From: Microglena sp. YARC
Lineage: Eukaryota; Chlorophyta; Chlorophyceae; Chlamydomonadales; Chlamydomonadaceae
Length of the DNA: 64,000 bases
Direction: 5' to 3'
NCBI GenBank assembly: GCA_022414725.1
Contig: CM039464.1
Coordinates: forward strand, 930,001-994,000
Shown: positions 1-64,000 of the stretch, in pieces
Numbering within the stretch: the stretch's first letter is position 1
Layout of the letters: every line of letters begins with the position of its first letter
Made by a program: the position numbers and the translations under genes
The notes under the pieces: generated by a model
Database searches by the model: none
Seen by the model: only the letters and a program-made list of their open reading frames with translations
What the model was told of the DNA's origin: nothing

Positions 1-610
1 GGGGGTGGGAATTAATAAATTGGTTAATTGATGAATTACACACCAATACTTACCCTCATACACCCCACCAACCCAGCTTCCTAACTTGGTGTAATTTGAT
101 TTATTATTAATATAAGACACGTTCAGGTTCGTGGACCCACAAGCGAGCGACCTGCGGGGAAGGGAATTCATGAATTGGTTAATTGATGAATTGGTTAATT
201 GGTGAATTCATGAATTGGTTAATTGATGAATTACACACCAATACCTACTCCCATACACCCCACCCTCCCAGCTTCCTAACCTGGTGTAACTTGATTTATA
301 ACTAATATAAGATAAGACACGCTTAGATTCATGCACCCACAAGCGAGCAACCTGCGGGGGTGGAAGATACAAGTCATGCTGTTGGTGTTGTTGGTGATAA
401 TGGGTGTGATTATGGTGGTGGTGGTGGTGATAATGGGTGTGATTATGGTGGTGGTGGTGGTGGTGATAATAGGTGTGATTATGGTGGTGGTGGTGGTGGT
501 GGTGACGATGGTGGTGATGATTCATGGACCCACAAGCGGGCAACCTGCGGGGGTGAAAGATACAAGTCATGTTGTTGGTGATGATTCATGGACCCACAAG
601 TGAGCAACCT
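1..610 (-). repeat. Array of exon-25 5'-edge echoes of the dynein gene
   Basis: Four copies of one 3' splice site plus the first 25-40 bases of a dynein exon lie on the minus strand, with exon-like starts at 608, 544, 351 and 151. They encode VARLWVHE or close variants, which matches what follows SPTD in beta-type dynein heavy chains (ARLWxHExxRV). The copies at 351 and 151 lie in a tandem unit of about 195 bp. Each copy leaves the dynein frame after about 15 codons or fewer (the one at 151 hits TAA), so none is the full exon; the true exon 25 should lie just left of the window. Confidence 0.7.
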
Positions 611-816
611 GCAGGGAGGAGTATTAATAAATCGATTAATTACACATACACATCAACACCTCCGCCAACTGCACTAGCAGACAAACACTACACAGCAAGC
701 AACCTGCACCACCACTACAACTACTGCCGCCATCACCTGTACCACCGCCGCCACTTACAACCACTAATAAAAACAAAACACAAGTTGTTTTAAACCACCA
801 CCGCATGGTGACTCAC
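611..816. other. CCA/ACC-rich intron sequence, no gene
   Basis: This part of dynein intron 24 is rich in CCA and ACC triplets. Open frames here encode low-complexity His/Thr runs, and I see no gene-like signal. Confidence 0.6.
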
Positions 817-946
817 ATCTGTGGGGCTCTAGTAAAAGTCCTTGATCATGCGGCACATGCCCTGTGACATGTTGGATAGCTCTCGCAGGTTGCACTGGTA
901 GTGGAACTTGACTGCGGAGGGCAAGAAGTTGTTCATGACCAGCCTG
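817..946 (-). repeat. Echo of dynein exon 24 3' end, with in-frame stop
   Basis: A 130-bp near copy of the last part of exon 24 includes its donor (GAT|GTGAGT). It is downstream of the real exon in transcription order. The codon after DFY, AAG in the real exon, is TAG here (829-831), so this copy cannot replace the exon. Confidence 0.85.
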
Positions 947-1164
947 CCTACCACCACCATCACCACTAAAACAACCACCACCTGCACTACTACAACCACT
1001 ACGACAACCACCACCACCTGTGCCACCGCCGCCACAAACACAAATACTAAAACAAACAAAACACACAACGAACAGACAAAACAAAACACGACAAACAAAA
1101 CACAACAAACAAAACACAACCAACAAAACAAGTTTTCTGTCACCACCACCACATGATAACTCAC

Positions 1165-1546
1165 ATCTGTGGGGCTCTTGTAAAAGTCCTTGATCATGCG
1201 GCACATGCCTTGTGACATGTTGGATAGCTCTCGCAGGTTGAACTGGTAGTGGAACTTCACAGCGGAGGGCAAGAAGTTGTTCATGACCAGCCTGTGCAGC
1301 TCGATGGTGGCGTCGACCAGCTTGTTGGACATCTTGGCGACATCGGGGTGGAAGTCGCTGATGTGGCCGTCGATGATTTGGAAGTAGATAGAGCGTACGA
1401 TTTCAGGGGGGGGCATCTGGACAGCTAGCGTCATGAACTGCCGCTGCATGCGCGGGGTGATGTTGAAGGAGCCAGCAGTGGGGTTCATGCAAGCGCAGAA
1501 CTGGGTGTTGGTGATCTCCTTGAGCACGATCTTGATCTTGTCATAC
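1165..1546 (-). CDS. ODA4: Dynein exon 24 (AAA3 sensor region)
   Basis: Residues 2590-2717. Contains [40 protein letters not shown] and [16 protein letters not shown]. Acceptor ATCAG|GTA; donor GAT|GTGAGT. The last exon fully inside the window. Confidence 0.94.
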
Positions 1547-3962
1547 CTGATGATGAGAGGAATGGGGTTGGGGAGGGGTGGTGAAGGTTGGGGGGGTGGG
1601 AGGGGGCTGAAGGTCGGGGGTTGGGCAATAGGGGGTAGCCGGCGGTGGGGTTCATGCAAGCACAGAACTGGGTGTTGGTGATCTTCTTGAGAACAATCTT
1701 GATCTTATCGTACCTGATGAGAGGAACGGGGTTGGGGAGGGGTGGTGAGGGTTGGGGGGGTCGGGAGAGGGGTGAAGGTTGGGGTTTGGGGGCGGTGAAG
1801 GTTGGGGTTTGGGGGAGTTGGAGGGTGGTAAAGGTTGGGGTTTGGGGGGCGGTGAAGGTTGGGGTTTCGGGGGGGGGATTGCCCCCTTGTATAACGTACC
1901 AGCCATCGAAAACCAACATACCACAAAAAAACAAACCAGAAATAAAAGTACCACCAAAAACCAATCCACCAAAAAAACCAACGTACCAGCCACCGTAATC
2001 AATCTTCTGCCTCATGAGTTCGATGGCGGACTGGGTGTCGTACTTGTCGACAAAGGGCATATTCATGTCATCCACAAAGTAGACCATACGGCGCGCACCG
2101 GGGGGGCCGTAGCGCACACCTGAGGATAGGAGATTGCTTTTTGAGAAACTGAGAATCGAACATGGATGGTTGAATAAAGATTATACTGATAAACTGACTG
2201 TCTGATAAACTGACGGATGGATGGTTGGATAAAGATTAGACTGATAGACTGACTGATAAAGACTAGACTGATAAACTCTGACTCTCACTCATTCACTCGC
2301 AGCAAATCACCAGACAACACACACCAACTCGCTCACACCAACTCACCAGACTATTTCTCCAGAGGCAACTGATACACTCTTTCACAGATAAAACCCCACT
2401 GACTCTCACTCACACCAACTCACTAGACAACACACACACACAGACCAACTCGCACACACCAACTCACTAGACAACACACACACAGACCAACTCGCACACA
2501 CCGACTCACCAGACAACACACACCAACTCGCACACACCAACTCACCAGACAACACATACCAACGCTTACACACCAAATCACCAGACAACACGTACCAACT
2601 CACACACACAGCACAACTTGCACACACAGACCAACTCACCAGACAACACACACACACCAACTCACCAGACTTCTTCTCCAGAGGTTACTCCAGAATGATC
2701 TGGGCAGAGGGGGCGTCGCTGAAGGAGTTCATGTTCATAGCGAAGAAGGACATCGTTTCTGGGTCCATGTTCCTCAGGGTGTTCATCATCACTCAACTCA
2801 AACACACTGACACACCAACTCACACACACACCAACTCACCAGACTTCTTCTCCAGAGGTTGCTCCAGAATGATCTGGGCAGAGGGGGCGTCGCTGAAGGA
2901 GTTCATGTTCATAGCGAAGAAGGACATCGTCTCTGAGTCCATGTTCCTCAGGGTGTTCATCATCACCGCTGTCTTGCTGGTACCGGTGTTTCCGACAAAC
3001 ATCATGTTATGCTTGTTGGAGATGAGGGACTCTAGGAAGTAGGTCAGGCGGGTGGTCTCGACGTTGGGCACGAAGATGGAGTTGAAGTCTCCGGGGATGT
3101 ATTGGAACTTGGGAACCTTATCCTCCCAAGGCACCATGATGACCTGAGAAAGGAAGGAGACAGGATCAAAGGAAGTAGGTGAGGCGAAAGGTCCCAGGGT
3201 TGGGCACGAAGATGGAGTTTAAGTCTCCGGGGATGTACTGGAACTTGGGAACCTTATCCTCCCAAGGCACCATTATGACTTGAGTAAGGAAAGATGGAGG
3301 ATCAAAGGAAGTAGGTGAGGCAGGTGGCCCCAACGTTGGGCACGAAGATGGACTTGAAGTCTCCGGGGATGTACTGGAACTTGGGAACCTTATCCTACCA
3401 AGGCACCATTATGACTTGAGTAAGGAAAGATGGAGGATCCAAGTAAGTAGGTGAGGCGGGTGGTCCCAGCATTGGGCAGGGAGATACATAAATAGTAAGC
3501 CTTATTACAAGGCGTGAGGTTGAGGGGGGCAGCCCGTTTGCTTGAACTAAGGCCAACCACCACCACCACCATAAATAAATCCATTCATCGTGTTTACCCG
3601 CTCACCCACGTAGTAATCGAATAAATAAATAAATCCACCCATCCAGCTTACCTGCTCCTCGTCCACGTAGTAATCAAAGACAAGGCCCTTCTCTGGGAAC
3701 TGGACATTCTTCCACTCGGAGATCCACCACTTGGAGAACTGGGTACGGTAGTCGTACACCTACATGGGAGTTTTGGTGGGGTGGGTGGGTGTTGCTGTGG
3801 TGGGGCGGGTGGGGGGGAGGGGTGTTGTTGTTGGTGGTGGTGTGTGGGGGTGGTGTGTACTGGGTACGATAGTCGTACACCTACATGGAATTGTTGTTGT
3901 CGTTGGTGGGGTGGGTGTTGATGTTGGTGGGGTGGGGGAGGGGTGGTGGTGGTGGCGTGTGT

Positions 3963-3993
<31 letters not shown>

Positions 3994-6900
3994 GGGGGGG
4001 GGGGAACTGGGTACGGTAGTCGTACACCTACATGGGATTGTTATTGGTGGTGGTGGGTGGTGGTGGGGAGGGGTGTTGTTGTTGATGTTGGTCGTGTGGG
4101 GGGGGGGGGGATGTTGATGTTGATGGGGTGGGGGAGGGGTGGGGGTGGTGGTGGTAGGGTGGGTGGAGGGGTGAACTGGGTACAGTAGTCGTACACCTAC
4201 ATAGGACTGTTGGTGGGAATGGGAGAGTTGTTCGTGGTGGTGGTGTGGGTGGGTGGGGAGGGGTGTTGGTGGTGGCGTGGGGTGACTTGGTTACGGTTGA
4301 CATACACACACATGGGACAAGAATGGTGGTTTGGTGGTTGGATGGTGGTGATGTGGTGGGTGTGTGTGGTGGTGAACCTAATATTCAATTATCTGCATAG
4401 CACGAACTCCGGGCCCTCATGGGTTACAATATGTTGGGGTTCAGTCCACCAGTGCTTGTTTGGGCAAGTCCTTTTTGCCTATTTGGCTGCCCCTGGCCAG
4501 TAAAAATGCACACATACACACCTTGCCCACCAGTGCTTGTTTGGGCAAGTCCTTTTTGCCTATTTGGCTGCCCCTGGCCAGTAAAAATGCACACATACAC
4601 ACCTTGTCCACCAGCATGCATCCACCAAAGGCCCACACGCAAGCGAATACAAAGTGGTACTCAAGCAGCTTCTTGTCGGGTGGGGGGGGGGGCACCAAAA
4701 ACGCTCCCTTTAGCCTATTTGGCTACCCCTGGACTCTACATACATACATGCGTACATACACACCTTGTCCACCAGCATGCATCCACCAAAGGCCCACACG
4801 CAAGCGAATACAAAGTGGTACTCAAGCAGCTTCTTGTCGGGTGGAGGGGCACCACGCACGCACACCCTTTAGCCTATTTGGCTACCCCTGGACTCTAACA
4901 AAATACACACATACACACCTTGTCCACCAGCATGCATCCACCGAAGGCCCACACGCAAGCAAAGACAAAGTGGTACTCGAGCAGCTTCTTGTCAGGTGGG
5001 GGGGCACCACGCACGCTCTCCTTGGGAACAATACCCTCAAGGATCTTGCACAGCGTCATAGCCTGGTTGATGAGCGGCAATGGGACCACATACTTGAAGT
5101 TTCGGCGGCAGAACTCCATGGTGGGGTCGACGTAGCGGGTGAAGAGGGCAGACAGCAGGGGGCCGTATTCTGTTGCTTCCAGTTTCTCGATCCAGGAGTC
5201 AACCACGGGGCGCCAGCCCACGTCTTCTGCGTTAACGTAGATGACGCCGCCGCGAGACACGGTGGCGGGGGAGCAATGGACCATGTGGTTGATCTCGAGC
5301 AACAGGCGCATGGTGGAGGACAGGGGGATGCGCTCGTTGGACGCGAGGGTCAACATCTTGTTGTCGTCCATTACAGTGTTCATGGATTCAATCCACTCGG
5401 CATCGATGTCGCCGTCCAGCACTATCCATTGGTGCTTGATGACCTTGTTGTTGGACATGTCGCGGAAGGTGACAGACATGAGTCCCTCCTTCCACTCACG
5501 CGTGGCGGGGTGCAGGTTTCCGTAGAGTTCGTTTCGGGTGACGGCCTTGGGGTTGATGGGGCGGTAGGTGGTCTTCTCCCCCTGGGCAATCTGAGCCTTC
5601 ATAAGGGTTCTCCAGATGGCAGTCTTACCGCAGCCAGCAGGGCCCAGGAGGAAGACGGACCAACGGACAACAAAGAGCTCGCGCAATTGGGAGATTTTGA
5701 GGCAGAAGATATCGTCGGCCTGGTAGCCCAGCTCCAGGGCTGAGGCTTTCACTTGCTTCTCAAACACTACGTCAACGGCACGGGGGACCAGCTCCAGGGT
5801 CTTGGGGAACAGATCGTTCAGCAGACCCAAAAAGATGGATGTGTCGTCGGACGTCAGCTTACCCAGGTTGAAGTCACGAAGGGCTCGGAGCATGACCTTA
5901 TCCTCGGAGAGCTCGGGGGCAGCGCGCTTCATGCCACCCGCCACATACAGGGTGGTCTTAATAGCACGCAGCTTCCAGTCATAATGGCGAGACTGTGGGT
6001 GTGAAGGTGGGTGGGCGGCTGGGTGAGAAGAAGGTGGGCAAGAGGGTGTGTGGGATTAGGAGGGCTTGGTGGTTCATGCCACCCGCCGCGTACAGGGTGG
6101 TCTTGATAGCACATAGCTTCCAGTCATAATGGGGAGACTGTGTGTGGGTGGGAAGGTGGGTAGGTGTGCTGGTGGGTGGGTGGGTGGGTGGGTTGGTGGG
6201 AGTGGGACAAGTAGGGGGTGGACAGAGAGAGTCGACAGTGGAAGAAGCAGTGGAAGAATATGTGGGAAATGTGAATAATTGAAAAAAAATAAAAACATGT
6301 AAATGAATGAAACAGTTTGAGAACCTTTGAGAGCAAGTCCTCGCACAGCTTGTACAGGATGACAAACTTCCTGGATAGAATCTTGGACATCTGGAAACCC
6401 TCAGCCATAAGCATGATCTCGCAAATGAGGGCCAGATCGGGCACCACCATGGACACGGGGCGGAAGAGAGCCTTCAAGGACTCGGGCAGCTCGGCACGAC
6501 CAGGGTATCCGGGGTTCATGGTGATGAAAGCCATGACGGTGGGCTTGAGTGAGATCTCGACGTCCTCAAATAGGAACTTCTCCTTGCGCGCACGGATGGC
6601 GTCGAGCACGGTCTTGTACTGAGTGGAGCACACAGAGAGCACGGCCACGGGAATGCGGTTGAACTCGTCGAAGCAACCCCAGGCACCGGTCTGGGCCAGT
6701 CCCTTGTAGATCTTGTACAGGGAATGAAGAAATAGGGGTAATGAGGAAAATGAGGGAATGGGGTAATGAGAGAATTGAGGTACTGAGTGGAGCACATAGA
6801 GAGCACGGCCACAGGAATGCGGTTGGAACTCGTCGAAGAAACCCCAGGCACCGGTCTGGGCCAGTCCCTTGTAGATCTGTACAGGGAATCAGGAAATTGG

Positions 6901-9900
6901 GGTAATGACGAAAATGAGGGAATGGGGTAATGAGAGAATTGAGGAACTGAGTGGAGCACACAGAGAGCACGGCCACGGGAATGCGGTTGAACTCGTCGAA
7001 GCAACCCCAGGCACCAGTCTGGGCCAGTCCCTTGTAGATTTGTACATGGAATGGGGGGATGAGGGAATGAGGGAAGTAACTAACATGCATGCATACACAC
7101 CTTCTCTGCCAGCATGCATCCACCAAAGGCCCCTTCCCCCCCCACACACACGCAGCCGGATCATACCTGGCCCTTGGCCTTGTAGTCCATTTGTGCAGAG
7201 CACTTGAACCCGCAGCACTGGGTTATGCCCACTCCTCTTACGGTTGATATCTCTTTTCAAACCTTTTGACATAGATCGTTAGTACTCACTTCCCGGTAGG
7301 AAGCATTTACCCCCCCCACACACACACACGCACACCCACATCCACACACACACATGCAGCCGGACCGTACCTGGCCCATGGCCTTGTAGTCCATCTGATC
7401 CGAGCAGTTGAACACATAGCACTGGATTCCCAAGGCGCGCGCCAGATCCTTAACACTCTCTGTCTTGCCGGTTCCAGCAGGACCGGCAGGGGCACCTCCC
7501 AGCACCAGGCGCTGGGCCTGGGTGAGTGTGATGTAGCAGCGATCGGTGAGGGGCGTGATGCACAGGCATCCGCAGTTTCCGATGTACTCGTAGTTGTACA
7601 TAATCTCGGCGTCGCAGATGTTGACCTGAGAGGAGGTAGCGGCATGTCATATGATGTTGGCCAAAGGCGAGTATGGTTGGGTGGGTGTGTATGGGTGGCT
7701 GGGCCTGGGTGAGTGTGATGTAGCAGCGATCAGTTTTTTCATTTTTTTCTGGTAGTAGCGCAACTGGGACTGCCACTGGAAGCAAGAGCCGACACACACA
7801 AACATGTTTGGATGTTTCAATTTTTCCGGGTAAATTTGTTTTCACTGCCGAAGATGAGTGTGATGTAGCAGCGATCAGTTTTTTCATTTTTTTCTGGTAG
7901 TAGCGCAACTGGGACTGCCACTGGAAGCAAGAGCCGACACACACAAACATGTTTGGATGTTTCAATTTTTCCGGGTAAATTTGTTTTCACTGCTTAAGAC
8001 GGCAAGCAGCCTAGCTATATATAGCTAAGTCCAAGTCCTACCTGGGAGGCTTTGTTCTTCTCATTCTGGTAGTAGCGCAACTGGGACTGCCACTGGAAGC
8101 ATGAGCCGTCCTCAACCCTATCCTCAATCAGACGCTGAAGTACGTCACGGGCATGGACGTCGATGGTACACAAGGTGATGAGCTTCTTACGGTCCAAGTT
8201 CTTCTGGTCTTTGTTAATCTCGACGATCAGGTCACACAACTGGGAGACCTGCCTGTCCCACTCGATCTTCATGGCATCCTCGTTACCTTTGGGTTGGGGA
8301 TGGGTAAGTGGTGGGGTAGGTGAGTGGTGAGGTGGGTGAGTGGTGAGGTGGGTGAGTTTGGTTTTGCTTTTGGTATGGGGGGAAAGATCTGTAAACTACA
8401 TTTGCATGGCGGAGAAAACAACGGGAGGACAGAAATGAAACAGAAGGGAATGCATGTGAACACGATAAAAGTCAAAAACATAACACACACAAAATACCTT
8501 CCTCCAGCTCCTCGAACACATCGTTGACCTCCTGGGTGAAGAAGGTATGAGACACGATGGTGTTCTGCACACTGAACGTATCACACACACACGCAATCAC
8601 CACAGACACATCAAAAACATAACACACACACAACATACCTTCCTCCAGCTCCTCGAACGCATCGTTGACCTCCTGGGTGAAGAAGGTACGAGACACGATG
8701 GTGTTCTGCACACTGAACGTATCACACACACACACGCAATCACCACAGACACATCAAAAACAGAACGCACATACAACATACCTTCCTCCAGCTCCTCGAA
8801 CGCATCGTTGACCTCCTGGGTGAAGAACGTATGAGACACCACGATGGTGTTCTGCACACTGAACTTGTACAGCCACTGACATCGGGACTGCATCTCGCCG
8901 TAGGCAGGGATGGCCATCTTCCCCCTTTCCACACACACGCATATAAACACACACACACCACAAACAGAACAAACATACAACATACCTTCCTCCAGCTCCT
9001 CGAACGCATCGTTGACCTCCTGGGTGAAGAACGTATGAGACACCACGATGGTGTTCTGCACACTGAACTTGTACAGCCACTGACATCGGGACTGCATCTC
9101 GCCGTAGGCAGGGATGGCCATCTTCCCCCTTTCCACACACACGCATATAAACACACACACCACAAACAGAACAAACATACAACATACCTTCCTCCAGCTC
9201 CTCGAACGCATCGTTGACCTCCTGGGTGAAGAAGGTACGAGACACGATGGTGTTCTGCACACTGAACGTATCACACACACACACGCAATCACCACAGACA
9301 CATCAAAAACAGAACGCACATACAACATACCTTCCTCCAGCTCCTCGAACGCATCGTTGACCTCCTGGGTGAAGAACGTATGAGACACCACGATGGTGTT
9401 CTGCACACTGAACTTGTACAGCCACTGACATCGGGACTGCATCTCGCCGTAGGCAGGGATGGCCATCTTCCCCCTTTCCACACACACGCATATAAACACA
9501 CACACCACAAACAGAACAAACATACAACATACCTTCCTCCAGCTCCTCGAACGCATCATTGACCTCCTGGGTGAAGAACGTATGAGACACCACGATGGTG
9601 TTCTGCACACTGAACTTGTACAGCCACTGACATCGGGACTGCATCTCGCCGTAGGCAGGGATGGCCATCTTCCCCCTTTCCACACACGCATATTAACACA
9701 CACACCACAAACAGAACAAACACACAACATACCTTCTTCCAGCTCCTCAAACGCATCGTTGACCTCCTGAGTGAAGAAGGTACGGGACACCACGATGGTG
9801 TTCTGCACACTGAACTTGTACAGCCAGTGGCACCGCGACTGCATCTCATCGTAGGCAGGGATGGCCATCTTGAATTCTATGGTGAGGGCCAGCTTCATGC

Positions 9901-10594
9901 TGTCGACCACGTTCTGCAGCCAGATCTCAACGGGGCTGTGGGCAGAAGGGGTGGGGTGGGTGAGTGGTGGGGTGGGTGTGGTAAGTGGTGGGTTGGTAGC
10001 ATGGTGGAGCGGTGGGGTGGGTAAGGGGTGGGTGGTGGTGGGGTGAGTGTGGTAAGTGGTGGGGTGGTGGAGTGGGTGAGTGGTGGGGTAGGTGGGGTGA
10101 GTGGTGGAGTGGAGTGGTAGTGGTGTGTTTGGGTGGGTGAGTGGTGGGGTGGGTGAGTGAGTGGGTGGGTGAGTGGACTTACCCATCGCAGCTGCACTTT
10201 CCTCCGAAGAACTCCACATACTTGCCCTCTCCTGAGTGCATGCCAATGGCAGCCTTGCCCCCCACCCCCCACCCTCAACCCCCTTGACACGCACACACAC
10301 CCATTGAACACACAGGCAGGTGGAACTTACCCATCGCAGCTGCACTCTCCTCCAAAGAACTCCACGAACTCTCCCTCTCCTGAGTGCATGCCAATGGCAG
10401 CCTTGGTGGGCTGACCCATCTCATCCATCTTGAACGTAAGGTTGTGCACGTTGTCAAAGTTCTTGGGCAGATGGCGCAAGATGAGCTGGGGGTTGGAGCC
10501 CTTGGACAGAATGTCCAGCAAGTCAGCCGGCGCAACAAAGTAGAAGCGAGGGAAGGCGATACGCTTGGTCTCCAAGTAATCCTGCAGGGGTGGG

Positions 10595-10641
<47 letters not shown>

Positions 10642-12659
10642 ACAAATAGTATGCCTGTTGTCTCCAAGTAGTCCTGCAGGGACGGGTAAAAGATATAAAT
10701 ACATACATAAATAAATAGCATGCCTTATTATGAGGCGTGAGGTTCAGGTAACCAGCCTGTTTGCTTGCACTGGGGCCAACCACCAAAGAGGTGGGTCAAA
10801 TAAAAATGGCGAATTAGTTTTAGAGAGTTGAGGTCTGGTGTTCAAATCCCCCCACCTCCACTTAGGAAAAAGTAGTTCAATAGTCTTATGCAGCGTCGCA
10901 AGCGTACATCTATATGTCTAGATGCCTGGACTGTAACAACATACATACCTGCAGAGCCTTCTCGCACATCTCCAGCTGGGAAAGCATATTTTCTAGCCTC
11001 TCCTGGCGGCCCTCCAGGTTGCAAGCCTCCACCACATTGAGAATGTCGCCGGCGCCGCGCATCAGGTCCTTAAGGTGGTGGGTGGGGTGGGGGTGAGGGT
11101 TGGGAGGGATTTGTGTGTGTGGGGTGGGAGGGTAAGGGGGCTTCGTGTGTGTGTATGTGTGTGTGTGTGGGGGGGGGGGGGTGGGGGGGGGTAAGGGATG
11201 ATTTTGATTTTACTTAGTGCTTTCAGTGGCAGAGGAGGATGCAAGGGAGCATTCCCTTATTCGCCTCCCTCATCAACGCCGTCCCTGGAAGTCGAGGTTG
11301 ACGACGTCAAAGCGCTTGCTATCCTCAGACAACTGCACACAGATGTCGGTGGACCCCACCCTCACCACCCCCACCTTACCCCTCCCCTACCCCTTCCCAA
11401 CCCCACCCAAAAACTCCCCCACACCTCCCTAACCCATACACCATACCCCTTCCCACCCCACCAACGCGGTACCTGGAAGTCGAGGTTGACGACGTCAAAG
11501 CGCTTGCTATCCTCAGGCAGCTGCACACGGATGTCAGCGGAGCCGATGAAAATGGACTCCAGGGCCTGCCACTTCCTCTGCACGTCCTGCCAGGTGCCCA
11601 GGACACTGTCCACAGTGCCGAGGTTCTTCTGCCACTTGGACACGGCGTCCAGGAACATGGGGTTGGTCTGCACGTATTTCTGCGCAGACATGTTCTGTAG
11701 CTGCAGGTTGTCGTTCTCCAGGGCCTCGGTGATGGCGTCGTCGATTTGGATGGCGCTGATATCAGTGTCCTGGTACACAGCGACGGGTGAAGGGGTTTAG
11801 GGGATTTTAGTAGTTTGGGGAATTAAGGTTTTAGGGTTTAGTGATTCAGGTCTTGATTCAAAGGTTTAGGGTTTAGGCGGTTGTAGGGTTTGGGGCCTAC
11901 ATGGGTTTGGGGTGTAGGTAAGTTGGGGCTAACTTCAGTGGGGGCTAACTTCAGTGGGGGCTAACTTCAGTGGGGGCGAACTTCTCCATACCATTGGTGG
12001 TTGCCCCAGTGCAAGCAAACGGGCTGGCCCCCACAACCTCACGCCTCGCAATAAGGGGCACTATTTATTTATGTATCCCCGTACCTGGTACACGCCAAAG
12101 GCCAGGATCAGGCCGGCCCAAGTGTCCTCGATCTTTTTGATCTGCTTCTCGATGTTGAGCTCCTTCTGGGCGCGGTCGACAATCTCAGAGCATGCGTCCA
12201 CGTAGTTGTGCAGCTCCAGAGCGAGCAAATCACCCAGGCAGAACTTGTCGTCCATGACAAACTGTTTGCCCGTGGTTTGCATGAGAAGCTTCCAATGGCG
12301 CTCACGCATGGCCGGGTGATGCAGGTCGTTGACCAGGGGGAGGGAGGTGAGCAGGGCCTTGAGGGTCTCCTCCAGCAGACGGTACACCTACATTACATGT
12401 GCATACAAACAGTTACGTGTTTTGCCTTTCAACTTGAAGTTGAATCATCCTACATGACATATTCTTCAATCAAATTGATTTATTCTATGAGTGGGGATAT
12501 AATGGCGATCTTTTTAGCCATTTTCAGGTAATTCTGAGCATCTCATTTGGGGCCCCAACTCACCTCGTAGTCGTTGACAGCCTTGTTGAGAGTCTTGATA
12601 TCCTTGCTCGGCTTCTTGGTCTCCTCTACCAGGATACCTCACACCAGCAGCTCCTCACT

Positions 12660-12690
<31 letters not shown>

Positions 12691-15600
12691 AGACACACAC
12701 ACAAACAAACCCACACCCACTGGCCCCAACCCACCTCGTACATCCTGACAGCCTTGTTGAGCGTCTTGATATCCTTGCTCAGCTTCTTGGTCTCCTCTAC
12801 CAGGATACCTCACACACCAGCAGCTCCTAACTACACCCCCGCCCCCCCCAGACACACAAACACACAAACAAACCCACACCCACAGCCCCCAACCCACCTC
12901 GTACATCCTGACAGCCTTGTTCAGCGTCTTGATATCCTTGCTCAGTTTCTTAGTCTCCTCTACCAGGAACTCCACATCGATCTTGTCCCAGGGGGTCTTG
13001 TACCAATCATTGAAGGTGAACATGACGGTGCCCACCATATCCCACAGGCTCTTCAGGTACTGTAGCTCCTCGGAGCAGCGCTGCAGCATAAGTAGGGGGA
13101 AGCTAGTCAGCACTTTGTTGGTCAGCACTTGGGTTTAGGTGGTTCAGGTTTAGATGGTTTAGTTTGAAGTGGTTTAGGGTTTGGGTGGTTTAGGTTCAGG
13201 TGCTGTAGGTGGCTTAGGCTTAGAGTTTAGGTGGTTTAGAAATGGAAGTGCTGACCAGCTCCTTCCTATCTGCAGCATGAGATAGTCAGACTGGAATAGC
13301 TCAAACAGCTCTTAGCTGGGCAGTACTTGGGTTAAGGTGGTTCAGGAGCTATAGGCGGTTCAGGGATAGGTATACATTTACATGGCTAAGATAAAGAAGT
13401 GCTGACCAGCTTCCCCATACCTGCAGCATGAGGTAGTCTGACTGGAAGAGCTCGAACAGCTCTTGTGCCTCCTGCAGCTGCTTGGACTCTGCCACAATGT
13501 CGATGAGGGAGGGGTAGGTGGCGGGTTTGCCATGATGGAAGTCGTTGAGGATGACGTAGGCAGGTTTGACCAGGTCGGACTTCAGCTCGCCGCCCTCGGC
13601 AGTGAAGGGGGCGGTGGCCTGGAAGTACTTGCGGAAGGACTCGACGCGCTCGTTGAAGGCATCGGACTTGCGGCGGATTTCGAAGGCCTCGGTTTGCTGC
13701 AGAGCCGCCATCTGTGCCCTCCTGTTGTGCATCTTCTTCTTGAGCGCACGCCAGGAGAACTCACCCTCCTCCAGCTGCTTCAGCACAGCCTCACCTAAGT
13801 TGGGTGGGGGGTGGGTTGGGTTGGGTTGGGCTGTGTTGTGTTGCGTTGCGTTGCGTTGTGTTGTGTTGTGTTGTGTTGTGTTGGGCTGGGTTGAATTGCG
13901 TTGGGCTGGGCTGGGCTGGGCTGGGCTGGATTGGGTTGGGTTGGGTTGGGTTGGGTTGAGTCATAGAAAAATACGAATTGTTGCAAGGTTATATATGCCA
14001 GCAATTTGGCGTCTGACCGTATGCAGAAAACAATCCTAGATATGCCCAGATCTCTACACCAGCAGGTCAGACTCACCTAAGTTGATGCCGTAGGCCTGCA
14101 GAAGGGCCACCGCCTCCTTAAGCGGCTCGAACATGACGTCGGTGCGAGTCTCACGCTTGCGGATGTCGCGCATGCAAGACATGATGTCATACAGGGCCTT
14201 GTGCTTCTCCTTCGCTTCAGTGTCCTTCTGTTCTTCGGAGACCTCCTCTTGCTCCACCATCTCAGCAGCGTCGTCGGCATCGGCACCGGTGGACTCGCCA
14301 AGCACCTTCAGCTCCAGCACACCGTTTGAGCCCTCCATGAATGAGTACAGCCCCGTGATGGAGTTGATGACCTTGTCTTGCAGGTAGTGGGTGAAAAGGT
14401 ACACCCACTTGGAAGCCCAGGTGGTAAGCGCAGTGCGCAGGGGCTTTGCGTTGATCTTCACCCAGCCGATGGTTTGGTTTCCAGGGAGGTTGGCGATCTC
14501 AGCTGACACCTGCTTGTATTTGGCAATCTGGGCCTCGAACTTGGCCAAGGGGGGGTCGTCGTAAGTGTCCTCGCCCTCGATCTGGGTGCCCTCAGCTTTC
14601 AGGAACTCTTGTAGCGTTGCGTTGAGGTCCAGCTTGTAGAGGTAATCGTACTTACTGAATTGTGCCTTAAACTCCTCGCAGTGAGTCTCGTTCTGCAGGC
14701 TGACCTCCATCACCTACACAGATAGACGGGAGCACAGGTGGATGCAGTTGAGCGGAGTGGAGTGCAGTGGAGTGGAGTGGAGTGGAGTGGAGTGCAGAGG
14801 AGTGATGTGGAGTGGAGTGGAGTGGCAGTGCAGTGGAGTGCAGATGAGTGCAGTGTAGTGTAGTGCAGTGCAGTGCAGTGCAGTTAATAATAATCAACTG
14901 TCCCATGGCACCATACACATCATAGTCCTCCTCCAACTCCTTCGTGGAGTAGAGTTCAGTGGAGTGGAGTGCAGTGGAGAGCAGTGCAGTGCAGTGGAGT
15001 GCAATGCAGTGCAGTGGAGTGAAATGCAGTGCAGCTAATAATTATCACCTGTCCCATGGCACCATACACATCATAGTCCTCCTCCAACTCCTTCGTGTAG
15101 TTGCCCTCTCCAATGTCCAAACGCTTCATGAGAGTGCCGATCTGGATGAACTTCAGCAACCAGTCGCGGATCATGTCACGCACACCTGCGACATGATGTA
15201 TGGTTCAGTTGATTTACTTGAAAGTGTGATGTGAATCGTAAAATGAATTTACTGCAGCACAAGCTCAGGGCCCCTGTCAGTACAAGGATTGTTTGGCCAT
15301 TGGGGTGGGGGTCATGGGGGTGGTCCTGGAAAAGCAGTTGGTCCAGGAAAATCTGGAAAACATACGTACACACATACACAAAACATACACACACACAAAT
15401 GCATACATACACACACATGCATGCATACACACCTGTGGAGGTGCCTCCCTCAGCCAGCTCTGGCTTCCAGATAATATCAGGTGCCACCAGCTCGAGCTGG
15501 ATCTCCATCAGAGGGGCAGCGTCAGACTTGGCAATCTCTTCAGGGTCAATTTGTTTTAGCAGGTAGCTGATGGTGCACATGATGGCCTTGGAGAAGCCTA

Positions 15601-18600
15601 AAATGACAATCTCCGAGAAGTAGTCTACATAGGCGCGCCACGAGGCAGAGGCCTTGGATACCTTGAGGATGCGATTGGAGCTGGAGAGGAGCTTTCCAAT
15701 CTCTTTGCCCGCGTCCTGGAATCAAAAAAGTATAAATAAATCAATTAAAATACCTGAACAGAGATTTAAACAAAGTAGTAGAGATGGAGAGGAGCTTTAT
15801 AATCTCTTTGCCAGCATCCTACAATCGAAAAAGAATAAAATAATTAATTAATTAATTAATAAATGAATATATAAAAGTGGCAGAGATTTTAAAAACAGTA
15901 GAGATAGAGAGGAGCTTTCCATTCTCCTTGCTGGTGTCCTGGAATCAAAAAAGTATAAATAAATAAATAAATGGTAGAGCTGAGTAGAGATTCTAAAAAA
16001 GTGATGGACCATCTACCACTATCAGCACCTGTATCTCCGAGTGACGCTGCTGAATGAGCTGGTTAAAGGCATCGTTGAGTTCCTCAAAGGTGTACGTCTT
16101 GCCATCCTTACGGTCAAACATCAGATTGTTCTCCCAGTTGGTTAGCAGCGCATCTGTAGCGCGCACGTTGTCCTTAATGGTAGACAGGATCATGTCGACC
16201 TCTTGGACCATCTCCATGCACTCGTCGATGTAGGACTTAATAGACTCGCTGCGCCAGTTCAGGTCCTCACGGCCCTTCTTCAGCAAACCCTCCACAGCCT
16301 CTAGCTTCTGCTGCACCAGGGGGCGCTCCACATCCAAGATGGTCTTCTGGATGCGGTTATAGATGGAGCAGATGAGGTCCATGGAGAAGATCTGCTGCCT
16401 GTGTGTGTGGTAGGGGGAAGCTGGTCAGCACTTGGGTTTGTGTGGTTTAGGGTATAGGGTTTAGTGTTCAGGGTATAGTGGTTAAGGTTTTGATTAAAAG
16501 GTGTAGGGTTCAGGATGTAGGTGGGTTTAGGGTTTACTTAAGTGGAGGCTACCCTTAGTGGAGGCACACTTCCTCCTACCTGTACCAAGGATTTTCTTTA
16601 TATATATATATATATATATATATTAGCGATGGCTACTTTAGACCCCATTTTGCACACAACTGCTGCTATGAAAAATAAGAACATGCCCTTCAAAGCTATA
16701 AAAGCTATAAGACGCTGTCCCTGAAGGAGGCCAAATACCATGAAGCTAGAAAAAAACTACTTTCAGATTTGGAAATAACATCTCTACCTGTATGCGTCAG
16801 TGTGCGTGAAGATTGTCTGGGCATTCTCAGGCACGTCCATCTTGAGCAGAAGGAAGTACTTAGTCTCACGCAGGAGTTTGACCAGCTGGGGGTCAAAGTT
16901 CACCTCGATGACAATGCTCTCGCCGGTTCCGTCAGCGTAGATTAGCAGAGGCTGGTTCAGCTTCTCCTCGGTAGTAGCCTCCACCTGCTCACACCACTTG
17001 GAGAAGGCGAAGCCCTGGTACTCTTCCATGATAGCGATCAGGGTATCGTACATCTTCTGTATCTCCTTGGCCTTGTCCATCTCGAGGATCAGCTTGCTCA
17101 TGGTTTTCAGCCTTTGCATCGGCTCCTCAATGCGCTCTTTTAGGCCGCGCACCCAGGCTACGGCTCCAGAGTGGGGCGCAGAGTTCTTAGCAACCACAGG
17201 GCGGTCCTTGTAAGCGTGGAAGATGTCAGCCACGTCTGTCAGGTCAGAGGAGTAGGCATCCAACAGGTCAGCGTGCTTCTTCACCAGGTCGGCAGCAATG
17301 ACCTCGCGGTCAAGCAGGCCCTCGAAGGAGTCCATGAGCTTGAAGGTCATGCTGATGGTGGTGCAGTCGTCAAACGCCTGGATGATGATGGCTGCCAGCC
17401 TGCGCTCCAGCTCCTTGATCACCACACGGAACGTGAAGAAGTCCTTGTCGAACTCCTTGGCGTCGGTGTCCATGACATCGTACGAGACGGCCTGGAACTT
17501 CTCAACTGCGACGACGAAGTCCTGGTGGATGACCTTCACTCCGTTGGTCAACACCTTACCCTTGGTGCCGCCGATCTCAACACGCTCGAGTTTGTTGAAC
17601 TGAACGCAGGTGGACATCATGTCCATCATGTCGTGGCAGCGCTCCATGAATGCATCGAGGCGGGAAAACAGGGAGCTGTTCTGGAACTTCCATGGGTTGT
17701 CAGGGGTCTCGACGTTGGAGATGCCCCTGTACTCGAAGTAGAAGTTCTTGAAGGCGCCCAGGACACGCAGGGTCAGCCTCAGCTTGTCCACAGCCTCGGT
17801 AGGTTCCATCTGGATGAGCTCACTACCAGGCACAAACTTGCAGGCCTGCAGGTTGAGTTGGTTGAGGTGGTTGAGTTGCGGGTTGAGTTGGTTGAAAAGA
17901 ATGAGAGCAACACAAACAGTAACTGGGTGTGATTGTTGGCCTATCAAACCCTGTATGTTGGTTTAAATGGTTGAGAGGAATGCGAGCAACACAAACAGCG
18001 ACGGGGTTGGTTGAAATGGTTGAGAGGAATGAGAACATCACAAACAGCGACTGGGTGTGATTGTTGACCCATCAAACCCTGCATGTTGGTTAAAATGGTT
18101 GAGAGGAATGAGTGCAACACAAAAAGCGACTGGGTGTGATTGGGTGTGTGTAGGCCCACCTGCATGATGAGGTCATTGCAGATCTCCTGCATCAGTGTGA
18201 CAAAGCGGCCGACGTTGTTGTAGTACTTGGAATTCTTCCAGATCAGCATGATGGTATGGATGGCGGGCTTGAACAGCTCCACAAGGGATGTAAACTCGTC
18301 CATCATGTTCAACTTGTCAAAGTAGGTCTTCAGAGGCTTCAGGAACTTGACATTGTCGTTAGCCTCCAGCCTGGCCAGCTCAACCTCGTGGAAAAGCCTC
18401 TGGAAGGCAGGGTAGTAGGTGCTCTTGGACAACTCAAGCACCTTCACCACCTTCTGGATCTTCTCTCCGGTCAGCTGCTCGTGCACAGAGTTCAAGTTAG
18501 CAGCGCGCTCCGACCAGAAGCTGAGCTCGGTCAAGGGCCCTGGGTATGAGCCTGGCTCTTTGAGAGCTGAGTCAGGGTCAGCCTTGAGCACGTTCTTGAT

Positions 18601-20413
18601 CTGCTTGGTCCAGGTGACAATGGCACTCTCAAGGATGTGGATCTTGTCCTGGTCCTTGAGGCTCAGGTCGCCACCCTGGGCAGGCTGGGGGAGCGTGGAG
18701 GCAGGGGGGAGGGGCAGCAAGGTCTGGCCCTTCATCTGGCCGATGGTGACTTGCACGTTGGAAACGAACTTGTGCATGTTTTCGGTCACCTCCTTGGCCA
18801 CCACATCGGGCCAGCCCTGCTGGTTGGCCGGGGTGGTCAGCATAGGCATGAAGACCTCCTGCGCAATAGCAGCCAGTGACTCCAGAGGGTTCTCTGTGAT
18901 CTCACCATGGATGACCTGTGGGGAGGTGAGAGGGGAGGGGAGTGGGTGGGGGTGGGGTGGGTGGGGTGGGGTGGGGTGGGGTGGGGGAGAGGGGTGAGGT
19001 AGGGTGAGGTGGGGTGAGGTGGGTGAGGTCAGGTGCGGTGAGGTCAGGTGGGAGAGGGGTGAGGTGGGGCGAGGTGAGGTGAGTTTGGGTGGGGTGGGGT
19101 GGGGAGAAGGGTGAAGTGAGAGAAGGATGAGAAGGGTGCCAGGAGGGGAGGAAACAAGGAGCCCAGGAGGAGGCGTTGGGTAGGGGATATGGAGATCAGG
19201 GCATGTCATCGTATGAGGATATTGCAATATTTGCTACGTGTGCAGAATGACATTGGAGGGTTGTGACTTGATTGGCGATGTTGGTTGAAGTGGGCCTCTT
19301 GCTCTATCATGGTGCTAATCTCACTGTGAAAAGCGCTGACACCAGTGCATGGGATGCGCAGGGTAGGCACACATAGTATAAGCAAGGCTCCTGAAACCAC
19401 CTTAGTGTGTACTACAGTTTCCTGGCCGTTTGGACGTGCACTTCAGTGTCCTGGCCATTTGGACACAGCCCCAACGTGGGCTGCTCCCCATTTCTACTAG
19501 GTCCCTCTACTTCTCAATGAGAAAGGCTGAAAAAGAGAAACTGGTGCATGGGAAGCGTGCGATGTTGTGAGTACTAGGACAGCTAGTGCTCAGTTAGGGC
19601 ATGGCACTGCAGCATGTGAGGTGCAGATATTGCTAGGACACATATGTCGACTCATGGGATATGAATCATATGACACAGCATGGAAGCTGATAACTTGTGC
19701 TTGGGATAACGACATGCTATTAATGTGACTGATGGGGATTCGGGGACAAATTGATGCCAACCTACAAGCACAACTCTGTTGAGAAAACTTGATCCCCATG
19801 AATATTCAATCAGGAAGGGACCTATAAGGTGGCTATGCCAGGTTCTTTCAAAAGCTTGAACCCCCTCAAGAAGCTAGTCAGCGGCCAGGTATTAACATGT
19901 GTAAGCTGAACCTGACACGTTAGATGCCTTCCGATCGTACCAGCTTGGAGATGTTCGTGTTATCGAGCTTGACGTTCTGCGTCTTCAGGAAGTACAGAGA
20001 CTTCTTCTTAAACTTGGCAGGGGGCTTCGTCATCTGCAGCACGGAAGCAAGAGGAAAAGTCACTATCAGGGATGATTTCTGGGTCAGCTTCGAGGACGAC
20101 GCAGGGGGGGTCAGTACAGAGTACTTACCGCTGCCAAATCCTTTCCATCCATGACGAGAAGCAAGCGAGTAACTTCCGGGTTATCCAGGAATGCGAAAAT
20201 AATCGCCCTGTGCCGCGGCCCCAAGAGGAATCATTAGATGAAGTTGAAAACTTCTGGAATCGATCGACGATTGAAGCAAGCAAGAGCTACCAACCTGGAC
20301 TCGTTCTGCAAAAGCTTCTGAAATTGCTCATCGCGGATTTTCAGCGTTGAGATAGCGCGACTCTGTAGATAGTCTACGCGAGTATCTGGAGCTCCACCTC
20401 CAGCGTCAGCCAT
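1165..20413 (-). CDS. ODA4: Outer-arm dynein beta-type heavy chain, 5' portion (24 exons; 3' part off window)
   Basis: Motor subunit of the axonemal outer dynein arm. The 24 exons join with consistent phases into 8,151 nt (2,717 codons) of an expected total near 4,500. Residues 1-1600 are the N-terminal tail and linker, with beta-class signatures such as QGWPDVV and [14 protein letters not shown]1: Walker A GPAGTGKT at 1884-1891 and Walker [14 protein letters not shown]2: GPAGCGKT at 2167-2174, then [12 protein letters not shown]3: GNTGTSKT at 2495-2502, then [10 protein letters not shown]. The start ATG at 20413 has an in-frame TAG 21 nt upstream. The resemblance is to animal DNAH9/11/17 and Chlamydomonas beta (ODA4) rather than the gamma/DNAH5 class, and no kelch repeats of the alpha type are visible. 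AAA4-6, stalk and C-terminus lie to the left. Introns are crowded with partial exon copies. The family is near certain; the exact paralogue is inferred. Confidence 0.93.
1637..1713 (-). repeat. Echo of dynein exon 24 5' edge
   Basis: 77 bases repeat the start of exon 24 ([17 protein letters not shown]) with a CAG acceptor. The copied unit also takes in the GGAACGGGGTTGGGG intron flank. Confidence 0.85.
1987..2119 (-). CDS. ODA4: Dynein exon 23 (AAA3 Walker B)
   Basis: Residues 2546-2589, [20 protein letters not shown], the AAA3 Walker B region. Acceptor CTCAG|GTG; donor GGCTG|GTACGT, phase 2 out. Confidence 0.93.
2280..2660 (-). repeat. Satellite of splice-donor-like units derived from the exon 22 donor
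   Basis: The array repeats units of about 21-36 bp containing CAACTCACCAGAC or close variants, which on the minus strand is GTCTGGTGAGTTG, the exon 22 donor context. Many units keep a G|GTGAGT core, so intron 22 carries a ladder of potential 5' splice sites. Confidence 0.75.
2666..2792 (-). repeat. Echo of dynein exon 22 3' end
   Basis: 127 bases repeat the end of exon 22, nearly identical, including the TCTG|GTGAGTTGG donor. Confidence 0.88.
2840..3143 (-). CDS. ODA4: Dynein exon 22 (AAA3 P-loop)
   Basis: Residues 2445-2545. Contains [14 protein letters not shown] and the AAA3 Walker A GNTGTSKT, then [20 protein letters not shown]. The sixth Walker A position is S instead of G. Acceptor CTCAG|GTC; donor TCTG|GTGAG, phase 1 out. 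Confidence 0.94.
3181..3415 (-). repeat. Two echoes of dynein exon 22 5' edge
   Basis: Copies at 3,181-3,279 and 3,310-3,415 repeat the first 95-105 bases of exon 22 ([16 protein letters not shown]). Both acceptors read CTCAAGTCA instead of CTCAGGTCA, a shared change, so one copy derives from the other. Confidence 0.85.
3440..3619 (-). repeat. Echo of exon 21 3' end with an R1 repeat
   Basis: A short echo (3,598-3,619) of the exon 21 end precedes an R1 SINE-like copy (about 3,490-3,560). At 3,440-3,480 there is a fragment of the exon 22 5' edge. Confidence 0.6.
3652..3759 (-). CDS. ODA4: Dynein exon 21
   Basis: Residues 2409-2444, [17 protein letters not shown] to FDYYVDEEQ, the conserved segment between AAA2 and AAA3. 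Acceptor ATGTAG|GTG; donor GCAG|GTAAG. Confidence 0.92.
3859..4310 (-). repeat. Echo array of dynein exon 21 5' edge
   Basis: Short copies of the acceptor plus first 20 or so bases (CGTACACCTACAT on the plus strand) lie at 3,859-3,880, 4,005-4,027 and 4,173-4,196, with a weaker fourth near 4,290. They are embedded in GGTGGTGG-rich DNA with a 28-G run at 3,977-4,004. Confidence 0.75.
4399..4915 (-). repeat. Two echoes of exon 20 3' end interleaved with SINE-like R7
   Basis: Exon-derived copies at 4,764-4,861 and 4,603-4,697 repeat the last 95-98 bases of exon 20 with intact AAG|GTGTG donors. Between them, and next to the real donor, are pieces of the R7 repeat (TTTAGCCTATTTGGCTACCC, then a CATA tail), repeated with periods near 155-161 bp. 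A fuller R7 copy starts at about 4,399. Confidence 0.8.
4919..5992 (-). CDS. ODA4: Dynein exon 20 (AAA2)
   Basis: Residues 2051-2408 in one 358-codon frame. Contains AAA2 Walker [21 protein letters not shown], Walker [16 protein letters not shown] and [17 protein letters not shown]. It ends [11 protein letters not shown] before a GTGTG donor that belongs to a CATA-tailed repeat. Confidence 0.96.
6073..6137 (-). repeat. Echo of dynein exon 20 5' edge
   Basis: 65 bases repeat the start of exon 20 with its CAG acceptor, upstream of the real exon and separated from it by GGTGGGTG-type repeats. Confidence 0.8.
6325..6711 (-). CDS. ODA4: Dynein exon 19 (AAA1 Walker B, sensor)
   Basis: Residues 1922-2050. 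Carries [18 protein letters not shown] (Walker B), [18 protein letters not shown] (sensor I region) and [13 protein letters not shown]. Acceptor ACAAG|ATC; donor CAAAG|GTTC. Confidence 0.95.
6781..7039 (-). repeat. Two echoes of dynein exon 19 5' edge
   Basis: Copies at 6,781-6,876 and 6,946-7,039 repeat the first 90-96 bases of exon 19 upstream of it. The nearer has a CAG|ATC acceptor, better than the real exon's AAG|ATC, but an extra base in its coding part shifts the frame. The farther has lost the AG. Confidence 0.85.
7167..7221 (-). repeat. Echo of dynein exon 18 3' end
   Basis: 55 bases repeat the exon 18 end. The donor reads CCAG|GTATG, still canonical, though the frame carries substitutions. 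A fragment resembling the exon 20 end (GCCAGCATGCATCCACC) follows at about 7,090-7,130. Confidence 0.75.
7371..7625 (-). CDS. ODA4: Dynein exon 18 (AAA1 P-loop)
   Basis: Residues 1837-1921. Contains [13 protein letters not shown] and the AAA1 Walker A GPAGTGKT, the main ATP hydrolysis site of the motor, then [16 protein letters not shown]. Acceptor CTCAG|GTC; donor CCAG|GTACG. Confidence 0.95.
7698..7945 (-). repeat. Chimaeric echoes joining fragments of dynein exons 17 and 18
   Basis: Two tandem units (about 7,698-7,800 and 7,853-7,945) each fuse a piece of exon 18 (the RCYITL region) to a piece of exon 17 ([13 protein letters not shown]). Exon 18 sequence therefore occurs here upstream of exon 18 and joined to exon 17 sequence. 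A TTTTTCATTTTTTT stretch marks the join. A fragment of the ATCATATGAT MITE (R4) lies at about 7,640-7,685. Confidence 0.75.
8042..8286 (-). CDS. ODA4: Dynein exon 17
   Basis: Residues 1755-1836, with [19 protein letters not shown] and [12 protein letters not shown]. It leads into AAA1. Acceptor AAAG|GTAAC; donor CCCAG|GTAGG. Confidence 0.9.
8495..9669 (-). repeat. Seven-copy array of exon 16 3' echoes (long and short types)
   Basis: Exon-16-derived copies lie at 9531-9669, 9329-9467, 9186-9270, 8984-9122, 8780-8919, 8637-8720 and 8495-8580. Long copies repeat about 46 codons from MAIPAY to EELEEG; short copies keep only SVQNTIVS to EELEEG. Going away from the exon the order is long, long, short, long, long, short, short, with periods near 202 and 143 bp. 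Each ends in a GTATG-type donor. Long copies share changes absent from exon 16 (YGEM, CQWL, SHTF), so they descend from one another. Confidence 0.9.
9733..9935 (-). CDS. ODA4: Dynein exon 16
   Basis: Residues 1687-1754, reading [15 protein letters not shown] and then [18 protein letters not shown]. Acceptor CACAG|CCCC; donor GAAG|GTATG, phase 1 out. Seven partial copies follow in intron 16. Confidence 0.9.
10183..10257 (-). repeat. Echo of dynein exon 15 3' end
   Basis: 75 bases repeat the end of exon 15 including a perfect GATGG|GTAAGT donor. It lies downstream of the real exon and is followed by a GGTGGGTGAG minisatellite (9,950-10,180). Confidence 0.85.
10331..10581 (-). CDS. ODA4: Dynein exon 15 (end of linker)
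   Basis: Residues 1604-1686, containing [20 protein letters not shown] and [11 protein letters not shown], the conserved linker end of dynein heavy chains. Acceptor CTGCAG|GAT; donor GATGG|GTAAGT, phase 2 out. Confidence 0.93.
10660..10948. mobile_element. Composite of SINE-like repeats in dynein intron 14
   Basis: From the exon 14 donor leftward there is a CATA-tailed repeat end (R7 type, GGACTGTAACAACATACATAC), a tRNA-like B-box (GGTGTTCAAATCC near 10,840), a reverse R1 copy (about 10,719-10,790) with an AAAT-rich tail, and an echo of the exon 15 5' edge (about 10,660-10,680). The R7 tail itself supplies the GTATGTATG donor sequence. Confidence 0.55.
10949..11068 (-). CDS. ODA4: Dynein exon 14
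   Basis: Residues 1564-1603, ending LEMCEKALQ, which runs directly into DYLETKR in the next exon as in the family. Acceptor TTAAG|GAC; donor GCAG|GTATG. Confidence 0.88.
11285..11353 (-). repeat. Echo of dynein exon 13 3' end
   Basis: About 69 bases repeat the exon 13 end ([12 protein letters not shown]). The donor is GG rather than GT, so the copy looks splice-dead. Confidence 0.8.
11473..11769 (-). CDS. ODA4: Dynein exon 13
   Basis: Residues 1465-1563, with [22 protein letters not shown], the linker WxxLExIF motif. Acceptor CCAG|GAC; donor TTCCAG|GTACC. Confidence 0.92.
11770..11984. repeat. TTTAGGG-like degenerate repeat in dynein intron 12
   Basis: The segment is rich in GGTTTAGGG variants and in three tandem copies of a GGGGCTAACTTCAGT unit. 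A similar stretch occurs in intron 5 near 16,430-16,540. Confidence 0.6.
11985..12080 (+). repeat. SINE-like repeat R1 next to the exon 12 donor
   Basis: This copy of a short dispersed repeat (GGTGGTTGGCCCCAG... ending in TTTATTTAT) stops about 5 bases from the exon 12 donor. Other copies are near 3,490, 10,720, 33,411, 47,283 and 61,966. The shared core and T/A-rich tail suggest a short retroposon. Confidence 0.65.
12085..12387 (-). CDS. ODA4: Dynein exon 12
   Basis: Residues 1364-1464, containing [11 protein letters not shown], the strongly conserved linker motif of axonemal dyneins. Acceptor GTAG|GTG; donor CCAG|GTACG. Confidence 0.92.
12564..12806 (-). repeat. Two echoes of dynein exon 11 3' end with a poly-C run between
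   Basis: Echoes at 12,735-12,806 and 12,564-12,635 repeat the last 72 bases of exon 11. The nearer one keeps GAG|GTGGG and the farther has GAG|GTGAG, so both retain usable donors. A run of 30 C (12,661-12,690) and CA-rich sequence separate them. Confidence 0.85.
12898..13080 (-). CDS. ODA4: Dynein exon 11
   Basis: Residues 1303-1363 (61 codons), reading [16 protein letters not shown] at its start. Acceptor CTGCAG|CGC; donor GAG|GTGGG. Confidence 0.88.
13270..13313 (-). repeat. Echo of dynein exon 10 3' end
   Basis: 44 bases repeat the end of exon 10 downstream of it. The donor is AT rather than GT. The GTGCTGACCAGCT motif from the intron flank is repeated as well, showing that the duplicated unit crossed the junction. 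Confidence 0.75.
13421..13794 (-). CDS. ODA4: Dynein exon 10
   Basis: Residues 1178-1302, including [11 protein letters not shown]. The acceptor context AACTTAG|GTGAG is nearly identical to the exon 9 donor context TTAG|GTGAG. Donor CTGCAG|GTATG. Confidence 0.9.
14077..14713 (-). CDS. ODA4: Dynein exon 9
   Basis: Residues 966-1177, with an acidic insert ([14 protein letters not shown]) between linker helices. Acceptor TGTAG|GTG, donor TTAG|GTGAG, phase 1 out. Intron 9 (13,795-14,076) is mainly a GGGTT/TTGTG simple repeat. Confidence 0.9.
14898..14946 (-). repeat. Echo of dynein exon 8 3' end
   Basis: 49 bases repeat the exon 8 end ([10 protein letters not shown]) downstream of it. The donor GT has become TT, so this copy should not splice. 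Both sides are GTGGAGTGCA microsatellite. Confidence 0.8.
15049..15185 (-). CDS. ODA4: Dynein exon 8
   Basis: Residues 920-965, ending [12 protein letters not shown]. Phase 1 in, phase 0 out; donor ACAG|GTGAT. Confidence 0.87.
15433..15715 (-). CDS. ODA4: Dynein exon 7
   Basis: Residues 826-919, containing [20 protein letters not shown]. Acceptor TTCCAG|GAC, donor ACAG|GTGTG, ending in phase 1. Confidence 0.85.
15781..15942 (-). repeat. Two echoes of dynein exon 7 5' edge
   Basis: Partial copies with exon-like starts at 15,818 and 15,938 repeat the first 38-42 bases of exon 7 plus its AG acceptor and the AATnAAAAA intron flank. They lie upstream of the real exon, as expected for junction duplications. 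Confidence 0.75.
16029..16398 (-). CDS. ODA4: Dynein exon 6
   Basis: Residues 702-825 of the tail, reading [17 protein letters not shown] at its start. Acceptor ACACAG|; donor ATACAG|GTGC. Confidence 0.88.
16622..16780. repeat. Dispersed repeat R5 in dynein intron 5
   Basis: The sequence shares GCGATnGCTA..., runs of AAAGCTATAAAA and CGCTGTCCC-GGAGGAGGCC with copies near 35,940, 38,456, 48,660 and 59,872. The repeat ends within a few bases of the exon 5 donor. An (AT)n run precedes it at about 16,600. Confidence 0.65.
16788..17845 (-). CDS. ODA4: Dynein exon 5 (tail, N-terminal region 1)
   Basis: Residues 350-701, in the tail region involved in heavy-chain association. Acceptor TGCAG|GCC; donor TACAG|GTAGAG. 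Intron 4 upstream holds several short GGTTGAG-rich repeats. Confidence 0.9.
18160..18915 (-). CDS. ODA4: Dynein exon 4 (tail)
   Basis: Residues 98-349 in one 252-codon frame. It carries the beta-class [13 protein letters not shown] and [12 protein letters not shown] segments. Acceptor CACAG|GTC, donor CAG|GTGGG, phase 0 at both ends. Confidence 0.9.
18916..19940. other. Dynein intron 3
   Basis: This 1,025-bp intron shows no exon-like frame. Its 3' part (18,920-19,110 on the plus strand) is a GGTGGGGT-rich simple repeat. Protein continuity across it (NISKL to VIHGEI) argues against a missed exon. Confidence 0.7.
19941..20033 (-). CDS. ODA4: Dynein exon 3
   Basis: Residues 67-97, a basic stretch ([16 protein letters not shown]) typical of the beta-class N-terminus. 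Acceptor TGCAG|ATG; donor CTG|GTACG. Confidence 0.85.
20129..20207 (-). CDS. ODA4: Dynein exon 2
   Basis: Residues 40-66, containing [12 protein letters not shown]. Acceptor CACAG| and donor GCG|GTAAGT give a phase that joins exon 1 (phase 2) to exon 3 (phase 0). Confidence 0.85.
20295..20413 (-). CDS. ODA4: Dynein exon 1 (start codon)
   Basis: Encodes residues 1-39 plus two bases and begins MADAGGG. The in-frame TAG just upstream fixes this ATG as the first available start. Donor is CCAG|GTTGG. Confidence 0.85.
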
Positions 20414-21200
20414 GGTTGCGCTTTGATTTGACTAAATGTGCACTCTATAAACCCCTTATGTATACCAATTGTTATTCAGGTTTGTTAAGAGCGCGGTATC
20501 TAATTAATTTGCTGTTTCTATGTTGATTAGGCGCTATGCAGTGCGAGCTATATTGGAGGGAATCGATGGGGCGGGAACAGAGAGGTACCGATTGTACTGT
20601 ATTACGGCGGTACAGGTTACATTGTGAGTCCCATTTTTCACGCGCACGTATCAGCACCAAGTGCGAGTTCGAGTGCAGTCCCCCCGATAGCACGATCCAG
20701 ATGCTCAGTTCCTTAAGCCACGAATCTAGACTATTACTTGTTTGCTTTTACGGATTCATCTCGGCCTGATCCAGTAGCCACACTAGCAAGGCGCGACCAC
20801 ATTTTGGTGGGCGCACGCATGAGACCAAAACCTTAGGTAGTGCATCCATGTTGCATCCTTCAACTCTACTGGGAACACCAGGCACTCAGTATATTGCGAC
20901 ATATGTGAGCTTTGTGATTCCTTACAACGGGGCTGAAAGACCGACCTCTTTTTGGTCGTCCCGGGGAAGTATCGCGTCGTCCCGGGAAGTGCTGTATTTT
21001 TTCGAGGTGTCATTTTCGGCTGTGTTGTGTCGCACCCTCATGAAGAATCATACGCGCGTTCCAGCACCCCTCACCTGAAGTCCCACCATGCAAGCACGAG
21101 GGCCGATCATTAGGGGACCTCGGGCACCCTGCTATTTAGCTGTGGTCGTGGAAGCTGTGGACGTGAACGTTGTCCTCTCCTAGTGTAGGGGTTCAAACCT
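20414..21200. other. Region upstream of the dynein start
   Basis: Presumed 5' UTR and promoter of the dynein gene. I see no convincing TATA box or other defined site. Small open frames here resemble nothing I recognise. A GGGGTTCAAACC motif near 21,188 resembles a tRNA B-box. Confidence 0.4.
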
Positions 21201-21845
21201 CTCCTTTCTCCCTCCCTCATGACCACTTCCCCCTTTCCTGCCCAATCCCTCCATCTCTACCTCCCCTCCCTCCCCTCCCCCCATAACTCCCTCCACCCCC
21301 CCACCCTTTTACCTTCCCTCCCTCCCTCCTTCCTTCCCTCCCTCCTTCCTTCCTTCCCTCCCTCCCTCACTCACTCACTCCTCCCTTCCTTCCCTCACTC
21401 ACTCACTCCTCCCTTCCTTCCCTCACTCACTCACTCCCACACTCACTCCATAACTCCCTCCCTCGGTCCCTCCCTCACTCCTTCCTCCACCACTCACTCA
21501 CTCACTCGTTCACTCATTCATTCACTCACTCACTCACTCACTCACTCACTCACTCACTCACTCCACAACTCCACAACTCCCCTCCCGCCCTCCCTCCACC
21601 ACTCCCTTCCCGCCCTCCACCCACCTCTCCCATCCTTTCCTCCACCCCTCCCTCTCTCCCTCCTTTGCCACTCCCCTGCTCATTCCACTCCCCCACCTCT
21701 ACCTTCCCTCCCTCCAGCCCCCCCCCCCCCCCCCCCCCCCCCCAAACACACACAGCCCCCCCACCCCCACCCCACCCACCCACCCTCCACCCACCCTCCC
21801 TTGCCCTTCCCTCCACCTCTCCATCCACCACTTCCCTTCCTCCCT
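21201..21845. repeat. Pyrimidine-rich low-complexity block
   Basis: About 640 bp of CCCTCC/CACTCACTC repeats on the plus strand, with a C run at about 21,718-21,743. The open frames through it are composition artefacts. Confidence 0.85.
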
Positions 21846-22014
21846 ATTTGCAGACTATATCAGAATTTGAGACCGAATAATAAACTACGGTGTCATGTTA
21901 CTTGGACATGTAACAGGTTTGATGATTCTTGAAGCAGGCCACAACTATCATAGTTTTCCTTTTCAGCTACGAGAAGCAGCTCCTTGAGCTAACCACTGGG
22001 CTAGTTTCTAAATA

Positions 22015-23019
22015 CCGTAGGCGCCTGTAATGTTGGCGGTAAATTTGGCGGTTGGGGTACCGCCATGTTCCTGTAAGGTAGGCGTGTAGGCCAAAACCGG
22101 TTCGAGCACAAACCGGATCAACTGCCAAGGCGCCAACGTCCAGGCGCGAGCAGCTGGACTACAGTGCAGTACAGACTCAAACATACAGCCTCAGAGAGGG
22201 TCAAACACCGGTATGTGGTCTTGCTAGTTCGCTTCTGCATATTGTCATAAGTGATGGATTCTCCAAGGACGTTGGGCCTTCGCTCCCTGTCCCCTCTTCA
22301 AGGTGGTGCTCCCCGCCCTATCCCACAACAACGTCCCGGCCAATCTCTCATCTCTTCGTTTTTTAACAAGCTCGACCAGCCTGCCATTGCCGAGAAGAAG
22401 GCTGTCGATATTGAAGCTTATGTCGAGCAGGCCGCTGCAAGGCTAGCGAGGATGATGGGGATGCTGAAGGCATAGCATAGCCTACCGGTACTACCAGCCT
22501 AGAGATTCCTTTTTTGGGCCCTCCTATCTTGGTTGGGGAGTCCCTTTAGCCTATTCGGCCTACCCTTGGACTGTAATAATAATAACAACTGCTTATGGGG
22601 CATAGAATGTGTTTTAAAATGGAGCAGGCATGGCCAAGAATGTGTTTTATTTTAGTGTGTCACAGTGCGTCCCATGCGTACATGATGAGGGGGCATAGCC
22701 TACCGGTACTACCAGCCTAGAGATTCCTTTTTTAGCCCCTCCTTTTTGGTTGGGGAGGTACCTTTAGCCTGTTTGGCCTACCCTTGGACTGTAATAATAA
22801 TAACAACAACTGCTTATGGGGCATTGAATGTGTTTTAAAATGGAGCAGCCATGGCCAAGAATGTGTTTTAAAATGGAACCGCCAGAGCATGGCACTTGGG
22901 CCAATTTATGTTTCTCCTAAATTGTAAATTACCGCCAAAGTTCTGGCACAGAGTCATTTGGTGCATTTTTTTTTGTGGCCGCCAACAATTAAAAGCGCCA
23001 ACAATACAGGCGCCTACGG
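22015..23019 (+). mobile_element. 1,005-bp TIR element flanked by TA
   Basis: The ends are inverted repeats: CCGTAGGCGCCTGTA is identical at both ends, then after one mismatch TGTTGGCG matches again (23 of 24). TA borders both sides, as in Tc1/mariner/pogo insertions. Inside are one small ORF (22,254-22,475) and two tandem copies of about 225 bp containing R7-like sequence. No transposase is visible, so it is probably non-autonomous. Confidence 0.75.
22254..22475 (+). CDS. Small ORF with PIP-box-like motif inside the TIR element
   Basis: This 73-residue frame starts with ATG. Residues 30-37 read QSLISSFF, which fits the PCNA-interacting PIP-box pattern (Q, two residues, I/L/M, two residues, two aromatics). 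The N-terminus is Pro/Arg-rich. After the motif comes an acidic, Ala-rich helix (EKKAVDIEAYVEQAAARLAR). It could be the truncated N-terminus of a transposase, a captured fragment of a replication or repair protein, or chance. I do not recognise the full protein. Confidence 0.45.
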   Translation: MDSPRTLGLRSLSPLQGGAPRPIPQQRPGQSLISSFFNKLDQPAIAEKKAVDIEAYVEQAAARLARMMGMLKA

Positions 23020-23336
23020 TAGTTCAAGTTCAAGTTATAGATAGCTTCCCAAGCTAGCCAATTGTGTATAACTTGTATAATGCCATTCATATGTTTTACA
23101 TGCCAGAATATCCTTAAAAGTATATTCCGAGGATATACATATTGTTTTAGGAACAGTACATTTAAATTGAATCGGTTGACAGAGACTCCAGCAAGAGATC
23201 ACGACTCCTGATTCCTTTGAAGAATGGAAGTATCTGATACAATTTTTAAAAATGCGATAAGAATCGCACAATTAAAGTATAATCCCTTTTGGGATTATGA
23301 TTAAATTATAATCGCAGACTTCAATTTCCACTATAG

Positions 23337-23480
23337 CAAGAAATCAGCCCCCCCGTCGGAAAAGATTGTCTAGGGTTCACTTCATCAGTGTTTTTCGTTT
23401 TGCCCCTCCTGTCAAGGTTGGGCGAGTACCTCTAACCTATTTGGCCCACCCCTAGACTGCAACAACATACATGGCATACC
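23337..23480 (+). repeat. SINE-like R7 copy
   Basis: The copy has the family core (CTATTTGGCCCACCCCTAGACTGCAACAACATACATG), written here as positions about 23,436-23,472, and a CATA-rich end. Related copies are near 4,399, 15,250, 27,196, 35,455, 43,444 (reverse), 46,405 (reverse) and 61,145. Confidence 0.55.
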
Positions 23481-24019
23481 TTCAAAGATGTCAGCATTAC
23501 TGGATAGCTGATCATTTCAGCTTCCAGGTGGGTATTTGAGTTTTCGCTGGATAGCCAGCAAGGGGAGCCGCCTGGAAGCTGCTGCTCACTGCTGGAAAAA
23601 AACCATTGGGGTCAAGCGTTCAAGAGGGGAGCAGATTGTTGTATTGTACGCGATTCTGTAGTCTATTGTGATGTCACGGTGTGCCTGGTCCTATAATAGA
23701 AAAAGTGTTACATCCCTGCCTCCTTTACCTCCTCCTAATTTTAAATTGCAAGATTACATTGCATTTGTCTGTAATCTCCGTGGTGCAGATGTCATGTACC
23801 AATGTGTACTGCCGTATTGCAGTACACATTGGTACATTCTTCACACATTTCACATAGCTTCAGCCCCTCCCCACTCCCATGTTTTTCCATCCAACTCTGG
23901 GCTGCTCATCGTCTTCTGGGCCGCGGGCACACATGGAGTCCACTAGGACATAGCTTTTCCTTTCAGCTACGATCGGCAGCTTCTAATCAGCTCTTTGGGC
24001 CGGCCACTGTTGCTAACCA

Positions 24020-24173
24020 TGAATCAGAAAGGAGTACCTCTCGTTCTGGCAGAATTTGCAGGTGCTGTGATAAGATGGTTGACGGTAGAATAGTGGTAGA
24101 GGATGAAATGCATTTTATATTAGAAAGCCCGTTATACACTGATACATACATACATACATACATTACATGTTAA
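24020..24173 (+). mobile_element. 5'-truncated LINE 3' end (plus strand)
   Basis: The frame reads ICRCCDKMVDGRIVVEDEMH and then FILESPLY, which is the CxxC...EDEMHF terminal zinc motif of non-LTR retrotransposon ORF2. It is followed by a CATA microsatellite tail (about 24,147-24,172). Everything upstream in the ORF is missing. Confidence 0.6.
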
Positions 24174-24189
24174 AGTCTACTTGACACCG

Positions 24190-26900
24190 CGAGGGTGTAT
24201 GAGACTCTGTGCTTTAAACAAAAAGAAAAAGCACCCACAAAGCAAAAAACCCCATTACATCAGGGGTGTGTCGAGGACAAACAAACCAAACTCCCAACCA
24301 CCGTTTTGGTGGCGTAGGTATTAAACCCCTTAGAGCAGGACCCAGATCTCAACCACTTACAGTGGCGGAGGTAAGAAGCTAACAAATGAGAAGTCTCAAG
24401 AAGAAAAAAAAAGGATAATAAATTACGGTGCCACTAAGCAGTCCAGGGCTTCCTGTCTTGCTCTTCTACAAGTAGAAAGATAGTCGGCTAGGTTGCTCCA
24501 AAAAGACTTAGTGCCATTTCCATTCATAAAGGTTCTGAATGTGGAATCGCAGAATTCCACATTCCATACGGTTAAGTCGGTATCCTCATGGACATGCTAT
24601 AAATATCTGTAAAACAGATTCTGGTAGCGGAGGCGAATATCATTATAAAAAGGGCACTCAACATATGCATTTCATCCTCAGTTTTTTGGAACCCACACAT
24701 TTGACAGTGTCTCATTGAGCGAGGGATGTGTGCTCTATCCACCACCCTCATTCTTTCTGTGTTCAGCCAATGGGAACCCATTCTAAACTGTGCTATAGAA
24801 CGAATCTGATCCTGCTTATGTAAGGCGGATGTAAAAGGAATCAAGCCATTCTCATCATTGCTGTTGGCTGCGAACCATTTTTGGTATCGGAGGCGTTTTA
24901 AAGCCAACCCTTCTCTCATCAGGGATGTCTCTAACTGCATTGGTGTACTTGGGTACTTAAACCTCCATGACTCAAAAACTTCAGACATAATACTTCGACA
25001 TCGACAGCCTCCAAAATGTTGATGTTTTTTACTGGATCCTAGCTTGTGGAGAGCACAACGCAAGTCATGAACCCAGCCAGTGTTGGAGTCAAAAGATTCC
25101 TCAAGAGCCATTCTAATGAGATCCTCAGGTTCTTTATGTATGGTCTTGTTCCAGAAGCGCAAAGCTTGTTTTAAGCCAAGCAAAACACAACGGGGTTCTA
25201 CCCAGCTCTTCCATGATAATATTAGATGTAGTAGATTGGCAAACACCCAACATTTGTTTTAAGTATACCTCTATGCCATTTCTCAAGCATGGTCATTTGA
25301 GATAAGTGTGTTGTTCAGAATAGAAGGAGCCCACACCTCACAGCCAAAATTCAGGATAGGTTGCTACAAGAGAATCAAACAGGTGGGGTGAGAATATCAA
25401 TATTGTATATCTCCATAGTATGGCATCGCCTACGAAGCATGTGGTGTGCCTTTTGGGCCTTAGTGAGCATCCTAGAAAAAGCAGCTTTTGCACGATTGCT
25501 TGAGTCACCATCCACAAAGAGGGATCCCAAGTAGATAAAAGATAACTTTGTAGAAAAGTTGTGCTCCATCATAAACAAATTTGTAATCAGGATCCATGCG
25601 GGCCTCATCACAGAATTGTTTGTTGAAAACGGCAATCTCAGTTTTCTTTATATTCACAGCCATCTTAGTAGCCTCGCAGAAATCTCTCAGGCAGTCAAGC
25701 ATCGCTTGCATATCTGCCGGGGATTCTGCCATTATAGCTAGGTCATCAGCATAAAGTAACAGTTGCAGAATCTTTCCCTAAGCTCAGCCCTACATTTGGG
25801 AGCTTGGATTGGAGGAACGATTCAATTCTATCAATGAACAGACCGAATAGGAGTGGGGATAGGGGGTCTCCTTGTTTAACTCCTACAAGGGATGGAAAGG
25901 AGGATCCAATGTCCCCATGTAGGCGAACTTGGAAAACAACATGATTATACATGGACTTCAGAATATGAGATAGGGGTCCTTGAATCCTAGCCTTGCTAAG
26001 CAATCCCATAGCAAGTCTCTGTTGACCCAATCATAAGCCTTCTTGAAATCAACAAAAGCCACAAAGAGTGGTTTTTTTCTTTTCTCTATATTTATCTACA
26101 ATATGGTTAAGAATGAATGATGCATCTGCAGTACCCCTACCACTTCTAAATCCATATTGGCCAGCGGCTCTGAGGTTGAATTCTTCTGACAATCATCTAG
26201 TCTACGTAGCATGAAAGGGAGAAGATCTTTCCTATGGAGTTGCTCACCGCAAGACCTCGATAGTTGTCCTTGTCATACACACTGCTTTTTGGATTTGGGT
26301 ACAGGTACCAAGGCAGCTGCAGCCCATTGGCTAGGGTAAGAAGTCTTCCAGATGAGATTAAAACAGGTTAGTCATAGCTTGTACAAATCGGGAGTTGGCC
26401 TCATGGGAAGCAAATCTGTACCATTCTGCAGGGATACCAATCTACCCCGGGGGAGGAGTTTTTCCGTAGGGATTGGAGAACAGAAAACACCTCCTGGGTG
26501 GTAAAGTCTTGACATAACCATGTTTGGTGCGGCCTCTATCTGAGGTCCATCAGCTTGAGGGACAAAGTTCCTAGCATCCAGACTTGGATCAATACCTACT
26601 TGCACATCAAAGAGGTCTGCAAAATAATCAGTCCAATCATGAATTGTGATATCTGCCGTAGTGGCCTTGTTAGGCTCACGCACGTCTTTCCAAAAACTTT
26701 TCGGATTATGCGAAGATTCGTATGAAGGTTCTCCATGCGTGTTTCTAGCCACTTCCTCTTCTTTCTTCTGAGAATCCTCTTGTACTCCTTGTGCATAGAA
26801 ACCAGCCAGTCAGAGCTAGAGCCATGTTGATGTTCTGCTTGGCTTGCTGCCTGTCTAGCACGATTGCATTCAATAATCATACGCATGCGTTCACGGGCCG
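24190..26900 (-). pseudogene. Degenerate non-LTR retrotransposon (LINE) reverse transcriptase
   Basis: Minus-strand frames in order: a linker with KRILRRKKRKWLE and SFWKDVREPNKA (about 26,600-26,890), an RT core with VGVKQGDPLSPLLFGLFIDR (about 25,830-25,900), the catalytic YADDLAIMAE at about 25,720-25,750, then NIKKTEIAVFN, and a C-terminal CQMCGFQKTEDEMHM zinc motif (about 24,660-24,710). The frame breaks several times and no endonuclease domain is visible, so it is 5' truncated and inactive. A run of about 26 A's followed by A-rich sequence (26,940-27,000) lies just upstream. Confidence 0.85.
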
Positions 26901-26935
26901 TGCTTACGCTTAGCTACAGGTTTGTGACATGGTGT

Positions 26936-26966
<31 letters not shown>

Positions 26967-27195
26967 CAAAAAACAAAAAACAAAAACAAAAACAAAAAAA
27001 ATGTTTTTGAGAAATAAAAATTGAACCTGAATTGGTGGATAAAAACTTCAGCATGAAGCTGGTCATGAATCCTGATTCCTTTGAAGAATGGAAATAATTA
27101 ATACAATTTATATACAAATGCTTTAATAATCGCACAATTAAATTAGCATCCCAGATGAGATGATGATTTAATTATATTGTAGAATTAAATGATCA

Positions 27196-27345
27196 CTGTA
27201 GCACGAACTCAGGGCCCTCGTCGGTAAAACGATTGTTTGGGGTTCAGTTCGCCAGTGCTTTTTCCTTGTAAGCCCTTCCTAACACAGCTGGGTAAGTCCC
27301 TTGAGCCTATTTGGCCTGTAACCCCTGGACTGTAACATACATACA
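27196..27345 (+). repeat. SINE-like R7, near full length
   Basis: Runs from GCACGAACTCAGGGCCCT to CCCCTGGACTGTAACATACA, with a short CATA tail. The reverse copy at 46,405-46,558 shares the same limits and the same flanking ATGATnATTTAA sequence. Confidence 0.65.
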
Positions 27346-28230
27346 TACAAACCTCAAGATGTCAACAGAACACGAAAGCTAGTTCTGTTAGCTTCAAGGT
27401 GCACTGGCATGCATCGGGTCTAGCTGAATAGCTAGTCAGGGGAGCTGACTAGAAGGTGCTACTCGTAGATAAAAATAAAAGATATGCGCTAGAGCACAAG
27501 GAAAAATGTAACATCATCATCACTTCTGAGTCCCCCCGTGCGATACCCGCAGAAAACAGGGAGCATACAAAGCGTAGCAGCTTCTAGACAGCTCTCTTTG
27601 CCTGTCCTTGAGCCGAACCTGAAGCTAGCTAGTGCGCCTAAAGCCGATATGATGGGGATTCCAATGCAACTGAAAGCTTTGGGATTCACCCAGTCAGTGG
27701 CTGGCTAATGGAGAGGGCGGTATCAGTTAGTGAGAGCACCGGGGTCCTCGGGTCTTTTCCTATAAAATCATTATACACGAAAATCTTGAAGGGGGGATTT
27801 CCGATAGCCCCTCCGATAGAATCCCTTATCGCGGGATGTTTCAACAGTCCGTTTTGTGCCAGCGTTTGTCAGTGTGTACCGTGTGAGTCCGCGATTCAGG
27901 TGTGGCAGTATTATTTAGTCCGCAACTTTGCGACTACCAGTAAGAAAAATGAAGACTTGGGGGCATGCCAGTACGCCGTTTACCCCCCCCCCCCCCCCCC
28001 CCCCCAACGGTGACAGTAATCATTCTTCTGGGGGGGGAGGGGGGGGGGGGGGGGACACCCAGTTTGCAGCTTTTCTACTACACTGCAGTCTGAAGCTGTC
28101 TCCGATTCGTAATACTGTCGTAATTCGTCTACCCCCCCCCCCCCCCCCCTTCTCCTCTATACCCACACATGACCAAGAGCAGCTCCGTTCCTACAAAGCA
28201 GACACATCGCTGCAGGATAAAATGCGATGC
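27346..28230. other. Unassigned sequence with poly-C and poly-G runs
   Basis: Contains half a copy of the TA-flanked MITE family (about 27,380-27,470) and homopolymers near 27,984-28,005 (C), 28,029-28,054 (G) and 28,132-28,149 (C). No recognisable gene. Confidence 0.5.
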
Positions 28231-28315
28231 CTGAAGAACCAGAGCATGGCCAAGTCAGTATGCCATCATGAGTTTGGGCCTCCGTCATCACACGAAGACC
28301 GGATCCCGTCTTTCT

Positions 28316-28585
28316 TTACCAACTCCTTGCTTGGGAATCAAATAGCATGTTGTATGACATCTCACTCAGATATATGCTCATGGCAATGCCTGTGAGCCAG
28401 AACATGAAGACCCCTGCCTGGGATTGATTTATCCTAAGGTAGAGGGCTGTGAAAAGAAAGAACCAAAGGATAGCCAAGTCGGTATGACAAATGGCTTGGC
28501 CAATCAGCTCGTAGCCGCTTAACTTCTGACCCAAGCTTGTGGTTTCAGCCTCCAGAAGGGCCTCACGCCTTGTTGTCTCAGAATG
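28316..28585 (-). CDS. Candidate second exon of a membrane-protein gene
   Basis: The frame has two hydrophobic segments (LAILWFFLFTALYL and GVFMFWLTGIAMSIYL) and ends at TAA or at a possible TTG|GTAAAG donor. It probably belongs with the exon at 29,721-30,093, but the phases do not join directly, so an exon may be missing or the model is wrong. No family recognised. Confidence 0.4.
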   Translation of the reverse strand, partial: HSETTRREALLEAETTSLGQKLSGYELIGQAICHTDLAILWFFLFTALYLRINQSQAGVFMFWLTGIAMSIYLSEMSYNMLFDSQARSW

Positions 28586-28599
28586 GAAAGAGCAAACAG

Positions 28600-29430
28600 C
28601 CTACGGGATAATAATGGGCTCGTGAGAAAGAAAACAGCCTACGTGATAGCCACAGGGTTGAGCGAAAAAGCAGCCTATGAAATAACAACGGGGTCGTGAG
28701 AGAGAAAACAGCCTATGAAATAACAATGGGATCGTGAGAGAGCAAACAACCTATGAGATAGCAACAGGGGTCATGAGAGAGAAAATAGCCAATGAGATAA
28801 CAATGGATTGGAAGAGAGAAAACAGCCTAAAAAATAACAACGGGGTCGTGAGCAGGGTACTACTTCTTGCCACATTGGTCAGCGCTTAAAGCGCACACAC
28901 GTCAAATTGGTCAGCGCTTTTAAGTGCAAAAAGCGCAAAAACTGCACAATGCGCTCACAAGGGGTTGAAAAAACTGCACAAAAACGCGCTGAGGGGCTCA
29001 AATAGGCAGCGCAGCACCGGCGCTGCCATTAGATTGCGCGTGCTTAGTAGCACCCTGGTCGTGAGAGAGCAATCAACATATGAGACAGCAACAGGGGTCA
29101 TGAGAGAGAGAGCAGCATATGAGATAACAATGGGATTGTAAGAGAGAAAACAGCCTACGGAATAACAACGGGGTTGTGAGAAAGCAAACAACCTATGAGA
29201 TAGCAACAGGGGTTGCGACAGAGCAACCAGCCTACGTGATAATCAATGGGATTGTAGAGAGCAACTCAGCCTACGGAATAACAACGGGGTCGTGAGAAAG
29301 CAAACAACCTATGAGATAGCAACAGGGGTCGTGAGAGAGAAAACAGCCTATGTGATATCAATGGGATTGTAAGAGAGCAACCAGCCTATGGGATAACAAC
29401 AAGATCTTGAGGGAGCAAACAACCTATGTA
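28600..29430. repeat. Tandem repeat with unit near 45 bp, interrupted by a MITE
   Basis: Units contain GAGAGAGAAAACAGCCTATG followed by AGATAACAA(C/T)GGG(G/A)TCGTGA with many variants. A hAT-like MITE has inserted at 28,853-29,057. Confidence 0.8.
28853..29057 (+). mobile_element. hAT-like MITE R3, perfect 8-bp TSD
   Basis: 205 bp with ends CAGGGTACTAC and GTAGCACCCTG. It is flanked by the direct repeat GTCGTGAG at 28,845-28,852 and 29,058-29,065. The interior shares CAAATTGGTCAGCGCTT-type motifs with the other copies. There is no coding capacity. Confidence 0.85.
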
Positions 29431-29720
29431 CACTGCACATTTGAAGAGGGTGCATGGTCAGAGCAAACATGGCGGGTGTGCACATATGTAAGCCACACAT
29501 TTGAATCATCACTTCATCACTCCCTGGTGTGTGTGTAAAACCCTACCAACTGAGAAAAATATGTGTTGGGAGAGGGGGTGGGTGGGATCTGAAGTATCAT
29601 AGTTCCATGCTTTCATGTGTTCGTGTTAGTGAAACCTGTGTGGTGTGGGCGGTGTGGGCGGTGGGGGTGTGTAGGGGATACTTGGGGTGCAGCAGGGGGG
29701 GTAGGGGGGGGGGGACTCAC

Positions 29721-30093
29721 AATGCATTGAGATTACTAACGCAATGATTGTGCTCATGATACTGTCGAACAGAAGCGCGTACTGGAACATGGCAAGCAGC
29801 GTGTCTGCGTCTCCTAGCTGGAACAAGACACCGAACTGGATTGTGAGCAGCAGCGTTGCCATCAACGCGACAGCCGAGTACACAGCCTGCACCGATTGCC
29901 TTATGGCAACATCCGCCTCTCGAACGTCCATATCGGATCGGGCCTCGTCCATGCTCCTCCGGAAAATGGAAACGATCCTGTTCCCCCGCCGGCTCGGAAA
30001 CAAGGTGACTATGTAGAACAGGAAAGGGTTGGTGAGCCCCCAGAACACCTGCCACCCCACGTGAATGGTAGCGCTAGAAATTCCAGGCTCCAT
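29721..30093 (-). CDS. Candidate first exon of a multi-pass membrane protein
   Basis: The first ATG of the frame (30,093) follows an in-frame TAA. The sequence reads MEPGISSATIHVGWQVFW at its start and has hydrophobic stretches at WGLTNPFLFYIVTLF, ALMATLLLTIQFGVLF and ALLFDSIMSTIIALVI, with a charged loop (RRSMDEARSDMDVREADVA) between. Donor CATT|GTGAGT. I do not recognise the family; it looks like a small integral membrane protein. Confidence 0.5.
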
Positions 30094-30129
30094 GAGGTAG
30101 ACCTCTGGGCACTCCACGTTCCCTTAACC

Positions 30130-31280
30130 GGATGTTTAAACGGATGGAGGACCGGACGGACGGTCTATCGAACGGATCCAACGGGAGGATTGGAAGGATT
30201 GTGAGTGGCCAGACAGGCAGAGAGAAGTACTTTTAGAGCAAAGCGCAAAGGAAATCAGCGTGAAACGCGGAGTGAGGAAGCTGCGCACAGGGTTGCGATG
30301 CCTCGTTGAGCGCGCAGGTGCAGGATCAGCAGCAGAGAGATTTACCAAGAGTGTTTTTTCTACTCATCTTCGAATTCATGTTGGATTCTCAGATCGAACA
30401 GAAAAAAACACTTAGGCAGTCGCAGGCAGTAAACAAAATGTCGAACAGGTCACCGCAGGTCGACCTGGGGCAGTGGGACACATGCGGTAGGGCGTGCAGG
30501 GCTTAGGCCCATGGCGCAACTTTTACGTAAGGCTAACGACGCTTTCAGCGAGTTTCATCTTCCATACTGCATCATAGCAAGAGTACTTGGGCTCAACTGA
30601 AATTGTTTCTTCTCAGACAGCTCCATGTCTAAGGCCAGGCTCGGTGATGGAGCAAGATCGGCACTCCGGTTGGAGCCCAGCAGGTTATCTATTCCCGGTA
30701 CGCGACGTTCAAATGGTGAAGTCATCGGACCAAGTTGCAAGCTTTGTCTGGGTAGCCACGAAGCATACATGGGGGATGCATAGGGTGCACCTACATGTGG
30801 GGGGGAAGGTCTAGCTAGGCCTCATGGGCACCATGAGCACTCCTTACATAGGCAAGCCTTAATGGGGGTGCCTAGGCAGTGTCATGTGGCATGTATATGC
30901 AAGCACGTGGCACATGGTGCACACCTAGCAGCTCTACCACCTCTGGATGTGTACTCCATGCATCCCCCAAAATGCCACATGGGCACCCAAACATAGCTTG
31001 GAACTTGGTCCGTTCACTTTTATGTTTCAAAGTTTCACCCTTGGTGTTTGTGTGTAACGTGAATAGCCTATTTACATCAAATGTGAGGCATGGTAATACA
31101 AGGACCACCTAGCAAAAGGATGGCCATGCACCACATCATAAAATTCCTTGTAAAAGGGCACAGCTGCAACCCATACCCAATGTGATGAATCCATCATCAC
31201 ATGATACATCAAAAAAATAAACATATATGGGCTTAAACCTTGAGGACCCTAGGGGCACAGGGGTACAGCTCATCGGCTGG
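30130..31280. other. Unassigned sequence
   Basis: No recognisable gene. A 56-codon minus frame starting at ATG 30,725 and a few other short frames show no family features. AT-rich stretches alternate with short direct repeats such as CACATG/GGCACC. Confidence 0.4.
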
Positions 31281-31299
31281 CCACACGTTTACGATACCA

Positions 31300-31920
31300 G
31301 CATCAGGCTTGTCTCCACACCAGCATCAGGCTTGCCTCCACACCAGCATCAGGCTTGCCTCCGCACCAGCATCAAATTTCCTCCCACACCAGCTTCAAAC
31401 TTGCCCCCCACACCAGCATGCAGGCTTGCCTCCACACCAGCATCAGGCTTGCCTCCACACCAGCATCAGGCTTGCCTCCACACCAGCATCAGGCTTGCCT
31501 CCACACCAGCATTAGGCTTGCCTCCATACCAGCATCACATTTCCTCTGACACCAGATTTAAGCATGCCCCCACACCAGCATCAGGCTTGCTTCACATCAG
31601 CGTCAAATTTTCTCCCACACCAGCTTCAAGTAAACTTTCCCCCACTTCCCCCCAGCCACGTCCACCCAGCTTCAATCTTCCCTCAACACCAGCATCAAAC
31701 TTCCCTCCACACCAGCATCAAACTTCCCTCCACACCAGCATCTAACTTCTCTCCACACCAGCATTAGGCTTCCCTCCACACGAGGAACCAAAACTCCCTC
31801 CACACCAGCATCTAACTTCTCTCCACACCAGCATTAGGCTTCCCTCCACACGAGGAACCAAACTTCCCTCCACACCAGCATCAAACTTCCCTCCACACTA
31901 ACATCAAACTTCCCTCCATA
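31300..31920. repeat. 23-bp minisatellite
   Basis: The unit is ACACCAGCATCAGGCTTGCC plus TCC, about 25 copies, diverging to the right (ATCAAACTTCCC). Because 23 is not a multiple of three and the unit lacks stops, long open frames result. Confidence 0.9.
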
Positions 31921-32002
31921 TTCAAATGTCTATATATATGTATCATATATTCAAATGTCCGTATAAATGCTTCAAATATTCAAATGTCAATATATATTCA
32001 TA

Positions 32003-32044
<42 letters not shown>

Positions 32045-33215
32045 CATATGTTCAAATGTCCATATATATTCATTATATATTCAAATGTCCATATATATAT
32101 GCATCATCTATTCAAATGTCCATGTTTATATGTATCATGTATTCAAATGTCCATAAATATGTATCTTAGATTGAAATGTCCATATGTATGTATCATTTAT
32201 TCAAATGCCCAAGTATATATGCATCATATATTCAAATCTCCATATGTATGGATCATATATTCAAATGTCCATGTATATGCATCATACATTCAAATGTCCA
32301 AATATATGCATCATGTATTCAAATGTCCATCTATATGTATCATATATTCAAATGTCCATATATATGTGTCATATATTCAAATGTCCTATATGTTTGCTTC
32401 ATATATTCAAATCTCCATATATATGTATCATGTATTCAAATGTCCAAATATATGTGTCATATATTCAAATGTCCATACATATGCATCAGATATTCAAATG
32501 TCCATATATGTGTATCATATATTCAAATGTCCATATATGTGTATCATATATTCAAATGTCCATATATGTGTATCATATATTCAAATTTCCACATATACTT
32601 GCATTATATATTCAAATATCCATACATGTGTATCATATATTCAAATGTCCATTTATTGCATCATATATTCAAATGTTCCTATATACATGCATCATATATT
32701 CAAACGTCCATATATATGTATCTTAGATTCAAATGTCTATATATATGTATCATTTATTCAAATGCCCATATATATGTATCATATATTCAAATGTCCAAAT
32801 ATATGCATCATTTATTCAAATGTCCATATACATATTATCATATATTCAAATGTCCACATATATGTGTCATATATTCAAATGTCCTATATATATGCATCAT
32901 ATATTCAAATCTCCATATATGAGTATCATGTCTTCAAATGTCCAAATACATGTGTCAGATATTCAAATGTCCATACATATGCATCAGATATTCAAACGTC
33001 CATATATGTGTATCATATATTCAAATGTCCATATACGTGTATAATGTATTCAAATGTCCATATATGTGTAAAATGTATTCAAATGTCCACATATATTTGC
33101 ATCATATATTCAAATATCCATGTATGTGTATCATATATTCAAATGTCCGTTTATTGCATCATATATTCAAATGTCCCTATATATATGCATAATATATTCA
33201 AATGTCCATATATAT
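31921..33215. repeat. 29-bp AT-rich satellite, open in three frames
   Basis: About 44 copies of a unit ATATATGTATCATATATTCA plus AATGTCCAT. The unit lacks stop codons on the plus strand in all three phases, so one frame runs 427 codons and the other two also stay long. The predicted peptide (YSNVHI/FKCPYM/IQMSIY) is the same unit read in three phases. Confidence 0.93.
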
Positions 33216-34026
33216 GTATCGCGCAGTGTGAAACATGTATCCCACATTGACAGTATAATATGTACTGGCCAAGGTACTGGCTATATATTTACTGACAGTG
33301 GTCACGTCTGAGTGTCTGAAGCGTCACGCTCTGGCCAGAAACGCGAAGTGTGGCGCATCAGATGCTATGTATGCACTGGCTGTATTTGTACTGGCAGTAT
33401 AATATGTACTGGGTGGTTGGTGGTTGGCCCTGTGCAAGCAAACGGGCTGGCCCCTCAACCTCGTGACTCGTAATAAGAAGGCGTACCATTTATTTATTTT
33501 ATTTATGGCTGCTGTTGGACATGAATTGATCTTGAGCTAATTAGTTTACACGCATACACTGCTAAAATGGAAACAGGCCACAACTAGTTAAACATGGAAT
33601 AAAATGTTTAATTTAGCCCTTAAACATGGAATCAAGGGGTTAATTGAGGTAGATCTAACTGTGTGTGGTCTAAATGAACCCTCTGTATTCCATGGTTAAC
33701 TGGTCGTGGTCCGTTTCCATTTTAGTAGGGATACTTTGCCCATGAACAGTGTACCAGGGGTGTTGGTTTACAAGCATACCTCTATTCGCTACAGATAGTG
33801 GCTACTCAACTTTCCTGGAATCAGGCTTGAGTAGCCCAAGTATCTACACAACCTTGCCTACAGAAATCTGAAATAAAAAATACTGACCTTCAAGAACAGT
33901 GAACCATCAGGAAATGCAATCTAATTATATGCGATGTTTTAAATGAAACAGTCGACAGGCAGTCAATGATCAGAACAGTCCTGCGCATTCGGAAACGTTT
34001 AACATACATATTATTATTATTATTAT

Positions 34027-34097
<71 letters not shown>

Positions 34098-34145
34098 TTA
34101 CAGGTCGTTGGATGGATGTAAGATGTATATCTATATATGGATCTA
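33216..34145. other. Intergenic DNA with R1 copy and TAG microsatellite
   Basis: Holds a forward R1 copy (33,411-33,500, ATTT tail) and a (TTA)/(TAG)n run (about 34,010-34,098). No gene is visible. Confidence 0.55.
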
Positions 34146-34151
34146 TGTATA

Positions 34152-34386
34152 TCTTTTCTTTTCGTCTACGAGTGGTAGCTTCTAGGCAGCTCCATCAGCC
34201 AGCCACTGCGCTGAACCCCAATATTTCAGCAGGTTTTGACAGCTGATTTTGTCTGCTTCAGGGTGCATTTGGTAGCATTTCAAGCCAGGCAGGCAGGCAG
34301 GCAAGCAGGCAGCCAGCCAGCCAGCCAGCCAGCAATAGCCAGGTAGGGGAGCTGCCTAGAAGCTGTTGCTCGTAATTAAAAATACA
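34152..34386 (+). mobile_element. TA-type MITE R2, copy 1
   Basis: The left end CTTTTCTTTTCGTCTACGAG and right end TTGCTCGTAATTAAAAA are inverted. The interior carries AGGC and AGCC tandem runs (about 34,288-34,335). Confidence 0.6.
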
Positions 34387-34460
34387 AGTTATGTGGATGT
34401 TGATGCTGCATAATCATGTGATAATTGAAGAGGCATAGGCCATGCTAACTACTGAAGTGT

Positions 34461-34655
34461 CACAGCTTTTTATTTTCGGCTACCAGCAACAGCTTCTAGG
34501 CAGCTTCCTGAGCCAGCCACTAAGCCAAACCTCAAGATGTCAACAGAACATTAAAACTAGTTGTGTTAGCTTCAAGATGCACCAGCCTGCATCAGGCCTG
34601 GTGTAATAGCCAGTCAGGGGAGCTGCCAAGAAGCTGCTACTCGTAGCTGAAATGG
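34461..34655 (+). mobile_element. TA-type MITE R2, copy 2
   Basis: The inverted ends share GCTACxAGCAxCAGCTTCTA and AGCTGCTACTCGTAGCTGA. The interior matches copies 3 and 5 (CTCAAGATGTCAACAGAAC). Confidence 0.65.
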
Positions 34656-34943
34656 CTTGATATCCCCGAGATGGCGTCAGTGCCCAAGTGCAATAGACTG
34701 CGTTCGCTTTGGTCTGATAGGCAGGCAGGGGAGCTGCTGAGAAGCCACTGCTTGTGGCTGAAAAGAAAAGCTAGGTGAAGTGTCCGTTCCGTTTTAGGAA
34801 CATATTATATTTGCCTGGTGAAATATGTTGAATAATATGATAAATAATATATTCGCCTGGTGAAAAATATTTCCTTGGAGGTAAATATGATATTTTCCTG
34901 GTGAAATATGTCGTGCATAGATACATGAGTGATGAAAAGCATA

Positions 34944-35138
34944 GCTTTTCTTTTCGGCTACGTGTAGCAGCTTCTAGGCAGCTCCCCTGACTAGCTATTA
35001 CACCAGGCCTGGTGCAGGCTAGTGCATCTTGAAGCTAACACAACTAGTTTTCGTGTTCTGTTGACATCTTGATGTTTGGCTTAGTGGCTGGCTCAGGAAG
35101 CTGCTTAGGAAATGCTGCTCGTAGCTGAAAAGAGAAGC
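34944..35138 (+). mobile_element. TA-type MITE R2, copy 3
   Basis: 195 bp with GCTTTTCTTTTCGGCTAC and its inverse at the ends, flanked by TA on both sides (34,942-34,943 and 35,139-35,140). Its interior is in the opposite orientation to copy 2. Confidence 0.75.
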
Positions 35139-35203
35139 TATTATGAGAATGATCAAGTTCAACAATATAACATGACCTCATGCCCCCCATCGTATACTTG
35201 TCA

Positions 35204-35379
35204 GTAGTAGGGACCGGCATATCATATGATGTTGACCAAAGGCGATCATATGATATCACACAAATTACATCATATAATATTGTCTTTAAATGGTAACTTC
35301 AGCCTAGTCAGACTGCCGGCATCATATGATATCGTATGATATCATATGATATGATATGATATTGCCGTTCCCTACTTGT
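35204..35379 (+). mobile_element. MITE R4 (TAGGGAACGGCA ends, ATCATATGAT palindromes)
   Basis: Terminal inverted TAGGGACCGGCAT / ATTGCCGTTCCCTA with internal ATCATATGATATC palindromes. CTTGTCAGT occurs beside both ends, a possible target duplication. Other copies are at 47,696-47,865 and 61,324-61,493, with a fragment in dynein intron 17. Confidence 0.7.
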
Positions 35380-35799
35380 CAGTGATTGGGGTCTACTTCA
35401 ATAGTGTATCATTTATTTAAATCCTCCTGATAATATGTCAATATAATCTTGATTTTTCCGGATCCACAGATTGGGCAAGCCCCTTCAGCCTAATTGGATA
35501 CTTTGGGACTGTAGCAAAATTACATACATAGAAGAAGGGTGCCCTGTCCTCATATCTCCTACCGAGTTCTGCCTACTGCTTTCTTGATTCAGCGCCAAGC
35601 ACTCCTGGTTTACTTCGCTGATTGCACAGCGTGCTGCAGTTACTGGAAGAAGTATGGAGGGAACTGGGAACATAGTTAATGATAACGCCTGGTGGGGCGT
35701 GGTGTTAAGGGAACCCGTCGTACGCGGGTAGGGAGCGGTCTTCTACCTCAACTGGATAAGCTACCATCGCGGTTGACAACGACCTACAACGCCAGGAGC

Positions 35800-35874
35800 G
35801 ACCGGAGGGGGAATCGAACCCCCGACTCTTCATCCTCATAGTGATTTGGTCTACCACTAGACCAATGTGTATCA
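35800..35874 (-). pseudogene. tRNA-like sequence
   Basis: On the minus strand the segment has a D-arm-like TGGTCTAGTGGTAGACC and a perfect T-arm GGGGGTTCGATTCCCCC. The acceptor stem does not pair and the anticodon arm is poor, so it is more likely a tRNA-derived repeat or pseudogene than a working tRNA. Confidence 0.45.
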
Positions 35875-35934
35875 CTGAAAGGGGCTAAGTGGGAACATAA
35901 CAAGTTGAAAGGATGCAGGGATTATTTTTTTCGC

Positions 35935-36610
35935 TTTACATAGCGATCGCTAGTTTTGACCCCGTTTTTTGTGTGCCCTGAATGGCCCTACAAACCCGCT
36001 ATAAAGCTATAAATGCTATACAAAGCTATAAAAAGCACTAATACGCTGTCCCAGGAGGAGGCCTGAAACCATAAAGGTAGAAAAAAAACTTTCAGATTAG
36101 AAAAATCCCTGAAAGGATTTTCACTTGGAAGAGTGGGCCTCCTTGAGCTAGCCTTAGACGCAGAGTTTTTTGTTGATGTGCAAGGAGGAGCCACGCCAAC
36201 AAAAGTAAGCACCCATTGGTCGCCGGGAGATGCCGACCCAGTACCAATAACACGTGCACTAGTGCGCCACAAAACCTACACTGGCCAGTGGCACCCCTGG
36301 GACCACTCACTGACCAAGGCAGACACTTCCATAACGCTGAAGTGACCAAATATGTCCCATCTCAACTGATCAGAGGTTTCTTGCATGTGTAACGAAAGTG
36401 TCGGGCAATTAAATGTTAGATTGGCACGTTCACCAGTCCCAGTTCACCACTCTAGACAAAATAGACCCCAGCAGGTTTCCAACTAACAGAAGCTTGTAGC
36501 TAGTAGCTTCATGGCTACAAAGCTGCCCCAGATTCAATTCCGAAAATTGCGTCGGGCATTGACAGACTGCGATTTTGTGTCCGCTTTCTCTCCGCTTCTA
36601 TTTTGCATGT
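35935..36610. other. R5 repeat and ARP7 upstream region
   Basis: An R5 copy (TAGCGATCGCTAGTTTTGACC, about 35,940-36,105) is followed by a stretch with an unassigned 70-codon plus frame (36,133-36,345) and then the presumed 5' UTR of the ARP7 gene. No core promoter motif stands out. Confidence 0.45.
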
Positions 36611-36613
36611 GAG

Positions 36614-37172
36614 ATGGAGCAGATAGTCGTCTTGGACTATGGCAGCAAGACTTTCAAGGCCGGCTTCTCATACTCCTTCCCGAGCGAGGAGGAACCTCGG
36701 GTAGCGATCCCGACCATCGTTGAGCGGACGGACCAGCCAGCGGAGCCATCGCAGCATCAGGGGTCGAACGTCCGATTCCCTGTGGTGAAGGGGAAGATTC
36801 ATAATTTCGAAGAAATTGAGGCGCTTACCTCGCATGTGCTATACGATAAGCTGGGATGGGAGGTCGGTGCCGAGGGACTGGTTATCATGTCTGAGCCCGT
36901 GCTTACCTCTCGCTCGGATCGTGAGGCCACGGCACAGATGATGTTCGAGACATTCAACGTTGAAGGGCTGTACGTACAAGACCAAGCCACTCTATCTCTC
37001 TATGCCTTGGGCAGAATAACAGGCTGTGTGCTGGACGTGGGCCATGGCAAGGTGGATGTATCAGTAGTGACTGAAGGTCAGCTGAATTCATCAACTTGTC
37101 GGCGCATGGAGTTTGCGGGCGAGGAGCTCACCTACTTGCTTCAAGATCTCTTACGCAGCAATGGAGTTCCAG
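36614..37172 (+). CDS. ARP7: ARP7 exon 1
   Basis: 186 codons plus one base, MEQIVVLDYGSKTFKAG to SNGVP. Donor CCAG|GTGAAT. An upstream ATG at 36,606 is out of frame, so 36,614 is taken as the start. Confidence 0.87.
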
Positions 37173-38338
37173 GTGAATAGCATGGACTTGTCACAGTAGT
37201 AGGCATGTTGGTAACTTTCTTGGAAAAAGTAACCCACTCCATGTTGTCAGGGAATGTTTCCCTAGCTAACGATGAAGTTCCAGGCGCACAGCATGGACTT
37301 GTCTTAGTGTGCATGTGGTATGTGCATGTGGTATGTGGTGGTGCTGGGTGGTGGGGAAGTTGGTATGTGGTGGTGGGATCAGGTGGGATGTGGTGGTGGG
37401 TGGGTGGGGAAGTTGGTATGTGGTGGTGATGTGGTGGTGGTGAGTGGGTTGGGAAGTTGGGATGTGGTGGTGGGATGTGGTGGTGGTGGGATCAGGTGGG
37501 ATGTGGTGGTGGTGGGTGGGTGGGTGGGGAAGTTGGTTTGTTGGTTGCTGAAGCACCCACGCTATGTTGCAAGGGAAAGCTGACTTAGCTGGTAGGAGTG
37601 GACTTGCATACACATGAATACAGCTGTACGCCAATTAACAAACACAGCACCCACCCACCCACCCACCCACCACATACCCACCTACCTACCACATCCGCCC
37701 TGCATCTACCACACCACCCACCTACCACATCCACCCGCCCACCCACCCACCCACCTACCTACCACATCCACCCGCCCGCACGCCACCCACCCACCCACCC
37801 TACCTACCACATCTTCCCTGCATCTACCACATCCACCTACCTACCTCACCCGACCTGCACTTCCCACATCCACCCACATACCCACCCTAATCACACCCAT
37901 CAACCCACCATTACCACACACCTACAGCTGTACCATTCAATGCTGAACATTGGTGCTCATGTCTCTGAGCAGATGCAAGCGATCAGATTTTTTGTTTGTT
38001 TCAGAAAGGGGTCTTCTTGTAGCAATCAGGGATTTGGTGTCTGTCAGGGTTGGGCTCCTGGTAGTGATTTGGGTAGGTGGCCCGAGGGGGGGGGGGGGGG
38101 GGGAGGGGGGGGGCGGGCGGGGGAGTCTCAGGTTAGCGTACATTTTAGCCAAAAGCGGGGTCCTAAGTAGCGATCGCTTCTGGTAGCGGAACAAACCCTA
38201 GGTGCTTCGCTTGTGGAAATTGGCAGAGAGTGGGTTCAAAATTGGCAGCGATGTTCGAGCTGTCCGAGGTTTGGAAGGGTGGAGATTGGGTTTACAAGGC
38301 CGAGGGTTGGAACGTGACGGACAGACAGACAGAAAGAA

Positions 38339-38377
<39 letters not shown>

Positions 38378-38843
38378 GCGTTTACCTTGGGGGCTCCTGC
38401 CCCCTAGAAGGGGGGTCTCCGCCAAAAAAAGCTCTGCATGCGGTGCAGGGATTTATTTCCCCGCTATATATAGCGATCGCTACCTTTGAATCCGTTTTGG
38501 CCCAAATTGCCGCTACACAAATGTGGAAAACAGTGTTTATTTGTTGCCCTTAAAGGCCCTAAAAAACTATAAAAACGCCGAAAACGCTATAAAACGCTGT
38601 CCCAGGAGGAGGCCTAGAACCATTAAGCTAGGCTAAAACCCACCTACAGATTTGAAAAAATCTGCATGCGGTGTACTACTCAAGTGCAGAGAGCAGAGGG
38701 TGCAACATATAAATAGCAGCTAATTCGCAGCTAATATACTTATATTTAATACGGTATACTTATGTAATACACTCACACGCCAGCCAAATGCACCTCCTTC
38801 GCCCCCACCTAAACCAAACCAATCCAATAGACACACGCACAAA

Positions 38844-38891
<48 letters not shown>

Positions 38892-39583
38892 CTTCAAGCT
38901 GGCCCATTACCTTGCGCTTATCAGCCATGCAGTTGCCGTAGAGGTAGACACTACCCCACACCCACACCCCACACCCCACCCCAAACCCACACACCCACAC
39001 ATGCACCCACACAAATACCCCCCCCCCCACACACACACCACCACACCACCACCACCCACCCAACCGCCAATCCCCATGCAGCGCTGCAAGGCGGTGCCCA
39101 TGATGCAGAGCTGCTTAAAGAGACGTGCAGCTCAGTAGCAGAAAGCGCCTCCGCCTTTTACAGAGCCAGAGCCATGTCTAGCACAATGCATGACAGCAAG
39201 GCCTTCACCCTCCCTGACAGACAGCACCTACCACATCCCATTCCCACCATGCACCTATTACATCCACACACAAGCACACACACATCCACACGAACACACA
39301 TCCACACACACAAAAATATCCCCCCCCCCCCCCCCCCCCCCCCACACACACACACCACCCCCACCACTACCACCTACCCACCCCAACCGCCAATCCCCCT
39401 TATGCAGTGCTGCAAGGCGGCGCCCATGATGCGGAGCTACTTACAAAGATGCGCAGCTCAGCAGCAGAAATCGCCTCCGCCTTCGACAGAGCCATGTCTA
39501 GCACCACGCATGAATCCAAAGTCTTCACCTTACCTGACGGACAGCAAATAACACATCCCACTCCCACCATGCACCTACTACAT

Positions 39584-39624
<41 letters not shown>

Positions 39625-40720
39625 CACACACACACCAATCCTCCCATCCAACTCCTGAAAGTAAGGTCCTCACCCTCCCTGACAGACAGCACCTACCACA
39701 TCCCACTCCCACCATGCACCTACCACATCCACACAAAAATACACACACACACCAATCCTACCATCCAACGCCTGAAAGCATGGTCTTCACCCTCCCTGAC
39801 AGGCAGCACCTACCACATCCCACTCCCACCATGCACCTATCACATCCACACAAAAATACACACACACACCAATCCTACCATCCAACGCCTGAAAGCATGG
39901 TCTTCACCCTCCCTTACAGACAGCACCTACCACATCCCACTCCCACCATGCACATACACATCCACACATCCACACACACACACCAATCCTCCCATCCAAC
40001 GCCTGAAACCAAAGCCTTCACCCTCCTTGGCAGACAGCACCTACCACATCCCACTCCCACCATGCACCTACCACATCCACACACATCCACACACACACAA
40101 ATATTCCCCCCCCCCCCCCCCCCCACACACACACACCCACCCACCCCAACCGCCTATCCCCCCATGCAGCGCTGAAAGGCGGTGCCCATGATGCAGAGCT
40201 GCTTAAAGAGATGTGCAGCTCAGCAGCAGAAAGCGCCTCCGCCTTCGACAGAGCCATGTCTAGCACCACGCATGAATCCAAAGTCTTCACCTTACCTGAC
40301 GGGCAGCAGATAACCTCCACCACTGAGGGAATGCATGTGACGGAAGCTCTCTTCAGGCCGGAGCTGATCAGCTGTCACGGTCCTGGGCTAGCTGACCTGG
40401 CAGCTGAATGTGTGGCCACACACTATGAGGGTGCATTTCGGCGGCAGGTGTTTGAGGGGGTGTTGGTATGTGGGGGGGGAAGTGCCATCCCAGGGCTAGC
40501 AACTCGCTTGATAAAAGAAGTGAAGACGCTGTTACCCCCAAGCATCAACCCCGCCCTGTGCCCTGTGCCTGAGTACTTGCAAGCAGATCACACGTGCAAG
40601 TTTGCTCCCTGGGTGGGTGGCGCTGTGTTATCTAAGGTTTTGCTGCAGCAGGGGCAGTTTGTGGGCAAGGCTGATTACGACGAGTTCGGGCCGTATGCAA
40701 TGCATAGGAAGTGTTGCTAA
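36614..40720 (+). CDS. ARP7: Actin-related protein 7 (ARP7)-type, two exons, 369 aa
   Basis: Nuclear actin-related protein; in plants ARP7 is linked to SWI/SNF-type chromatin-remodelling complexes. Exons 36,614-37,172 (phase 1 out) and 40,170-40,720 sum to 1,110 nt including TAA. It has the actin fold start VLDYGSKTFKAGF, a second phosphate-loop-like segment GCVLDVGHGKVDVSVV, and the family segments LSLYALGRITGC, VFTLPDGQQI, VCGGGSAIPGL and APWVGGAVLSKV, ending HRKCC. Length and ending match plant ARP7 (about 363 aa, HRKCF) rather than conventional actin. The 2,997-bp intron holds echoes of the exon 2 5' end, and copies of the C-terminus follow the stop. The orthology call rests on remembered family motifs. 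Confidence 0.85.
37173..39079. other. ARP7 intron, simple-repeat part
   Basis: Contains TGGTGGTGGG repeats, CCACCCAC repeats (37,640-37,900), a G-rich run (38,088-38,115), a GACA microsatellite (38,325-38,375), an R5 copy (38,456-38,655) and a CA run (38,830-38,890). No additional exon is needed for the ARP7 frame. A short segment at 37,205-37,290 repeats the exon 1 end (GAAGTTCCAGGCGCACAGC). Confidence 0.6.
39082..40090 (+). repeat. Echoes of ARP7 exon 2 5' edge
   Basis: Two long copies start after CAG acceptors at 39,082 and 39,408 and repeat about 150 bases of exon 2 (GGAHDAELL to LPDGQQ). At least four shorter copies of the VFTLPDGQ segment follow (about 39,656, 39,773, 39,890 and 40,008, period near 117 bp). 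All lie upstream of the true exon, and each runs into CCATGCACCTACCACATCC-type intron repeat. Confidence 0.88.
40170..40720 (+). CDS. ARP7: ARP7 exon 2
   Basis: Starts after CCCATGCAG and joins exon 1 in phase (G + CG = Ala). The only copy that reads through MHVTEALFRPEL to the HRKCC stop at 40,718-40,720. Confidence 0.88.
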
Positions 40721-41139
40721 GGTGGGGCAGAGTGGGGCAGTTTGTGGGCAAGGATTTGCATTTGATTGCTGCATGGTTTTCCCGCCAACTCTGGGATGCT
40801 CAACGTCTTCCAATGCCAGGCCCCCCCGTGCGATACCCACGGAAACCAGGGAGCCAACTAAGCGGATTATACAACTTTGTGGGCAAGGCTGAGTACAACG
40901 AGTTTGGGCTGTATGCAATGCACAGGAAGTGCTGTTGAGGTGGGGCAGAGTGTAGGGCAGAGTGGGGCAGCTTGTGGGCAAGGATTTGGATTTGATTGCT
41001 GCATGGTTTTTCAGCCAACTCTGGGCTGCTCAACGTCTTCCAATGCCAGGCCCCCCCGTGCGATACCCACAGAAACCAGGGAGCCAACTAAGCGGATTAG
41101 ACAACTTTGTGGGCAAGGCTTAGTGCGACGAGTTTGGAC
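40721..41139 (+). repeat. Echoes of the ARP7 C-terminus and stop downstream of the gene
   Basis: A copy at 40,872-40,939 repeats FVGKADYDEFGPYAMHRKCC with a few changes and its own TGA stop, and a truncated copy starts at 41,102. Two near-identical about 100-bp spacers (CCAACTCTGGGxTGCTCAAC ... GGCCCCCCCGTGCGAT) separate them. The duplication covered coding end, stop and 3' flank. Confidence 0.8.
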
Positions 41140-41252
41140 CAGGGTACAACATTGAGTCAAATTGGTCAGCGCTTAAAGCGCACAAACGTCAAATTGGTCA
41201 GCGCTTTGCAGTGCAAAAAGCGCAAAAACTGCGCGCTGCGCCCACAGGCCTA
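41140..41252 (+). mobile_element. Truncated hAT-like MITE R3
   Basis: The left end CAGGGTACAAC and the CAAATTGGTCAGCGCTTAAA interior match the family, but the right half is missing. Confidence 0.65.
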
Positions 41253-41912
41253 GGGTTAAGGGATAGTTAGGTTTAATTAGCATGGTTTGATTACATACAT
41301 GGTCTATCAGCCTCCGAATGGTGAGCACCGAACAGCAGGTGAACAAGGTTTGGCTTGGCTTGATTACATACATTGTCAATCAGCCTCCAAATGGTGAGCA
41401 CTGAACAGCAGGTGATCAGGGTTTGGCTTGGTTTTATTGCGTATATGGTCTATCAGCCTCCAAATGGTGAGCACTGAACAGCAGGTGATCAAGGTTTGGC
41501 TTGGTTTGATTACATACATGGTCTATCAGCCTTCAGGCTGTTCGCTGTGTGCGGGATGAGTATTCATGAAATGGTGAGCACTGAACAGCAGGTGAACAAG
41601 GTTTGGCTTGGCTTGATTACATACATGGTCTATCAGCCTCCAAGCTGCTCACCGTCTGCAGGCAGAGCAAGAGTAAGTAGTGCAGACACTTCTACTACCA
41701 TTAATACTACTACTACACATACTAGAATACCGTCACAGACACTTGGTCACTCCCAGGAGTAGCACTGGTCAGTGGTTGGTCAGTGGTGCGGGTGTGATTG
41801 GTTGAGGGCTGGCAACTCCCGCCGGCCTAAGGGTGTCTACTTGTTCGTTCCGAGTAGGAGTAACTCCTCCGATCACATCTTATCTTTATAGTGTAGGGCT
41901 ATCATCAGGGTT
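41253..41912. repeat. Tandem repeat (about 85-100 bp unit)
   Basis: Units contain TGATTACATACATGGTCTAT, CAGCCTCCAAATGGTGAGCA and CTGAACAGCAGGTGAxCA, at least four copies between 41,270 and 41,660. The rest is unassigned. Confidence 0.7.
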
Positions 41913-42107
41913 TTTCTTTTCGGATTTTCATAGCAGCTTCTAGGCAGATCCCCGAGCCGACCACTTGGCTACACATATATATTTCAGCAGTTATGGAAAG
42001 CTGATTATGTCAGCTTCAAAGTGCTCGAGGTTGCTCCATGTTTGGCTGAATAGCCAGTCATGGTAGCTGCCCAGAAGCTGCTGCTCGTAGCTGAAAGAAA
42101 AACACTG
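41913..42107 (+). mobile_element. TA-type MITE R2, copy 4
   Basis: Inverted ends share AGCAGCTTCTAGGCAG and its inverse (CTGCCCAGAAGCTGCTGCTC). Confidence 0.6.
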
Positions 42108-42239
42108 GCTAGCATACTATAGGGAGACCCAACCTTTGAGGTGAAATCCTGCGTGAAACAAGTCCTAGGCGGCAGCGCAAGCGACGCGAAAAATTGGCGG
42201 GAAATTGGCGGAAAATTGGAGAGTGTTAGCTATCGGAGC

Positions 42240-42830
42240 GACAGGTGGTAACGGAGTCGAGCAGACGGAAGCCAGTTAGTTATGAGCCAGTTAGTTACGA
42301 GACAGGTGGCTTCGTGTCAGGTTTCGTGTGGTCGGTCGCACGGACGGACAACGTGATGATCCTGGGGGCTCGCGCTTCCCAGAAGGGGGGGCTCTGGAGG
42401 AGGGGAAAGCAATCTCATGCATCCACACACAGGGTTGTGAGTCACGGCACTACACATGTGCGTTTCTGCTTGACAATACGTAAGCTTTTGGAGACCATCT
42501 ACATGAATCACGGTAAAAATGATAAGCCTGGAGATCCAAAGTTACGTGCCAGGCACTGCCAGCACGTAACTTGAAGACCCCCATCTATGTTTTTACGTAA
42601 CCCCAAATGGAACAAGCTCTATGCAGGGTCGCCTGCAACCCTTAAAATGGCGTAGAGTGATCGCGAGGGAGCGACAGGTGGCAACGGAAGCGAGTTACTT
42701 ACAATACCGTTGGCTTACGTGTCAGGCTTCATCGCGGTCAGGTGGATGGATGGATGGTCGGTCGGACGGACAAATGGGCAAACATGGGGGCTCCCGCTCC
42801 CTTGAAGAGGGGGCTCCGCCCAAAATGTAG
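42240..42830. repeat. Dispersed repeat R9, two copies
   Basis: Segments near 42,240-42,410 and 42,640-42,830 share GCGACAGGTGG...ACGGA, TGTCAGGxTTC and GGGGGCTCxCGCT. A reverse copy lies at 49,005-49,200 and a partial one near 38,380-38,430. Confidence 0.6.
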
Positions 42831-44900
42831 TACCCCCGATGTGAGAAGTCGCAAGAGAAGATACTAGGATTGAGAAATTGCATTCAATTGAGGACTTTTG
42901 TGTGGGTGTGTAGGTGTGCGTGTGTGTGTGGTTGTGGGTATGTGTGGGTGGTGGGTGTGTGAGGGGGTGTGTGGGGGGAGGTCTTACCTGTGCATCAACA
43001 CATTACTTTGCTATAGTCAAACCATTATTGACCCAAGACAAATTGTTACAGGGTTATATACGACGGCATTCCGGCGTCTAACAGTCTGCAGAATACAATA
43101 CTTCCCCGTGCGATAGCCATATAAACCAGGGGGTGTGGCAGGGTGTAATGAACAAAGACAGGTCGATAGATGACGGCTATGTATGGATGCAGATTGCATT
43201 AAGTATTTGATTCAGACATTGAATGTCCAAACCAGGCGTCTACTTGTACTTGAACTTGGTAACATATAGCTTCAGCCAGCAATTTGGCTGCTTGCCGTCT
43301 TCGGCAGTAAAACAGAAAATTACCAGGCAATGTAAATGCGAACAAATCACTTGTTTTATTCAGACATTGAATGTCCAAACCAGGCGTTTACTTGGTGGCA
43401 TGCATTTGGTCGAGGCACTTATTGATTTTGTATATATGTTTGTTACAGTCCAGGGGAATGCCAAATAGGCAAAAGGGACTTGCCCAACCGTGAATGATGA
43501 TTTTGGACGAGGGATTCAGATATTGAATGTTCAAACTCTACCTGTCCACTTGGTGGTGGTAGTGGGATATTCCACCTGAGGGTGTAGCATGTGTGGTGTG
43601 GTGTGAGTGTGTACCATGCATTTGGAGGAATATAAGTATGTAGCCGCGGATGATTTTGAACGAAGGATCGTGCAACAACTTGTTCTGGCCCCACCAGACG
43701 CCATTCGATAACCAGTACCACTGCAGCGCCTTTTTTATTGAACTTGAACTTGGTTACATAGCTTCAGCCAGCATTTGGCTGCTCGCCGTCTTCGGGAGTA
43801 AAACAATTATTACCGGGAAAATGTAAATTCGAACTAAACACTTTTTTCTTCATTTTTTTCTGTTTCATTTCTCGTTTTTTTTAAGGAATTTCACCCCAGG
43901 GAGTGGGACCCCACAAAACAGCGCCCCAACCGGCCCCAACTGAGGATTCAGAAAGGAAGGCGGAAAAAGTCCTACTATAACTGCTACTTATACTACAGGT
44001 TTTTTTTATTTGAGCAATGTGTTGCTATTAGCGATGAAACCCATCGCTTTCGAGATTGGCCTAGCGATGAAAGCGGTTTGAGCGATGCAGCTAGGTATGG
44101 TCCTCGATTCCCAACTGGCCTGGCCCAGGCCGCCTAGAGAAGGAGCAGTATTAGAATTCCTCGAATTTCTGGCCATGCTCGGCCAGGCTCTCCCCTCCCT
44201 CACGTGCAGTAACGCCCACACGTGGTAACTCTCGCCGTAGAGGTCAAACCCTCCATGGCTGGCAGTTACATAAGAGGGGTCGACCCTGAGGGTCGACTAC
44301 GATCTGCAGCTTCGTTGCTTTTTAGAGGACATTATTACATTCCCGTCTGTCGAATATTCCAAGGATACTCCCTGATAAGAGAAAGACTGTTCCCCCTACG
44401 GGTCATGGCCAAACAGATGTATTGCAGACCATGCACCGAGTTTACTTGCGTAGGCTGATCGACTCGATTGGACAGCTTGAAAACCCAACTGAGTGGGTAA
44501 CTGCGCGCAAAGCAGAAGCTCTAGGCGTTTATATTTGTCATTGCGCAGTTCCGGTACACCACGCGGAATCAACACTTCGCAACTTGGTTCAATCAGGTAG
44601 GTTGAATTCGCAACCTGGTCTTTGTCTTTCTGCATGATCAAAGCTCGCAGCAAATAAAGTGCAAGAGTGGTTGGCAGATCGGTTGGAGGAGGGGAGTATG
44701 TGCATGTTGGTGGGTGGTTGGGTCGTGGTGTGTGTGGTGGTGGTGGTGGTGGTGGTGGTGGTGGGGGGGGGGGGAGAAGGGCAAGGGAGTGGTTCTGGTG
44801 GTGAGTGGAGGGGTAAGCAGTATCTCAGGGGATAAATCATCTGAACTTATGGAGGTGTGTGTGTAATTGGAGGGAACCTAGACCAGACCTAGATCCACTA
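42831..44900. other. Repeat-rich intergenic DNA, no confident gene
   Basis: Contains R7 (43,444-43,520, reverse), repeated TTGAACTTGGTTACATAGCT/TTCAGCCAGC segments (43,250, 43,745) and a GGT microsatellite (44,720-44,770). Open frames at 44,222-44,458 and 44,422-44,637 have non-repetitive sequence but match nothing I know. Confidence 0.45.
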
Positions 44901-44906
44901 TGAGAT

Positions 44907-45541
44907 CGTTCACACGGGACTTGTTTGGGTTTGGGTTAAGGGGTAGTTGGGCGTTTCTGTCGAACATCCAAACCTTTTTTTCGTTCACACAAGAAAAAGT
45001 TGACGCGTTTGGGTCAAATTAGTTAACCAAATGCTAAACAAAACCAAAACCCAAACGTGCCTCCCCCCACCCCCCCCCCCCTCCCCCCCCCCCCCCCCAC
45101 GGTCACACGTTTTGGTTATGATTATGGTTATGTCGCACACGTGTTGTTCATTGTTTCTGTTGCGATAAATTTTGCCGCATTTCCTCCAGCTGCACTTGTT
45201 TTCGAAACCGACCTCCCTGTATGGAGGGGTCCGATCAGGATGGGCCGCCAACTGCAGATCCACGCCAGCATGAGTTGCAGCAGCAGCTGCGTGATACGCA
45301 GTATGAGGAGACACAGTTTTTTGCCTTCCTCACATTATCGCCAGAGCCCACTACAGAGCTGATCGGCAATTCAAAATTTTCAAACTTTTCCAACTGACAA
45401 GAAGCTCTGGATTGCCGTCCTAACGAAATTCATGGGTTTGGGCGGGTTTGGGCTAAACTTGGCTAACCTTCGGCTAACCCCCTCTGACGCGGCAGGTTAA
45501 CGTCAAAACAAACCCAAACCTGTCCTGTGTGAACGCCCTCT
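44907..45541. mobile_element. TIR element with CGTTCACAC ends (Harbinger-like?)
   Basis: The left end ATCGTTCACACGGGAC followed by GTTTGGGTTTG is inverted at the right (CAAACCCAAACCTGTCCTGTGTGAACG). The interior is not transposase-like. The ends resemble non-autonomous PIF/Harbinger elements, but I could not settle a 3-bp target duplication. Confidence 0.5.
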
Positions 45542-45544
45542 TAA

Positions 45545-46400
45545 GCTCGGCCATCATTGGCCAAGTTAAATTATAGGTAAGAATGTTGAAAGACACATAT
45601 TTGAAAATAGCTATGAATAGCTACAAACGGGCTTTAAAAACGAAACAAAATCATTGCTATACTAGTATTACTACAGGTCCTACAATTAGTAGGAAGTTGT
45701 TGGAAAGGTGGTGCATGCCTGACCACAACCGATTGAGACTGGCTCCACAAACAGCCCAGTAAATCAGGAGTGCTTGCTGCTGTTTCGACTTTAACTTGGA
45801 CTTGGTTGCATGGCTCAAAAAAGCAATTTGGCTGCTCGCCGTTATCGGCAATATAATCGGTATTATTCAACGGGTATCGGTACTTTAAAAATATTCGTAT
45901 TCAAAGAAACCAAAGCAAATTGTCCTTGAGCATTGGTTTTACCACATAGCCATCTTATCAGAGACATAGAAACCCAAACATATCATGCTATGCGTCAGGA
46001 TAAATTCCCAATAATACAAATACCAGTGCATTTTTGTGCATGCAAATAAACATACTGCTCTGTTCGTGGGCGCGTGCAGCTACGAGAAGCATGTGGTAAA
46101 TTCTGGATGCATAGCAGTTACTTGTAGGGTTGGGAAGCTGACGTGTATTCAGATTTGTATAAGCCGCTGGATTGCATCTCATGGTACACTTTCCCCAGCT
46201 ACGGCCTACGGGAGGGTCCCCTTAACCAGGAAATTTCCCCCGTAATATATTACGATCGTAATGTTAGAAAACGTAATAAGATTTGCTCTTTCAGATTGGA
46301 AAAAAATATCACTGCCCTTAACCCACGCCCGTCCAGGCGTTGTCATTTCCTTCTTTTGTTATGGTACAGTGTCCATGGACGAGGTATGTGTGTAAATGTT
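45545..46400. other. Unassigned sequence
   Basis: Short dispersed-repeat fragments (GGCTCAAAAAAGCAATTTGG near 45,810) but no gene. Confidence 0.4.
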
Positions 46401-46404
46401 TGTA

Positions 46405-46790
46405 TGTTTTTACAGTCCAGGGTTAGGCCAAATAGGCTAAAGGGACTTGCCCAACAGTGTAGGAAGGGCTTGAAAAGAAAAAGCACTAATGAACTGAACC
46501 CCAAACAATCGCTTTACCAACGGGGGGCCCTGAGATCGTGCTACAGTGATCATTAAATTCTACAATGTAATTAAATCATCATCTCATATGGGATGATAAT
46601 TTAAGTGTGTGATTCTTATCGCATTAAAAAAATCAATAAGCTGAAGATCAATACATCAATTAGCTGAAGACCAATATATCGATTAGCTAAAGATCAATAT
46701 ATCGATTAGCTAAAGATCAATATGTCAATTAGCTGAAGATCAATGTATCAATTAGCTGAAGATCAATATATATCAAACAGCAGCCAGTAT
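46405..46790 (-). repeat. Reverse R7 copy plus tandem ATTAGCTGAAGATCAAT repeat
   Basis: R7 in reverse (46,405-46,558) is followed by about six copies of a 26-bp unit (ATTAGCTxAAGATCAATATxT) at 46,625-46,780. Confidence 0.6.
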
Positions 46791-46818
46791 GTATAATACA
46801 GTGAGTGTGGGGTACATA

Positions 46819-47227
46819 ACTTTTCTTTTCAGCTACCAGCAGCAGCTTCTAGGCAGCTACCCTGGCTTGCTACCCTACCAAACATATATCAATGTCATGC
46901 ATCCAGGGTACTACATTTTGTCAAATTGGTCAGGGCAGAAAGCGCACAAACGTCAAATTGGTCAGCACTTTGTAATGCAACAAGCGCAAAAACTGTGTGC
47001 TGTGCCCACAAAGGGTTGAAAAACTGTGCGAAACGCGCAGTGTGGCTCAAAAAGCGTGCGCAAAATCGCGCTGCCGTGCGCGCTTTGTAGTATCCTGAAT
47101 GCATCTGGAAACTGATATTATAATCTTTCCAGTAGTTCTGACATCTTGAGACTGAGCTAGCTCAGGGAGCTCAAGGGCTGGCTCAGGGAGCTGCCTAGAA
47201 GCTGCTGCGCATAGCCGAAAGAAAAGC
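46819..47227 (+). mobile_element. TA-type MITE R2, copy 5, carrying a nested MITE
   Basis: The ends ACTTTTCTTTTCAGCTAC and GCCGAAAGAAAAGC are flanked by TA (46,817-46,818 and 47,228-47,229). An R3 MITE (46,904-47,097) lies inside, which orders the two insertions. Confidence 0.75.
46904..47097 (+). mobile_element. hAT-like MITE R3 nested in R2
   Basis: CAGGGTACTAC to GTAGTATCCTG; flanks CATGCATC and AATGCATC agree at 7 of 8 positions. Confidence 0.8.
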
Positions 47228-47282
47228 TATGGTACAAGTTGCACAGTTTTGTCTATTTTTCTTTGCACAGTGCGCAATACAG

Positions 47283-47400
47283 AAATAAATAAATGTTTCG
47301 CCATATGACGAGGCATGAGGTTGAGGGGGCCAGCCCGCTCGCTTGCGTTGGGGCCAACCTCATGCCATATGACGAGGCATGAGGTTGAAGGGGCCAACCA
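47283..47400 (-). repeat. R1 SINE-like repeat, two partial copies
   Basis: CATATGACGAGGCATGAGGT and GGGGCCAAC occur twice in tandem, matching the R1 core in reverse. Confidence 0.55.
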
Positions 47401-47695
47401 ATACAGTCAGTGCCTGCAACGCACTGTAGTATCAGCTCTAACACATCCAGTGGATCACGACCTCCACCACCCAACCAGAATCGACTTCTAGTGCATAAAG
47501 CAAAAATGCATCCAGCTCTCTTGCACTCAGATATATTTAGCGCAACCAGCAGCTCCGGTGCGCCTTGAGCTAGTGCACCCAACTTTACCTCTTGCATGCA
47601 GCTCTAGCGAATCCAGCTCCATGTATCGCATGCACTCAGATCAAGAGGGTGCAGCTGTAGTGGATGTAGCTCTTTCTGCATCGGGCTCTTGTATG

Positions 47696-47865
47696 TATGG
47701 ACCGGATAATCATATGATACTGACAAAACGCGAGTATGATATCATGCAAATTGCATCATATGATACTGTATGTACATGGTAACTTTAGTCTAGCCAGACT
47801 GTTAGCATCATATGATATCATATGACATGATATCATATGATATCCTGTTGCCATTCCCTACTAGT
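47696..47865 (+). mobile_element. MITE R4, second copy
   Basis: Shares GGTAACTTTAGTCTAGCCAG and the ATCATATGATATCATATGA palindromes with the copy at 35,204. Confidence 0.65.
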
Positions 47866-47879
47866 ATGTACAAGGAGCT

Positions 47880-48038
47880 CTAGTTCAGCACCTCCAGCTG
47901 GATTCTGACTGTCCAAGAGTTGACAGCCGCATATCGACCAGCCTCTTTCTCCATCAGCCTCAGGTTCACTGTCCCCTTTGTATAGCTTTTGTTGATCTCC
48001 TCACAGGTGGCCGCCAGGTCAGAGTACATGCCATGGAA
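47880..48038 (-). CDS. Exon B of the 135-aa protein gene
   Basis: FHGMYSDLAATCEEINKSYT to LEVLN and stop. Acceptor TGTACAG|TTC. Confidence 0.55.
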   Translation of the reverse strand, partial: FHGMYSDLAATCEEINKSYTKGTVNLRLMEKEAGRYAAVNSWTVRIQLEVLN

Positions 48039-49866
48039 CTGTACACGGGAGTCAGGGTGGGTGGGTGGTGAGGTCATGCATGGGGATAGGTGGTTGTGCT
48101 GGTTGTAAAAGGGAGCAAGGGGGTGGGGGCGGTGAGGTCACGGGGGTAGATGGCTGTGTTGATTGGTGTTGGATATGCTGGTTGTGTGTGGTGGTGGTGG
48201 TGTGTGGATGGGTTGGGTGGGGTTGGGCGACTGGGCGGGGCCGTTTGGGATTGGTGTGTTTGTGAGGGAGGGGGGGGGGGGGGGGGGGGGAGGTGGTATG
48301 CACGCCTTAGTTGGATGGTCAGGTAGCTTATTTCTTTGTAGCTAGATTTATACCAACAGGGACCGGAGGACCACATTGGCATGCTTGTGAATTTTGAAGG
48401 CGATGTTAACAAAGGTAGTAAAGCGTGCTTGGGAATTTGAAGGCGATATTAACAAAGTTAATAAAGCGTCCTTGGGAATTTTGAAGGTGATGTTAACACT
48501 TAACAGCAGCAATAAAGCGTGCTTGGGAAATTTGAAGGCGATGTTAACGAAGGTAATAAAGTGAGCAACCTGCAAAAAAAAAGAGAACGCCCAAAGGGGT
48601 GTGGTATTAAGGGGACCCTCTCGTGCGCCACAGGAAAGTCCCCCCCCCCCCCCCCCCCCCCCGATTGCTAGGTTTGACCCCGTTTTTTGCCCAACTTGCC
48701 GCTATGAAAATATGTTTGCCCTACATGGCCCTAAAAAGCTATAAAAAGCTACAAAACGCCGTCGCTGGAGGAGGTCTAAAACAATAGGGCTAGAAAAAAC
48801 CCACTTTCAGATTTTTTTTTTAGCAAGGACCATTTCAGCTTTCCTGAGAAGCTTCTAGGCAGTTCCCTGAGCCAGCAAGTGTACTGCACACAAATAGTTC
48901 AGCAGTCCTGGACAGCTGATTGTGGCAGCTTGTAAAAAAATGACCTAGGACCCACCTTGGAGCCCTTGGGAAGCCATGCGGAAGACGGAATGGATTTTTT
49001 TCTTTTTGGCGGAGCTCCCTCTTCAAGTGGGCGGGAGCCCCCCATGTTTACCCATTTGTCCATGCGACCGACCATCTGACCGTGCTGAAGCCTGACACGT
49101 CAGCCAACCGTCTCGTAACTAACTCGCTTCCGTTGCCACCTGTCGCTCCCTCGCGATCACTCTCCGCCATTATTTAGCGTCGCAGGCGACGCTGCATAGA
49201 ACTTGCACATTTTATAGTCAACTACAGGGACCCACCTTAGCGCGCTTGGGAATCTTGAAAGCCATGCGGACAATGGGAATAAAGCGAACAACCTTATACA
49301 CTCCACCCAAGCTAGGACCATGCTTTCCAGTCTCATTCAGCGTGTTGATGATTGTGTTCAACTCATACTTCAAGAGCTTGTAAAAAAAGGACCAGGGACT
49401 GTGGTACATGAGGAAAACGTGGTGTCCGTCTTGGGATTGCGAGGAGTCGTATGCGTCATACACTACAATTCACCCCCCTTATGAAAATCCGACGCCCACC
49501 GAGATGTGCACGTCCGGTCCGTTACGTGGTGTCCGATTGGGGATTGTAAGGAGTCGTCCGTGGTGTCCGATTGGGGATTGTAAGTAGTTGTATGCGTCAA
49601 AGACTACAGGGACCCACCTTAGCGCGCTTGGGAATCTTGAAGGCCATGCGGACGATAGGAATAAAGCGAGCAACCGTATACATTCCGCCCAAGCTAGGAC
49701 CATGCTTTTCCACAGTCTCATTGAGCTTGTCGATGATTGTGTTGAACTCCTCCTCAGAGAGCTTGTCCTTCAGCTGCAGGCTGTAGTGGTTGTTGAACTT
49801 GAACTTGTTGTCTTGGCACTGGAGCAGCAGCTCAATACTGGTGGCGGTGGCAGTCATGATGACCAT
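47880..49866 (-). CDS. Two-exon gene, 135-aa protein, possibly Golgin-7/ERF4-like
   Basis: Exon A 49,618-49,866 (83 codons; ATG 49,866) and exon B 47,880-48,038 (52 codons and TAG) join in phase 0. The protein has FKFNNHYSLQLKDKLSEEEF, DKLNETVEKHGPSLGG, a hydrophobic-basic patch ARFIPIVRMAFKIPKRAK and a C-terminus ending WTVRIQLEVLN. The F-x-x-x-Y...EEF...LN spacing recalls the ERF4/Golgin A7 domain (palmitoyltransferase partners), but the match is weak and other families are possible. The intron contains echoes of exon A's 3' end. Confidence 0.5.
48365..49380 (-). repeat. Echoes of exon A 3' end in the 135-aa gene intron
   Basis: A long echo (49,236-49,380) repeats INTLNETGKHGPSLGG to KIPKRAK with an intact AAG|GTGGG donor. 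A fragment lies near 48,944-48,980. At 48,365-48,560 four decayed copies of the FIPIVRMAFKIPKRA segment (AFKFPKHA, TFKIPKDA, AFKIHKHA) stand in tandem. The level of decay differs, so duplication happened at several times. Confidence 0.75.
48660..49205. repeat. R5, R2 fragment and reverse R9 within the intron
   Basis: R5 at 48,660-48,820, a half R2 MITE at about 48,836-48,915, and reverse R9 at 49,005-49,200. A C run of about 24 lies at 48,640-48,662. Confidence 0.55.
49618..49866 (-). CDS. Exon A of the 135-aa protein gene
   Basis: MVIMTATATSIELLLQCQDN to KIPKRAK. Donor GCTAAG|GTGGGT. A second in-frame ATG is at 49,857. Confidence 0.55.
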
Positions 49867-50119
49867 GGTGTGGGTGTAGGGGCAAGTTTGAAGCTGGGTG
49901 GACGTGGGTGGGGGGAAGTGGGGGGAAGTAGGAGATGGCTGAAGGTAGGAGTTGTGAGGTTCCGGAGGAAGAGACTTTGAGGAAAGGTAAGCGGACACTG
50001 GGGACAGTTGGTAGTGCAAGCAGTTGTGTCGTTGTTGTTTGTTTGTTCTGTAGAGCCGGGATACTGGGTGCTGCTCTTGGGAGGCGACTTGACGGGTGAT
50101 GCTCTCAGACGAACTCAAT

Positions 50120-51530
50120 AATCCAGACCAATCCCGTGTTCAATCGCTTTTTTATAGGCCTCGTCAGGAGGATGCGAAGCGCCATAGTCAGTCCGGTACA
50201 GTCTGACATTGCAAATGTTTGGAACTAATCGAAGTTAAAGCCTGTGTTTTCGTCTCCAAAAATACAAAAGGAAAACACCAAAAGAAACACCGAAGGAAAC
50301 CCCGCGGGAGCCAGGTCAGCAAGATGTCTTTCCCCAAGCCGCCCCAAGCCCCCCCGCAGGAAAAATGGGCCCCGCGCGCGCGCGGCCCCGCGGGACCGCA
50401 TCGCCAGAAATCCAGCAAGGGCCTTGAAGGCGCGGATAGGCGAAAGGTCAGCGACAGGCCACCCCCGGTAGTGACACAAATATCATACCCGATCCTTTCA
50501 AACAGACCGATGAATGCCGTCACAAAACATCATAACCTTGCAAAATACTTCGCAAAATATCACAAGCTTGTAACAAACTCCCCCATAATGTCTACAGTAC
50601 GCGTCTCGCCGTCTCCCCACCTGGCTCCTACCCGACAATCCCCTGGCGCTCCGCGCCAAACTACTATACCCCGACCTCCTCATTATTCAAGGTCCCAATC
50701 CAGCTCTTGCACCCGCCGCCCACCACACCCAACTCCAAGCCCTACAACGGACATGCATTCTCCACCTCCTCGAACTTGACTACACTCATGACTCCCTCCA
50801 CGATGCTACCTTAATCGCCAAGTCAGCCCAACGCGATCCCCTACTCAACTACCTCCGTGTTGCTGGCTGGACATTTGGACAATCGCCCCCCAACACTCTT
50901 CTCGGCTCCTGTGGCACAATCTTCTCTTCTGTCCCACTCTTCTGTCCCACTCTTCTATCCCACTCTTCTATCTCTTGGCGTAGCCACCTCCAAGCTCCCC
51001 CCTTATCCCGCGCGTCCTCTGTGTTCATGCTTTCCAAGTTGCACGCTCCATCGTCACCACCCCTCGTCGCCTCGAACCCTGACACGCCTATACTGCCACT
51101 CCTTTACTGACACGCCTCCTACTGCCACCTGTACTGCTGGCGCGGTGCCGCAGCGTGGTAAAAAGCCACGCCGACGCGCGTTCTCAGGACGAAGGCTATG
51201 CAGGTTCGGTTGTGTCTCAGGATGCCGGGATTTCGAGCTGTAAAATTGGTTGCGTCTCAGGACGCAGAGCTTGGGGCCCTCCTCAACAACCCTGGTCCCT
51301 TGGATCCCAAAGTGCCCATACATGCATGCAAATCTAAACCCATACATGCATGCAAATCGTTTTGCCACCTACCATCAATATCACTTTTGAGCCCTAAATA
51401 TGTCCGAGTCCTAAAGCTGAAATGCTGATGCAATATTTTATGTTGGCCAAAATGAAGATATATGTAGCCAGATACCAGAATCGTGCAGGCCGATATATGC
51501 CAGATTCTGCACGTTTTCACCTACGAAATG
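50120..51530. other. Unassigned region with a possible retroelement remnant
   Basis: A GC-rich stretch (50,310-50,470) encodes a Pro/Lys/Arg-rich frame (50,219-50,779) I do not recognise. In another frame at about 50,630-50,890 the plus strand reads ALRAKLLYPDLLIIQGPNPA and LHLLELDYTHDSLHDATLIA, ending VAGW, which resembles C-terminal parts of algal non-LTR element proteins. Tandem TTGxGTCTCAGGA units occur at 51,215-51,280. Confidence 0.35.
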
Positions 51531-51742
51531 TATAGGGCGGTCAAGCTCTGTATAGTACGATATTTATTATATTGTGTACCGAACGATATGTCGTACCAAC
51601 TCGCATGGTACGATATTTTCGGAGCTGTCGTACGATTTATCTACTTTGACGGGGTATACCGTGCTCGTGTAGAGTTCGATCGTGGGCCCTATCGTGCTGT
51701 ACATCTAAACTGGGTGTAGTACGGTATGATGTGATCATAACT

Positions 51743-51815
51743 GCCCCGTACCGGTCTCGAACAGGTGACCACGGCGTTATTAGCAACGCGCTCTAACCAA
51801 CTGAGGTAACAGGGC
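51743..51815 (-). tRNA. tRNA-Ile(AAU)-like gene or pseudogene
   Basis: The minus strand gives a 73-nt cloverleaf with an acceptor stem of 7 pairs (one T-G), D-arm CTCAGTTGGTTAGAG, loop CTAATAA (anticodon AAU), T-loop TTCGAGA and discriminator A. Single mismatches fall in the D stem (10-25), anticodon stem (29-41) and T stem (52-62), so it may be decayed. It sits inside a TIR element. Confidence 0.45.
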
Positions 51816-52239
51816 AGCATACCATCTCATTTCACTCCGGAATTATCAATGCAGTCACACTTTTGAAGACACTTTTCTTTTTCCCCCCTCGCATGCCCTT
51901 GGGTGGTATTTAATATTTTTTAGTTCGGCCTTCCTCTCTTGTGCTTAGTGGGCATGGTGCTCTGGATTACATACCTTTGCACCCCTCTCCTTTCCGCTCT
52001 CCTTTCCGCCTCTAGTTTGTTTCCTCTTTTGGACTTGACCTAGGTTGTTTCTTAGGTTTGTGGAGGTGCCTTTAAACCCTCGTGCTACCTGTTAAAATTG
52101 GAGAGAGAGGGTTCGTTACATAAACTCAGCAAATTATTGCCGAGACTGGACAGCAGCACAGCCTGCCGACCATCCAATTTTTAAAATTGGATTGTCGGCA
52201 GGCTGTGCTAAGTAGCGAACTGTCCAGCTGCTCAGACGA

Positions 52240-52760
52240 TGTTTGGGCTCCGCCAACCATCTAACAATTTCCTTATTTTTCGCCAGTGTGGTCCTTGAAA
52301 ATTGTACATTTTCTGTTTTGAAGGGATTGTCGCTTCAAATTCGTGTCCTAGTAAAAAATGGATGAGACAAACAAGTTGTCCAAACCTCATTTTTATTGAA
52401 TATTCGGATTCTCCTTGAAATTCTATGACCCTTTTTCTTGTAATCCATGCTTCGTCAACATATAAGCATCGTAAATTGCGGTACGAAGTACATAGCACAC
52501 CTTGAAAACAAAATAAGGAAAAACGAAAATGTTCTCCAAATGTAAATTTTATTGCATATTCGGATTCTCCTTGAAATTCTATGACCCTCCATTGTTTTTA
52601 ATCATGTTTCGTAATCATATAAGCATCGTAAATTGCGGTACAAAGTACAAAAACACACCTTGAAAAGGACAAAAATAAGGAAAAGCCAAAATGTTCTCCA
52701 AATGTAAATTTTATTGCATATTCGGAATCGCCTTGAAATTCTATGATATGTAGCACTAAT
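52240..52760. repeat. Diverged tandem repeat, unit near 180 bp
   Basis: Three copies share TATTCGGATTCTCCTTGAAA, TTCTATGACC and CATCGTAAATTGCGGTAC. No coding sense found. Confidence 0.65.
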
Positions 52761-52894
52761 GAAATCAAAAGTCAAATGAACCAATACTGAGGGAGATAGA
52801 AAACACGGTAATATCGTGGTCTACTAACGTACGATATATCGTGATATGTCGTACGATATAAGGCGGTATACTGATTTCCCTGGTCCAGACTCAG

Positions 52895-52972
52895 GTGCTC
52901 CTGGCGAGAATCGAACCGCCGACCTCCCAAGTGTAAGATATTTTCGTAGACTACAGGACCACACTGACAAAA
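52895..52972 (-). pseudogene. tRNA-like sequence (Val-like loop)
   Basis: The minus-strand acceptor ends GTGGTCC/GGAGCAC pair at 6 of 7 positions, and there is a loop CTTACAC and a T-arm GGCGGTTCGATTC. The D-arm and anticodon stem are poor, so probably not functional. Confidence 0.35.
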
Positions 52973-53203
52973 GTAAGGAAAATGTTACATAGTCAGCGGA
53001 GCCCAAACATCGTATGAGCAGTTTTATAACAGTCAGGGTATAGGCCAAATTCCCCTCAGAACCTGGTCCATGACTCCATGAGGTAAACTCCAGAAAGCGA
53101 AAGAAAAGGCACATTCAAGCTGCATTCAAAGGCTTAAGAAAAAAAACAGAGCGAACTAGCAAGGCATAAATTATTTACATAAATATTTTAATTACACATG
53201 CCT

Positions 53204-53521
53204 TTAGGGAACTACTACGTCACTTTCTTCCTCGCAGAATTCTATGTTGCGGGAACCGCAATGGCTGATGTGATCCCTGGTAGAAGCTGACGGATTGGCG
53301 CATGAAATCTTAGCTGCACAGGTCTTGCACTCGAGCACTACTGCCATGGAGGGCTCCTCCTGGACAATGCGGAATTGGGTTTCATACTTGCGAGTCTTGC
53401 TCTTCAGCTTCGCATACAGATCGCGAGGATACAACTTGACTCCCATATGCTTTTGTTTCCCATCACTGTCGAGGTAACGGGTGGCAGTAGAAACCGCATC
53501 AGCAGATCCGGATCCAGACAT
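53204..53521 (-). CDS. BED-like zinc-finger ORF (105 aa)
   Basis: An ATG-started frame begins MSGSGSADAVSTATRYLD. It contains ECKTCAAKISC followed by TRDHISHC, a CxxC...HxxHC arrangement resembling a BED finger, a DNA-binding module common at hAT transposase N-termini. The C-terminus is acidic (EFCEEESDVVVP). It is either the remaining N-terminal part of a transposase or an independent small DNA-binding protein. Confidence 0.45.
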   Translation of the reverse strand: MSGSGSADAVSTATRYLDSDGKQKHMGVKLYPRDLYAKLKSKTRKYETQFRIVQEEPSMAVVLECKTCAAKISCANPSASTRDHISHCGSRNIEFCEEESDVVVP

Positions 53522-54124
53522 GGCGGAAGAGCACAGCACAGAGAAGAGGGATCAAATACAATCTGAATTTTAAATATGAATTCGAAAGGCGGCTTTGGCT
53601 TAGAGTTTATCAGCTTGTTCTGTTAGTTCAGGTCGATATCAGTTAGAGAACAGTTCGCCACTTAGTAAACACGAAAATGGAAATTGAAAAATGGAAATTT
53701 GAACACCCAAGAATTGCCACAGAATAGCATCTGAGGACGTGCCCAATGGGTATTAAGGGAACCGCCTCGTAAATATTCGATGGATGGGCTTACATCACAC
53801 CTAGAGTCCTGTTACCATGCCGGTCGACGACCCTCCGGGTGGGCCCAGATGACCTCGTTGAGGTTCGAATCAGAGACCTGATAGGACCCCGCATCTGCTT
53901 CGTCCGGCCCGGGATGGCTCGATAGAGCCATCCCGTACCAAACGGGGATTAGTAAATTCGATATATCGTACGGTAAACACGATATATCGTACAGTAATCC
54001 CGAAAATACCGTACGCTGCCATACGATACGCATAATATCGGTTCACATAATAAGCATACCGTACGATTTATCGCACGGTACACGGTAAAATAAATACCGG
54101 GCGATATAAAGCTTGACAGCCCTA

Positions 54125-54342
54125 TTTATATATCAGTCTCTGAGTTAGCAAAGTGCACACCAGTACCTGTTCCCTCCTGGTCCCGTGTTGCCTGCCGCCA
54201 GGCCACAGGCTAACTGTAGCCTGCACGTGACTGCAGTACCTTGCAGTACACATCTCTATTCTATATGAATGCGCCTGTTGCGCTGAATAGCATCTTCTCC
54301 GCTATCGAGTTTATACACCGTTGTAAAGAACTTACATTAAAA
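54125..54342 (+). mobile_element. 5' LTR of the copia-like element (left end truncated)
   Basis: About 213 bp match the 3' LTR with five differences. The first 16 or so bases (TGTTATTGACTGATTA) are missing here. The LTR is followed at once by GGTTATGCGC. Half-tRNA-Met primer sites of copia type begin GGTTATG, so this is a plausible primer-binding site. Confidence 0.8.
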
Positions 54343-54867
54343 GGTTATGCGCTCCATCAATAGACGCTAAAGAAGACAGCCGCTGCGTACTGACCCTCTG
54401 GTACCAGTTCCCCTCTGACTAGCTCGAAGGCCCAAGTTCGAGCATCTGGATCCCAGACTACGGATCCAACTAACCGCTGCTCCGCCTACCGCTTCATCCA
54501 AGACCTACTTGGATCTGCCGCTGCGTCCGCATACTACTGGAGCAAGCAAGAGCACCTGCTAGTCACCGAAATCTATGAAGTGAGTTTGAAAGACGTCCTC
54601 ACCGAGATATATACCACACAGAGCTGTAGTGGTCGCCGACGATCATTGTGCTTGCAACCACAGCCTTCAACAAGAGGCTCCTGTTGCCGAACCTTGCCAC
54701 CCGGCGAAGTTCACCATTCCCACTCTACTGGATCCATTTGGATTGCCAATTCCCACAAGCACACCATCCCCACTTCCCCTGCCCCGCCCTCGTAATCCCA
54801 CTCCACCCATCACTCCGACCAACAACTTCAAGACCCCAGCTGAGAAGACAACTATCCATCAGTCACC

Positions 54868-55988
54868 ATGCCCAACGCCAAGATCTTCAGTGGCAACAAC
54901 TTCTACACATGGCGTCAAGCCAAGGTGCATATTCTCCTCGACCTCAAGTCCATCAAGGACTGTATCGCCATCGCATTTGACTGCCGTCAGCAGGCCCCCC
55001 TTGAAGGGGAGCCTAATAACTCTGACGGTTACCCTGCTGATGACATTGCTTTGCTTACCCTGTTGTTGCGGGTGCTGACCCAGCTGTTCCAGTTCGTGGT
55101 GTCCCCAACAGGATCTCCACCTGGAAGAACAACAAGGCGTACAAGATGATCCTAGATCGAGTGCCAGATCCGATTCAACAAGCCATCCTTGCTCACAGAC
55201 TGACAGGCCACAAAGCTTTCAGGTTTTTGGATTCTCTCTACTCTGAGCAAGCTGGAAACCGAGAGCTATCATCTGTCACCAACCTCTATGCTCTCATCAT
55301 GTCTGCTCATGAATCATTGCAGACCTACCTCTCCAGAGCAGCTGACTTGTACTCCCAACTTCCCCAGATCCAAGGGACTTCCACCACTTCCGTTCCCACA
55401 TTCCTGAACATCATTGTCAAGGGACTCAATTCCCGTCCTGAATATGATGGATACATCAACCAGTTCAACCCTACTGAAGTCACTACCTTTGCCATCCTCC
55501 AAGCAAAAATCACAAACTGGTGCTTGGTCAAGAATGTCGACCCCGCCCCATCTCCAGAGGAAGCTGAGATGGCTGCAGCAGCCTACAGGTTCAGGAGAAC
55601 CTCCAACAGCAGAGGCCCTGGGAGAGACAAGAGAGCCATCAACAAGAAGATGAAATGCTGGAACTGTGGAGGAGAAGGCCACAGCTCAAGGGAATGCCCC
55701 AGCTCTGACTCTGACCTGGCTCATAGGCCAGCTGACTCTGATGCTGCTGACCATGGATCAAAGTCACCTCCCAAGGAGAGATCTGGTGACGACAAGGACT
55801 CAGGCAAGAAGAAGTCTCCACCTCACTGGAGAAGTGACCGTGCTAAGAGGAGTCAAAGCAGAGGACGCCATGCACATGTTGCTGATGGTGACTGCTCCAC
55901 CTCCACTTCCAACTCTGACAGCCACAGTGAGGATGAGGAGCACAATTTCCTCTCTCTGGCACTGCATGAAGACACTCACAGCCCATAG
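54868..55988 (+). pseudogene. Gag-like ORF with zinc knuckle, one frame break
   Basis: Begins MPNAKIFSGNNFYTWRQAK, the usual F-x-G-x-N-F-x-x-W start of copia Gag. The frame shifts near 55,055 and continues from there through the downstream frame (with ILDRVPDPIQQAILAHRLTG) to a CCHC knuckle CWNCGGEGHSSREC (55,660-55,700). A Ser/Lys-rich tail ends at TAG (55,986-55,988). The break may be a mutation or a programmed shift; nothing typical of a slippery site was noted. Confidence 0.75.
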
Positions 55989-57299
55989 CTTTGCTGCACA
56001 AACAGAGGTAAGTCTGTGTCATTTTCCCTGCCATATGACTCCCTGGCTGACAAAACTTTCTTTGGGCATATGAGTGCTGATGATGATTGCACTATAGATG
56101 ATGATGATGACGCAGTTTTCCAAGCAGCTCTACAGAAAGAATGGACCATAGACACTGCAGCCCACTTCCATGCCACAAGTAACACCTCCTATCTGCATGA
56201 CATTCAGGATCTCCCACAGCCTATTAGGCTGCAGCTGGCAGACCAAGGAGATCCACCTATCCTCTGCAGACAGATAGGGAAGGCCAAACTCAAGGGCCAT
56301 GACAAAACTCAGATCATCCTGAATGGTGTACTCCTTGCTGACTGCAAAATGCCCAACATCATTAGCATCCATGCAGCCACCAACCTGTGCCCAGATCTCC
56401 AAGTCCACCTGTCCAAGACCAAGGCCACTCTCTCCATACCTAGCAAGTCAGGCACCAAGCTACTCTTATCATGCCCCAAGAGGCATGGACTCTACCTCAC
56501 TCAAACCTCCCCAGATACCCACAGTGACCACTCCAGTGGACCACCCACTGCCTACATCATGATGGATACCAAAGCTGTCTGCCATACTCCACCTACATCC
56601 CACACTGGCTCTGAGACAGGGCAGTACCCACCCACTCATGAGACTGCCCCCAGTAGGGCTGATCAAGACTTTCAAGACTTTCCCCTTACCCCGGAGCCAC
56701 CTACATCCCACACTGGCTCTGAGATAGGGCAGTACCCACCCACTCATGAGACTGCCCCCAGAAGGGCTGATCAAGACCTCCAAGACTTTGCCCCTGCTCC
56801 TGAGCCATCTACATCCCACACTGAATCTGAGAAAGGGCAGTGCCCACCCACTCATGAGACTGCCCACAATGCCCATAAAGAACCTGCTGGAACTAACATC
56901 CCTTCCTTTCACCATCATAACACCCCTTCCACTTCAGAGAACTGCCTTGAAGAGACTGACAGTGACAATGACATGGAAGGAATCCCTGACCTGGTAACAC
57001 CAGAGGTCTACTCCCAGCTCATGGCAGAACGTGCAAAGGATTTCAAGCCCCTGTCAGAAGATCAGCAAGTTGGTGACCCACCTGACATCCCAACTATTTC
57101 TCCATCCACTCAGCAACGTCATCTCCTGCGAATCATCTCACCCACTCCTGATCTCCCTGACCATCTGAACAACCTGACCCTGCTACAAGCCAAAGCAGAG
57201 ATGGAACTTCTCAGTGACCAGATCAGGACCAACTATGAAGAGTATGATGGCCCCATAGATGGTGAGGGACCACTCATTCACTCAAGCCATCTGATCTAG
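55989..57299 (+). CDS. Protease-like ORF in frame with Gag after a TAG
   Basis: The frame continues directly past the Gag TAG without a shift. WTIDTAAHFHATSN (about 56,140-56,180) matches the copia protease active-site pattern W-x-x-D-[ST]-x-A, with A where G is usual. A GAG-pre-integrase-like stretch ends KRHGLYL. Then follow three near-identical Pro/Thr-rich repeats (HTGSEXGQYPPTHETAPXRA, 56,600-56,860) and an acidic tail. No integrase follows. Confidence 0.6.
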   Translation, partial: LCCTNRGKSVSFSLPYDSLADKTFFGHMSADDDCTIDDDDDAVFQAALQKEWTIDTAAHFHATSNTSYLHDIQDLPQPIRLQLADQGDPPILCRQIGKAKLKGHDKTQIILNGVLLADCKMPNIISIHAATNLCPDLQVHLSKTKATLSIPSKSGTKLLLSCPKRHGLYLTQTSPDTHSDHSSGPPTAYIMMDTKAVCHTPPTSHTGSETGQYPPTHETAPSRADQDFQDFPLTPEPPTSHTGSEIGQYPPTHETAPRRADQDLQDFAPAPEPSTSHTESEKGQCPPTHETAHNAHKEPAGTNIPSFHHHNTPSTSENCLEETDSDNDMEGIPDLVTPEVYSQLMAERAKDFKPLSEDQQVGDPPDIPTISPSTQQRHLLRIISPTPDLPDHLNNLTLLQAKAEMELLSDQIRTNYEEYDGPIDGEGPLIHSSHLI

Positions 57300-57431
57300 C
57301 CTCAGCAACCACCTGGCAACAGTGGATCCTCCAGAACAGCTCACCTGATACTGGGATCCCACTAGGAGAAGTCAACCAGAATGTCAACCACATCCACTTC
57401 TCCAACAACTCAAGCCTCAGCCTGACCAGGT

Positions 57432-57974
57432 TTGGACGTACCCTGCCTACACCAACTGAACAACAGTCCTGCCTCACCGTCCTTCACTATCAAGCCCAGG
57501 CCCCCACTCTCCCAACTCATCACTGCATTCACCACCAGATTCCTAAACCTGCTGACATCTGAGAAAGGACAGTTCCCACAAAGATCAATGCACAGAGAGC
57601 TATCTGATGCCTATGCCCCTGTCCTCAACCACACTAGCAGGCTCCAACAGATGGTGCATGCCTACCCCACTGTCTCCACCGCAGCCAGACCAACCTTACA
57701 GTGGGCCATCTGTCTCCAGGCTGCCATGACCAATGCCTATGCATATGCCCTCTCATTTCGACCCGAGATGATCATGGACCCCAAGAGCTGTGCCTACCCT
57801 GGAGGAAAAGTGTTGTGTGTCAACCACCTCAGTATGGACTGGAGCCCCATGGACTTCACTTTCATCAACATACTTTTCCCACCAAACCTGGCTACCAAAT
57901 CGTTTGATGAGTTCCTAGCCCAAGTCTGCCATCAGCTTGCCCTGGATGGCTTCCCCACTCTGTCAGGCACCTAG
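57432..57974 (+). CDS. Unassigned ORF in the retrotransposon
   Basis: A frame of about 180 residues in the same phase as the two upstream ORFs but separated from them by stop codons, so its first Met is uncertain. It has a compact, non-repetitive composition (MVHAYPTVSTAARPTLQWAI, NHLSMDWSPMDFTFINILFP, FDEFLAQVCHQLALDG). It lacks RT, RNase H and integrase motifs, and I do not recognise it. Confidence 0.5.
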   Translation: MDVPCLHQLNNSPASPSFTIKPRPPLSQLITAFTTRFLNLLTSEKGQFPQRSMHRELSDAYAPVLNHTSRLQQMVHAYPTVSTAARPTLQWAICLQAAMTNAYAYALSFRPEMIMDPKSCAYPGGKVLCVNHLSMDWSPMDFTFINILFPPNLATKSFDEFLAQVCHQLALDGFPTLSGT

Positions 57975-58693
57975 TAAATTGGATCAGATATTGCTCTCCC
58001 TATGTTGTTTTAGACCTGAACACTCTAGAATTTATTAGACCGTATGCCACATGTACTGCCCCATGTACTGACAACAGGCAGTACACACTTTAAATTTAGT
58101 TTTTCACATGGCCTCAACAAGATGTCTGACACATTCTAATTTAGGTTACAGCCCTTCAGCTCTCACACCCAAATTATGGGGGGACTAGTACAGACATCCT
58201 GTCTAAATCATAGCCTCTAGTCTCGAATCATGCACTCTCGTAACCTAGGCTCTCTCCCAAGCTTTTATCCAAGCCTGGGAGTTTCCTTCCAGCTTCCTAA
58301 GCAGCTTCTCTGCTCTATAGCCTGCAACATATCTGCATTTTCCTTCCAGCTTCCCAGCAGCTTCCCTGCAACCTAGCCTGCCCCTTCTCTGCAGTTTAAA
58401 TTCACCCCTGTGCAGCTTCCCTGCAGCCTAGCCTGCAGCCTCTCTGCAGTTTAATTATTTCACATAGAAGCTTATCCATAGATCTGCTAACCTAGTAGAT
58501 TAACTCTGAGACTCTACAAGAGGAAAACCTTCCCATCAGCCTCGACTTGAATAAATCATTTATCCAAGTCCCTGCTCTCTGTACTGACCTCTCTACCTTT
58601 CTTTATTCTACAATAGTCACTTCTTATTTTTCTTATGCCCCTCAGTTAATTTCAGGAATTCTTTAGTTAAAGAATAACTTGAATTGGGGGGGG

Positions 58694-58924
58694 TGTTATT
58701 GACTGATTAATATATCAGTCTCTGAGTTAGCAAAGTGCACACCGGTACCTGTTCCCTCCTGGTCCCGTGTTGCCTGCCTCCAGGCCACAGGCTAACTGTG
58801 GCCTGCACGTGACTGCAGTACCTTGCAGTACACATCTCTATTCTATATGATTGCGCCTGTTGCGCTTAATAGCATCTTCTCCGCTATCGAGTTTATACAC
58901 CGTTGTAAAGAACTTACATTAAAA
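58694..58924 (+). mobile_element. 3' LTR of the copia-like element
   Basis: Starts TGTTATTGAC directly after a G8 polypurine tract and ends at the shared TTACATTAAAA. Five differences from the 5' LTR over about 213 bp imply a fairly recent insertion. Confidence 0.8.
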
Positions 58925-60120
58925 CGTTCCACTTCCACTTCTTCCTCAACATTGGGATTGTAACTCGTCTCTTGTTGGACAGTGGGCGCGTGACACACTC
59001 CTTGTTCAAGTGCTTACAGACACTGATACATTTTCTGAGAACCCCCCCACCCCCCACCACCCACCCACCCTAGTAAACAAAGCATCTGACTGACCGTGTG
59101 GGCCAAGCTTGCGGAGTTTTGCTCTGCGAGATGCTGGCTTATTCACATCTCGCTGTGATGGCTGATGCGCTTCAAGCATGGGCTTGCGACCTCTTGCAAA
59201 TTACTTAAAGTGTACCATGTCCACTGCCACACAGCTTTTCATTCCAGCTACGAGCAGCAGCTTCTAGGCAGCTCCCTGAGCCGGCCACTGGGCCAAGCTT
59301 GCAGCGTTTTGATGTGGGAGAAGCATGCAGATTCACCTCTCGTTGTGATGGCTGATGCGCCTCAAGCATGGGCTTGCAACCTCTTGCAAAGTCCTCAAAG
59401 TGTACCATGCCCACTGTCTCGTAGCTTTTCTTTTCAGCTACGAGCAGCAGCTTCTAGGTAGCTCCCCTGACTGGCTAGTCAGCCAAACCTGATGCAACCT
59501 AACGCACCTTGAAGCTGACACAACCAGCTTTCCTGTACTGTTGACGTCTTTGGGATTGGCCCAGTGGCTGCCTCAGGGAGCTGCCCTGAAGCTGCTGCTC
59601 GTAGCTGAAAAGAAGAAGTATGCCCTGTCAAGCATCTGACCAACCGTGTGGATCAAGCAAGCGGCGTTTTGCTGTGGAATAGAAACCACACCCGTCTCGA
59701 ACATTGTCATGGAAACATACTCCGTCTTCAACAGTGGGCTGGAAGCTCCTAAAGAACTAGTTCCCTTGATTAAAAAAACCCTGCTCGCAGCGTTTTGCTG
59801 TGGGAGAAGCAGGCAGATTCCAGGGATTTTCAACTTCCCACTTCCTTTTTTACTTTTTTATAACAATCATTTGGGCCAAAACGGGGTCAAAAGTAGCGAT
59901 CGCTATATATAACGAAAAAATCCCTGCACCGCTGTGTGAGAAGCATGCGGATTCACCTCTCGCTGCAATGGCTGATGTGTCTCAAGTATTGGCTTGTAAC
60001 CCACTTGATCTTCAACATCGGGATTGTAATCCACCTCATATTGAGCAGTGCAATAGAAACCAATTGCGTCTCTGACATTAGGTGCGTGGCCCAATCCTTG
60101 TTGAAGTGCCACCATACATA
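58925..60120. other. Intergenic DNA with MITE copies
   Basis: Repeated units with GCTTGCGGxGTTTTGCTxTG and CTCGCTGTGATGGCTGATG occur at about 59,100, 59,290, 59,640 and 59,930. There is a half R2 at 59,231-59,285, a full R2 at 59,424-59,618 and a reverse R5 fragment at 59,872-59,925. No gene found. Confidence 0.6.
59424..59618 (+). mobile_element. TA-type MITE R2, copy 6
   Basis: 195 bp; ends GCTTTTCTTTTCAGCTACGA and CGTAGCTGAAAAGAAGAAG are inverted and flanked by TA (59,422-59,423 and 59,619-59,620). Confidence 0.8.
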
Positions 60121-60128
60121 CCGGGGAT

Positions 60129-60323
60129 CAGGGTACTACATGTTGTCAAATTGGTCAGCGCTTAAAGTGCATAGACGTCAAATTGGTCAGCGCTTTGTAG
60201 TGCAAAAAGCGCAATAACTGCGCGCTGCGCCCAGAGGGGGGTGAAAAACTGCGCGAAACGCGCAGTGGGGCTCAAAAATCATGCGCAAAATCGCGCTGCC
60301 GCGCATTGCTTGTGTAGTCCCTG
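60129..60323 (+). mobile_element. hAT-like MITE R3, perfect 8-bp TSD
   Basis: 195 bp, CAGGGTACTAC to GTGTAGTCCCTG, flanked by CCGGGGAT at 60,121-60,128 and 60,324-60,331. Confidence 0.88.
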
Positions 60324-60414
60324 CCGGGGATCACAGCCACCATACACAAAGTCCTCAAAGTGAACCATGCCAACCGTCAACCATCTGACTGACCGTGTCG
60401 GCCAAGCTTGCAGT

Positions 60415-60611
60415 CAGGGTACTTCAAATGGCCAAATTGGCCAGTGCTTTAGCGGACTTGAAAACAAAAAAACTGAGCTTTGTAGTGCAAAAGTGCAAAA
60501 AATGCTTGCTGCGCCCACAGGGGGTTGCAAAAAAACTGCGCTTAAAAAAAGCGCAGAAGGGGTCAAAAAGTCAGAGCTCAAAAGCGCAAGGGCGCGCTTT
60601 GAATTACCCTG
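60415..60611 (+). mobile_element. hAT-like MITE R3, second tandem neighbour, perfect 8-bp TSD
   Basis: 197 bp, CAGGGTACTTC to GAATTACCCTG, flanked by CTTGCAGT at 60,407-60,414 and 60,612-60,619. The interior is clearly diverged from its neighbour. Confidence 0.85.
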
Positions 60612-60649
60612 CTTGCAGTGCTTTGCTATGGAATGAAAACCAAACCCGT

Positions 60650-62420
60650 CTTCAACATTGGGTCCTGCTGGACCATGCAGGCTGCGAGTGCCTTCATGAC
60701 ATCTAGCTGGATGTCCTGAAGGCACTCGCAGCCTGTGTGGTTCAGCACCACCAATGGGAGGATGGCACCAGCAGCTGCCACCTTGCACTGGTTCTCAGGG
60801 TTGTTAGTAACTAGATAATCAAGAGCATGTGCTGCCTGCACCTGCAAGTGTGCTGGGGTCCTGAGTGGCAACAACGCTACCAAGGGGGGGATGGCACCAG
60901 CAGCTGCCACCTTGCACTTGTTCTCAGGGTTGTTAGTAAAAAGATAATCAAGAGCGTGTGCTGCCTGCACCTGCAAGTGTGCTGGGGTCCTGAGTGGCAA
61001 CAACGCTACCAAGGGGGGGATGGCACCAGCAGCTGCCACCTTGCACTGGTTCTCAGGGTTGTTAGTAAAAAGATAATCAAGAGCGTGTGCTACCCGCGCC
61101 TTCAAATGCGCTGGGGTGCTGAGTGACAACACTGCCACCAAGGGGTTCAGTTCATCAATGCTTTTTCTTTTCAGCCCTTCCTATCACGGTTGGACAAGTC
61201 TCTTTAGCCTATCTGGCCTACCCCTGGACTGGAAAATACATGAAAGGGGGGGATGGCACAAGCGCAGCCTACCTTGCACTGGTTCTCCGGGTTGTTGGCA
61301 GCTAGCTTTACAAGAGCATATATGTAGGGAACGGCATATCATATGATGTTGACCAAAGGCGAGTATGATATCATATGATATCATACAAATTGCAACATAA
61401 GATGGTGTATATATATGGTAACTTTGGCCTAGTCAGACTGCCGGCCTCACATGACATCATATGATGACATGATATCATACTGCCGTTCCCAAGTGGTATG
61501 GCCCTGTTATGCACAGGGGCTGGAGTGCTGGTATACAACAATGTAATCAAGTAGGGGATGGCACCCAACCTTGCACTGGTTCTCAGGGTTGTTAGTAACT
61601 AGATAATGAAGAGCATGTACTGCCTGCGCCTGCGACCTGCTGACTGACACCAATGCAACCAAGTAGGGGATGGCACCCATAGCTGTAACCTTGCCCTGGT
61701 GGCCCTGGTTGTCCGAATGTCCGCGTGATTGAAAACAATTTTTCCAAGAGCAAGAGATGCTTCCTCTTGCACACTTGATGGAGCGCTGGCAGATAATAAT
61801 CCTACCAGGGGGGGAATGGCATGGGCAGCTGCCACCTTGCACTGGTTGTCAGTATGACCGACAACAAGATTTGACAGAGTGGTTTCTGCCTGCTCACGTG
61901 CAGAAGAAATATAGAACAAGCCTCAAACCCTCCTCCATGGGGATGATAGCCCCCCCCCCCTATTAGTGGTTGGCCCCAGTGAAAGCAAAGAGGCTGGCCG
62001 CATAAACCTCACGCCTCATAATAAGGTGCACTATTTATATAATTATTGCTGCCTGCTCTTGCACACCTCCTGGAGTGATGGCTGACAATTATGCTACTAG
62101 AGGGTGAATAGCACTGGCAGCTGCCATCCTGCCCTGGTTGTCAGGGTTGATGGCAACTATGTTTGCAAGAGCACATGCTGCTAGATCTTCCACTTGTGCT
62201 GGTTAGTTCGCAGACAACAGTGCCACCAAGGGGATAATGGCACCTGCAGCAGCTATCTTACCCTGGTGGTCACGGCTGTGGGGGGGCTAGAGAACCAAGC
62301 GCCCCTGCTATGTCCTCATGTATGTCGTGTGGCATCTCGGGTGACAAAAAGGCCACCAGGTTGGGGATGACACTGGCATAGCTTGCTACCTTGCTGCTAG
62401 AGCCTTCAGTTCACTCTTGT
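60650..62420 (-). pseudogene. Armadillo-repeat protein pseudogene
   Basis: Many ARM units are recognisable on the minus strand by AAAGAIPPLVALL, NNPENQCKV and ALDYL. The left part (60,750-61,141) has three near-identical 129-bp (43-residue) units in one open frame. Rightward the frame shifts near 61,700 and has stops near 62,090 and 62,205. An R7 copy (61,145-61,230), an R4 MITE (61,324-61,493) and an R1 copy (61,966-62,040) interrupt coding units. ARM proteins mediate protein-protein binding; which one this came from cannot be said. Confidence 0.7.
61324..61493 (+). mobile_element. MITE R4 inserted in the ARM coding sequence
   Basis: TAGGGAACGGCATATCATAT at the left and GCCGTTCCC at the right. 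The ARM frame resumes on either side (VHNRA before, IYALVKLAANNPENQ after), so the insertion interrupted a formerly continuous repeat. Confidence 0.75.
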
Positions 62421-63234
62421 CAGTGAGTGAGGTCAGATGTAGGACTAATTATCGAGACGTTGCGGATCATTTCAGGGTCGCCTGCTTGGGCCTGGGCCTG
62501 GTAAGCCACAGCTTTTATCCCGCTAAGAGCAGCAGCTACTAGGCAGCTCTTCTGTCTGGCAATCTAGTGGAAGTCATGGCCAAGCCTAGGACCAGCTTGC
62601 TTGAAGTAACACGCAGGCAACACGGAAAACGCGTTAGCAGTCACGAGTCACTAGAAGGGCTGGAAGATTCGAGGCAATGTGTAGATCCACTCATAATTAT
62701 AGATAAGAGGGGGGAAGGCAATGAGATTCGAAGAACTAAGTAGCAGAGGGCAAAGTAGCTTGCACGTGACCACTCCGCGGCGGAAACTACATGTTTTTCT
62801 CCGCTACAACTTTTGCGAAGGATCTGCTGCCACGATGCTGGTAACTATAGTCATGCGCACGCATGGTCTGAGCCAAAAATCTGGGTGCGGAGGGGGCCTA
62901 AGCTGCAGCTGTTGGATTTGAACTTCGGACAGCTAGTTGCATTGCGTACGCGATGGGGTGATGGCCGGAATGTAGTAGCCGAGTATCTTAATGTGCACGT
63001 TGAGGATTCAGCTAATAATTTAGAGCAAGGGAGGCGAAGTGATTCGAAGAAGAGAATAGTAGCTACCTTATGAGCTCTCAGTACCAATTTCTGCCATTTC
63101 CTAGAAAGCGTCCAAGTCTTCCCTTCTAGCACGAGTCCAGCGATCCATTATCATATCTGACCCGTCCAAGTCGTTTCTCCTAGACTACGTACAAGCCTTC
63201 CATCATCATAGCATGCACCCCTCCATCCGTCACC
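62421..63234. other. Intergenic region upstream of the last gene
   Basis: Contains a half R2 MITE at about 62,506-62,560. Short frames at 62,721-63,073 are unassigned. The last 100 bp are probably 5' UTR; CGTCCAAGTC occurs three times near 63,107-63,250. Confidence 0.4.
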
Positions 63235-63420
63235 ATGTCTGCCCCGTCCAAGTCTTCCCTTCTGAACCCTAACAAAGAGAAGCTGCAAGAGGCTCTGGAG
63301 GGCGCCCTCAACGCTTTTGCATCAGTGCCTGATCTGGCAACGCAAAAGACCCAAAAGGAGGTTGAGAAGCTGAAGAAGGAGGTGGAGAGCAAGGAGGCGG
63401 TGGTGGAGAATACAAACAAG
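63235..63420 (+). CDS. First exon of a coiled-coil protein (runs off the window)
   Basis: 62 codons from MSAPSKSSLLNPNKEKLQEA to AVVENTNK, donor AACAAG|GTACGG. The second half (TQKTQKEVEKLKKEVESKEA) is strongly coiled-coil. Continuation is expected beyond 64,000. The family is not recognisable from this exon alone. Confidence 0.55.
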
Positions 63421-63589
63421 GTACGGGTCATACTGTGTGTGTGTGCATGCATGTGTGTGTGCATGCATGTTTGTGTGACCTTCCTTGCCACCCCTGTTCA
63501 GGCTTTGACTAGTCTGTCTGGCCTAGCAGTCTGCAAGGATCACATGCTCTGCATTCTCATGCACCTACCTCTTGTATGCCTTCCTTTCT

Positions 63590-63847
63590 CGTTATCATAT
63601 ACATGTACATGTGCATGTGAATGCACCAACCTCCTCCTTTGCCCTCCTTTCAAGTAATCATGTGCATGTGCATGTGCATGTGAATGCACCAACCTCCTCC
63701 TTTGCCCCCCTTTCTCGTTATCATATACATGTACATGTGCATGTGCATGTGCATGTGAATGCACCAACCTCCTCCTTTACCCCTCTTTCTTGTTATCATA
63801 TACATGTACATGTGCATGTGCATGTGAATGCACCAACCTCCTCCTTT

Positions 63848-63901
<54 letters not shown>

Positions 63902-64000
63902 CTTTCAAGTAATCAAATGCATGTGCACGTGCATGTGCATGTGAATGCACCAACCTTCTCCTTTGCCTCCCCCCCTTTCAAGGAATCATATGCATGTGCA
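63590..64000. repeat. Tandem repeat with a 49-nt poly-C run
   Basis: Units of roughly 60-110 bp contain ACATGTGCATGTG, AATGCACCAACCTCCTCCTT and TTCTCGTTATCATATACATG. Positions 63,850-63,898 are all C. It lies in the intron of the coiled-coil gene. Confidence 0.85.

Follow-up and report, generated by a model that had tools for sequence, protein, structure and literature searches.

Partial copies of exon edges in the introns of an algal outer-arm dynein gene and their probable origin in small tandem duplications

How do pieces of exons come to lie, many times over, in the introns of the gene to which they belong? This question is raised by the window (the whole stretch of 64,000 nucleotides analysed here, from Microglena sp. 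YARC), in which the introns of a dynein heavy chain gene hold partial copies of neighbouring exon edges. The copies run on the gene strand, lie on a fixed side of their source exon and in register with it, and are decaying; a second gene in the window shows the same pattern. We consider it highly probable that they stem from frequent small local tandem duplications (~80-350 bp) which are filtered by selection on the protein and by which introns grow.

The dynein gene and its exon copies

The host is the gene for the outer-arm dynein beta heavy chain (ODA4 orthologue), on the minus strand within the first 20.4 kb of the window (exons 1-24 and part of intron 24 at 152-20425; ATG at 20413, end of exon 24 at 1165). 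Two reading frames of this gene hit 7kzm_B, an outer-arm beta chain that we take to be from Chlamydomonas (E 1e-165 and 7.9e-212). Spliced alignment to the Haematococcus lacustris orthologue, using a dynamic-programming aligner that admits GT/GC-AG introns only and disallows frameshifts, yielded 24 complete exons separated by 23 introns that are all GT-AG; the exons sum to 8163 nt, of which 12 precede the ATG, and contain no stop. The model shares 78.8% identity with that orthologue over 2731 aligned positions, and its exons match the numbering of the initial annotation. Taken together, the protein matches point to a probable chlamydomonadalean green alga. An exon 25 at 116-151, also taken by the aligner, was rejected: the piece runs directly into stops and was therefore counted as an exon 25 copy, which places the true exon 25 beyond the window start. 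A same-species dynein protein was found neither among the best 120 of 2550 nor among the best 120 of 1896 protein matches, and no relatives were found in viral contigs. A search of genome contigs returned one 45% match in a planctomycete bin, which was left unused.

When the 24 exons were searched against the introns with BLASTN at E<=1e-3, 35 partial exon copies came up; every one is on the gene strand and none is inverted. A first, looser search had given 40 rows, of which two for a 21-nt match of exon 4 with exon 24 and three for 'exon 25' were not counted. The claim from which we started, that more than thirty partial copies of exon edges populate these introns, is thus borne out, with 29 of the 35 being plain edge copies in the adjoining intron, and the chance or low-complexity matches that had been named as its possible undoing are ruled out: among 50 dinucleotide shuffles of the introns the mean number of copies was 0.02 on the same and 0.04 on the opposite strand (maximum 1). 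Exonic identity to the source ranges from 77.6 to 98.9%, in agreement with the view that the copies differ in age.

Eighteen of the plain edge copies are of exon 3' ends and lie downstream of their source. They derive from exon 24 (817-946, 96.2%) and exon 22 (2666-2792, 97.6%), both with GT kept and a stop inside, exon 20 (4603-4710 and 4764-4861, GT kept), exon 18 (7167-7224, 82.8%, GT kept), exon 16 (seven copies in an array at 8498-9671, GT in all), exon 15 (10183-10257, 92%, GT kept), exon 13 (11285-11356, 91.7%, GT lost), exon 11 (12575-12634 and 12735-12805, GT kept), exon 10 (13270-13313, 90.9%, GT lost) and exon 8 (14898-14950, 98.1%, GT lost). With seven of these 18 forming a single array behind exon 16, independent events are fewer than copies. 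The other 11 are of 5' ends and lie, without exception and as initially annotated, in the previous intron: one from exon 24 (1637-1713, 89.6%, AG kept), two from exon 22 (3170-3279 and 3306-3415, 90-92%, AG lost), three from exon 21 (3859-3880, 4001-4027 and 4170-4196, AG kept), one from exon 20 (6073-6137, 90.8%, AG kept), two from exon 19 (6780-6876 and 6946-7039, 96-99%, AG kept in the former only) and two from exon 7 (15781-15818 and 15901-15931, AG kept). Besides these, four copies of the exon 25 5' end occur in the window, at 113-151 (the one running into stops), 316-351, 521-544 and 585-608.

The remaining six of the 35 are less regular. An interior piece of exon 22 (nt 67-124) lies at 3428-3485 (77.6%, no splice site). 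A chimera of exon 17 nt 179-236 and exon 18 nt 79-115, lacking a splice site, is present twice in intron 17 (7698-7936; two exon 17 and two exon 18 pieces, hence four of the 35 rows), within a tandem duplication at 7710-7993 that has units of 145 bp matching at 100%. Finally, 32 nt of the exon 20 3' end (7101-7132, 87.5%) sit in intron 18, displaced by 2.2 kb and two introns upstream; this is the one copy whose source exon does not adjoin its host intron (34 of 35 do). The rule that 3'-end copies occur only downstream therefore stands for all 18 edge copies and fails for this one. None of the 35 copies has both exon edges, so none is usable as a whole exon.

The sidedness was also seen with a junction probe, in which 36 nt from each of the 48 exon edges were compared with 200 first-order Markov resamplings. 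On the expected side 17 of the 48 edges clearly exceeded the best resampling and 19 reached p<=0.005; on the opposite side none reached p<=0.005 and one p=0.01. The probe added a copy of the exon 15 5' end with a short exonic part (10660-10717) and weaker matches to the 3' ends of exons 21 and 23.

Tandem duplication and the growth of introns

In all 16 edge families examined the copy extends across the junction in register, with 9-95 nt of aligned flank (9 nt being the exon 15 3' flank), and the offsets, entered by hand for these families, are 103-348 bp with a median of 159. That every copy includes a splice site and some flank, as had been claimed, is accordingly true of the edge families and does not apply to the exon 17-18 chimera and the exon 22 fragment. 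Several units abut within 28 nt; other copies have spacers of 55-175 nt whose second half is unrecognisable, which counts against the tandem reading. After a duplication across a 3' edge, the exon body is followed by two rounds of edge and flank; as the body runs on into the nearer edge alone, the farther one stays downstream in the intron. Duplication of a 5' edge is the mirror image, with the copy upstream. The side rule hence argues for tandem duplication and adds nothing on splicing. Inverted self-match pairs number three in the dynein gene, all of them intronic.

Long introns are usually ascribed to transposons and simple repeats. In this motility gene, 57% of what makes up introns 1-23 (6317 of 11,098 nt) lies in local self-matches with a period of at least 60, whether edge-crossing or not; by a hand estimate the duplications added 4841 nt (about 4.8 of the 11.1 kb), and most of them carried an exon edge.

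We propose that tandem duplications may start anywhere in the genome and that, within a gene, two kinds would spare the protein, namely those wholly intronic and those across a single exon edge. In an edge-crossing event the body-side exon edge would stay whole and a partial second copy would be stranded in the intron, each event lengthening the intron by one unit; units may reduplicate into arrays and then decay. The mutation most probably arises in break repair, when staggered ends are filled in and then joined, since direct and nearby copies result from this; selection would be the filter, and the spliceosome would presumably go on using the exon-proximal sites. The displaced exon 20 end and the exon 17-18 chimera, neither of which is a simple tandem duplication, suggest occasional template switching.

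The same pattern is seen in an ARP7-like gene on the plus strand (36614-40717; exons 36614-37172 and 40179-40717, 366 aa). It has eight matching rows, all on the same strand, with 5'-part copies in the intron and coding-end copies after the stop. Two copies of the exon 2 5' end, both with AG kept, precede exon 2 (39091-39226, 84.6%; 39417-39552, 93.4%), and copies of the coding 3' end lie downstream of the stop (40876-40934 and 41106-41140). The EukProt protein model P0121 agrees with ARP7 in 366 of 366 residues and skips both upstream AG-bearing copies. That a coding 3' end has been duplicated in the manner of exon edges favours a general process.

Are junctions nonetheless special? To our minds it is improbable that duplication or copying is aimed at them (e.g. 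by nicks, R-loops or splicing-linked damage), such that junctions are duplicated more than other sequence. To weigh this idea, each family was counted as one event and compared with random placement that spares the protein; the 20 families, like the reduced intron lengths, were assigned by hand, without the exon 25 copies, the short copy of the exon 21 3' end, simple-repeat arrays, dispersed repeats and the weak pair 702-782/980-1065. Seventeen of the 20 families cross an exon edge. The other three are intron-only, with units of 81 bp (4446-4614, 98.9%), 128 bp (17881-18135 in intron 4) and 145 bp. Random placement predicts 45% edge-crossing families with present introns (p=0.0003), which speaks for targeting, and 66% with reduced introns (p=0.055), at which the excess is borderline; among young families (~90% identity or more) 5 of 7 cross an edge and the excess is absent (p=0.15 and 0.56 by intron model). 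Tandem arrays with a period of at least 60 number 5.9 per 10 kb in the dynein gene (12 arrays) and 4.0 around ARP7 (two arrays), against 2.5 and 2.2 in two other stretches, a difference that again would suit targeting. Against it, intron-only and stop-codon-end duplications exist, and 56 of the 97 self-match pairs found without a low-complexity filter touch no exon (41 of 97 do; with the filter, 38 of 53). Moreover, since old intron-only duplications fade faster and exon-bearing copies, whose exon side is conserved, should stay recognisable for longer, we do not take the excess as targeting. Random placement alone would put 27-38% of events inside an exon or over two edges, and the 20 families include none of these (probability 1.7e-3 or 7e-5). 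Likewise, among 53 self-match pairs (97 without filter) in the dynein gene there is none in which both copies are exonic and none that spans a whole exon, and whole-exon duplication, including mutually exclusive exons, finds no support as an origin of the copies. Tandem duplication of exon-intron junctions, the initial explanation, is thus supported by strand, adjoining intron, register and offsets, but the duplications need not be special to junctions, given the intron-only units and the ARP7 stop end.

Decay of the copies and constraint on them

When each of the 20 families is represented by a single copy (n=48 nonsynonymous differences), orthologues agree with the exon in 41 cases, with the copy in two and with neither in five; over all 35 copies (n=72) the figures are 61, 5 and 6, four of the five coming from the exon 16 array. 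The nonsynonymous changes sit mostly on the copies, which are therefore decaying, the exons being the working parts. The description of some copies as near-identical with good splice sites, and of others as having lost GT or AG or gained a stop or frameshift, proved apt: GT is intact in 15 of 18 and AG in 8 of 11, three stops occur in total, and two of the 35 copies are frameshifted. By our own arithmetic, per-base divergence of 7-16% would leave 71-86% of splice dinucleotides intact, and splice-site loss is about what general decay leaves.

Other features bear on whether copies are used. Offsets divisible by three number 7 of 29, with no reading-frame preference, and only 4 of the 29 edge copies (one upstream of exon 19, the others downstream of exon 16) combine an intact splice dinucleotide with an in-frame, stop-free longer exon. 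The mRNA model from spliced alignment uses none of the copies. While the exon 16 array is open for ~1100 nt in the exon's frame (against 5 and 3 stops in the two remaining frames) and a dinucleotide model gives a probability of 0.0045 for a 345-nt unit being open in a given frame, the real unit is open in two of three frames, so that the openness is weak as evidence.

Divergence at zero-fold sites counts against the explanation proposed here. If an exon is held and its copy free, such sites should differ at half the neutral rate. Neutral divergence is 0.156 in flanks (148/949 sites; 87/476 after low-complexity masking) and 0.166 at four-fold sites (33/199); zero-fold sites differ at 0.045 (44/979). 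In the 16 families that have flank, the rate is 0.52 of the one expected (95% 0.36-0.75), with values of 0.44 for the 10 families with at least 70 nt and 0.56 when exon 16 is excluded. Base composition was rejected as the cause, as flank rates reweighted to zero-fold composition predict 0.088 versus the 0.045 seen. The deficit may reflect either weak protein-level constraint on some copies, or allelic divergence via recombination, or the sum of small biases.

There is a small chance that some copies are or recently were spliced in a minority of transcripts (for instance the in-frame repeats of the exon 16 array) and so came under weak protein-level constraint. If this were true, introns that grow by duplicated junctions would steadily supply protein extensions for trial. 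That the copies are functional at large, as alternative exon ends or splicing decoys under selection, is less likely still. Such a role could draw on the zero-fold deficit and on the open exon 16 array, whereas the indifference of offsets to frame, the few edge copies suited to in-frame splicing, the loss of splice sites at about the pace of general decay and the accumulation of nonsynonymous changes on copies all speak against it.

An assembly artefact, in which two haplotypes or overlapping contig ends were joined in tandem, is very unlikely as a general cause. Some copies are indeed 98-100% identical, and exon-copy differences are mostly synonymous (dN/dS 0.19, 95% 0.12-0.29), much as between alleles. 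However, functional alleles would split nonsynonymous changes evenly rather than 41 to 2, no self-match pair is exonic on both sides and no family breaks an exon, and stops and frameshifts in copies, their differing ages and the seven exon 16 copies do not fit this cause either. Least probable of all is that Introner-like or other mobile elements brought exon ends into introns, for although Introners are reported in green algae (PMC9860276), one copy is displaced (7101-7132) and some dynein introns contain dispersed repeats, these repeats are not exon edges, all copies but one of the 35 lie next to the exon they came from, with none inverted, and edge copies match their own exon and run on into its flank (with the one displaced exception) instead of sharing a sequence common to many introns.

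Meaning and comparison with known systems

With the exon side held by selection, each copy becomes a datable fossil, from which the rate, size and filter of duplication are measurable. Each event also puts the choice of splice site to a natural test, since it offers two identical sites of which the exon-proximal one must win. Gene predictors could be fooled by decaying, splice-competent exon ends.

A literature search over titles and abstract openings, with most subscription papers outside its coverage, found no report of such copies at this density. In tandem exon duplication and mutually exclusive exons, exon sequence is repeated beside its source, as in the algal copies; unlike there, no algal copy brings both edges along. 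Tandem duplication is also said to shape introns according to Gao and Lynch in 2009, who reportedly described duplicated coding sequence giving rise to a new intron; in the alga, by contrast, exon ends finish inside introns. Intron gain via duplicated proto-splice sites has been reported for Drosophila (PMC2891723), and further literature touches on this theme (PMC2809761, PMC3488318).

As to mechanism, staggered-break fill-in with end joining yields small tandem duplications at Cas9 breaks in human and mouse cells, according to PMC8355091. The algal copies resemble these in being local and direct; unlike the Cas9-induced events they are of mixed age, from old to young, and occur in two genes, for which this enzymatic route is a candidate. 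Closest to our case is a report by Ma, Lan and Niu (2016, PMC4974935) on an RdRp gene of potato, where one tandemly duplicated block spans an intron-exon boundary and includes acceptor, tract and exon start; the gene has an intron-only duplication of 83 bp as well. Junction-crossing duplication is thus known once, which qualifies the earlier impression that it was undescribed as a main route of intron growth; that it is a main route fits the dynein gene (57% of intron sequence; two genes examined). In the potato gene, as reported there (PMC4974935), a single event made a new spliced intron, whereas in the alga copies accompany 17-19 of 48 exon edges, and existing introns are longer.

Exon copies within the dynein gene

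In the exon 17 - exon 18 chimera of the outer-arm dynein beta heavy chain gene (7698-7993), parts of the two exons are joined without a splice site, and the fusion is present as a tandem duplication whose units are 100% identical; this suggests that a template switch came first and that its product was duplicated recently. On the minus strand, an open stretch at 8597-10420 runs for 607 aa with no stop, spanning exon 16 and most of the seven-copy array of its 3' end.

Other tandem repeats

An Armadillo-like reading frame (60750-61145) contains a tandem repeat (129 bp, or 43 codons, 93%), which is probably an in-frame duplication within coding sequence. A long tandem array (31918-33220) lies in the lowest-GC part of the window, where GC falls to its minimum of 31.7% (32001-34000).

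Dispersed repeats, a reverse transcriptase fragment and a Pol domain

A dispersed repeat of ~80 bp occurs on both strands, in dynein introns and also outside them (3484-3562, 10707-10785, 11999-12072, 33412-33497, 61966-62041), and a second family is common to dynein intron 20 and further sites (4460-4520, 27283-27351, 43429-43487, 46388-46454, 61184-61241). The stretch also holds a reverse transcriptase fragment (25508-25777, PF00078) and a Pol polyprotein beta-barrel domain (55989-57296, PF22936), the latter probably belonging to a retrotransposon.

A dynein match in a planctomycete bin

A dynein (45% identical) is encoded at 428-1510 of L001, a contig of a planctomycete genome bin; this contig is probably eukaryotic and misplaced into that bin.
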